Positions 1 through 33,962 of a DNA stretch of 33,962 nt are shown here, one piece after another (position 1 is the stretch's first letter; each line of letters starts with the position of its first letter). The DNA lies in assembly GCA_009694245.1 (NCBI GenBank), contig SHVO01000014.1, positions 1 to 33,962 on the forward strand, in the 5' to 3' direction. The notes beneath the pieces were generated by a model. It was not told where the DNA came from. It worked only from the letters and a program-made list of their open reading frames with translations, and made no database searches. Source of the stretch: Rhodospirillaceae bacterium (GTDB lineage Bacteria > Pseudomonadota > Alphaproteobacteria > Rhodospirillales > Rhodospirillaceae). A program made the translations under genes and the position numbers.

Positions 1-362
1 TGAGGGTGACGCCACGGGTAGCAGCAGGCGGCTGCGGTGTTTGGTCCAAGGCCATATGCGACATGTCAGTCAGGAGACGCCGCGCGCGGGGGTTTTCCTG
101 CGCCGATTATCACCTAAAAGTGTTCGGGCGCCTTCAACCAAATGCCCGCTCGACAGTGTTTTAACCGCCGTGATCGACCCGGTAACCGCCCTTAAGCCCA
201 TAATTCCAGAGCGTCGTTGCCCTAGGCGCGCCGGCAATCAGCCATGAACCGGCGCGCGCGCCGGTCCGGGGCCAACCCCCGGTGTCTAGATTGCCGGGGC
301 GGGCGGCGGCGATTTACGCCATACTCAACCCTACGCTCGGAATTGCAGCCAGGAGGTGTGCC
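1..362. other. Left-edge region without a recognisable gene
   Basis: I see no credible gene here: the open frames present have atypical, Arg/Pro-rich composition and no ribosome binding site. An 18-bp perfect palindrome (ACCGGCGCGCGCGCCGGT) lies at 248-265. The last bases carry the AGGAGG-like site of the next gene. Any promoter for that gene should lie here, but I cannot name a convincing -35/-10 pair. Confidence 0.4.
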
Positions 363-974
363 ATGCGCTCTGTCACCAGATCAGCGATTCTCGCCGGGTT
401 CGCCTTCGCCTTGGTCATGCAGGCCCACGCCGCCAAAGCCGTGGTGATTGTGCTCGGCAACGGCCTCGCGCAGAGTTGCTATGAAGCGGCCTTAGCCATC
501 TCCAAGGGGCTGGTCTACTTTCCGCCGGTAATCACCGGCACTTTGATCGACTTGAAGCCCATACAGCTTTGCACCTCGGCCCTTGAAGAAGGCGACCTCT
601 CCGGGCGGGATTTGGCCGGGACGCTGGTCAACCGCGGCGTGCTCCAGTTTATCGAAGCCGGCTACGCCGCGTCCTTGAAGGATTTCGACCAGGCCCTGCG
701 CTACGACGATTCCATCGGCGAAGCCCATGCCAATCGCGGCGCGGCGCTGGTCGCCCTGAAGCGCTGGGCCGACAGCATTTCGGCGATCGACAAGGGCATC
801 GCGCTCGGGAGCGCCGAACTGGAAAAGTCCTACTACAACCGCGCCATCGCCAACGAGGAACTCGGCAACGTCAAAGGCGCCTACTACGATTATCAGAAGG
901 CCCTGGAACTGAAGCCCGGTTGGGAAGCGCCGACCCAGCAGCTGACGCGCTTCACGGTTCGTAAGAAGAGCTGA
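363..974 (+). CDS. Exported TPR-repeat protein
   Basis: The protein has 203 residues. An N-terminal signal peptide (MRSVTRSAILAGFAFALVMQ, cleavage probably near AHA-A) marks it for export to the periplasm. The body has three to four tetratricopeptide-like helical repeats: the segment LVNRGVLQFIEAGYAASLKD begins one, ANRGAALVALKRWADSISA another, and YYNRAIANEELGNVKGAYYD a third. TPRs form a superhelical protein-binding scaffold, so a role as an adaptor is inferred; no enzyme domain is visible. The ATG at 363 is chosen because AGGAGG lies 6-7 bases upstream and the signal peptide begins there; the frame is open further upstream to 282 but with no site. It is monocistronic, with nothing nearby indicating a pathway. 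Confidence 0.75.
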   Translation: MRSVTRSAILAGFAFALVMQAHAAKAVVIVLGNGLAQSCYEAALAISKGLVYFPPVITGTLIDLKPIQLCTSALEEGDLSGRDLAGTLVNRGVLQFIEAGYAASLKDFDQALRYDDSIGEAHANRGAALVALKRWADSISAIDKGIALGSAELEKSYYNRAIANEELGNVKGAYYDYQKALELKPGWEAPTQQLTRFTVRKKS

Positions 975-1070
975 AAACTTCAGGGAACGGGGCGAGGCCG
1001 CCGATTTATATTTGGTCGGCGTTTACCGCCTCAACACAATTGCGCCATCTTGCTCGCGCTAAACTGGGTC

Positions 1071-1304
1071 ATGGATATTTTCCGTAACACAGCGTTCGCG
1101 CTCGGCGCGGTTCTCGCCGCGGGATTTATTTCCGGCGCCGCCGAAGCCGCCTGCACCTGCGTCTGCGTCGAGGGCGCGCCCCGCGCTCAATGCCCAAGCA
1201 TTCTCGAAACGCCGCCGGTTTGTCCCTTAAGCGTTTGCGCGACCGGCGGGTCCACGGCCAAGTCGCCGCCGATTGACCTGACCGATTTTCTGTACCAGTC
1301 GTGA
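1071..1304 (+). CDS. Small exported Cys-rich protein
   Basis: The predicted product has 77 residues and I do not recognise the family. The first ~28 residues form a signal peptide (hydrophobic stretch FALGAVLAAGFISGA, then AEA-A). The mature part is short, with Cys in closely spaced pairs (ACTCVCVEG, then APRAQC, PVCPLSVC), which would suit disulfide bonding or metal binding in the periplasm. ATG 1071 is preferred over an in-frame TTG at 1050; neither has a strong ribosome binding site. The frame ends at a TGA at 1302-1304. The clean signal peptide is the main argument that this is a real gene. Confidence 0.5.
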   Translation: MDIFRNTAFALGAVLAAGFISGAAEAACTCVCVEGAPRAQCPSILETPPVCPLSVCATGGSTAKSPPIDLTDFLYQS

Positions 1305-1322
1305 TGTTAGTTTACTGCATGA

Positions 1323-1676
1323 TTGGGCTCTGATCGAGTGGTGTTGGGATTGGTCTATAGGCCACCGGCGCCGGTGGCCTATAGCCGAGCGCCGAATGGG
1401 GGCGCCTGGTGCAGCCCCGCCCGCTGGCTGAAGGAGGGCCGCTGGAACGACGCGCCGGCGGCGTCGGTCGCGGGCGGCGATGAAGCGCCCCGGGCCGGCG
1501 GGCGCAACGCCGACCAATGGCGCTGGGCGGCAAAAATGTTGGCCGCGAAAAAATACTGGCCGCCGAGTTTCGGGCCGGAACCGGGTCTCATTGGCTGTGA
1601 ATGCCCGCGGGAAATGCTCGAGGAATTTCGCATCGAGCATCAGCCTTCACCGCCTAACCAAAGGAATCATTCATGA
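1323..1676 (+). pseudogene. C-terminal remnant resembling a phage replication/DNA-binding protein
   Basis: The frame is open for 117 codons but only the part from about codon 26 looks like protein: ...GGAWCSPARWLKEGRWNDAP..., then QWRWAAKMLA, PPSFGPEPGLIGCECPREML. This pattern (a Trp-rich 'P..WL..GRW.D' element, a linker, then 'W...WGP.PG..GC..P..LL') resembles the C-terminal tail of helix-turn-helix replication-initiator-like proteins of prophages; the assignment is from memory of that pattern. The N-terminal DNA-binding part is missing and the upstream sequence runs into a 30-bp palindrome, so I call it a truncated remnant. Its TGA overlaps the next ATG (ATGA at 1674), the arrangement expected of two coupled phage genes. 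Confidence 0.4.
1355..1384. repeat. Perfect 30-bp palindrome
   Basis: The 15-base half CTATAGGCCACCGGC is followed directly by its exact reverse complement, with no loop. It sits between the small Cys-rich gene and the phage-remnant frames. It could be a protein-binding operator, a cruciform, or the edge of an inserted element; nothing in the sequence decides between these. Confidence 0.85.
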
Positions 1677-2190
1677 GCCGACCAGCCGGCAAATACGGCA
1701 GCAAGCGCGGGCGCCCGCGCAGCAACCGCCCCGAAGTGGACTTGGGCACGCCCGAGCTGCGCATGAAACGCTTGGCGGCCTTAGGCGCGCCCCGCGGCCC
1801 AACTGGCCGGCGCCCGATCCCACGGCGGCCGAAAACGCCCTCGGGGTAGTATTGTGGCAGGGCTTCCTGCACAGCGACTACGAGCAGGCCAAGCGCATGC
1901 ACGACGCCGGCGTCAGCTTCTGCGGCTGGTGGGTGCTGGTCCATCCCAAAACCTTCACGCAAGGGACGTTGGGGCGTTTCGCGGCCGGCGGCTCGACGGT
2001 GGTCGATAGCGAAGCCGCCGAGGTCAACCTCAAATCGGCGAGCGCTTACATCGGCAAGGAGCGCGCCGTGCTCGATGCCGTGATCAACACCTGCGTCTAC
2101 CAGCGCGCCAACCCGCGCCAGATGGAAAAACCGCGCACCGGGCTGTGCCAGCTGATCGAGTGGCAAAAGCAGGGGAAACGGGTGAGGTGA
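1674..2190 (+). pseudogene. Frameshifted phage-type protein of unknown function
   Basis: From ATG 1674 the product begins MSRPAGKYGSKRGRPRSNRP and continues VDLGTPELRMKRLAALGAPR, then runs out of frame to a TAG near 1849. The +1 frame takes over at about 1785-1810 and continues PNWPAPDPTAAENALGVVLW through ...LIEWQKQ to the TGA at 2188-2190. Both halves have protein-like composition and join sensibly, so one base has probably been gained in the GC-rich run near GCCCCGCGGCCC. The joined product would be about 171 residues. The basic Gly/Arg/Pro start followed by DLGTPEL recalls small proteins near phage replication genes, but I cannot name a function. It may be a true pseudogene or a sequencing error. 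Confidence 0.5.
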
Positions 2191-2292
2191 GGGGGCCTCG
2201 ACACCTGCCGCTGGCCGGTTCCCCGGGGCTTTTTGCGGGCAGGCAGGGGCCTGAAAATGCTCTACCATGCGCTTCAGTTGTCGGGGAATTCC

Positions 2293-2301
2293 GGGGGGGG
2301 G
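2293..2301. repeat. G9 homopolymer upstream of the MatC-like start
   Basis: Nine consecutive G residues end three bases before ATG 2305, exactly where the ribosome binding site should be. A run of this length is prone to slippage, which would change the spacing or strength of the Shine-Dalgarno region of the carrier gene. Confidence 0.8.
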
Positions 2302-2304
2302 TAA

Positions 2305-3582
2305 ATGTTCGCGCATATCGCATCGATTGGCGGCCTGATCATCATGTTCGCGATCGCGACCATGCTGCCCATCAACATGGGCGCGATCGCGCTGGCGGCG
2401 GCGTTCATTGTCGGCACGGTCTTTGTCGACATGCCGGTCGCGGCCATCCTCGCCGGTTTTCCCGGCGATCTGTTCGTCACCCTGGTCGGCATCACCTATC
2501 TTTTCGCCATGGCCCAGAACAACGGCACGGTCGATCTTCTGGTGCACTGGGGCGTCAAGGCGACCGGCAGGCGCACCGGCGTGATTCCCTGGGTGATGTT
2601 CGCCGTGGCGGCGACGCTCACCTCCATCGGCGCCGTCAGCCCCGGCGCTGTCGCGATCATCGCGCCGATCGCCTTGCGCTTCGCCGTGCAGCACGGCATC
2701 AACCCGATGCTCATGGGGCTGATGGTGATTCACGGCGCCCAGGCCGGCGGTTTCTCGCCGATCAGCATCTTCGGCGGCATCACCAACCAAGTTGTCGAAC
2801 GGGCGGGCATCGCGGGTAACCAGACCGTGATGTTCCTCGCGAGCCTCGGTTTCAACTTCGCCATCGCCGTGGTGGTCTCGCTGGTTTTCCGCTCGGACGG
2901 TCATGGCCTGGGCAACGCAGCGCCGGCTGACTCCAACCCGGGCGCCAAACCCATGGCGGCCGACGCCGGCGCGCTGACGCCCGGCACGCTAACTCCCGAG
3001 AGGGCGCTAACTCTCGCAGCGCTGCTCGCGCTCGCCGTCGGCGCGCTGGCCTTCAATCTCAATGTCGGTTTTGTCGCCATGACCGCCGCCGTGGTGCTGG
3101 CCTTGTGTTTCCCCATGGCGCAGAAGGGCACCGTCGAGAAAGCCGCCTGGTCGACGGTGCTTCTGATCTGCGGCGTGATCACTTACATCGGCGTACTTCA
3201 GAAGGCGGGCACGATCGATTGGATCGGCGAGGCGGCCTCGCAGCTGGGCCAGCCGCTGTTGGCCGTGCTGCTGCTCTGTTACGTCGCCGGCATCGTCTCG
3301 TCCTTCGCCTCCTCGACCGGCGTGTTGGGCGCGACCATCCCCTTGGCCGTGCCGCTCCTGGCCCAGGGCGAGTTGAGCGCGATCGGCGTGGTTGCCGCCA
3401 TCGCGGTCTCGACCACGATTGTCGACGCGAGCCCGTTCTCGACCAACGGCGCCTTGGTGCTGGCCAATATCGAGGCGGATAAACGCGAACGCTTCCTCAA
3501 AACCCTTTTGATCTACGCCGCCGTGGTCACCGCTGTCGGGCCGGGCCTGACGTGGCTCGCGTTCGTGTTGCCGGGCCTCTAG
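2305..3582 (+). CDS. MatC-like dicarboxylate/malonate carrier, SLC13-type permease
   Basis: This 425-residue inner-membrane protein has about 11-12 hydrophobic segments and the appearance of the MatC family (dicarboxylate carrier, ion-transporter superfamily), which imports C3-C4 dicarboxylates such as malonate. The N-terminal half contains a MatC_N-like region (IATMLPINMGAIALAAAFIV and GFPGDLFVTLVGITYLFAMA), a conserved GAVSPGAVAIIAPIAL re-entrant-like motif and GGFSPISIFGGITN. A hydrophilic loop around residues 200-225 separates the halves; the C-terminal half repeats the pattern with STTIVDASPFSTNGAL. Length and topology look complete. The start has a poly-G run as its only Shine-Dalgarno candidate. 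The truncated SRAP gene begins 5 bases after the stop. No malonate decarboxylase genes are nearby, so the substrate is inferred from family only. Confidence 0.85.
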   Translation: MFAHIASIGGLIIMFAIATMLPINMGAIALAAAFIVGTVFVDMPVAAILAGFPGDLFVTLVGITYLFAMAQNNGTVDLLVHWGVKATGRRTGVIPWVMFAVAATLTSIGAVSPGAVAIIAPIALRFAVQHGINPMLMGLMVIHGAQAGGFSPISIFGGITNQVVERAGIAGNQTVMFLASLGFNFAIAVVVSLVFRSDGHGLGNAAPADSNPGAKPMAADAGALTPGTLTPERALTLAALLALAVGALAFNLNVGFVAMTAAVVLALCFPMAQKGTVEKAAWSTVLLICGVITYIGVLQKAGTIDWIGEAASQLGQPLLAVLLLCYVAGIVSSFASSTGVLGATIPLAVPLLAQGELSAIGVVAAIAVSTTIVDASPFSTNGALVLANIEADKRERFLKTLLIYAAVVTAVGPGLTWLAFVLPGL

Positions 3583-3586
3583 GCCG

Positions 3587-3946
3587 ATGTGCGGCCGCGC
3601 ACGGCTTCCGGCGGATTACTCCGAAATCAAGATCGCGTTCGGGCTGGGCGACGCGCCCGCGCGCGAAGGCGCGCATCTTAAAGACGGCGGCCCTTCGGCC
3701 GCGCCCAACTTCCCGCCGTCGTGGAACATCGCGCCCATCCACAACCGGATGCCGGTGATTCTGGCGCGCGCCGACTGGCCGGCCTGGCTGGGCGAAACCC
3801 CGGCCGACGAGGCCGAACTGAAGGCGCTGCTGCGGCCCTATCCTTCCCAGGAGATGCATCTCTGGCCGGTGGATAAACGCGTCGGCAATGTGCGCAACAA
3901 CGATGCTTCCCTGGTGGAGAGAGTCGAGATCGCCGGTCTTGGGTAA
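3587..3946 (+). pseudogene. Internally deleted SRAP (YedK/HMCES-like) DNA-protein crosslink gene
   Basis: SRAP proteins use the Cys exposed after Met1 removal to cross-link abasic sites in single-stranded DNA. This 119-residue frame starts MCGRARLPADYSEIKIAFGL and ends with a normal SRAP tail (HNRMPVIL..., WPVDKRVGNVRNNDASLVE). The family is usually about 220-250 residues. The N-terminal block APNFPPSWNIAP is joined directly to HNRMP, so about 100-110 central residues are gone, including the conserved Asn and Glu of the active site; Cys2 and the His of HNRMP remain. There is also an extra insert at residues ~24-39 (PAREGAHLKDGGPSAA), which is the translation of a double-hairpin repeat. The deletion is in frame and the reading frame is otherwise clean, so a short product could be made, but catalysis is unlikely. 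Confidence 0.75.
3659..3702 (-). repeat. Double-hairpin repeat, copy inside the SRAP frame
   Basis: On the minus strand this reads GCGGCC-GAAG-GGCCGC, then CGTCTTTAAGAT, then GCGCGC-CTTC-GCGCGC: two 6-bp stems with GAAG and CTTC loops. The same architecture occurs at 7788-7833 and 9682-9727 and, diverged, at 5779-5829. Here it lies in frame inside a protein-coding gene and supplies about 14-16 codons absent from the usual SRAP pattern. Confidence 0.75.
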
Positions 3947-4033
3947 GTCAAACCGGTGTTCAGGAGTGACGGGATAGAGTATCAACATTGACCGCAATCG
4001 CTGACCGTCATCGACGGTGACAGGGGGGAAGCC

Positions 4034-4303
4034 ATGAGTTCGCCAGCTCGTGAGGTTCAGCCGCTCGACAAACGCGGCGTCTTTTTCGCGGTGATCGTCA
4101 TCGCGCTCGCCGGGGTATTCGAGACCGTCATGTACTCAGCGCCTGGCGTCTTCGCCCGGCCGCTGTGGGCGGGCAGCGCGCTGACGCTCGCGCTGGTTCT
4201 GGGATTCCTCTCCTTCCTGATCCCGGTGGTTATCGCCTGGCTGATCTGCCGCAAGGACGCGCCGAGCATGGCCTCGCAATCTAATCCGGGAACACGGCCA
4301 TGA
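4034..4303 (+). CDS. DUF485-like small membrane partner of the symporter
   Basis: The product has 89 residues with two predicted transmembrane helices (GVFFAVIVIALAGVFETVMY and ALTLALVLGFLSFLIPVVIA) and ends in a short polar tail after WLICRKDAP. Size, topology and position directly before an ActP-like symporter match the DUF485/YjcH proteins that accompany sodium:solute symporters, although sequence similarity to the family core is only moderate by eye. Its TGA overlaps the symporter ATG (ATGA at 4300-4303), so the two are translationally coupled and probably act together. A run of G (GGGGGGAAGCC) just before ATG 4034 is a good ribosome binding site, and a small stem (ACCGTC/GACGGT, 4004-4018) lies just upstream of it. 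Confidence 0.65.
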   Translation: MSSPAREVQPLDKRGVFFAVIVIALAGVFETVMYSAPGVFARPLWAGSALTLALVLGFLSFLIPVVIAWLICRKDAPSMASQSNPGTRP

Positions 4304-5808
4304 GCTTTACCGTCAGCCCGGTGGCGATCGTTTTCTTCTTCGCGGTGATCGCCGTGACCCTCGGCATCACCTATTGGGCGGCGAAACGCAGTCATACGAC
4401 CTCGGAACTCTACGCCGCCGGCGGGCGGATCAACGCCTGGCAGAACGGCTGGGCAGTGGCGGGCGACATCCTGTCGGCGGCCGTGCTTTTGGGCGGCGTC
4501 GGCATGTTCTTCACTTCTGGCTACGATGCCGTGCTTTATGCCTTCCCGGTGCTGATGGGCATCGTCATCGCGCTCGGCCTAGTCGCGGGCCCCATGCGCC
4601 GGCTGGGGCGGTTCACCTTCACCGACGCCGCCGCCATCGGTTTGTCGCCGGTGCCGATCCGGATCATCGCGGCCTTGAGCACGCTCGCCGTCCTTCTGAT
4701 GTACTTGACCGCGCAAATGCTCGGCGCCGGCGGGCTGATCCAGATCCTCTTCGGGATTCCCTTCGCGGTGGCGGTGACCATCGTCGGCCTGCTGATGGTG
4801 ATCTACGTCGCCTTCGGCGGCATGCTCGCGACCACCTGGGTGCAGATCACCAAGGCCGTGCTGCTGGTCACCGGCATCTCGCTGCTCGGGATTCTGGCGC
4901 TGGCGCAAACCGACTTTTCGCTCGACCAGCTATATGCGCGCGCGATCTCGGTCCATCGTCTCGGCGCCAATCTGATGCAGCCCGGCGGCTTGGGGCTTTC
5001 GCGCATCGAGGCAACCTCGCTGACCATGGCCTTTGCCTTCGGCATCCCGGGCATGCCGCATCTGCTCATGCGCTTTTTCACCGTCCCCGATCCGGTGACG
5101 GCGCGGCGCTCGCTGGTCGTCGGCATCTCGGTCATGGCCTTCACCTTCGTGCTGATCTACCTCGTGCTGGGACCGGCCGGCGTCGCCTTCGTCACCGACA
5201 ATCCGGCCTTTGCCACGGCGTCGGGCGGCGTGCAGGGCGGCACCAACATGGTCGTGCTTCACCTGGCGCGGAGCGTCGGCGGCGACGTGATCTTCGGGCT
5301 GATCGCCGCCGTGGCCTTTGCCACCATCCTCGCGGTGGTCTCCGGGATAACCGTCGCCGCGGCCTCGGCCTTGTCGCACGATCTCTACGTCCACGTGTTC
5401 GCGCGCGGGCGGGCTGACGAGCGGCGTGAGACGATCATCTTCCGCGGGTCCTGCGTGGTCATCGGCGCGGCCGGCATCGGCCTCGGCATCGCCTTCCAGG
5501 GCCAGAACATCCTGTTCCTTACCGGCCTGTTGTTCTCGATCGCGGCCAGTTCGTGCTTTCCCATGCTGGTAATGGCGATGTTCTGGTCGCGGCTGACGAC
5601 GGCGGGCGCGGTCGCGGGCGGCGCCGTCGGGCTCGGCTTGTCGGTGGGGCTGATCATCATCGGACCCAGTGTCTGGGTACAGGTGCTGGGCAACGCCGTA
5701 GCCATTATTCCCCTGAGCCAGCCCGCGATCATTTCCGTCCCGGCGGCCTTCGCGACCATGGTGATCGTCTCGTGGCTCGGACGGCGCACGAAGACCGTCC
5801 TTACATAG
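4300..5808 (+). CDS. Sodium:solute symporter, ActP-like (SSS family)
   Basis: This 502-residue inner-membrane protein has about 13 hydrophobic helices and belongs to the sodium:solute symporter family; the ActP subgroup imports acetate and other small monocarboxylates. Typical signatures are TSELYAAGGRINAWQNGWAV in the first loop, AGDILSAAVLLGGVGMFF, DAAAIGLSPVPIRIIAALST, FGGMLATTWVQITKAVLL and the long helix FGIPGMPHLLMRFFTVPDP. The MxHLLMRFFTVPD block is characteristic of the ActP/acetate branch. The length is near the 500-550 usual for the group and both ends look intact. It is coupled to the preceding DUF485-like gene by ATGA overlap. The last codons and stop lie within a diverged copy of the double-hairpin repeat. 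The substrate is inferred. Confidence 0.85.
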   Translation: MSFTVSPVAIVFFFAVIAVTLGITYWAAKRSHTTSELYAAGGRINAWQNGWAVAGDILSAAVLLGGVGMFFTSGYDAVLYAFPVLMGIVIALGLVAGPMRRLGRFTFTDAAAIGLSPVPIRIIAALSTLAVLLMYLTAQMLGAGGLIQILFGIPFAVAVTIVGLLMVIYVAFGGMLATTWVQITKAVLLVTGISLLGILALAQTDFSLDQLYARAISVHRLGANLMQPGGLGLSRIEATSLTMAFAFGIPGMPHLLMRFFTVPDPVTARRSLVVGISVMAFTFVLIYLVLGPAGVAFVTDNPAFATASGGVQGGTNMVVLHLARSVGGDVIFGLIAAVAFATILAVVSGITVAAASALSHDLYVHVFARGRADERRETIIFRGSCVVIGAAGIGLGIAFQGQNILFLTGLLFSIAASSCFPMLVMAMFWSRLTTAGAVAGGAVGLGLSVGLIIIGPSVWVQVLGNAVAIIPLSQPAIISVPAAFATMVIVSWLGRRTKTVLT

Positions 5809-5829
5809 ATGCGCGCCTTCGCGCGCCGG
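5779..5829 (+). repeat. Double-hairpin repeat, diverged copy at the symporter 3' end
   Basis: The second hairpin, GCGCGC-CTTC-GCGCGC (5811-5826), is identical to the copy at 9709-9724 and is preceded by the shared TTACATAGAT-like spacer. The first half is diverged but keeps GAAG (5790-5793) between possible arms GGACGG and CCGTCC. The repeat spans the symporter stop codon, so it may also form the 3' end of that mRNA. Confidence 0.6.
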
Positions 5830-5843
5830 CGTAGGCCCGAAAA

Positions 5844-5875
5844 TTGACTTGACGTCTGTTGGCAATTATACCAAC
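5844..5875 (+). promoter_or_regulatory. Promoter and probable antitoxin operator for the toxin-antitoxin pair
   Basis: A TTGACT -35 (5844-5849), a 17-base spacer and a TATACC -10 (5867-5872) make a good sigma-70 promoter. An inverted repeat GTTGG-N8-CCAAC (5858-5875) overlaps the -10, the usual place for autorepression by an HTH antitoxin. The toxin start is about 30 bases downstream. Confidence 0.65.
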
Positions 5876-5901
5876 ATTCATCAGGCGTGTGGAGGAGGAG
5901 A

Positions 5902-6243
5902 ATGCGGGCAACCCGGCCGGTTTCATGGCTCACGCCGGCGCTAAAAGCCTTCGGGGAATTTCCCGAAGGCGCGCGCGAAATCATGCTCGACGCGTTGAGC
6001 ATCGCCGCTGAGGGCGGTAAGGCTGCAATTGTCAAGCCGATGAAGGGGGGCGGGTCCGGGGTTTTTTAGGTGGCCGTGCCCTATCGCGGCAATGCTTTTC
6101 GGTTGGTCTACGCGGTGCAACTCGGAGACGAGCTTTGGGTGATTCATGCGTTTCAGAAGAAATCGAAGCGCGGCATCAGGACGCCGCAAAACGAGATTGT
6201 ATTGATCAAGGACAGATTACGGCGATTGAAGGAGATGTTGTGA
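5902..6243 (+). pseudogene. Gp49/HigB-family (RelE-like) toxin with an in-frame amber codon
   Basis: The family consists of ribosome-associated mRNA interferases (phage-derived Gp49-like/HigB). The frame from ATG 5902, after a GGAGGAGG site, reads ...FPEGAREIMLDALSIAAEGG, ...VKPMKGGGSGVF, then TAG at 6067-6069, and continues in the same frame VAVPYRGNAFRLVYAVQLGD, ELWVIHAFQKKSKRGIRTP to TGA 6241-6243. Family members normally have Glu at the stop position (GSGVFE), so GAG to TAG is the simplest change. Without the stop it would be a normal 113-residue toxin. All downstream motifs, including the basic HAFQKKSKRGI segment, are preserved, suggesting a recent lesion or a sequencing error. The TGA overlaps the antitoxin ATG (TGATG). 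Confidence 0.8.
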
Positions 6244-6566
6244 TGAAAAAGGAATCACTTGAACTGATCCGTAAGAGCGGAAACATCTATCGAGATTTCA
6301 AAATGGCGGATGCCGACGCCCGTCAGTTGAAGGCTCTTCTGGCCGCTGAAATCATCAAAACTCTCGATAAGGGCGGATTGAGCGTGAGAAAGGCGCAAGG
6401 ACTCACGGGGATTGATGCCGGAGACTTCTCCCGCGTCCGTAACGCTGATTTTCGGCGCATCAGCGTTGAACGACTTATGGCGATGATTAATCGGCTCGGG
6501 TCACGGGTCGACGTGAAGGTCAAAGTGCGGCGCACCGCAGCGGGCGAGCACCGCGTGCCGGCGTAG
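6243..6566 (+). CDS. HTH antitoxin of the HigA/XRE type
   Basis: This 107-residue protein has a helix-turn-helix in the middle (AAEIIKTLDKGGLSVRKAQG, LTGIDAGDFSRVRN, FRRISVERLMAMINRLG) and ends with a beta-strand-like VDVKVKVRR. This matches the XRE-like 'HTH_37' antitoxins that follow Gp49-family toxins; they bind and neutralise the toxin and repress the shared promoter. ATG 6243 overlaps the toxin stop. It seems intact although its toxin is interrupted, as expected when the toxin decays first. The likely operator is the inverted repeat at 5858-5875. Confidence 0.85.
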   Translation: MKKESLELIRKSGNIYRDFKMADADARQLKALLAAEIIKTLDKGGLSVRKAQGLTGIDAGDFSRVRNADFRRISVERLMAMINRLGSRVDVKVKVRRTAAGEHRVPA

Positions 6567-6583
6567 GCGTAACCCAGGGCGCG

Positions 6584-6670
6584 GATAATTAGGGTCGGAG
6601 TAAAAATCCGCTCGCCGTTCACGCAAGACGCGACAATGGTGCGTGGATTTTTACTCCGACCCTAATTATC
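6584..6670. repeat. 87-bp element with 26-bp perfect inverted repeats
   Basis: Arms at 6584-6609 and 6645-6670 are exact reverse complements; they begin GATAATTAGGGTCGGAGT and end in a run of A then TCC. A 35-base loop separates them. The AATTAGGGTC..GAGTAAAAA arm resembles the hairpins found next to REP-associated tyrosine transposases, so this may be a REPIN/MITE-like element; no transposase is nearby. It lies between convergent genes and could act as a bidirectional terminator. Confidence 0.75.
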
Positions 6671-6732
6671 GTCACTACCACTTCAAGCTAAAATCATCCC
6701 GCTCTGGCACTCCGCGAGAACGTCCGTCCGGT

Positions 6733-7752
6733 TCACAGCGGCGCCGGGGCGATGTTGGCGACATCGGTGTTGGGCCCGGTCTTCGGGGCCGGCGTTTGCC
6801 AGCGGATATTGCCCCGCAGATTGTCGTCCTTGGTTCCCGCCTTCGACAGCGTGATCGAATAATCCGCTTCATCCCTGGGCGCGCTTTTCGCGAGGTTCCA
6901 GACGGCGACGTTGGCCTTGGCAGCCTCGTCCATGTGCACGCCTTGATAGCCCGCGCCGGTGGTGCCGACGACTTTCGCGCCGGCCGGAAGGACCAGGCTG
7001 ATGGTCACGCCCTCGGCCGCGAGGCCTCTGTCCTTGAGGCCGCCGTTCTCGACGTGCAGTTTGTAGGTAACCCCCCTGGCGACTTTCACGCCGGCGCTGA
7101 GCTGACCCGCGAGCGGCGGGCGGAAGCCGATGTCGTCGCGCGCCCAATTGTAGATTTCCCGCAAAGCCGCTTCCGGCAGGCGCGTGCGCGAGAAATTGCC
7201 CATCATGAAACGCCGCGGCGACGGCGGTTCGTCGAGCAGCGCGCGATGTTTCGGCATTTCGTCGGTGTGGGTGTAAACCAGCTTGGCGAAGGCGTCGAAA
7301 TCGGCGTTGATCGCGCCGAGATCGCCGCGCGGGCCATTGAGCGTCACGCCGTGACATTGGCTACAGCCCATATTGATCGCCACCGCCTGTCCGGCCGGGG
7401 CGTTGGCCGGCACCTCGAAGCGCCACGGGCCGGGCTGCTCTTTCTTGGCGAGGCCGGCCGACCAAGCGGTCAGGTTGGCGATATCCTGATCGTTGATCTG
7501 GGAGTCGACGTAGGCCGGCATGACCCCCCAGGGCCTGCGCACCGCCTGTTTGAATTGCGCGAAACTCAGCCCGCGCCCGGCGAGGTCGGGGCCGAAGGCG
7601 CCTTCGCCCGCGCGGCCGTGGCAATTTTTGCACTGGGTCTCGTTGCCTTCCCAGATGGCCTGTCCGGCCTTGGCGTCAGCCGCGAGGCCCTGGGCAAAAG
7701 CCGCGCTCGCGCCGAGCGGCAGCAAAAGAAAGGCGAGCATGAATTTGTTCAT
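6733..7752 (-). CDS. Exported diheme cytochrome c
   Basis: The product has 339 residues with a signal peptide ending near AFA-Q (residue 20). There are two class-I-type haem-binding motifs, CKNCH at 41-45 and CSQCH at 130-134. The first domain has a likely axial Met in PWGVMPAY (near 78); MM of RFMMGNFS is a candidate for the second. Residues from about 225 onward form a beta-rich domain (YKLHVENGGLKDRGLAAEGV, ISLVLPAGAKVVGTTGAGYQ) resembling DUF11/CARDB-type Ig-like folds. It probably moves electrons in the periplasm; the partner is unknown because the downstream RND remnant is dead and no oxidase or dehydrogenase is adjacent. It is transcribed convergently to the antitoxin gene. Confidence 0.8.
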   Translation of the reverse strand: MNKFMLAFLLLPLGASAAFAQGLAADAKAGQAIWEGNETQCKNCHGRAGEGAFGPDLAGRGLSFAQFKQAVRRPWGVMPAYVDSQINDQDIANLTAWSAGLAKKEQPGPWRFEVPANAPAGQAVAINMGCSQCHGVTLNGPRGDLGAINADFDAFAKLVYTHTDEMPKHRALLDEPPSPRRFMMGNFSRTRLPEAALREIYNWARDDIGFRPPLAGQLSAGVKVARGVTYKLHVENGGLKDRGLAAEGVTISLVLPAGAKVVGTTGAGYQGVHMDEAAKANVAVWNLAKSAPRDEADYSITLSKAGTKDDNLRGNIRWQTPAPKTGPNTDVANIAPAPL

Positions 7753-7787
7753 TTTGGGGTCCCCTGATTTTTCGGCGGCGGGATGTC

Positions 7788-7833
7788 GCGGCCGAAGGCC
7801 GGCATTTAACAGATGCGCCTACGCGCGCCCGGC
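7788..7833 (+). repeat. Double-hairpin repeat, copy upstream of the diheme cytochrome c
   Basis: It reads CGGCC-GAA-GGCCG, spacer GCATTTAACAGAT, then GCGC-CTAC-GCGC-GCC. The first 22 bases are almost identical to the copy at 9682-9727 and the spacer is the same; the second stem is two bases shorter on its left side. It is 36 bases upstream of the minus-strand cytochrome start, so it would fall in that gene's promoter or 5' leader. Confidence 0.75.
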
Positions 7834-7929
7834 ATTATAGGCCGATCGCGGCGCATTTTATCAGCCCCCGTCGGCGAAAACTTATTCGCGGCGCGATGCT
7901 CGAAATCGGCGGAAAGCCGAGGTTTTTAC

Positions 7930-8795
7930 CTATTCGCCGGGCTGGACGCGGCCGGCCGCGGGAGCCGGCGGCGACAGCCGGCCGCGCTTGCCGAGCCGGC
8001 CTACCCACGCCTCGAAGCGGGCCACATAGACGAACACCACCGGCACGACCAGCAGGCAGAGCGCCGTCGAGGTAATCAGGCCGCCGATCACGGCGGTCGC
8101 CATGGGCTGGCGGAAACTGGAGTCTTCGCCGAGCCCGAAGGCGATCGGCAGCATGCCGGCGATCATCGCCACCGTCGTCATGACGATCGGCCGCGCCCGT
8201 TTGTGGCAGGCGTCGATCAAGGCCTCGTGGATCGGCACGCCGCGCTCGCGCGTATTGACGATGGCGTAATCCACCAGCAGGATCGAATTCTTGGTGACGA
8301 TTCCCATGAGCGTTATCAGGCCGATCATCGCCGGCACGCCGAGCTCGATGTTGCCGATCAGCAGCGCGAAGAACGCGCCGCCGGAGGCAAGCGGGATGGC
8401 CGAGAGGATGGTCACCGGCTGCAGGAAGTCGTGGAACAGCAGTACCAGCACGCAGAATATGCATAGGAACCCGGTGACCAAGGCGACTTTGAATCCGAGC
8501 AAGAGTTCGCTGGCGAACTCGGCATCGCGATGCGGATCATGCGCACAGCCTCCGGCAGTCCCTTGATCGCGGGCGAGGCCATGGCCTGGTCAAGTGCGGC
8601 ACCGAGCGGCGTGCCGTTGAGGTCGGCGCTGACGTTGACGTAGCGGCTGCGGTCATAGCGATCGATCTGGATCGGGCCGTTTTCCAGCGCGATGTCGGCG
8701 ACGCAGGACAAAGGCACAAGGCCGTTGCGGCCGGGCACGCGGAGGTCGGCAATGGTGTCCAAGTCGGTGCGCGCGGCGGCGGACCCGCCCCCCAA
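7930..8795 (-). pseudogene. C-terminal remnant of an RND (HAE1/AcrB-like) efflux pump, frameshifted
   Basis: RND pumps are inner-membrane proton/drug antiporters of about 1,000-1,050 residues; only the last ~285 remain. The upstream piece (LDTIADLRVPGRNGLVPLSC, IQIDRYDRSRYVNVSADLNG, IKGLPEAVRMI) is the end of the second periplasmic porter domain. The frame then shifts near 8525-8530 and the next frame gives DAEFASELLLGFKVALVTGF followed by TM8-TM12, including LITLMGIVTKNSILLVDYAI and RPIVMTTVAMIAGMLPIAFG. One base is missing or extra at the shift. The N-terminal two-thirds, including the proton-relay Asp residues of TM4, are absent upstream of about 8800. No adaptor or TolC gene accompanies it. 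Confidence 0.85.
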
Positions 8796-8876
8796 GCATG
8801 GGCCGGGGCGTTAGCAACTTGACCTTAGGCGCCGATGTCTTGACGAAGGTTTAATGGGTGGTTAGGCCCGGTTGGC

Positions 8877-9662
8877 TTAAGGTCGCCGGTTGGCGGGGCC
8901 GCCATTGAAGCGGGCACCTTTGGCGCGGCCGCTATGGCGGTCGGTCTCGCGCTCGGCGACCAGGGAATTATTGGCGGCGACGATCTCGACGGTAATGGTA
9001 TCGGCGTCCTTTTCCTTGACCGCCCCGACCTTGAGCCGCGGATTGCCGCGCATGATCAGCGCGGCTTCGGCCAGCTTCCTGGCTTGATCCACGCCGAGTT
9101 TGAGATCGCGGCCGGGATTTGACCCAGCTCCGCCGGGTCCCATTGCGCCTGGCCGCATTCCACCTGCGCCCATTCCACCCGAAGCGGCAATTCGCGCGGG
9201 CCGGCCGGTCTTGGTGGAGAGCTCAAGGCTATCGACCAGGGCGCCGGTCTTGGTGACGATCTCGACCGCCGCCACGCCGTCTTCCTTGGCCGTGACCTTG
9301 CCGACCTTGAGATTGTGATTTCCCGAAAGCGCCAAGCGCCCGGCAACGATGTCGCGCAGCTGATCGGTGGTGAGCTTGAGGTCGATCTCCGCCTGGGGCC
9401 CACGCATTTGCCGCTGCTGCAGGCGCCCGCGCATCATCTCGCGCATCCGCGACCCGTCGCCCCTGAGGTTGGCTGGCGGGGGGGGGGCAGGTGCGCCAGC
9501 GGCGGACCCCGCCGCCGCTCCTGCCTGAGCGGCAGAGGCCGTCGAAACCACCGTACTTACCCCGATGCCGGCGAGCGTGGCGATCATCACGCCGCGCGTA
9601 AGGGCGCGAATCACCAGGTTTGAGGCCAGGGTGGGCGCACGGGCGATCAGAGGGGTGTTCAT
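8877..9662 (-). CDS. Exported protein with two tandem PepSY-like repeats
   Basis: The product has 261 residues; I do not recognise a named family. After an N-terminal region with a hydrophobic stretch and a probable signal cleavage near ASA-A (residue ~44) comes an Ala/Pro-rich linker with a Pro4 tract. Two homologous units follow: one (~94-158) begins DLKLTTDQLRDIVAGRLALS and contains NHNLKVGKVTAKEDGVAAVE; the other (~186-250) begins DLKLGVDQARKLAEAALIMR and contains NPRLKVGAVKEKDADTITVE. Each has a helix, two beta strands and an I/V-E-I-V strand, similar to PepSY-type domains. A Gly/Met-rich linker separates the repeats. A periplasmic binding role is inferred. A 10-base poly-C on the coding strand encodes the Pro tract and could shift frame. 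Confidence 0.65.
   Translation of the reverse strand: MNTPLIARAPTLASNLVIRALTRGVMIATLAGIGVSTVVSTASAAQAGAAAGSAAGAPAPPPPANLRGDGSRMREMMRGRLQQRQMRGPQAEIDLKLTTDQLRDIVAGRLALSGNHNLKVGKVTAKEDGVAAVEIVTKTGALVDSLELSTKTGRPARIAASGGMGAGGMRPGAMGPGGAGSNPGRDLKLGVDQARKLAEAALIMRGNPRLKVGAVKEKDADTITVEIVAANNSLVAERETDRHSGRAKGARFNGGPANRRP
9478..9487. repeat. G10 homopolymer inside a coding region
   Basis: Ten consecutive G on the plus strand encode the Pro-rich linker (APAPPPP) of the minus-strand two-repeat protein. A homopolymer this long inside a reading frame can switch the gene on and off by slippage, and is also a common site of sequencing error. Confidence 0.8.
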
Positions 9663-9681
9663 TTCATTCTCTTGTTAGCTC

Positions 9682-9727
9682 GCCGGCGAAGGCCGGCATT
9701 TAACAGCTGCGCGCCTTCGCGCGCCGG
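9682..9727 (+). repeat. Double-hairpin repeat, most regular copy
   Basis: GCCGGC-GAAG-GCCGGC (9682-9697), spacer ATTTAACAGCT (9698-9708), then GCGCGC-CTTC-GCGCGC (9709-9724). Both stems are 6 bp and perfect, and the two tetraloops are complementary to each other. It lies about 20 bases upstream of the minus-strand two-repeat protein start. Confidence 0.8.
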
Positions 9728-10090
9728 TCAGCGCGGTGGATCATCCACAACGCGACATAAGGTAAGACGCGCCGCCGGCGGCAATTCCTGCGCCCATCCT
9801 ACCCGGGTTCACGGCAAAAACCGGGCACAGGCGGCTTTCTCGCAGGATTGTCATCGGGAGGCGGTCGCCGGGGACCGATGGCGCGCCGGGCAAAGTCAAC
9901 AAAAGCAAGGCGGTATCACGGATAAGTGATGCTCCGCAGCCCCAGCATTCCGGCTTCCCAGCGCCGGGGGCGATGGAGTAACTTGAGACTATGGACTGAC
10001 GGGGCCGCGCACGGATCAGCCGCGCCGGGCCAGGAGGGGTCATCCATCAAGTTTTCAATTTTTTACACACTACATATACGGAGGATTACG
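9728..10090. other. Non-coding stretch upstream of the peroxiredoxin
   Basis: No credible gene is visible. The last ~50 bases become AT-rich (TTTTCAATTTTTTACACACT, then ACATATAC) just before the GGAGG site of the peroxiredoxin, so its promoter is probably here, with a -10 somewhere in CATATAC; I cannot place the -35 with confidence. Confidence 0.4.
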
Positions 10091-10684
10091 ATGAAGCGGT
10101 TACTGGTTTGTGCACTTTTGGGCAGCGCTCTGGCGATGCCGGCTTATGCCGCCCTAAAGCCCGGCGACAAGGCCGCCGACTTCTCGGCGCGCGCCTCGCT
10201 GGCCGGCAAGGAATTCGGCTTCTCGCTGAAGGATGCGCTGAAAAAGGGCCCGGTGGTGGTGTACTTCTACCCCGCCGCCTATACCCGGGGCTGCAACATT
10301 GAAGCCCACACCTTCGCCGAGAACGCCGACAAGTTCGCCGCCGCCGGCGCCACCATCATCGGCGTCTCGCGCGACACCATCGCCAAGCTCAACCAGTTCT
10401 CGGCCGACCCCGAATACTGCGCGGGCAAGTTCGCCGTGGCCTCCGACGCCGACGGCGCGATCTCCAAGTCCTATGACCTGAAGGTCTCGCCGGTGCGCGA
10501 AGGCGCCAAGGACTCGAAGGGCAACGACATCACCACCGAGTTCACCGAGCGCACCACCTTCGTCATCACCGCGGACAACAAGGTCGTCTCGACCCTGTCC
10601 TCGAACGACGACAAGATTTCGCCCGAGGACCATGTGCTCAAGTCGCTGGCCCTGGTCGAACAGCTCAAGACCGCCAAGAAGTAA
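10091..10684 (+). CDS. Exported peroxiredoxin (AhpC/TSA, BCP-like)
   Basis: This 197-residue thiol peroxidase has a signal peptide (MKRLLVCALLGSALAMPAYA), so it detoxifies peroxides in the periplasm. The thioredoxin fold begins at LKPGDKAADFSARASLAGK; the active-site motif is FYPAAYTRGC with the peroxidatic Cys at 68 and the conserved Pro61 and Thr65. A second Cys at 110 (DPEYC) could resolve the disulfide. The downstream core (ATIIGVSRDTIAKLNQFSAD, FAVASDADGAISKSYDLKV, ERTTFVITADNKVV) is typical of the Prx/BCP group. ATG 10091 has GGAGG 7 bases upstream. It is monocistronic, ending before a strong terminator. An exported BCP-like enzyme suits a cell rich in periplasmic cytochromes, but that link is inference. 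Confidence 0.88.
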   Translation: MKRLLVCALLGSALAMPAYAALKPGDKAADFSARASLAGKEFGFSLKDALKKGPVVVYFYPAAYTRGCNIEAHTFAENADKFAAAGATIIGVSRDTIAKLNQFSADPEYCAGKFAVASDADGAISKSYDLKVSPVREGAKDSKGNDITTEFTERTTFVITADNKVVSTLSSNDDKISPEDHVLKSLALVEQLKTAKK

Positions 10685-10718
10685 TCTCCAGGCCGGTTAT
10701 TTCGGCTTCGGCGAGTCC

Positions 10719-10752
10719 AACCCGGCAGCACTTCGGCGCTGCCGGGTTTTTT
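10719..10752 (+). terminator. Rho-independent terminator of the peroxiredoxin gene
   Basis: An 11-bp stem, AACCCGGCAGC/GCTGCCGGGTT, with an 8-base loop (ACTTCGGC) is followed by six T. It begins 34 bases after the stop codon. Confidence 0.9.
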
Positions 10753-11015
10753 CGTGCCGCCGATCATCTTAAAGACTCTTCGTGGCTGCGGTGAAGGCGT
10801 CGCCGACATGGCGGGCGGTGGGAAGATGCGTGACCACCGCGACCAGGATATCGAGCGGTGTGGTTTTACCTAACGTCGATCCCGGACCAAGCAGGGCCAC
10901 GACGCTTAAGAACCATGCCCGCCCCCGCGACCTGCGCGAAGTGATTCCCGCCGGCACGGGCCGGGTGGGCACCGCGGAGTATCTCGCGCGCATCCGGCGC
11001 GGCCAGTTGTGCGGC

Positions 11016-11417
11016 ATGCAAAGTCTGTTGAAATTGGTCAACTGCGAGCTTTCGCCCGATTGGAAAAATCCCGCCGTGGTTTGCATTGTCGGCGGCGGGC
11101 CGAGTTTAGCCGACGAGGTTGGAGCCTTGCGCCGGTTGATCAAGCGCGGCGCCAAGGTGCTGGCGGTCAACAAATCCCACGACTGGCTGCTGGCGCGCAG
11201 GCTGCGCTGCGACTACGCCGCGCTGCTCGATCGCAAAGAATGGGTCGCGGGCTACATCGATCTCAACCTCGCGGGCGGCAAACCCACGCGCCGGCGGGCG
11301 GGGAAATACTGGAGCGCGCCCAAGTATCTCGTCGCCAGCCAATGCCACGACGATGTGCTGGCGAAATTCAAGGGCCGCCTTCAAAAGCTGAAGGTAAGCG
11401 GAATTCATCGCCACTAA
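11016..11417 (+). pseudogene. Truncated DUF115/MptE-like protein
   Basis: From ATG 11016 the product starts MQSLLKLVNCELSPDWKNP and contains a Rossmann-like start AVVCIVGGGPSLADEVGALR, then AKVLAVNKSHDWLLARRLRC, DYAALLDRKEWVAGYI and PKYLVASQCHDDVLAKFKGR. The GGGPSLADE motif followed by A.N.....L matches the DUF115 (6-hydroxymethylpterin diphosphokinase MptE-like) fold, often found in surface-glycan and flagellar-glycan loci. Homologous sequence ends abruptly after KFKGRLQKL at about 11395, whereas such domains continue well beyond this point, so the 3' half has been lost. The same frame is open upstream to 10782, but that part is less protein-like. It faces a glycan locus on the other strand. 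Confidence 0.6.
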
Positions 11418-11987
11418 TTTGTTCCTCTCCAGGGGATTTCCCGACCAGACATCGAATGCGGCGATATCTGGCCTGCGTCTGACTTTCTTTGTAGATGGTA
11501 GAAGAGCTGGCCGCCATATTGCGAAGCCCTAGCGCTCAATCATTTCCGGCCGCCCCCTTACAGCCGGTTCGGAGTGGTAGCTATTTCAAATCCCATATTT
11601 CTATGGCGTCGAATTTATTGGCCAGACCCCCGATATGCGATCCGTCATAGTTGAGTTCATGAAAGGCGCTATTCGGGCGGGCATATTAATTCCCTACTGA
11701 GTTAAGGGTTCGCTACATGTGGGCCCATACAGGTCTAAGGGGGTCATGTGTTAGCCGGTCGAATCAACGCATGGCAATATGCACGCGGGAACCCTAACAA
11801 ATCTACTCCTGAGAGGAAAGCAATACGGCCTCGCCGGCGATTAGAGGGATCAGGGAGGACGGAGTTCCAAGAAAAAACTGGCCTTAGAGGTCCGGGGATC
11901 TAATACTCACCTCCCGGTTTTCGGTTTGGCTTTCGGCATAGGCCCGGGCTTCCGGCGGACGAGGTGTCACATGCTCCACCTCGCACC
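11418..11987. other. Degenerate non-coding region with one gene scrap
   Basis: There is no intact gene in this ~570-base stretch, which has lower GC than its surroundings, as expected of decayed DNA at the edge of a glycan locus. On the minus strand at 11581-11685 a 34-codon open segment ends in TAG and reads protein-like (SAFHELNYDGSHIGGLANKF, then DAIEIWDLK). It looks like the 3' tail of a lost gene; I cannot name the family. The rest shows nothing I can assign. Confidence 0.4.
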
Positions 11988-13478
11988 TTAGCGCTTCAAA
12001 TCGCCCTTGGCGTGCCAGATCAGGCATTCGGGTCGGCGTGTGCCGGTCCAGTCCATCATGTGCTTCGGACAATCTTTGATGGACATACTGCGCACGTTAC
12101 GTTGAAACCAAAACTTCGCGGAGACCATGTTAAATTGATCGTCAAACCACTTCGGGGTTCCCAATTCCTCGTAATGCAAGATGTAGGCCGCAAGGAAGTC
12201 GGTGAAGTCGCGGCCGCCAGGAGAGACTGCTAGAAAGGCTCCGTTGATCATTTGATGGGCCCAAGGCTCGTCCGACCGGTCATATAAAACGACGTCAAAT
12301 TGATCGGGAAGTGCCTTGGTTATATCCCCATTGATCACACTATCCGTATCGACCAAGATGATCGTCCGTTCAACATGATGTTGGATTTGTGCGAGCCTTA
12401 TCCAACGGCGCGGCGCGTATAGTATCTTGTCGCACGGCCCCATTTCTTCAATCGACCAAGTCACTCGGTCCCTCGGAAACGCTCCTAAGACCTCATCCGG
12501 TTTAAAGCTGCCGAGGTTCATCAAGTGGAGATGGAAGTCGCAATCTGGGCATTTATCCAAGGCCGAGCCGATCAGGTCGTGGGCGAACATCCCTGCATAT
12601 ACGCCGTCTCCTCCGGCATAGAGGAGCGGCCGGGAAACTCTGTTGGGAAGCGACCCCTCGAGCTTGGGGAGCCGCTGAATTCTGGCCTGAAGATCGGCGC
12701 GCCGATAGAGAGTTGCAAGTTCCTCCCATCCCATGACGTTGAACACACCCGGTCGGTACGAAAACGCCTTTTCCGGTTGTTCAGCCAGAATCGCCGCCCA
12801 CATTTTTATGGAAACGTCTTTTCATTGCACGGAAGGAATTTCGAGGATGCGGTAAAGGATCTCGGCATAAGGTCGTGCGAGCGACTTGGACGCAATTGCG
12901 TGATAGGCATGGGACTCAATACGCTCGGGCTCAAGTTGAATCGCTTGGTGAAAATTGGATAAGGCTTCCTCAACGCCGCCAAGATGCAATAGCCCGACAC
13001 CCAGGTTGGTCAATGCGTGGGCATTGGCAGGCCTGAGATTTAGGACTTTGCGATAGAGCTCGACCGCGTCCTTGAAGTGCCCCTGGCTAAAGAGCCCGAC
13101 GCCGGTCTCTTCAAAAACCGTCGCCAGATTTTGGCGCACGTCGGGATTGCCGGGCTGCAATTCGAGCGCGCCTGAATAGGCGTCAGCGGCCTCGGTCAAC
13201 TTTCCCTGTTTTCGCAGCGCGACCCCGAGATTGTTGAGGGCATCGACATAGTCGGGTTTGAGAGCCAAAGCTTTTCGGTAGCTATGAACCGCGGGGTCCA
13301 GCTTGCCCTGGCCAGCCAACCCTACGCCGAGCAGGACGTGGAGCATAGGAGCCTGAGGAAATTTACCGATCAGCCGCTTCGCTGTGGATACCGCCTTATC
13401 CACCTGGCCCGAGTTGAGAAGGGCCACAAGTCCCTGAATATCAGCCTGATTGGGTTCAGACACGGTCGAGGATCCCAT
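11988..13478 (-). pseudogene. TPR-glycosyltransferase-like protein interrupted by a TGA
   Basis: This is a paralogue of the intact gene at 17580-19079. The N-terminal part (probable start GTG 13463, MSEPNQADIQ..., or ATG 13478) has four to five TPRs (LLGVGLAGQGKLDPAVHSYR, ALNNLGVALRKQGKLTEAAD, etc.). It stops at TGA 12822-12824 after EIPSVQ, yet the same frame continues KDVSIKMWAAILAEQPEKAF down to TAA 11988-11990. In the intact paralogue and in the related 14043 gene the stop position is Trp (APSRAWKET, APVRNWGDV), so TGG to TGA is the simplest change. The distal domain keeps a DxD-like motif (IILVDTDSVING) and RPLLYAGGDGVYAGMFAHDL, as in GT-A-type enzymes. Both halves are otherwise well preserved. 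Confidence 0.85.
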
Positions 13479-13672
13479 GATTCAACGGTGGTCAAGATAC
13501 CCGTAGCCACGCAGCACTAGGCCGCACCCCGCATGAAAGCACAGGTGAGAAATCTGCTCCACCGTAATCGTCCCCTCCGGGAGCGCATTACCTACCCCGC
13601 GCCGAGGGGCGATTCAGCAGCCGCCACTCTGATCGCTGCCGGATGAAAACCGAGTGGCAGGCCAATCGCCCC

Positions 13673-13939
13673 TCATGCGTAATCTGTCGTATTAATCCCC
13701 ACCCTGGCACAGCAACTGATGTCGTCGTCGCCGCCCAGAAGCATCTTGAAGTTCGAGTGACCCGAGGCGCAATCGACCCAATCGAATAGCGGGGGAAGCC
13801 CGCGCAATTCGTGGATGGTGAAGCTATTCGTGGCCGGGTATCCCGCGCGCTTGGTCCTGGCCGCCCGGTTTCTTGGGTCAAAGTCCATGTTGCCCCTGGT
13901 TACGGCATGGTGCTCATCCCGATCCCCCAATCCTCGCAC
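13673..13939 (-). pseudogene. N-terminal fragment of an FkbM-family methyltransferase paralogue
   Basis: The minus-strand frame reads RAARTKRAGYPATNSFTIHE, LRGLPPLFDWVDCASGHSNF, KMLLGGDDDISCCAR and stops at TAA-like end 13673. It lines up with the start of the intact FkbM gene (KRATLPAANDLSADELYALP, YFFGWVECDCGPCKFTMFLG, GGDDAIALRF), but ends before any SAM-binding motif, so it is a truncated paralogue. The frame is open upstream to 14005, where it contains GFPLPGVVGLVR. A related GFPLPDVVRLMR peptide is encoded at 19111-19245. Confidence 0.6.
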
Positions 13940-14042
13940 AAGACCAACGACGCCCGGTAGGGGAAACCCAAGAATTTGGCCCTGGAGTCCTTGCGGACAG
14001 GCGGCTTAAGTTGGCCGGCACAGCAACATAGGCCGAGCGCCG

Positions 14043-14750
14043 ATGAACCGTCCCAATCAAGCCGATGTCGACGCACTCGTCGCTCAATTATCGTCCGGTC
14101 AATTCGAGGCGGCGGTAGCCGCGGCCCGCCGGCTGACCGAAGCGTTTCCCCACATCCCGTTACTTCATCTATTGCTCGCCACGGGGCTGACCCAAGGAGG
14201 TCAATTGGAGCTTGCGGTTCAGACCTATCGCGAGGCCCTCGCCCTCGATCCGGACTATTTTGATGCCTTCTACAATCTTGGCGTTGTGTTTCGCAGGCAA
14301 GGACGGATGTCGGAAGCGATCGAGAGTTATCTCTCCGCCTTAAAACTTCAGCCCCAAAACCTCGATGCCCGCCGGAACCTGGCGAGGATTTACGATGAAT
14401 TCGCGGCGAAGCGCTATCACCAAGTCAGATTGGCCGACGCCGCGGAGTTTTCCGCCAAGGCCCTGGCGCTTGATGGCGAAAACCTCGAATTGCTGGGGAT
14501 CGCCGCGCGCATTGCAAGGGCGCTGGGTCGCGCGGATGGCGAAATCCTAAAACGCATGGTCGCGGCGCCCGTCCGGAATTGGGGTGATGTCACGCGGAGG
14601 ATTTGGGCGGGCTCGATGCTCGGCCGTCCCGAGGAAGTCTATTCATTCCGGATCGACGGGCTCGCGCGTGCCGCCGGCCGCAGGGCATGGGACATTTCTA
14701 CGGGAGCGAAGGCCGCGACGGGAATTCGTGAATGGCTCAAGCCCACTTGA
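14043..14750 (+). CDS. TPR protein related to the TPR-glycosyltransferases, C-terminally shortened
   Basis: This 235-residue protein starts MNRPNQADVDALVAQLSSGQ, the same leader as the two minus-strand TPR-glycosyltransferase genes, followed by TPRs (LLLATGLTQGGQLELAVQTY, AFYNLGVVFRRQGRMSEAIE, ADAAEFSAKALALDGENLEL). From residue ~170 it still aligns with the paralogues (RMVAAPVRNWGDVTRRIWAG, RPEEVYSFRIDGLARAAG), then diverges to a short unrelated tail ending IREWLKPT. The catalytic-looking DxD domain is missing, so it probably lost its transferase part and may be a non-functional or adaptor form. The next gene starts 5 bases after its stop, indicating an operon with the methyltransferase. Confidence 0.65.
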   Translation: MNRPNQADVDALVAQLSSGQFEAAVAAARRLTEAFPHIPLLHLLLATGLTQGGQLELAVQTYREALALDPDYFDAFYNLGVVFRRQGRMSEAIESYLSALKLQPQNLDARRNLARIYDEFAAKRYHQVRLADAAEFSAKALALDGENLELLGIAARIARALGRADGEILKRMVAAPVRNWGDVTRRIWAGSMLGRPEEVYSFRIDGLARAAGRRAWDISTGAKAATGIREWLKPT

Positions 14751-14754
14751 TCTC

Positions 14755-15453
14755 ATGAAGATCTCTTTGACCGATGCCGATCTGGAAAATTTGATTCTCC
14801 AGCGCACCGGCCCATTCATCGATCTGGGCGGCGGCCGGGCCCTCAAGCATTGGTTTCAAACCGGTGAAAAAACGCAGCTCGGCCGGTTTTTGAGCCAGGC
14901 CGGCAAGGTCAACGAATTCATCGAGCGGGTGGTTGCGGGAATCGCCGCGGAATTCGCACAGCTCAGCCCGCATATCCAGAAGGTCGAGGCGAAGTCCGTC
15001 GTCAGCATCGGACCCGGCCTCGGGTTCTTCGAACTCATGACATATAACGTAAATCGCACGCGCCTGTTGCTCGTCGATATCGAGCAATCGGACGAACACC
15101 AACATGGTTTCGCCGAACGGGGCTCGGGCTATTCTCAGCTTTCCACCTGTCGCCGGCTTCTGGTCGCCAATGGCGTCGACCCGGGTCATGTCGAAACCGG
15201 CAATCCCCGGAATCAGCCGCTTCCGCCTGGCGAGTTCTGCGTTCTGGTGAGCCTCATTTCAATGGGCTTTCACTACCCTTGCGATGAATATGCCGACTTC
15301 GTCCTTTCTGGACTTCGCCGCGGCGGCCCGCTAATTTTCGATAAGCGAATCAACAGCCGTGACGGCGGCTGGGAAAAAATCAAACCGCATTCTGATATCG
15401 TTGCGGAAGCGGCCTCGACCAAATCGCGGCGTCTCGTGTTGTCGCGGAAGTAG
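14755..15453 (+). CDS. Class-I SAM-dependent methyltransferase-like protein
   Basis: The product has 232 residues. A glycine-rich SAM-binding-like segment VVSIGPGLGFFELMTYNVNR is followed by RLLLVDIEQSDEHQHGF, where the acidic D-I-E at the end of strand 2 would bind the ribose of SAM; a later strand reads FCVLVSLISMGFHYPCDEYA and the end GGPLIFDKRIN. This order suits a class-I methyltransferase fold, probably acting on sugars or lipids of a surface glycan given the GT61/FkbM neighbours. The exact substrate is unknown. Start ATG 14755 is 4 bases after the previous stop, with GAA-rich weak Shine-Dalgarno; an upstream in-frame extension overlaps the TPR gene and is unlikely. Confidence 0.6.
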   Translation: MKISLTDADLENLILQRTGPFIDLGGGRALKHWFQTGEKTQLGRFLSQAGKVNEFIERVVAGIAAEFAQLSPHIQKVEAKSVVSIGPGLGFFELMTYNVNRTRLLLVDIEQSDEHQHGFAERGSGYSQLSTCRRLLVANGVDPGHVETGNPRNQPLPPGEFCVLVSLISMGFHYPCDEYADFVLSGLRRGGPLIFDKRINSRDGGWEKIKPHSDIVAEAASTKSRRLVLSRK

Positions 15454-15469
15454 GCGGCTATGGCCGAGG

Positions 15470-16591
15470 TCATATCGGAATGGGCGGCCGTTGTTTCTGC
15501 AAGGTCAGTTCGACAGTCTCCCGAAGACGCCCGATATCCACCTCGCTATCGTTGCTAAGCCCGAGCTTCGCGCCGTGATCGGTAACCTCGGCCGGTATGC
15601 GGGTGAACGACTGGCCGATGACCGCGGCAAATCCAAACGAGCCCAAACCGCCGACGAGATGGGAGGGCAGGATTTCGATAATCGCGCAATCATCCGGTGC
15701 AAAATGCGTCATGGCGCTTCCCGAGCCGCCGACGCTGACAATAATTTCCGCCGATCCAACGCTTCGGATCTGTTCGGCCGCGGACTTGTCGGCAAGGTCG
15801 GGGTATTCGAAGCCTTTTGAAGCCAGGAACCGCCAAACCTCGTCTTCGTTGATCAGCTTGCGGTGGCGGGCGTCCTTTCGGCCGAGGAACACCCTCCGAG
15901 GCCCTAAATGTTCGGTGCCTAGGGCCTTCTCGCGCAATTCCCGGCGCAGAGTATGAATCCCATCGTCCCACAATGCGTAATTGAGGCCGTCGGTCGCGGT
16001 GAAATTCGGACAGGAGGCAACCCATACGCGGTCGAACTTTGGCGCGGGATATTGGGGAATCTTCAGAATACGATTCTTTGGCACGCCGAAGAGTTCCAGG
16101 AACGATAACCAAGTGTCCGGGACGCCCTCAAAGACAACGACCGGAAGGCCCTTCAACGCGCCACACCTCTCGAAAGCCACGAGCCGGTATAGAAATTCAA
16201 ATATAAAGTGGCCGAAGAACTTCAATTCGCCGGAAAACCCGCCCAAAAAGCAGCACTCCTGCGTCACGAGCGGGTGAGGAGGGGCGGCATAGCGGATCTC
16301 CCGATTATAATAGTCCAGGAATTCCTGAGGGTGATAGTTCCTGTTGGATTGATTCAAGAAGACCGCGCGGCCCGGCCGGTCCGAGACATAGCTCTTACCG
16401 AAGACGACGACGTCGCGCACCCGCCCGCAGTAGACTTCCGCCGAGCGGAACGGCAGCGTCACGGGCCCCTTAAGCGATTGGAGCAGGCGGTCCTTGGTGT
16501 AGTCGCCCTTCGACAGCCAGGTGAACGGCTGGCCTTGTTCACGGCAAAGCTGCTCAAGGCCGACATTGTAAAGCGGCTGTTCATCGGTCAT
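15470..16591 (-). CDS. GT61-family (DUF563) glycosyltransferase
   Basis: This 373-residue protein has the signatures of the GT61/DUF563 family, which transfers sugars onto glycans: the mid-region GHFIFEFLYRLVAFERCG, the strand/loop RRVFLGRKDARHRKLINEDE, then EVWRFLASKGFEYPDLADKS and the C-terminal AEIIVSVGGSGSAMTHFAPD followed by CAIIEILPS. These correspond to the donor-binding second half of the fold (R-K-D..R...NE, then G..G..L/M.... and E-I-L-P). The length is normal and both ends look intact. It converges with the methyltransferase (16 bases between stops) and lies 62 bases downstream of the FkbM gene, likely co-transcribed. It probably builds a capsule, O-antigen or S-layer glycan. Confidence 0.82.
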   Translation of the reverse strand: MTDEQPLYNVGLEQLCREQGQPFTWLSKGDYTKDRLLQSLKGPVTLPFRSAEVYCGRVRDVVVFGKSYVSDRPGRAVFLNQSNRNYHPQEFLDYYNREIRYAAPPHPLVTQECCFLGGFSGELKFFGHFIFEFLYRLVAFERCGALKGLPVVVFEGVPDTWLSFLELFGVPKNRILKIPQYPAPKFDRVWVASCPNFTATDGLNYALWDDGIHTLRRELREKALGTEHLGPRRVFLGRKDARHRKLINEDEVWRFLASKGFEYPDLADKSAAEQIRSVGSAEIIVSVGGSGSAMTHFAPDDCAIIEILPSHLVGGLGSFGFAAVIGQSFTRIPAEVTDHGAKLGLSNDSEVDIGRLRETVELTLQKQRPPIPI

Positions 16592-16653
16592 AAGATGCCG
16601 CGCAAGAGTCCGGGCCGGGTAAGACTTCCGATGACGGCGGACAAATGCACTTC

Positions 16654-17535
16654 CTAGCCCAATATATCGGCGATCGAGCGACCGCCCGGCAATGCGATCC
16701 GGTTGATCCTGCTGAAAATCGGCTCGCCCGACGGGTGCAGGTGCGGTCTTACGGCCGCGACCGGCGTGATTGTTCCCTGGTCGTCATCCACTTCAAAGAA
16801 CGAATAGCCGTGTTCGGCAAGCTTCTTCTCTACGGCCGCTCCCGCGTGGGCATAGACACATTCAAAAAATATAATCGGGTGGGCGGTTGAAATAATCTCC
16901 GTCATGCCCTCGATGCACTGACCTTCGTAGCCTTCGGTATCGATCTTGACCAAGCCGACCTTGGGCCGGAACGCGGCGGGCAGGTAGCTATCAAGGGTGA
17001 CGACTTGCGTTTGTATGGTGACCATGCCTGAGCGCGCGCCGATGGCGCCGGCCGAACTGAAGCGCAAGGAACCGGCCGGAGCCGAGAACGGCAGCGTTTC
17101 ATTCCTGGCCCCGGCTGCGACCATAAAGAGATTGCCGGTTTGCAGATTATTGAGCCTGAGATTCAGCCCGAGGCGGCTGTAGTTGGCGGGATTGGGCTCG
17201 AAAGCGCCGACCGGCATGCCCGGGTTCGCGAGCATGGCCGCCAGCGTGTAGACCCCGGTATGGGCTCCGATATCCAGCGCCAGATCGACTTTTCTGGCGA
17301 GCGTGGCCCAGGCCTTGAGCGTGGTTTTCTCATAGGAGCCGTTCCAGAAGAACCTGAGAGCGATGGCATCATCGCCGCCCCCGAGAAACATGGTGAACTT
17401 GCAAGGCCCGCAATCGCATTCGACCCAGCCGAAAAAATACGGCAGGGCGTAGAGTTCATCGGCGGAAAGATCATTGGCGGCGGGAAGCGTCGCGCGCTTT
17501 GCCAGAGCCGCCGTGTTCAGTTGATCAATCGCCAC
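16654..17535 (-). CDS. FkbM-family methyltransferase
   Basis: The product has 293 residues starting from GTG 17535, chosen because GGAG lies about 8-9 bases upstream and because sequence before it would overlap the upstream gene. The FkbM methyltransferase domain has VDLALDIGAHTGVYTLAAML (SAM motif I), GAFEPNPANYSRLGLNLRLN (motif II, acidic E), VGLVKIDTEGYEGQCIEGMT (the FkbM KIDTEG signature) and AHPIIFFECVY. FkbM enzymes O-methylate sugars or polyketides. An extra N-terminal segment with paired Cys (VECDCGPCKF) precedes it and is shared with the fragment at 13673-13939. It lies 44 bases after the TPR-glycosyltransferase gene in the same orientation, an obvious glycan-decoration pair. Confidence 0.85.
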   Translation of the reverse strand: MAIDQLNTAALAKRATLPAANDLSADELYALPYFFGWVECDCGPCKFTMFLGGGDDAIALRFFWNGSYEKTTLKAWATLARKVDLALDIGAHTGVYTLAAMLANPGMPVGAFEPNPANYSRLGLNLRLNNLQTGNLFMVAAGARNETLPFSAPAGSLRFSSAGAIGARSGMVTIQTQVVTLDSYLPAAFRPKVGLVKIDTEGYEGQCIEGMTEIISTAHPIIFFECVYAHAGAAVEKKLAEHGYSFFEVDDDQGTITPVAAVRPHLHPSGEPIFSRINRIALPGGRSIADILG

Positions 17536-17579
17536 GAGGGCTTTCTCCGCATTAGAGCAAGCAGCGTGAATACGGTGTT

Positions 17580-19079
17580 CTAAGGCGCGTCCGCCAGTTT
17601 TTGACCGCCCTTGTAGTACCAGATCAGCGCATCGGGGGAATCGTCGGCCTTCCAGTCCATCATACGGGCCGGAGCCGTGGTGACAACGCAGTCCGCGACA
17701 TTTTTTCCAAACCAAATCACAGCCGCGATCATCGCCAGCTGATCGACGAACCACCGTGAGATTCCCAATTCTTCAAAATGAAGGATATAGGAAGCCAGGA
17801 AATCCACAAAGTCCCGGCCGTGGGCCGTGGGCGCGACGGCCAAAAACCCCGCCTTGACTACTTGGTGCGCCATGATTTCGTCGAATGGCCGGTAGATGAC
17901 AGCATCGAATGGACTCGGAAAGGTCAGGCCATCCAGGACATTGCCCTTGAAAATAGCGTCGACGTCCACGGCGATGCAAAGGCGGCCGGCCTGCTTGAGA
18001 AGCTGCGCCAGCCGCACGAACCGCCGCGTCGAGTAAAGGGTCTTGTCGCAAGGCCCAATGTTTTCCGCCGACCAGGTCACACGGTTTTTGGGGAATATAC
18101 GCAAAGCATCCTCGGGTTCGTAACTTCCCGGGTTCATAAGGTGGAGATGGACGTCGCAGCCGGGTGACTTTGACAGCGCCGAGCCGATGAGGTCGCGGGC
18201 GAACCGTTCAGCGTAAACGCCGTCGGCCGCGGCAAAGATCAACGGCCGAGATCCCGTCATGGGAAGCGATCCTTGCAGCACGGGAAGTGAATGAATTTTG
18301 GTTTGAAGGCTAGCGTGTCGGTAGAGGCGGGCGAGATCGGGATAGTCCAGTACGTTCAGGCCCTCGGCGCTAAATCTGAAAGCGTCCTCCGGAAGCCCCG
18401 ATGTGAGCGCGGCCCACATCTGAATCGAGGTCTCCTTCCAGGCCCGGGATGGCGCGGCCATGATCCGCGTGAGGTGGTGCGCGAACGGCCGCCCGCGCGT
18501 TTTTTCCGCAACGGCGGCGTAGGCAAGGTACCTAATATTGTCGGGATCACGTTCAAGGAGGCGGTTTAGGAATGCGATTGCTTCGTCGAACTGCTCAAGC
18601 CTCACCAGGTTTCCGCCGAGGTTGAACAAGACCTCGGGGTTTTCGGGCTTCAAAACCAGCAACTTGCGGAAGGTCTCGACGGCTTCGCGGATACGGTGCT
18701 GCCGCAGATGGGAATATCCAAGCTCGCTGAGGACGATCCGAAGGTTTTGCGCGACGTCGGCATTGGCGGGCTGGAGTTTCAATGCCGCCTGGTAGCAATC
18801 CGCCGCCTCGGCGCGTTTTTGCTGCTTGTGCAACGCAACGCCCAGGTTATTCCAAGCATCGAAAAAATCGGGCTTCAAGGCGAGCGCGGCCCGGTAACTC
18901 TGGATCGCCGCGTCCAACTTGTCTTCGCCCGCCAAGGCCATCCCAAGAACAAGGTGCAGGAGGGGATCTCGCGGGGAGCTATCGATCAGGCCGCGCGCCG
19001 CCACTCCGGCCTTTCCAGGCTGACCGGCATTCAGCAAAGCCACCACAGCCTGAAGTTCCGCCTGGCTCGGAGCACTCAT
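17580..19079 (-). CDS. TPR-fused glycosyltransferase-like protein (intact paralogue)
   Basis: This 499-residue protein starts at ATG 19079 (GGGAGCG upstream). Residues ~1-235 hold four to five TPRs (LVLGMALAGEDKLDAAIQSY, AWNNLGVALHKQQKRAEAAD, VLFNLGGNLVRLEQFDEAIA). Residues ~300-490 form an alpha/beta domain with RPLIFAAADGVYAERFARDL, VHLHLMNPGSYEPEDAL and RLCIAVDVDAIFKGN, where D-V-D resembles the metal-binding DxD of GT-A glycosyltransferases. A transferase role is inferred from this and from neighbours; the exact family is uncertain. The paralogue at 11988-13478 carries a nonsense codon. The FkbM gene follows 44 bases downstream. The TPR leader is shared by three genes in the locus. Confidence 0.7.
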   Translation of the reverse strand: MSAPSQAELQAVVALLNAGQPGKAGVAARGLIDSSPRDPLLHLVLGMALAGEDKLDAAIQSYRAALALKPDFFDAWNNLGVALHKQQKRAEAADCYQAALKLQPANADVAQNLRIVLSELGYSHLRQHRIREAVETFRKLLVLKPENPEVLFNLGGNLVRLEQFDEAIAFLNRLLERDPDNIRYLAYAAVAEKTRGRPFAHHLTRIMAAPSRAWKETSIQMWAALTSGLPEDAFRFSAEGLNVLDYPDLARLYRHASLQTKIHSLPVLQGSLPMTGSRPLIFAAADGVYAERFARDLIGSALSKSPGCDVHLHLMNPGSYEPEDALRIFPKNRVTWSAENIGPCDKTLYSTRRFVRLAQLLKQAGRLCIAVDVDAIFKGNVLDGLTFPSPFDAVIYRPFDEIMAHQVVKAGFLAVAPTAHGRDFVDFLASYILHFEELGISRWFVDQLAMIAAVIWFGKNVADCVVTTAPARMMDWKADDSPDALIWYYKGGQKLADAP

Positions 19080-19567
19080 GATCGCGCTCCCGCGGCGCCC
19101 TGTGCGAAATTTATGTCCATGTCGATGTTGTCGAGGCGGCGGCCCGAGGTTGATCCGATTTCCAGCTTCGCATAAGGCGAACGACGTCCGGTAGCGGAAA
19201 TCCGACCGGCCGCGCTGGGGAGGCAACCCACGCGCCGCTTGACATGAACCGGCGAAATTATAACCACCCCCGTCAAACAGACTTGCTCGCTCCTAAGACG
19301 CCGGGACTCGCCGGCTTATTCCCGCTTTCCCGCCAAATATGGGCCGCGTGCCCAAAATGATCTCGCCCACGGCCCCTCGGGCGCCCGGAATTTCACCGCC
19401 GCCCGGGAATAACCCGGCCGGAGCCAGCGTCTTGGAAGAGATCGGTCGGGTCCCTTCCATCAGCCAAGCGCTTATTACCCAAAGTCTAGACTGGACAACG
19501 GCGCCAAGTAAGGTTTGTAATAGCTGGGCGTTATTGGCGGCGGTTTCATTCAAATCGGAGACTGACG
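19080..19567. other. Intergenic region with a short GFPLP-motif frame
   Basis: Two genes diverge from here, so both promoters should be present; a TATAAT on the minus strand (within 19251-19260) is the best -10 candidate, with no strong -35. A minus-strand frame at 19111-19245 encodes 44 residues (MSSGAWVASPARPVGFPLPD, VVRLMRSWKSDQPRAAA), ending in TAA; its GFPLPDVVRLMR matches GFPLPGVVGLVR upstream of the FkbM fragment at ~13.97 kb. It may be a leader scrap duplicated with the genes. Nothing else is recognisable. Confidence 0.4.
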
Positions 19568-20551
19568 GTGCGCAAATCTTCTCGTATGTTGGTCCTGGGC
19601 GGGATCGCCCTGGTGTCGGTTGGCGTCATTGCCGACACAATTCCGACCGTGCAAATTCCCGACAGCTATTTCCTGGGTCAGGCGCCAAGGTCTCCCGCCA
19701 TCGGTGCCGAAACGGCCAAGACCGCCGCGGCCGTCGAAAAACCCCAGGCGGTGAACGGCGCCCTCTATGCCGTCATCGCCCCCACGTATAACGGCACTGG
19801 TGGAACCAATTCCTACATCCGCCTGTTCAATGGGGGCGCCGCCACCGCAACCTTCAGCGTCACCGTCCAGGGCTCGCCCTCCGGCAATACCTACGGCACG
19901 CGCGGTACGCTGATTCAAGTGCCGACACGGGCCGCGCCGCAATATATTTTATCGTCAATTCTCAGCCTTGCGGGCGCCGGTGCCCTGACCGGCGGCGATG
20001 TCAGTTACTCGCTCTATTTGCAAAGCGTTGAGCCGACGGCCGGGTATCAGCACGTCATCTTCAACGGCGTGAACCGCTTTTTCGAGAACGTGAGTTCGTG
20101 CACCTACCTGCTGAATCAAACAATTCGGTCGGTCGTGAACAGCGTGGTTCTGACCAACGTGCACACCCAGGTTATTGCCGCCTATCCGAGCCAAATCGAG
20201 ATTCATAACTATTTGAACGCCACCACCACCTATACCGCGACGGTGATCGAGGCCGGGACCGGCACGATCAAGGGCCAGTTCAACATCCCGATCGCCGCCA
20301 ATGCCTCTTATGCCATGCCATTCTCGTTCTTTGCGAGCTCGGTGGGTTGGACGCCGGTCGGCGCCGAACAACACGCCAATATCGTGTTGACGAATCCGAA
20401 TGGTGCACTGCCCGCGATCGTGATGGGCCAATCGATCGTCAGTCAGGACTTCCAGGGCGCGTTGATCAGCATGAGCACCGCTTGCGCCGTGAACGCGCCA
20501 GTCGTCGCCGCTACAGGCGGCGGTGATGCGGGCGGCGGCATCACCTACTAA
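19568..20551 (+). CDS. Exported beta-rich protein of unknown function
   Basis: The product has 327 residues from GTG 19568, with GGAG about 7 bases upstream. The N-terminus (MRKSSRMLVLGGIALVSVGV then IADTIP) is a signal peptide. The mature part is rich in Thr, Ser, Asn and beta-strand patterns (SYIRLFNGGAATATFSVTVQ, YLNATTTYTATVIEAGTGTI) and contains two mid-length Ig-like segments; Cys residues are few (SSCTYLL, TACAV), possibly one disulfide. I recognise a recurring proteobacterial 'Y-R-L-F-N-G-G' type of secreted protein but no named family. A cell-surface or S-layer-like role is possible because a glycan locus precedes it, though this is inference. It ends in a Gly-rich tail and is followed by two long inverted repeats. 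Confidence 0.65.
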   Translation: MRKSSRMLVLGGIALVSVGVIADTIPTVQIPDSYFLGQAPRSPAIGAETAKTAAAVEKPQAVNGALYAVIAPTYNGTGGTNSYIRLFNGGAATATFSVTVQGSPSGNTYGTRGTLIQVPTRAAPQYILSSILSLAGAGALTGGDVSYSLYLQSVEPTAGYQHVIFNGVNRFFENVSSCTYLLNQTIRSVVNSVVLTNVHTQVIAAYPSQIEIHNYLNATTTYTATVIEAGTGTIKGQFNIPIAANASYAMPFSFFASSVGWTPVGAEQHANIVLTNPNGALPAIVMGQSIVSQDFQGALISMSTACAVNAPVVAATGGGDAGGGITY

Positions 20552-20555
20552 TCTA

Positions 20556-20626
20556 GTGGTCCGATTCTAACACTCGCATCCCGGTTCGTCGGGCGGTCTT
20601 GCGAGTGTTAGAATCATAAGGACCAC
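20556..20626. repeat. Long imperfect inverted repeat 1
   Basis: The inner arms, GATTCTAACACTCGCA (20563-20578) and its exact complement (20600-20615), are flanked by outer arms GTGGTCC and GGACCAC, with a 4-base bulge (ATAA) on the right. The loop is about 21 bases. It starts five bases after the secreted-protein stop, so it may act as a terminator. The left end reads CTAGTGG. Confidence 0.85.
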
Positions 20627-20642
20627 AAGGGACCTATTGTTT

Positions 20643-20721
20643 CTAGTGTAGCTTTGGATTTGACATTCGCCTCTCAGTCCAGCCGCTAACTCGGGTGCGA
20701 ATGTCAAATCCGCTACACTAG
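20643..20721. repeat. Long imperfect inverted repeat 2, related to the first
   Basis: Outer arms CTAGTGTAGC (20643-20652) and GCTACACTAG (20712-20721) enclose inner arms GGATTTGACATTCGC (20656-20670) and its complement (20697-20711); a TTT bulge sits on the left. The end CTAGTG, arm lengths and GATT..ACA.TCGC core parallel the preceding element 16 bases away, suggesting two members of one repeat family. Confidence 0.85.
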
Positions 20722-20846
20722 CGGCCAGAGCTCCAAAGCCACGCGACCCCGCCCTCAGCGGCCCTAGGTGCCGGAGAACCTGCGCCTGGGGTTAGCTCCC
20801 GCCGCCGCTTCTCATCGGCCACAGTATTGTTGCTCGAGGGCTGAAC

Positions 20847-20880
20847 TTTTCCACACGAACGCGCTTCGCCCCGGTATAAT
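20847..20880 (+). promoter_or_regulatory. Possible promoter of the MtrAB-type operon
   Basis: A consensus TATAAT (20875-20880) lies 82 bases before the first cytochrome start. No good -35 is present at 16-18 bases (CACACG or similar), so activity may depend on an activator. This is the best -10 in the intergenic region. Confidence 0.4.
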
Positions 20881-20962
20881 TCGCCGGCCCGATCATGTTC
20901 GTGGGCGCGCTCGGAAGCATTGCCGGCGGCGGCTGTCGGCGATTGGCTTGGAGGGGAAGCTC

Positions 20963-21922
20963 ATGTTAGCAAGATTTCTGAACGCGGCCGCGCTCGTCGC
21001 GCTGACGCTGGCGATGCTCACCCAGGGGCAGGGCGCGCGCGCGCTTGATTGGACGAAGGTTCCAGGCAAAGACATCACCCTGTTTTACCCGGCGCAAATG
21101 TCGTGGGAGATGCTGCTGACCCAATCGGAACACGGTGGCGCGGAAAAATTCCGCGACGGCAAGAATTGTCGGGGCTGCCATGAGGGCGAGGAGGAATCCT
21201 CGGGCAATCTCCTGGTCGCGGATAAATCGGTCGAGGCCACGCCGATCGCCGGCAAGCCGGGATCGATCAAGCTTAACGTCAAGGCCGCGCACGACGGCGA
21301 GCGCATCTACATTCAGCTGGCGTTCACGCCCGGCGCCCAGCCCGACGCCGGCATGGACAAGGATTTTGCCACCAAGGTCGCGGTGATGCTCGACGACGGC
21401 GGCGTCGCCGAAGCCGGGCGGGCGGGCTGTTGGGCGGCCTGCCACGACAACGCCACCCGCATGCCCAGCGCCGCCGGCAAGGAGACCACCAAGTATCTGG
21501 CACGCTCGCGGGTGAGCTTGACGCGCAAAGGCGGCGAGGAGATCAAGCCGGCCGCCGAAATCGACGCCATGCGCACAGCCGGAGGATTTCTCGAATACTG
21601 GCAGGCGCGGCTCGTCGCCGGCGCCCCGCCGAAAGTCGTCGACGGCACGGTGCTCGAGAAGCGCAGCGATCGCGAGGTGTCGGCGGTAATCGCCGAATCG
21701 GCCGAGAGCAACGGCCTTTGGACGGTGACCTTCAGCCGAAAATTGGATGCCGGCCCCGGCTACAAGCCGATGACCTCCGGCAAGACCTATACCGTCGGTT
21801 TCTCGGTTCATGCCGGCCACGCCGCCCACCGCTTCCACTATGTTTCCTTGGAAAGAACCCTGACCATCGACGCGCCTACACCAGCTTCCGGCAAGCCCGA
21901 CTTCGTCGCAGCCCCGTTCTAG
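20963..21922 (+). CDS. Exported cytochrome c with EB_dh-like haem-binding domain
   Basis: The product has 319 residues with a signal peptide (MLARFLNAAALVALTLAMLT, cleavage near ARA-L). It has a normal haem motif CRGCH (69-73) and an unusual CWAACH (156-161), a CX3CH spacing. The region around it (KLNVKAAHDGERIYIQLAFT, KVAVMLDDGG, CWAACHDNATRMP, then WTVTFSRKLDAGPGYKPMTS and VGFSVHAGHAAHRFHYVSL) matches the ethylbenzene-dehydrogenase/DMSO-reductase-type haem domain used in multihaem c cytochromes of respiratory chains. It is first in an operon with the decaheme cytochrome and outer-membrane barrel and is probably the periplasmic electron partner. The start has GGAGGGG upstream. Axial ligands are not certain from sequence. 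Confidence 0.8.
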   Translation: MLARFLNAAALVALTLAMLTQGQGARALDWTKVPGKDITLFYPAQMSWEMLLTQSEHGGAEKFRDGKNCRGCHEGEEESSGNLLVADKSVEATPIAGKPGSIKLNVKAAHDGERIYIQLAFTPGAQPDAGMDKDFATKVAVMLDDGGVAEAGRAGCWAACHDNATRMPSAAGKETTKYLARSRVSLTRKGGEEIKPAAEIDAMRTAGGFLEYWQARLVAGAPPKVVDGTVLEKRSDREVSAVIAESAESNGLWTVTFSRKLDAGPGYKPMTSGKTYTVGFSVHAGHAAHRFHYVSLERTLTIDAPTPASGKPDFVAAPF

Positions 21923-21940
21923 GTGTTCAGGACGGGCAAC

Positions 21941-22870
21941 ATGCGGCTGATGGTTCGCTTCCTGCCACCCCTGTTGATACCGCTGTTGGCGTCGGCCGCG
22001 ACGGCCGCGGATGCGACTGGAAGGATTCTCGGCGACCCCAAAGCCGTCGAGGCCTGCCTCAATTGTCACGACCAGCCCGCAATCGCCGGCATCTTGCATA
22101 CCGCCCACATGGCCAAAAGCGACAGCCGCACGGGAGTCGAGTCTGAGGGCTGCCAGAACTGTCACGGCGACAGCGCCCGCCATGTCGCCCGCATTCGCGA
22201 TTCGGGCATTCGGCCGCCTCCCGAGCGGGTGTTCAAAGGCCCGCACGCCTCAAAGATCGAGGTGTTGAACGAGACCTGCGCCGGCTGCCATCAAGGCGGT
22301 AGCGCCCTGCACTGGCAGGGCAGTGCCCACGCCGCCGCCGATGTCGCTTGTGTCAGCTGCCATGCGTCGCATCCGGTGCGCGATGCGGTGCTCGCGAAAG
22401 CCACGCAAGCGCCGGTATGTTTCAGCTGCCATGCCGACCGCCGGGCCGACGCCCTCAAGCCATCGCATCATCCGGTGTTGGAAGGGCGCATGGCCTGCGG
22501 CGATTGCCACAACCCCCATGGCTCGGTCGGACCCAAATTGTTGCGCGCGGCCACGGTCAACGACACCTGCCTCAACTGCCACGACGAGAAGCGCGGGCCG
22601 TTCCTATGGGAACACGCGCCGGTGCAGGAAGACTGTACGATTTGCCACACACCTCACGGTTCGGTGCAGGCGACACTTCTAAAGCAGCGCCCGCCCTATC
22701 TTTGCCAGGACTGCCACGACAGTTCACTGCACAACAGCCAGCCCTTCAGCGGCGCCAATCTGCCCGGTGGGGCGCTGCCGGCCCGCCAGTTGGTTTTGCG
22801 CGGCTGTCTCAACTGCCACAGCGCCGTGCACGGCTCGAACCACCCCTCGGGCGCGAGGTTCTCGCGATGA
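21941..22870 (+). CDS. Decaheme c-type cytochrome, MtrA/PioA/DmsE family
   Basis: The product has 309 residues with a signal peptide (MRLMVRFLPPLLIPLLASAA TAA-). I count ten CXXCH motifs in order: CLNCH, CQNCH, CAGCH, CVSCH, CFSCH, CGDCH, CLNCH, CTICH, CQDCH, CLNCH, with the typical distal HTAHMA, HASHP, HHPVLEG, CHNPHG and CHTPHG histidines. Size and haem count match the DmsE/MtrA decaheme family; in Shewanella MtrA and Rhodopseudomonas PioA this protein sits inside the outer-membrane barrel and passes electrons between periplasm and outside. A GTG at 21923 directly follows the previous stop, but ATG 21941 is preferred because AGGA lies 8 bases upstream. Its TGA overlaps the barrel gene's ATG. 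Confidence 0.93.
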   Translation: MRLMVRFLPPLLIPLLASAATAADATGRILGDPKAVEACLNCHDQPAIAGILHTAHMAKSDSRTGVESEGCQNCHGDSARHVARIRDSGIRPPPERVFKGPHASKIEVLNETCAGCHQGGSALHWQGSAHAAADVACVSCHASHPVRDAVLAKATQAPVCFSCHADRRADALKPSHHPVLEGRMACGDCHNPHGSVGPKLLRAATVNDTCLNCHDEKRGPFLWEHAPVQEDCTICHTPHGSVQATLLKQRPPYLCQDCHDSSLHNSQPFSGANLPGGALPARQLVLRGCLNCHSAVHGSNHPSGARFSR

Positions 22871-25146
22871 TCCGCGCCCGGATATGGCGCGCCCTCGCTC
22901 TGCCGACGCTGGTGTTGGCCGGCGCCGCCGGCGCGCAGGAAAGCAGCTTCGAGCTGGGCGCGATCGCGCCGCCGAAGCTGCCACCGCCCCTCTACGTCAG
23001 CGCGATCGAAGCCGGAATCGGTTATCAAAGCCTGGAGTCGTTTCATTTCGGCCGCTACGGCGGTGTGACCGCCGAAGGGCCCTTCGCGATCCTTAAAGGC
23101 GCCATCAGCACCGGCGATGCTTGGAACGCTGAGGGTGGGGATCACGGCGGCAGATTTTGGACCGCGGCCGTCGATCTCAAGGGCTTTGGTACATATGCGC
23201 TGGCCGCGCGCGGCGGCCAACGCGGACGCTGGCGCATGGCTGTGTTCGCCGACGGCTTCACGCGCGCCCTATCCGACAGCGCCGCGACGCCATTCTTTGG
23301 TGCCGGAACCGATCGATTGGTCTTGCCCGGCAACTGGCTCACCGGGGTATCGTCGGCTCGGTTCACCCGGCTCGAACAATCTCTGAAACCCGTGGACTTA
23401 AAGGTCGCCTGGCGCACGGTTGGCGGCGATTTTGTGTTGACGCCCCTTGAAGGTTACGAGGTGCGGCTGCAATTCTCCACGCGCAACCGGCAAGGGATTC
23501 GCCCGCAAAGCTTGGCATTCGGCCAGGAAGGAAATTTTTCGGTGGGCGTATTCTTCCCGCTGCCGGTGGATTACGACACGCACCAGGCGACGCTATCCCT
23601 GGCCTACGCCGATCCGCGCTTGCAGTGGGCCGCATCCTACAATGTATCGGTGTTCACCAGCGTGACCGACGCCGTCATGGTGCCCAACCCTTTTTCCGGG
23701 TCGCTGAGTTCATTGGTCGCAAATCAATGGCCGGCGGGCGCCTTCGCCGGTTTCCCGCTGGGCTTCGGCCAATACGGCCTGCCGCCGGACTCGGCCGCGC
23801 ATCAGTTTCTGGTATCGGGCGGTTACGCGATCTCACCAAAGACGCGCCTTACCCTCAGGCTTTCCTATGCGCTGCAGTCGCAGGACGAGACCTTCCTGCC
23901 CTATACCGCCAATAGCCAGCTTCTCGCGCCGGTTCCCTTGCCGCGCGAGTCCTTGGGCGGCCAGGTCGCAAAGCTTCACTTCGCGCTCAACCTCGCCTCG
24001 CGCGAATGGAAGGACGTCGATCTGTCGATGGGCTACACGCTCGATGACCGGCGCAACCGTTCGCCATCGGACATCTACAGCTATGTCGCCAACGACGTGC
24101 AAGACCAGATCCGGCCGACAATTCCCGGCAATAGCCGTTATATCCGCATAAATCTGCCCCATAGCTTCAGTTTTCACCAAGCCAAGGCCGAAGCCGGTTA
24201 CCAATTGGCGCCGCGCACGCGGCTGAGTCTGTCCTACACCGGCGACTTCCGCTGGCGCGACTATCAGCAAGTCGCGCGCACCGCCGAGCAGGCCTTCAAG
24301 GCTAAAGTACTATCAACCTTCGCCAGCGGGTCGGCGTGGCTCTCGGCCGGTTACGCTTTCCGCGACGGCTCGGATTACGACAGCGCCCTGGCCTGGGACT
24401 TGAGCCACACCGAAGCCTACCTGAACTCCGCGCCCACTAGCCGCTCGATCGAGCAGCCCTTCATGCGCAAGTACAACCTGGCCGACCGCCGCCGAACCGA
24501 AGCTAAGGGCGGCCTCACCTTCGACGCCTCAAGCTCGCTCGCCATCAGCTCGTCCGGCGGGTTCGCCAAGGACAACTACGTCCACTCACCGATCGGTTTG
24601 CGCAGTTCGGAAGCGATGACATTCGATATCGATGCCTCCTACGTCATCGCCAAGGGCGTAACGGCCTCGGCGTTCTACGCCTTGGACAGGATACGATCGT
24701 TTCAAAACGGCTATCTGATTTTCGACACCACCGCCGGCAATCCCGCCCGAAACTGGAGCGTGCGCAACCGTGACACCGTCCATAGCGCCGGGGCGCGGCT
24801 CGGCTTGCAGGTGGTTCCCGAGAAATTCAAGCTCGACGCCGCCTACACGCTCGCCGACGGCACCAGCCGGACCGGCGTACAATCGACGCCGACGCTCATT
24901 TCCAGCGTGTCATCGCCGTTGCCCGCCGCCCGTGACATCACCCATAGCGGCGAGTTCATTGGCGAATACGCCTTGACGCCGGCGGCGGCCGTTCGGCTGG
25001 GCTATACCGTCGCGCGGCACACCAGCCGCGACTGGCAGTATGGCGGTCTCGGCGCCACGCCGGTTGCCCAGATCCTGGGCTCGGGCATCGCGCCGCCGCG
25101 CTACACCGCCCACGTGGTGTGGCTCACGACTCGCCATCAGTTCTGA
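22867..25146 (+). CDS. Outer-membrane beta-barrel, MtrB/PioB family
   Basis: The product has 759 residues with a signal peptide ending near AGA-Q (residue ~22). After a short periplasmic N-terminus it has the family start GIGYQSLESFHFGRYGGVTA EGP and then many alternating-hydrophobicity strands with aromatic girdles through to the C-terminal HVVWLTTRHQF, ending in Phe as outer-membrane proteins do. MtrB/PioB proteins form a ~26-strand barrel that sheathes the decaheme cytochrome. Size is normal (700-850). The N-terminal CxxC of Shewanella MtrB is absent; PioB-type members also lack it. It is translationally coupled (ATGA) to the MtrA-type gene, a classical conduit pair. Confidence 0.9.
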   Translation: MIRARIWRALALPTLVLAGAAGAQESSFELGAIAPPKLPPPLYVSAIEAGIGYQSLESFHFGRYGGVTAEGPFAILKGAISTGDAWNAEGGDHGGRFWTAAVDLKGFGTYALAARGGQRGRWRMAVFADGFTRALSDSAATPFFGAGTDRLVLPGNWLTGVSSARFTRLEQSLKPVDLKVAWRTVGGDFVLTPLEGYEVRLQFSTRNRQGIRPQSLAFGQEGNFSVGVFFPLPVDYDTHQATLSLAYADPRLQWAASYNVSVFTSVTDAVMVPNPFSGSLSSLVANQWPAGAFAGFPLGFGQYGLPPDSAAHQFLVSGGYAISPKTRLTLRLSYALQSQDETFLPYTANSQLLAPVPLPRESLGGQVAKLHFALNLASREWKDVDLSMGYTLDDRRNRSPSDIYSYVANDVQDQIRPTIPGNSRYIRINLPHSFSFHQAKAEAGYQLAPRTRLSLSYTGDFRWRDYQQVARTAEQAFKAKVLSTFASGSAWLSAGYAFRDGSDYDSALAWDLSHTEAYLNSAPTSRSIEQPFMRKYNLADRRRTEAKGGLTFDASSSLAISSSGGFAKDNYVHSPIGLRSSEAMTFDIDASYVIAKGVTASAFYALDRIRSFQNGYLIFDTTAGNPARNWSVRNRDTVHSAGARLGLQVVPEKFKLDAAYTLADGTSRTGVQSTPTLISSVSSPLPAARDITHSGEFIGEYALTPAAAVRLGYTVARHTSRDWQYGGLGATPVAQILGSGIAPPRYTAHVVWLTTRHQF

Positions 25147-25156
25147 GGCGCCGGAA

Positions 25157-26785
25157 TTGTTGCCACCAACGGCCTCGTTCGAGCGCCTGGCATTGAACCG
25201 CATCACCTTCGGCGCCCGCGAGGCCGACATGAAGGATGTCCGCGACCGCGGCTGGGCCGTCTGGGTTGCCGAGCAACTGGCGCCGCCGCCCGGGGACGAG
25301 GAGGCGATCATCGATCGGCTCGCGCGCCAAACCATGCGCATCGCCTACGCCGTCCAGCTTCCGGCCGGCAACAGCCCGGGCTGGCCCGCGGTCGACGAAC
25401 GCCGCCGGTTGAACTACCTGCGGGCGGACATCGCGACGATCTGGGACATGGTCGGCAAGACCGAAATTTCCATCGCCCCCAACGAACGCGCCCGCATCCA
25501 ACAGGAGCTCAACGCCGCCACCTGGGTTCGTAACACCCATGCGCACTATCAGGTCCGCGAGTTCATGGCGGATTTCTGGAGTAATCATTTCAATGTCGGG
25601 CGGCAGGAGGATGTCTACGCCGCGGCGGCGCTGGCGGTTTATGACCTTGAGGTCATCCGTCCGCGCGTCTTCGGGAATTTCCGCGATCTCTTGGAAGAAG
25701 TCGCGAAAAGCGCGGCGATGATGCGCTACCTCAACAATGCCGTGAGCGGCGCGGCCGCGCCCACCGAGAACTATGCCCGCGAACTGCTCGAACTACACAC
25801 CCTAGGGGCTTCGGTTTATCGAGGGCTGAGCGGCGCCGCGCGCGGAGCGGGGGCGGATGTGGTTTCAATCGACGGGCTCGAAGTGGCCTCGGGTTTCACC
25901 GATGCCGATGTCGTCCAGGCAGCGCGGGCGCTGTCGGGTTGGACCATCGAACACGGCCAGCCGGGACCGAGCGCCGCGCTGCCGTTCACCGGCAGGTTTA
26001 TCTACAACCCCCTCCAGCATCACGCCGGGTCGGGGGCATTCATGGGCGTGGATCTTGCGCCGCTGAGGGCGCCCATGGCGCAGGGGCGAAAAATCTTAGA
26101 TATTGTCGCCGCCCATCCGGCCACGGCGGCCTTTGTTTGCGGCAAGCTCTGCCGCCACATCTTCGGCGATTCTCCGCCACCGTCCGTCGTTGAACGGGCG
26201 ATTTTCGCCTGGACCGCCAATCGCCATCGCCCCGATCATATCAAGCGTGTGCTGCTTGCCATTCTGCTGGGTGACGATCAGAGCGGCCGGGACATGGCTG
26301 CCGCCCCCGTCAAACTGCGCCGGCCCCTTGAACGCATGATCGCGCTGTTCCGGTCCACCGATACCAACGTCAATCTGTTCGACCGCGCCGCCGATGCGCT
26401 TGTTTCCCTGGGGGATGGCCTCTACGCCTGGCCGACACCCGAGGGGCGCCCCGACAGCAACGCCGGTTGGCTGTCGGCCGCGGCGGCCTTGAGATTTTGG
26501 AATCTGATGTTCGATGTGATGGATCACCCGGCCTTCACAACAAGCTTCGCCGCGCAGACGCCGAAGGAGGCATTTGCCTCACCGGAGACGGTGATCGAGC
26601 ATTGGGTCGGGCGCATGGTCGGTCATGCGCTGCGGCCCGAGGCCATGAAGGTGTTGATCGAAGACGTGCTCACACCCTTCGGCGTGATGGCGGCTCACCG
26701 TTCGGGCGGCATCGCCAATATCGAAAAGGCGCTGCGGCGCCTGGCCGTTCTCATCGCGACATCGCCCGAATTCGCCCTCAGATAG
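25157..26785 (+). CDS. DUF1800 family protein
   Basis: The product has 542 residues. The family pattern is clear: FERLALNRITFGAREADMKD near the start, then VREFMADFWSNHFNVG, RDLLEEVAKSAAMMRYLNNA, PTENYARELLELHTLG, DVVQAARALSGWTIE, FIYNPLQHHAGSG and KLCRHIFGD. DUF1800 proteins are of unknown biochemical role and usually pair with DUF1501 proteins, as here. The start is probably TTG 25157, since GAGG lies 9 bases upstream and the previous stop is at 25146; a clear signal peptide is not visible, which leaves its location open. It follows the barrel gene by 10 bases, and the DUF1501 gene begins 11 bases after it, so all are one operon. Confidence 0.85.
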   Translation: MLPPTASFERLALNRITFGAREADMKDVRDRGWAVWVAEQLAPPPGDEEAIIDRLARQTMRIAYAVQLPAGNSPGWPAVDERRRLNYLRADIATIWDMVGKTEISIAPNERARIQQELNAATWVRNTHAHYQVREFMADFWSNHFNVGRQEDVYAAAALAVYDLEVIRPRVFGNFRDLLEEVAKSAAMMRYLNNAVSGAAAPTENYARELLELHTLGASVYRGLSGAARGAGADVVSIDGLEVASGFTDADVVQAARALSGWTIEHGQPGPSAALPFTGRFIYNPLQHHAGSGAFMGVDLAPLRAPMAQGRKILDIVAAHPATAAFVCGKLCRHIFGDSPPPSVVERAIFAWTANRHRPDHIKRVLLAILLGDDQSGRDMAAAPVKLRRPLERMIALFRSTDTNVNLFDRAADALVSLGDGLYAWPTPEGRPDSNAGWLSAAAALRFWNLMFDVMDHPAFTTSFAAQTPKEAFASPETVIEHWVGRMVGHALRPEAMKVLIEDVLTPFGVMAAHRSGGIANIEKALRRLAVLIATSPEFALR

Positions 26786-26796
26786 GTCGCCCAGTC

Positions 26797-28089
26797 ATGG
26801 CCCTTTCACGCCGCACGCTTGTCACCACCGGGATCGCCGCCGCCTCGACCGGCGCGATTACGGCCGCGCTGGCACCCGGGGTAAGGGTGGCGCTGAACCG
26901 TGATGCCGCCCGCCCGCCGCGCGATATCCTGGTGGTGGTTTTCCTACGCTTTGGCAGCGACGGCCTCACTCTGGTCGCGCCAGCCGACAACGGCGAATAC
27001 CGCGACAATCGGCCGACGATCGCCGTCAGCTCTTCCGGCGGCAGCGCCGGACTGCATATCGGCGGCCTCGGCGGCGTCGCGTTCTTCCTGCATCCCGAAC
27101 TTACCGATATGAAAGCCCTCTACGAGTCCGGCAATCTCGCCGTTGTCCACGCCGTTGGTTTGCCGACCAACACCCGCAGCCACTTCGAAAGCCAAGACTT
27201 GATGGAGCGCGGCGTTGTCGAGAAGGACAGCCTGCTCAAGACCGGCCCGCTCAAGGGCGGCTGGCTCGCCCGTCACCTTATGACTCGCGATTTGGGACTC
27301 ACCGGCCTTGGCGCCGTGGCCAGCGCCGCCGATGTGCAAACATCCTTGCGCGGTTTTGAGCGCGCCGTAGCCGTGCCCGACGTCACCCAGTTCAATGTCA
27401 TCGGCGGGGATTTGAACCTCAACATCATCGAAGCCTTGAACGCCGGGCCCGAGGCCCATGCGCGAGCGGTGCGCGGCACCGTTGGCATGGTCAAATCGGT
27501 GCGCGAAAGCCTCGCCAAACTCAATGCCGCCTTTACCACGTCTCAAAATTATCCCGCCGGAGAATTCGGCACCGCCATGCGCTCGGTCGCCAACCTGGTC
27601 AAGATGAACACCGGCCTCGAAGTGGCCACCGTCGATTTCGGCGGTTGGGACCACCACTACAATATGAATACTCATTTCCCGGGCCATGCGCGCCAGCTTT
27701 CCCAGACTCTCGGCGCCTTCTGGTCCGACATGGCGCCATACCGCGACCGCCTGACGGTGGTGGCCATGACCGAGTTCGGCCGTCGCCTCGAGGAGAACGC
27801 CGCCGGCGGCACCGACCACGGAGCCGCCTCGGTCATGTTTGTCCTGGGCGGGGCGGTCAGGGGCGGAGAGATCTACGGCCGGTGGCCGGGCTTGCGGCCG
27901 GCCGACTTGCGTGAAGGCGATCTCCGGATCACCACCGACATGCGCCAGGTCCTGCAAGAAATCCTCGCTAAACGTCGGGGTGAGACCGCGCTCGCCGAAA
28001 TATTCCCGGGGCTGGCTTATGAGCCCCTGGGCATCCTCGAGGAACGCCGGGCGGGCGGGCTCAAAAACCTGTTTCGGCGCGGGACTTAG
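26797..28089 (+). CDS. DUF1501 family protein with Tat-like signal
   Basis: The product has 430 residues. The N-terminus MALSRRTLVTTGIAAASTGA carries a twin-arginine-like S-R-R-T-L motif followed by a hydrophobic stretch, so it is probably exported folded by Tat. The DUF1501 domain (alkaline phosphatase/sulfatase-like superfamily) shows ILVVVFLRFGSDGLTLVAPA, FFLHPELTDMKALYESGNLA, LPTNTRSHFESQDLMERG, VDFGGWDHHYNMNTHF, VVAMTEFGRRLEENAAGGTD and HGAASVMFVLGG. Its role is unknown; pairing with DUF1800 is usual, but location in an MtrAB-type operon is not. The His/Asp-rich motifs (GGWDHH, TDHG) suggest metal binding, as an inference. It ends the operon. Confidence 0.85.
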   Translation: MALSRRTLVTTGIAAASTGAITAALAPGVRVALNRDAARPPRDILVVVFLRFGSDGLTLVAPADNGEYRDNRPTIAVSSSGGSAGLHIGGLGGVAFFLHPELTDMKALYESGNLAVVHAVGLPTNTRSHFESQDLMERGVVEKDSLLKTGPLKGGWLARHLMTRDLGLTGLGAVASAADVQTSLRGFERAVAVPDVTQFNVIGGDLNLNIIEALNAGPEAHARAVRGTVGMVKSVRESLAKLNAAFTTSQNYPAGEFGTAMRSVANLVKMNTGLEVATVDFGGWDHHYNMNTHFPGHARQLSQTLGAFWSDMAPYRDRLTVVAMTEFGRRLEENAAGGTDHGAASVMFVLGGAVRGGEIYGRWPGLRPADLREGDLRITTDMRQVLQEILAKRRGETALAEIFPGLAYEPLGILEERRAGGLKNLFRRGT

Positions 28090-28306
28090 CGGCAATTTTA
28101 GCTTGCACCGGTTCGGCGCAATTGCTTTGATATTCATGGGGGGAGTTTGGGATTGCGCCGTCAACGGCGAACGATGAACTTCGTATGCAACCGCGGCGCC
28201 CGGCACACCGTCCGGTCGCTTTTCTCGATGGTCTCGGCTTTTACAATCACGACGCGCGGGGCGCGGAGTTCGCCCGTGGCGTCGCGACATTTAATGGGGG
28301 TATGCG

Positions 28307-29137
28307 ATGTTCGGCGGTTTGAATCGAAGCGTCCTGCTCGCCTTGGCCGTACTCGGGGCCTGCGCGATTGCCCGGCCGGTTGCCGCTGCCGATTCCAAGA
28401 GCGAGGCGAAGCGTGAGATCGCGGCGCTTGAGGATTTCTCCACCCTCGATCCCATCCATTTTCCTCTGGGGACGAGTCCGACCAATGCCAAGTTTCAGCT
28501 TAGCTTCAAGTACCGGCTCATCGGGTCGGACAGCCGCGATGATGCATCCGCGCGGAAGTGGCACGAGAGATTCTTCTTCGCGTTTACGCAGACGTCGTTT
28601 TGGGACCTAGCTTCGGAATCGAATCCATTTCGCGATTCCAGCTTCAAGCCGGCCCTGATGTACCAGTTAGACGCGCCGGAGCGGAGTTGGTTTCCCGGTA
28701 ATAATAAGTCTTATGTCCGCGTCGCGTTTCAGCATGAATCAAGCGGCAAGGATCGCGAAAACTCGCGAGGACTGAACATTGTTTATCTTGAGCCGCGCTT
28801 CGATAAGGACCTGGCCGGCGGCTGGGATCTCAGTGTGCGCCCGCGGGTCTGGGCCTATGTTTTTGACGGCAATCAAAAAGACGATTTTCGTAAATACCGC
28901 GGCAATACCGGACTTGCGATCGGCTTAGAAAAGGAAAACGGGATTGGCTTGGTCGCCAACGGCGTGATGAACCCCAATGCCGGCAAAGGAAACCTCAATC
29001 TCGACCTTTCCTACGCCCTGGCGGCCGTTGACTTCCAGCCGTACCTAAACGCCCAACTCTTTACCGGCTAAGGCGAAAGCCTGCTCACCTATAATCTGCG
29101 AGAGACGCCCCTCAGGGCCGGACACGCGCTCACGTGA
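28307..29137 (+). pseudogene. Outer-membrane phospholipase A (PldA-like) with a late in-frame TAA
   Basis: OMPLA hydrolyses phospholipids in the outer leaflet when membrane order is lost. The frame starts at ATG 28307 (GGGGG upstream) with a signal peptide ending near VAA-A. The barrel motifs SFWDLASESNPFRDSSFKPA and RVAFQHESSGKDRENSRGLN are present; H143, S145 and N157 have the same spacing as the E. coli triad H142/S144/N156. Translation stops at TAA 29069-29071 after QLFTG, but the frame continues GESLLTYNLRETPLRAG to TGA 29135-29137, matching the usual OMPLA ending (..G-Y-GESL..YN). The stop therefore replaces a Tyr codon (TAC/TAT to TAA). The shortened product, 254 residues, lacks its last strand and terminal signal and probably cannot assemble. 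Confidence 0.8.
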
Positions 29138-29139
29138 AA

Positions 29140-29170
29140 GAATTAATTCGTACCTGGTACGAATTAATTC
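29140..29170. repeat. 31-base AT-rich palindrome
   Basis: GAATTAATTCGTACC, one T, then GGTACGAATTAATTC: perfect 15-base arms around a single central base. A related, imperfect copy lies at 29295-29321. It is much more AT-rich than the surroundings and follows directly on the phospholipase frame. Confidence 0.9.
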
Positions 29171-29233
29171 GGAATCGCTCGGATTGCTCTAATACCGACG
29201 GCCGGAATCACTGACCGATCAAAGTACTCCGTC

Positions 29234-29261
29234 GTCACCCCGGCCTCCGAGCCGGGGTCCA
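29234..29261. repeat. REP-like hairpin
   Basis: CCCCGGC-CTCCGA-GCCGGGG (29238-29257) flanked by GTCA and TCCA. Hairpins of this exact style (GGACCCCGGCTC..GGGGTGAC on the other strand) are common dispersed REP elements in alphaproteobacteria. It is located between two AT-rich palindromes. Confidence 0.75.
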
Positions 29262-29294
29262 TCGATCACCTCGCGCGTTACGTGCATCTTGAGG

Positions 29295-29321
29295 ATTAAT
29301 CGTACGTGGTACAATTAATTC
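29295..29321. repeat. AT-rich palindrome, second copy
   Basis: ATTAATCGTAC, centre GTG, then GTACAATTAAT with one mismatch between arms. On the minus strand it begins GAATTAATTGTACC, close to the 29140 palindrome. It is 13 bases beyond the end of the nucleotide-carrier gene, on the downstream side. Confidence 0.8.
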
Positions 29322-29334
29322 TCGGCACGACACG

Positions 29335-30630
29335 CTAGGCCTTGCTCTCGTCGTACTTGCGGCCCAGGAACCAGCCTACGCTGGCCCAAGCTCCGGCCAG
29401 AATCGCGCCGATGACCAGCGACGCCGCCGGCGACGCCGTCACCACGTCGATGGCGGTCTTGGCCTGGGCGCCGACGTAGTCAGCCGCGCGATAGACCGGC
29501 ACATCGATAAAGCTCTTGGCCTTGTATTTGGTTTCGGTACCCATGCTGCTGAACAGCATTTCCCGGCCCGGACGGATGAAGGCGTATTCACCCCAGCGCC
29601 GCGCGACGAACACGACGGCGAAGACCGCGAAAACGTTGAACGCCGCCAGCGCCAAGAATCCCACAATCATGGCGATCGGCACGAAAGTGAGCAGCGAGCG
29701 CACGCCCAGTTTGGTGGCGATTCGTCCCGTTAGGAAAAGCTGGGTGACGATCGTCAACGATTGCACGACGAAGTCAATGGAGGCGAAGACCTCGGTGCGC
29801 GCGGCGCGGTCTGGAAAAGTTTCCGCGACAATGCGCAGCTGCTCAAAATAGAGGATGGTGTTGGCCACCGACAGCAGCACGACGAACAGCGCGATGCTCA
29901 GCAAATAGGGCGACTTCAGGACGATGGTGATGCCGGCAAAGGGATTGCCGCCGACCCCCTTGCTCTTGCTCTCTTGGCCGGGCGCCGGCGCGGCCGTAAC
30001 CGGCTCCCACAGGCCCAGCAAGATGCGCTGGCAAACGATCGCGCCGACAAAGCCGGCGGCGCCGACGTACAAGATGCCGGAGTCGCCGATGGATTGGGCT
30101 AGCATACGGGTGGTGAAGGGCCCCACCAGCGCGCCAAGGGTTCCGCCGGCGGCGATGAAACCGAACAGGCGCTTGGTCTGCTCGCGGCTGAACATTTCCA
30201 GAAGGAAACTCCAGAACACCGAGACCAGCATTAAGTTGAGCACGCTGATCCAAACGTAGAAAAACGCGCCGACGGTCTTATCGACGTCCTTGTCGGTCAT
30301 CATGGCGCCGATGATCGCGAGGATCACGGCCACGAGTCCGTAAATGCAGGGCAAGAGCACGGTGCGCCGGACCTTGGCCACCAGCCAGCCGTAGACGGGA
30401 ATGATGGCGATCGAGAAAATCGCGGTATACAGCCAAAGGTCGGCGACATAATCGCTGCCCAGGATGCTGCCGATGGTCTCGCGCACCGGGCGAACGGCGA
30501 AATAGCTGCCGAGCACAAAGAAAAACAGGAAGAACGCCGACAAGACGGCGGCGGTTTCGCGCGGCTCGATTTTGGCGGCGGATTTAAACAGGTTGGCGAA
30601 CGGCGAGCTGGAACTGGTGGTCTCGGTCAT
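29335..30630 (-). CDS. ATP/ADP-translocase-like carrier (NTP/NDP exchanger type)
   Basis: This 431-residue inner-membrane protein has about 12 hydrophobic helices. Signatures are AVLSAFFLFFFVLGSYFAVR followed by PVRETIGSILG, the first loop of the bacterial AAA-type nucleotide transporters, then LMLVSVFWSFLLEMFSREQT, RLFGFIAAGGTLGALVGPFT and the C-terminal RPGREMLFSSMGTETKYKAK. The family includes the ATP/ADP antiporters of intracellular bacteria, but non-parasitic proteobacteria carry homologues with uncertain substrates, so nucleotide exchange should not be assumed. ATG 30630 is preferred to the upstream GTG/TTG-type extension because it starts the polar N-terminus MTETTSSSS; GGGGGAGC lies upstream. 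It stands alone. Confidence 0.8.
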   Translation of the reverse strand: MTETTSSSSPFANLFKSAAKIEPRETAAVLSAFFLFFFVLGSYFAVRPVRETIGSILGSDYVADLWLYTAIFSIAIIPVYGWLVAKVRRTVLLPCIYGLVAVILAIIGAMMTDKDVDKTVGAFFYVWISVLNLMLVSVFWSFLLEMFSREQTKRLFGFIAAGGTLGALVGPFTTRMLAQSIGDSGILYVGAAGFVGAIVCQRILLGLWEPVTAAPAPGQESKSKGVGGNPFAGITIVLKSPYLLSIALFVVLLSVANTILYFEQLRIVAETFPDRAARTEVFASIDFVVQSLTIVTQLFLTGRIATKLGVRSLLTFVPIAMIVGFLALAAFNVFAVFAVVFVARRWGEYAFIRPGREMLFSSMGTETKYKAKSFIDVPVYRAADYVGAQAKTAIDVVTASPAASLVIGAILAGAWASVGWFLGRKYDESKA

Positions 30631-30794
30631 GGCGGCGATTGCTCCCCCGGATTTGGTGCGCGCGCACCATAGCAAACCCGCCCGGGCCGGGGATAGCTCA
30701 ACCTGGCGAATCTAGTGTCCTGGCCGTGGGTCGGATTGTATTGATTTTATAGGAGAAAGTCGGTTCATGGGCGGATCCCAAGGCCCGGCTTTCC

Positions 30795-30822
30795 TGGACC
30801 GCTCGCGCGGGACCGGTATAGT
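30795..30822 (+). promoter_or_regulatory. Likely promoter of the exported-enzyme operon
   Basis: TGGACC (30795-30800), 16 bases, TATAGT (30817-30822), 35 bases before the VOC protein start. The -10 is strong and the -35 moderate. No other good pair is seen closer to the gene. Confidence 0.5.
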
Positions 30823-30857
30823 GCCTAGGTCGAGACAGGCACCACGGAGGAGAACTC

Positions 30858-31901
30858 ATGAGCAATGGTATCGAAAGCCTGGCGCGCCAAGGGCGCGATG
30901 GGCGGCTCACGCGCCGCGAATTTACCGCGCTTTCAGTATTGGCGGCGGCGCAAATCGCGGTCCCGGCTTGGTCACAAGCGGGGGCACAAGCGGCGGCACA
31001 GACGGGCCCGGCGCCGTTTCCGATCCTCGATCTCAACCACGTCTCGGTAGCCGTCGCCGACCATGCGCGCTCGGTCGCGTTCTACCAGCGGATATTTGAT
31101 CTCACGGTCTACACCAGCCAACGTAACGGCGACTGGCCGATCATGACGGTCGGGGACGGTCCGCAGTTCGTTTGTCCGATTCCCTACGCGCCCGGCACCC
31201 CGCCCGAACGCCGCCTCAGCCACCACACCTGCGTTCATATGAACAATTTCGATCCCGTCGCCGCCGTCAAGATCCTGGGCGAGATGGGCGTCATGGCGCG
31301 CGCCAACCCGCGCGCGGCCAAGGCCCAGATTCCCCTCGGCACGGTCGACACTCCGGAAATGACCTTCCCCGATCCCGACGGCATCGTGCTGCAAATCCAG
31401 GACGCCAGCTATTGCGGCGGCTCGGGTTTCTTGGGTGAAGTGTGCAATATCCCGGCGAAGCCGTCGCGCAACAAGGCGCCGTTGGTATTGCGCAAGATCA
31501 ACAGCGTGCAGATGCATGTCTCCAACGTCGACGCATCGCTGGCGTTTTACCAACGGGTCTTCGGCTACAAAGTCAAGACGCGCCAGGCCAAGGGCGCGGT
31601 GCCGGTCATGACCGTGGGCGAGGGCCCGCAATATATCTCGCTTCACGAAGGCAGCAGAACGGGCCATCACTTCTGCCTCGGGATCGAGAATTTCGATGCC
31701 GACCGCGTGATGAAGACGCTGAAGGACCTGGGTGTTGCGGCCGAGCTCAAGATGCGCGCCGCCGCGGATCAAAGGCCGCAAGTCGCGGGGGCGAAGGACA
31801 CGCCCGAAATCACCATCGTCGATCCCGACGGCGTCGTGGTCATGATCGCCGACTGGCGCAATGCTGGCGGCGTCGGGCCGATCGGCGCGGTGCTGGCCTG
31901 A
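30858..31901 (+). CDS. Exported two-domain VOC (glyoxalase-like) protein
   Basis: The product has 347 residues with a Tat-like signal (RLTRREFTALSVLAAAQIAV, RR at 19-20). Two VOC domains follow: residues ~55-185 (LDLNHVSVAVADHARSVAFY..., TFPDPDGIVLQIQD) and ~210-340 (INSVQMHVSNVDASLAFYQR..., ITIVDPDGVVVMIADW). Each has the first-strand His and the DPDG..V..I end typical of metal-dependent VOC enzymes (glyoxalase I, extradiol dioxygenases, fosfomycin resistance). The reaction cannot be named from sequence. ATG 30858 has GGAGGAGA 6-7 bases upstream. It heads an operon whose other members are also exported. Confidence 0.8.
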   Translation: MSNGIESLARQGRDGRLTRREFTALSVLAAAQIAVPAWSQAGAQAAAQTGPAPFPILDLNHVSVAVADHARSVAFYQRIFDLTVYTSQRNGDWPIMTVGDGPQFVCPIPYAPGTPPERRLSHHTCVHMNNFDPVAAVKILGEMGVMARANPRAAKAQIPLGTVDTPEMTFPDPDGIVLQIQDASYCGGSGFLGEVCNIPAKPSRNKAPLVLRKINSVQMHVSNVDASLAFYQRVFGYKVKTRQAKGAVPVMTVGEGPQYISLHEGSRTGHHFCLGIENFDADRVMKTLKDLGVAAELKMRAAADQRPQVAGAKDTPEITIVDPDGVVVMIADWRNAGGVGPIGAVLA

Positions 31902-31931
31902 GGCGGACAGCACGGCAACGGCAATAGGGGG

Positions 31932-32612
31932 ATGCGTCCCATGACTTCGTTTTGTCGACGCGGCGTGTTGCTGATTGCCGCGGTCCTGGCCCTGGGTGGA
32001 AACGCTGCGGCCCAGAGCGGCGATCCGGCCAAGGCCATTCTCGAAGCCGCCGCCGACAAGGCCGCCGCCGCCAAGGTCGGGGAATTGTTGCGCGATCCCA
32101 CTTCGCCGGTCCTCGGCAACGCGAGCGGCGACGTCGTGCTCGTCAAATTCGTCGACTACCAATGCCCTTACTGCAAAGCCGTCGAGCCCAAGCTCGACAA
32201 GCTGCTCGCCGACGACAAGGGCGTCAAACTGGTGGTCAAGGAATTCCCGATCCTGGGGCCGGCATCGGTCGTGGCCGCCAAGGCGGCGTTGGCCTCGGTG
32301 GGCCAGGGCAAGTACCAGGCCTACCACCAGGCGATGATGGCGTTCCGCGGCCAGCTGACCAACGATATCGTCTTCGGCATCGCCAAGGATGTCGGCCTCG
32401 ACGTCGAGCGCCTGCGCAAGGACATGATCGCGCCCGAGATCGCCGATCAACTCCTCGCCAATTTCAATCTCTCACGCGCGCTGAAGATTTCACTGACGCC
32501 GGGCTACTTCGTGAACACCCATGTTCTCGCGGGCGTCTCGGTGGACACGAGTTCCGGCAAGATCGACTTTGTCGCCGAGGTGGCGGCGGCGCGCAAGAGC
32601 GCGCGCCAATAA
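31932..32612 (+). CDS. Exported DsbA-family thiol:disulfide protein
   Basis: The product has 226 residues with a signal peptide (CRRGVLLIAAVLALGGNAAA-Q). The thioredoxin fold begins GDVVLVKFVDYQCPYCKAVE, with the CPYC redox motif at 78-81, continues VKLVVKEFPILGPASVVAAK and has the cis-Pro loop LTPGYFVN. This is the DsbA/Com1-like group that makes or shuffles disulfides in the periplasm. In a genome rich in c cytochromes it could also serve apocytochrome thiol redox, an inference. The gene starts 30 bases after the VOC stop, with GGGGG just before ATG 31932, and belongs to the same operon. Confidence 0.85.
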   Translation: MRPMTSFCRRGVLLIAAVLALGGNAAAQSGDPAKAILEAAADKAAAAKVGELLRDPTSPVLGNASGDVVLVKFVDYQCPYCKAVEPKLDKLLADDKGVKLVVKEFPILGPASVVAAKAALASVGQGKYQAYHQAMMAFRGQLTNDIVFGIAKDVGLDVERLRKDMIAPEIADQLLANFNLSRALKISLTPGYFVNTHVLAGVSVDTSSGKIDFVAEVAAARKSARQ

Positions 32613-32673
32613 ATAATGGCGACCTTAGGTCACGGCGCGCATGAGCGCGCGGTAATTGAGCGAGGGAAAAGCG

Positions 32674-33414
32674 ATGTCGCATCACCACACTTTAATACTT
32701 CAGCGCCGCGCGGTCCTGCGCCTTGCAGGATGCACCATCGTTGCTCTGACTGCGGTTCCAAGCTTGGCGGCTTCCGCGCCGCTCAAGATCGGCACCATCG
32801 GGGCCGGTAATATCGGTCGCACGCTCGGCGGTGTCTGGGTCAAGGCCGGTCATGAGGTCATGTTCTCCTCGCGCCATCCCGAAGAACTCAAGGACATGAT
32901 CGCGGCACTGAACAGCAACAAGGCGCGCGCCGGAACCGTGGCCGAGGCCGTGGCCTTCGCCGATGTCGTTCTGCTCGCCGTTCCCTACAGCGCCATGCTG
33001 GGAATTTCCAAGGACCACGCCAAAGCGCTCGCCGCCAAAGCCTTGGTGTTCGATGCCTCCAATCCGAGCCCCGGGCGCGATGGCGCGGTCGCTGAGGAAG
33101 CGCTGAAGATGGGCGCTGGGCTGCATACCGCCTCGGTCTTGCCGGGAGCCCGCATCGTGCGCGCCTTCAACGCCATCGGCGCTGCCCGTTTCGGCCAAGG
33201 CGGGCGGAATTCCAGTGGCGCCCGCATTGGCATCCCAATGGCCGGCGACGATGCCGGAGCTCTTAAGATCGCGGCCGCGTTGATCGACGAGACCGGCTTC
33301 GAGCCGGTGGTGGTGGGCAACCTCGATTTCGGCAAACACTTGCGCCCGCGCACGCCGCTCGGTGGCGAGCACACCGCCGACGAGATTAGAGCCATTGCCG
33401 CGACCCTAAAGTAG
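32674..33414 (+). CDS. Exported F420/NADP-reductase-like Rossmann protein
   Basis: The product has 246 residues. A signal-like N-terminus with RR (ILQRRAVLRLAGCTIVALTA, VPSLAASA) precedes a Rossmann dinucleotide-binding domain LKIGTIGAGNIGRTLGGVWV (GxGxxG 43-48) and then SSRHPEELKDMIAAL, ADVVLLAVPYSAML, LVFDASNPSP, VRAFNAIGAARFG and GFEPVVVGNLDFG. This is the NPD/COG2085 fold of F420-dependent NADP oxidoreductases and related NAD(P) reductases; the cofactor is uncertain. Export of a Rossmann enzyme fits folded (Tat) export. ATG 32674 has GAGGGAA upstream. It is third in the operon, after a 61-base gap containing a GCGCGC-ATGA-GCGCGC hairpin (32635-32650). Confidence 0.75.
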   Translation: MSHHHTLILQRRAVLRLAGCTIVALTAVPSLAASAPLKIGTIGAGNIGRTLGGVWVKAGHEVMFSSRHPEELKDMIAALNSNKARAGTVAEAVAFADVVLLAVPYSAMLGISKDHAKALAAKALVFDASNPSPGRDGAVAEEALKMGAGLHTASVLPGARIVRAFNAIGAARFGQGGRNSSGARIGIPMAGDDAGALKIAAALIDETGFEPVVVGNLDFGKHLRPRTPLGGEHTADEIRAIAATLK

Positions 33415-33452
33415 TCTAGATTCGGTCATCGACGGATTCCTGGAGCGTCAGC

Positions 33453-33962
33453 ATGCGCCGGCCAATCTCGCCCGTCACTCTGATCTTGCTCGCGCTTGCC
33501 GGTACGCCCGCGCTCGCCGCCGATGCGCTCACGCCGCGCCTGCAGGCCTGTCGCGCCATCGCCGACGTGCCGGCCCGCGCCGCCTGCTACGATAAGGTGG
33601 TTGACGATCAAGCCGGGCCCGCGCGCGCTGCCGCGACTCCCGCGACGCCTGCGCCCACCGCTCAGGCAGCGGTGGCGCCGGCTCCTCAAGCGCGCCTCGC
33701 GCCGCCAACCGTTACACCGCGATCTTCAGTGCCGATCCCCGCGCCAACCGGTACGCTGACGGCCAAGGTTGTCACCTTCAGCCCGGACCCCACGGGCAAG
33801 GCCACCATCACCCTCGACAATGGCCAGGTCTCGACGCAAATCGAGCTGGTGGGACTCACGCTCCGCCCGGGCGACGGCGTGACCTTGAGGCCCGGATCAT
33901 TCGGCAGCTATTTCCTGGTCCCCGACGGCCTGGGCAGTACATTCCGCGTCACCCAACGGCGG
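33453..33962 (+). CDS. Exported protein with CRAI..RAACYDK motif (incomplete at window end)
   Basis: The frame is open from ATG 33453 (GGAG upstream) to the last base with no stop, so the C-terminus is missing. A signal peptide (MRRPISPVTLILLALAGTPA-LAA) is followed by the motif LQACRAIADVPARAACYDK, typical of a widespread proteobacterial group of periplasmic proteins in which Cys residues of 'C..I.....R.ACYD' form a disulfide. A long Pro/Ala-rich linker and a beta-rich domain follow (LTAKVVTFSPDPTGKATITL...). Function is unknown. It is fourth in the operon with the VOC, DsbA and Rossmann proteins. Confidence 0.7.
   Translation, partial: MRRPISPVTLILLALAGTPALAADALTPRLQACRAIADVPARAACYDKVVDDQAGPARAAATPATPAPTAQAAVAPAPQARLAPPTVTPRSSVPIPAPTGTLTAKVVTFSPDPTGKATITLDNGQVSTQIELVGLTLRPGDGVTLRPGSFGSYFLVPDGLGSTFRVTQRR

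Follow-up and report, generated by a model that had tools for sequence, protein, structure and literature searches.

A conserved MtrAB-type conduit locus with DUF1800 and DUF1501 genes directly behind the barrel in Rhodospirillaceae

We analysed a 33,962-nucleotide stretch of a Rhodospirillaceae contig (SHVO01000014.1; the window) and found on its forward strand, head to tail, genes for an EB_dh cytochrome, a ten-heme MtrA, an MtrB barrel, a DUF1800 protein and a DUF1501 protein with a Tat signal (Table 1). All five lie where a first-pass annotation of the DNA had placed them, and its description of same-strand genes with short or overlapping junctions holds: the successive junctions measure 18, -4, 10 and 11 bp, mtrA and mtrB overlapping by 4 bp. 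By comparison with relatives, the start of the DUF1800 gene was set at approximately 25157, where the window has TTG and most relatives have ATG, and an ATG at 25040 inside mtrB was dropped. The conserved block extends upstream of the EB_dh gene to 19568, which adds a sixth gene, up327. A phospholipase A1-like gene at 28307-29071 was rejected as a block member; its only homolog, in locus L046, lies approximately 4 kb behind DUF1501. Families were assigned with Pfam and NCBIfam profiles, the Pfam scan covering seven window proteins.

Table 1. Genes of the conserved block and repeats before the EB_dh gene, in window coordinates
Feature	Position	Strand	Family evidence or location
up327, secreted beta-rich protein, sixth block member	19568..20551	+	no Pfam/NCBIfam family
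Pair of perfect inverted repeats with arms of 16 and 15 bp	20563..20711	.	gap before EB_dh gene
EB_dh-family cytochrome, Sec-like signal	20963..21922	+	PF09459 128 bits, 7.7e-37
Decaheme MtrA/DmsE-type cytochrome	21941..22870	+	Paired_CXXCH_1 125.5 bits; TIGR03508 282.6 bits, cut-off 192.2
MtrB/PioB outer-membrane barrel	22867..25146	+	PF11854 365.5 bits, 7.7e-109; TIGR03509 344.1, cut-off 240.05
DUF1800 protein without signal peptide	25157..26785	+	PF08811 316.6 bits, 4.1e-94
DUF1501 protein, twin-arginine (Tat-like) signal	26797..28089	+	PF07394 95.6 bits, 4.7e-27

The proteins annotated as a ten-CXXCH MtrA/DmsE-type cytochrome and an MtrB/PioB barrel were confirmed as such, the former by TIGR03508 and the latter by PF11854 and TIGR03509, above cut-off. 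All 23 MtrA proteins examined, including four from loci without the DUF genes, have ten CXXCH motifs. The MtrA profile matches chain 6r2q_A at 5.7e-88; the structure table names that chain cystathionine beta-synthase, and according to an excerpt of PMC10654088 the structure 6R2Q is that of Shewanella baltica MtrAB. The locus has the sequence features of MtrAB/PioAB/MtoAB conduits, a decaheme DmsE/MtrA-family cytochrome and an adjoining MtrB/PioB-family barrel. It lacks the outer MtrC/OmcA cytochrome that a strictly defined MtrCAB metal-reduction system has: none of the 19 genomes of the genus, some of them incomplete, has a protein above the cut-off of TIGR03507, and of two weak matches one is MtrA itself. 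The NapC/NirT quinol dehydrogenase of an MtrCAB or MtoAB pathway with CymA was likewise not found, PF03264 matching in three of the 19 genomes, weakly and each time within an MtrA frame. Carbon fixation gave no support for Fe(II) oxidation, RuBisCO being present in 1 of the 19.

The first gene had been annotated as a CX3CH cytochrome. The CX3CH motif is present (C156-H161), and the description is incomplete: because a CXXCH motif (C69-H73) accompanies it in 20 of 20 proteins examined, we describe an EB_dh-family protein with two heme motifs, both of them invariant in 17 aligned rows. By sequence, its matches among solved structures are weak, to EbdC (2ivf_C, 3e-5) and to nitrite oxidoreductase subunit C (7b04_C, 2e-4). 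The profile for the heme-b subunit of type II DMSO reductases, TIGR03477, gave 28.8 bits, below its cut-off of 169.85, and the wider EB_dh domain PF09459 is matched by the same protein with 128 bits.

Upstream of EB_dh, a same-strand homolog of up327 was found in all 18 other loci compared (L028-L044 and L046), those in L029 and L037 being partial at contig ends. Most rows have an N-terminal hydrophobic stretch (median 2.26, minimum 0.71), and the proteins carry two or three cysteines and no CXXCH. The AlphaFold2 model (mean pLDDT 72) predicts a tandem, beta-rich core at approximately 63-313 with weak Ig-like matches only; the top Foldseek match, also weak and with a low TM-score, is the biofilm-scaffold protein RbmA, and TM1070 (1nc7) gave a TMt of 0.62. 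The distance of up327 from the EB_dh gene, 146-926 bp in 19 loci, suggests that it may have its own transcript. The inverted repeats in this gap were rejected as a conserved control element, since they were seen in the window stretch only: exact copies among 267 loci occur only in L166 and L235, two copies of that stretch, and six relatives lack the repeat cores in the corresponding gap. Promoter-like and terminator-like sites before EB_dh were no commoner than in shuffles.

Across 99 related genomes, 21 of 27 MtrB matches are followed directly by DUF1800 and DUF1501. The linked loci, two of which are contig-end pieces without upstream genes, belong to 20 genomes in four genera of one family, namely 15 of the 19 genus genomes plus 5 spread over three other genera; the window genome carries two diverged blocks, the second being L037. 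The lineage is alphaproteobacterial, of the Rhodospirillaceae, with some members from lakes. The gaps remain tight in all 21 loci, 2-41 bp between MtrB and DUF1800 and -1 to 73 bp between DUF1800 and DUF1501, at MtrB identities to the window that fall to 45-50% in nearly complete copies, which argues for adjacency beyond chance. Where MtrA is at least 62% identical, 18 of 19 named loci, some cut by contig ends, hold all six genes, and the nineteenth ends inside mtrB; most of these loci come from the same assemblies as the G-numbered genomes. The first-pass annotation had taken recurrence of the ordered set in several genera as the mark of a conserved system, and by that measure the block is one; we regard a conserved conduit operon as highly probable. 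The annotation had also held that a pair adjoining MtrAB only here, or met elsewhere in random contexts, would point to chance. The pair does occur in many other contexts, in the same genomes too, and its adjacency to MtrAB is not confined to a single genome. A chance neighbourhood peculiar to this genome, which has nothing in its favour beyond the generality of the pair, is ruled out for practical purposes by the 20 genomes in four genera.

CXXCH is absent from all 21 conduit-linked DUF1800 and all 20 conduit-linked DUF1501 proteins. The annotation of DUF1501 as Tat-like is borne out by an RR invariant in 17 of 17 aligned rows and by a stricter Tat expression that fits 19 of 20 proteins. The conduit-linked DUF1800 proteins carry no signal-like stretch (0/21), their best N-terminal 12-mer hydropathy being at most 0.84 in all 21, a range overlapped by the hydropathy minima of up327 (0.71) and MtrA (0.18). 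By such hydropathy counts, which are not calls of a trained predictor and include some misplaced starts (e.g., L151), a signal-like stretch occurs in none of 35 readable copies (of 48) elsewhere in the family, in 5 of 22 readable (of 30) class loci and in 3 of 17 readable (of 29) phylum loci. These counts suggest that some DUF1800s are exported by a signal of their own and that the others nearly always stand beside a Tat-like DUF1501. The two properties are not strictly linked, as DUF1800 in L223 and L224 has neither a DUF1501 neighbour nor a signal, that of L157 likewise lacks a signal, and some signal-bearing DUF1800s adjoin DUF1501, in the class panel and in 4 of 6 of the 800-aa type. By motif and hydropathy, the linked pair shows the sign of a Tat hitchhiker, a Tat signal on DUF1501 and none on DUF1800. 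The AlphaFold2 model of DUF1800 (mean pLDDT 83) is mostly helical and matched no PDB fold (best E 0.33); sequence searches of solved structures gave nothing meaningful for DUF1501, DUF1800 or up327.

In SH-aLRT trees, a quick method, the linked DUF1800 (21 rows) and DUF1501 (20 rows, L031 being cut by a contig end and left out) each occupy one side of a branch, with supports of 100 and 99. Both clades sit inside a family-wide expansion, and their singleness suggests that the pair joined the conduit once. Protein distances in 15 loci correlate at 0.98 between DUF1800 and DUF1501 and at 0.91 with MtrB. Shared descent would also yield such correlations. As a module of two adjacent genes carrying both domains, the pair is present in the window and general beyond it: DUF1501 adjoins DUF1800 in 29 of the 30 loci of the class panel and in all 29 of the phylum panel, DUF1800 occurs in 105 of 398 phylum genomes sampled, and genomes with the block hold one to eight further DUF1800 matches, weak or split ones counted. 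Neither 59 broad DUF1800 loci nor 40 further loci of the family showed the combination with a conduit, and none of 61 loci with a more distant MtrA has the pair. The EB_dh-MtrAB genes of G034 (L045) lie without it. Conversely, four members of the genus without a detected MtrB (G007, G012, G017 and G018) retain DUF1800-DUF1501, so that the association is not an obligate one; joint loss of pair and conduit was looked for and not found. As conduits occur without the pair and the pair without conduits, the coupling may be positional only.

Gene families and gene order thus support an MtrAB-type conduit carrying DUF1800-DUF1501 directly behind the barrel. The first-pass annotation knew of no standard conduit locus of this kind, and our literature search likewise found no paper naming DUF1800 and MtrB together, DUF1800 being named in four. 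In L074 the genes run NapC/NirT tetraheme (by Pfam), EB_dh, MtrA and MtrB without the DUFs, and L075 has the same layout by gene length and heme count, an order that places EB_dh between the quinol side and MtrA. The Sec-exported EB_dh cytochrome would accordingly act as an electron link between MtrA and the periplasmic or inner-membrane side, and the ten hemes of MtrA would continue the path via the MtrB barrel to the cell surface. Behind the barrel, DUF1800-DUF1501, elsewhere a free module, appears to have been fixed a single time in the family. The two proteins probably form a folded pair in the cytoplasm before they exit via Tat, DUF1800 riding on DUF1501; we propose co-export because DUF1501 has the Tat-like signal and DUF1800 none, and lean slightly towards it. 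Taking as direct observations the gene families and their order, their conservation, the grouping of linked copies in a single clade, the signal pattern and the absence of CXXCH, our best explanation, held tentatively as a whole, is that the periplasmic pair acts as an accessory to the conduit or to up327, in processing, modification or assembly, and not as an electron carrier. A stronger version, in which the hitchhiker complex has here a dedicated copy essential for assembly or maturation of the trans-outer-membrane conduit, seems doubtful; if true, it would be the first role assigned to this widespread pair.

About as likely as the accessory role is that the pair is a passenger. In this possible account it would be an autonomous exported module with a task of its own at the cell surface, such as trimming or modifying a surface polymer or up327-like proteins, and would be connected to electron transfer neither physically nor functionally. 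One copy would have landed behind mtrB in an ancestor and been kept by descent and use of the conduit promoter. The fixed module and its expansion in other contexts fit this, as do its retention where MtrB was not found and its tie to chitin synthase in other bacteria (excerpt of PMC5122149). So does the sharing of genomes by up327-like proteins and DUF1800: in 41 genomes that belong to the family but not to the genus, up327-like proteins occur in 14 of 14 with DUF1800 versus 2 of 27 others (raw counts, relatedness not corrected for), and in L229 a distant DUF1800-DUF1501 pair is immediately adjacent to a large protein of the up327 type. As a rule for all such pairs, this neighbourhood was rejected; it holds in L229 alone among the 40 other loci of the family, and in L219 the distance is approximately 7 kb. 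Against a passenger, the 2-41 bp gaps and an order unbroken over four genera exceed usual passive linkage, one genome keeps two diverged blocks, and none of the 21 MtrB-clade loci lacks the pair.

It is improbable that up327 itself is the outer partner, secreted as a protein of the surface or matrix, joining the conduit to its substrate and served by DUF1501 and DUF1800. Its conserved place, signal-like start, predicted tandem beta-rich core with RbmA as top match, and cysteines would suit such a part, but its TM-scores are low, it may be transcribed separately, and 28 of the 59 genomes of the family hold 2-15 matches to it each, among them G012 and G017, which lack a detected MtrB. The first-pass suggestion that the pair stands at the outer face as a terminal partner in place of MtrC draws on the lack of an OmcA/MtrC-family protein in the genus genomes; it is very improbable, as neither protein has CXXCH, the Tat-like signal of DUF1501 directs export into the periplasm, no signal-like stretch is present on DUF1800, and conduits without an outer cytochrome, such as PioAB and MtoAB, are ordinary (excerpt of PMC6344600).

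DUF1800-DUF1501 is a common proteobacterial pair of unknown function, and the locus offers a first concrete job to test, its place behind MtrB giving a measurable output, extracellular electron transfer, for probing the pair. In addition, the loci document MtrAB conduits in an alphaproteobacterial lineage and show that an EB_dh cytochrome repeatedly adjoins MtrA.

The block resembles MtoAB, PioAB and MtrAB in its decaheme MtrA-type protein adjoining an MtrB/PioB barrel, both above curated cut-offs, and MtoAB and PioAB also in lacking an outer cytochrome gene. It differs from all three in having EB_dh in front, DUF1800-DUF1501 behind and up327 upstream, and in that no NapC/CymA was found in the 19 genus genomes; no PioC-like family was seen among the seven window proteins scanned. 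Other Alphaproteobacteria (L074, L075, L076, L128 and L045) share the order EB_dh, MtrA, MtrB, but DUF1800, DUF1501 and up327 are absent from their available DNA, and L074 and L075 have in front the NapC/NirT tetraheme gene and a four-heme gene of the same length, respectively. Verrucomicrobial clusters, also from lake bacteria, likewise group porin and multiheme cytochrome genes, but with eight heme sites, and the excerpt of PMC5615132 describes them as lacking homology to those of Shewanella and Geobacter and makes no mention of DUF1800. In the Tat hitchhiker PaoABC (excerpt of PMC4273604), as here, one partner has a Tat signal and the others none; for DUF1800-DUF1501, pairing and co-export are a proposal. 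The chitin-synthase operons (excerpt of PMC5122149, which gives DUF1800 no function) have the two families adjacent and a twin-arginine motif on DUF1501, with a chitin synthase and a sugar epimerase where the present block has a conduit.

The five plus-strand genes that the first-pass annotation had read as a cytochrome, MtrA, MtrB, DUF1800 and DUF1501 were borne out by Pfam and NCBIfam (see table). The genome, 1.64 Mb in size and 76.5% complete, includes the window as contig C46. The EB_dh-family cytochrome has one CXXCH motif and one CX3CH motif, the latter a candidate heme site, and both are invariant. Between the EB_dh gene and up327, the gene for a secreted beta-rich protein upstream, lie two perfect inverted repeats (20563-20615 and 20656-20711) with arms of 16 and 15 bp, and the core of neither was found in the same gap of six relatives checked. 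Farther upstream, 12822-19226 holds genes for TPR proteins and an FkbM methyltransferase together with one of glycosyltransferase family 61, which may form a surface glycosylation cluster; among the fetched stretches of relatives, homologs of these genes were found only in L035 or L042.

Conduit genes of the window and the gene upstream of them
Feature	Position	Strand	Family assignment
up327, secreted beta-rich protein	19568-20551	+	
EB_dh-family cytochrome	20963-21922	+	Pfam
Decaheme MtrA/DmsE-type cytochrome	21941-22870	+	Pfam + NCBIfam
MtrB/PioB barrel	22867-25146	+	Pfam + NCBIfam
DUF1800 protein	25157-26785	+	Pfam
DUF1501 protein, twin-arginine signal	26797-28089	+	Pfam

The order MtrB–DUF1800–DUF1501, whose recurrence in several genera the first-pass annotation had named as support for a conserved system, is found in 20 genomes from the window's genus and three further genera. 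A PF11854 profile search of 99 related genomes gave 27 places in 24 genomes, and the pair directly followed MtrB at 21 of these, in 15 of the 19 genus genomes, three genomes of genus g3 and one each of g7 and g18. The window's genome is counted twice, its contig C3 carrying a second block whose five proteins are 57–70% identical to those of the window (51% for the available piece of up327), and the G005 and G035 loci are contig-end pieces starting inside mtrB. Across the 21 loci, the gap from MtrB to DUF1800 is 2–41 bp and that from DUF1800 to DUF1501 −1 to 73 bp. No pair was seen at six places: G034, which has EB_dh–MtrA–MtrB without the DUF genes, G060, G004:C23, two G071 contigs that are too short to decide, and G019, where the match is below the cut-off.

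A scan of named genomes with an MtrA alignment found 196 relatives, from which 80 loci were kept. The block was present in all 19 loci with an MtrA identity of at least 62%, L069 being truncated inside mtrB at a contig end and some others having an end gene cut; most of these are the same assemblies as in the profile search and do not provide independent counts. DUF1800, DUF1501 and up327 were found in none of the 61 remaining loci (MtrA identity 43–51%) within the stretches examined, which were short for some contigs. The record titles of the 19 name Rhodospirillaceae, Alphaproteobacteria, Caenispirillum, Candidatus Marinimicrobia and others; several of the Candidatus Marinimicrobia and Caenispirillum titles (among L055–L073) look wrong, the genomes matching members of the genus or family to which the window belongs. 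Lakes (Erken and Baikal) appear in two of the titles, and we take the isolate codes RH and TH to denote lake samples.

Beyond the conduit, DUF1800 is present in 37 of 142 genomes of the class and in 105 of 398 of the phylum. In the best-scoring loci, with one locus (L137) common to both listings and examined once, DUF1501 adjoins DUF1800 in 29/30 and 29/29 cases, and neither MtrA nor MtrB lies beside it within a flank of ~1.5 kb (0/30 and 0/29). The window's family has an expanded DUF1800 set, with up to nine matches per genome including weak and split ones, and EB_dh, MtrA and MtrB were absent from 40 stretches fetched around a selection of the other family copies listed. In one family context, the genes run PPK2–DUF1800–DUF1501–DUF1800 and face an FTR1 permease that includes a cytochrome c domain. 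The window's genome has another DUF1800 gene, which seems to be divided between two contig ends (C29 and C49; L054 and L053) and faces a frame resembling the FTR1 iron permease of L208, itself with a cytochrome c domain; relatives (L203, L208) show the PPK2–DUF1800–DUF1501–DUF1800 order. Both DUF genes are kept in four genus members where no MtrB was found (G007, G012, G017 and G018; completeness 79, 100, 97 and 89), and in L199 (G020:C7) an internal stop in DUF1800 and a DUF1501 in two pieces suggest a decaying pair. In trees of 96 DUF1800 and 86 DUF1501 rows, built with a quick method after removal of short rows, the conduit-linked copies fall on one side of a single branch (support 100 and 99, respectively). 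The simplest reading is therefore one recruitment of the pair followed by descent, the second block of the window's genome included.

Upstream on the same strand, up327 is found in all 18 other loci reaching that far (partially in L029 and L037), 146–926 bp from the EB_dh gene. The window's protein has no Pfam or NCBIfam name. Within the class, its profile matched a single genome of 289, that of the window itself, and within the family 28 of 59 genomes with 2–15 matches each, the open frames extending to 1352 aa among the matches listed; by this measure, up327-like proteins are a family-restricted, expanded set. In the 41 family genomes outside the genus, up327 occurs in 14/14 with DUF1800 versus 2/27 without, a count that ignores kinship. 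In one genus member, what looks like a single operon encodes an 815-aa DUF1800 protein, a DUF1501 protein and an up327-like protein of 945 aa (L229:4735-11403).

The best 12-residue N-terminal hydropathy is at most 0.84 in all 21 conduit DUF1800s; the other five block proteins have medians of 1.74–2.38, and single low rows overlapping the DUF1800 range (up327, 0.71; MtrA, 0.18) probably reflect starts set at the wrong place. Of 20 DUF1501s, 19 match a strict Tat expression, and RR is invariant in the 17 aligned (L043, with a stop in its reading, was excluded). Outside the conduit, a crude start finder could read 22/30 class, 17/29 phylum and 35/48 other family DUF1800s, with a signal-like stretch in 5, 3 and none of these, respectively; five loci that it could not read (L147, L153, L155, L156 and L162) look signal-bearing, and four of six loci with the 800-aa DUF1800 type were flagged likewise. 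Some DUF1800s thus appear to leave by their own signal, whereas most readable ones have none but lie next to a DUF1501 that carries the twin-arginine motif. Signal-less DUF1800 would be co-exported on DUF1501, which is the simplest reading and not proven, because in L223, L224 and L157 a signal-less DUF1800 has no neighbouring DUF1501 on the DNA examined; the genomes of L223 and L224 carry DUF1501 elsewhere. DUF1501 appeared in none of the Tat hitchhiking papers among the matches listed.

Among the 19 genus genomes, OmcA/MtrC gave no match over the cut-off, the only NapC/CymA matches were MtrA itself, and RuBisCO was found in one. Two further MAGs, alphaproteobacterial or related, hold sister loci: Pfam gives the order NapC/NirT tetraheme, EB_dh, MtrA, MtrB at L074:7349-12237, and L075:7343-12237, judged by gene length and heme count, looks the same; this is likely a simpler form of the pathway. 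By analogy with this gene order, EB_dh plausibly hands electrons, in one direction or the other, between the inner membrane and MtrA.

The suggestion that the pair stands in for an outer MtrC-like cytochrome is not supported. A functional link of the pair to the conduit and simple fixed linkage we consider about equally likely. No paper naming DUF1800 together with MtrB was found, and the novelty of the association is relative to the literature searched, which leaves most subscription papers outside. An exported pair of unknown function tied to an electron conduit is an association worth an experiment. DUF1800, DUF1501 and a cytochrome are named together in one paper, which deals with chitin synthases (PMC5122149). 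The locus itself is a real, lineage-specific and well-conserved variant of the porin–cytochrome locus.
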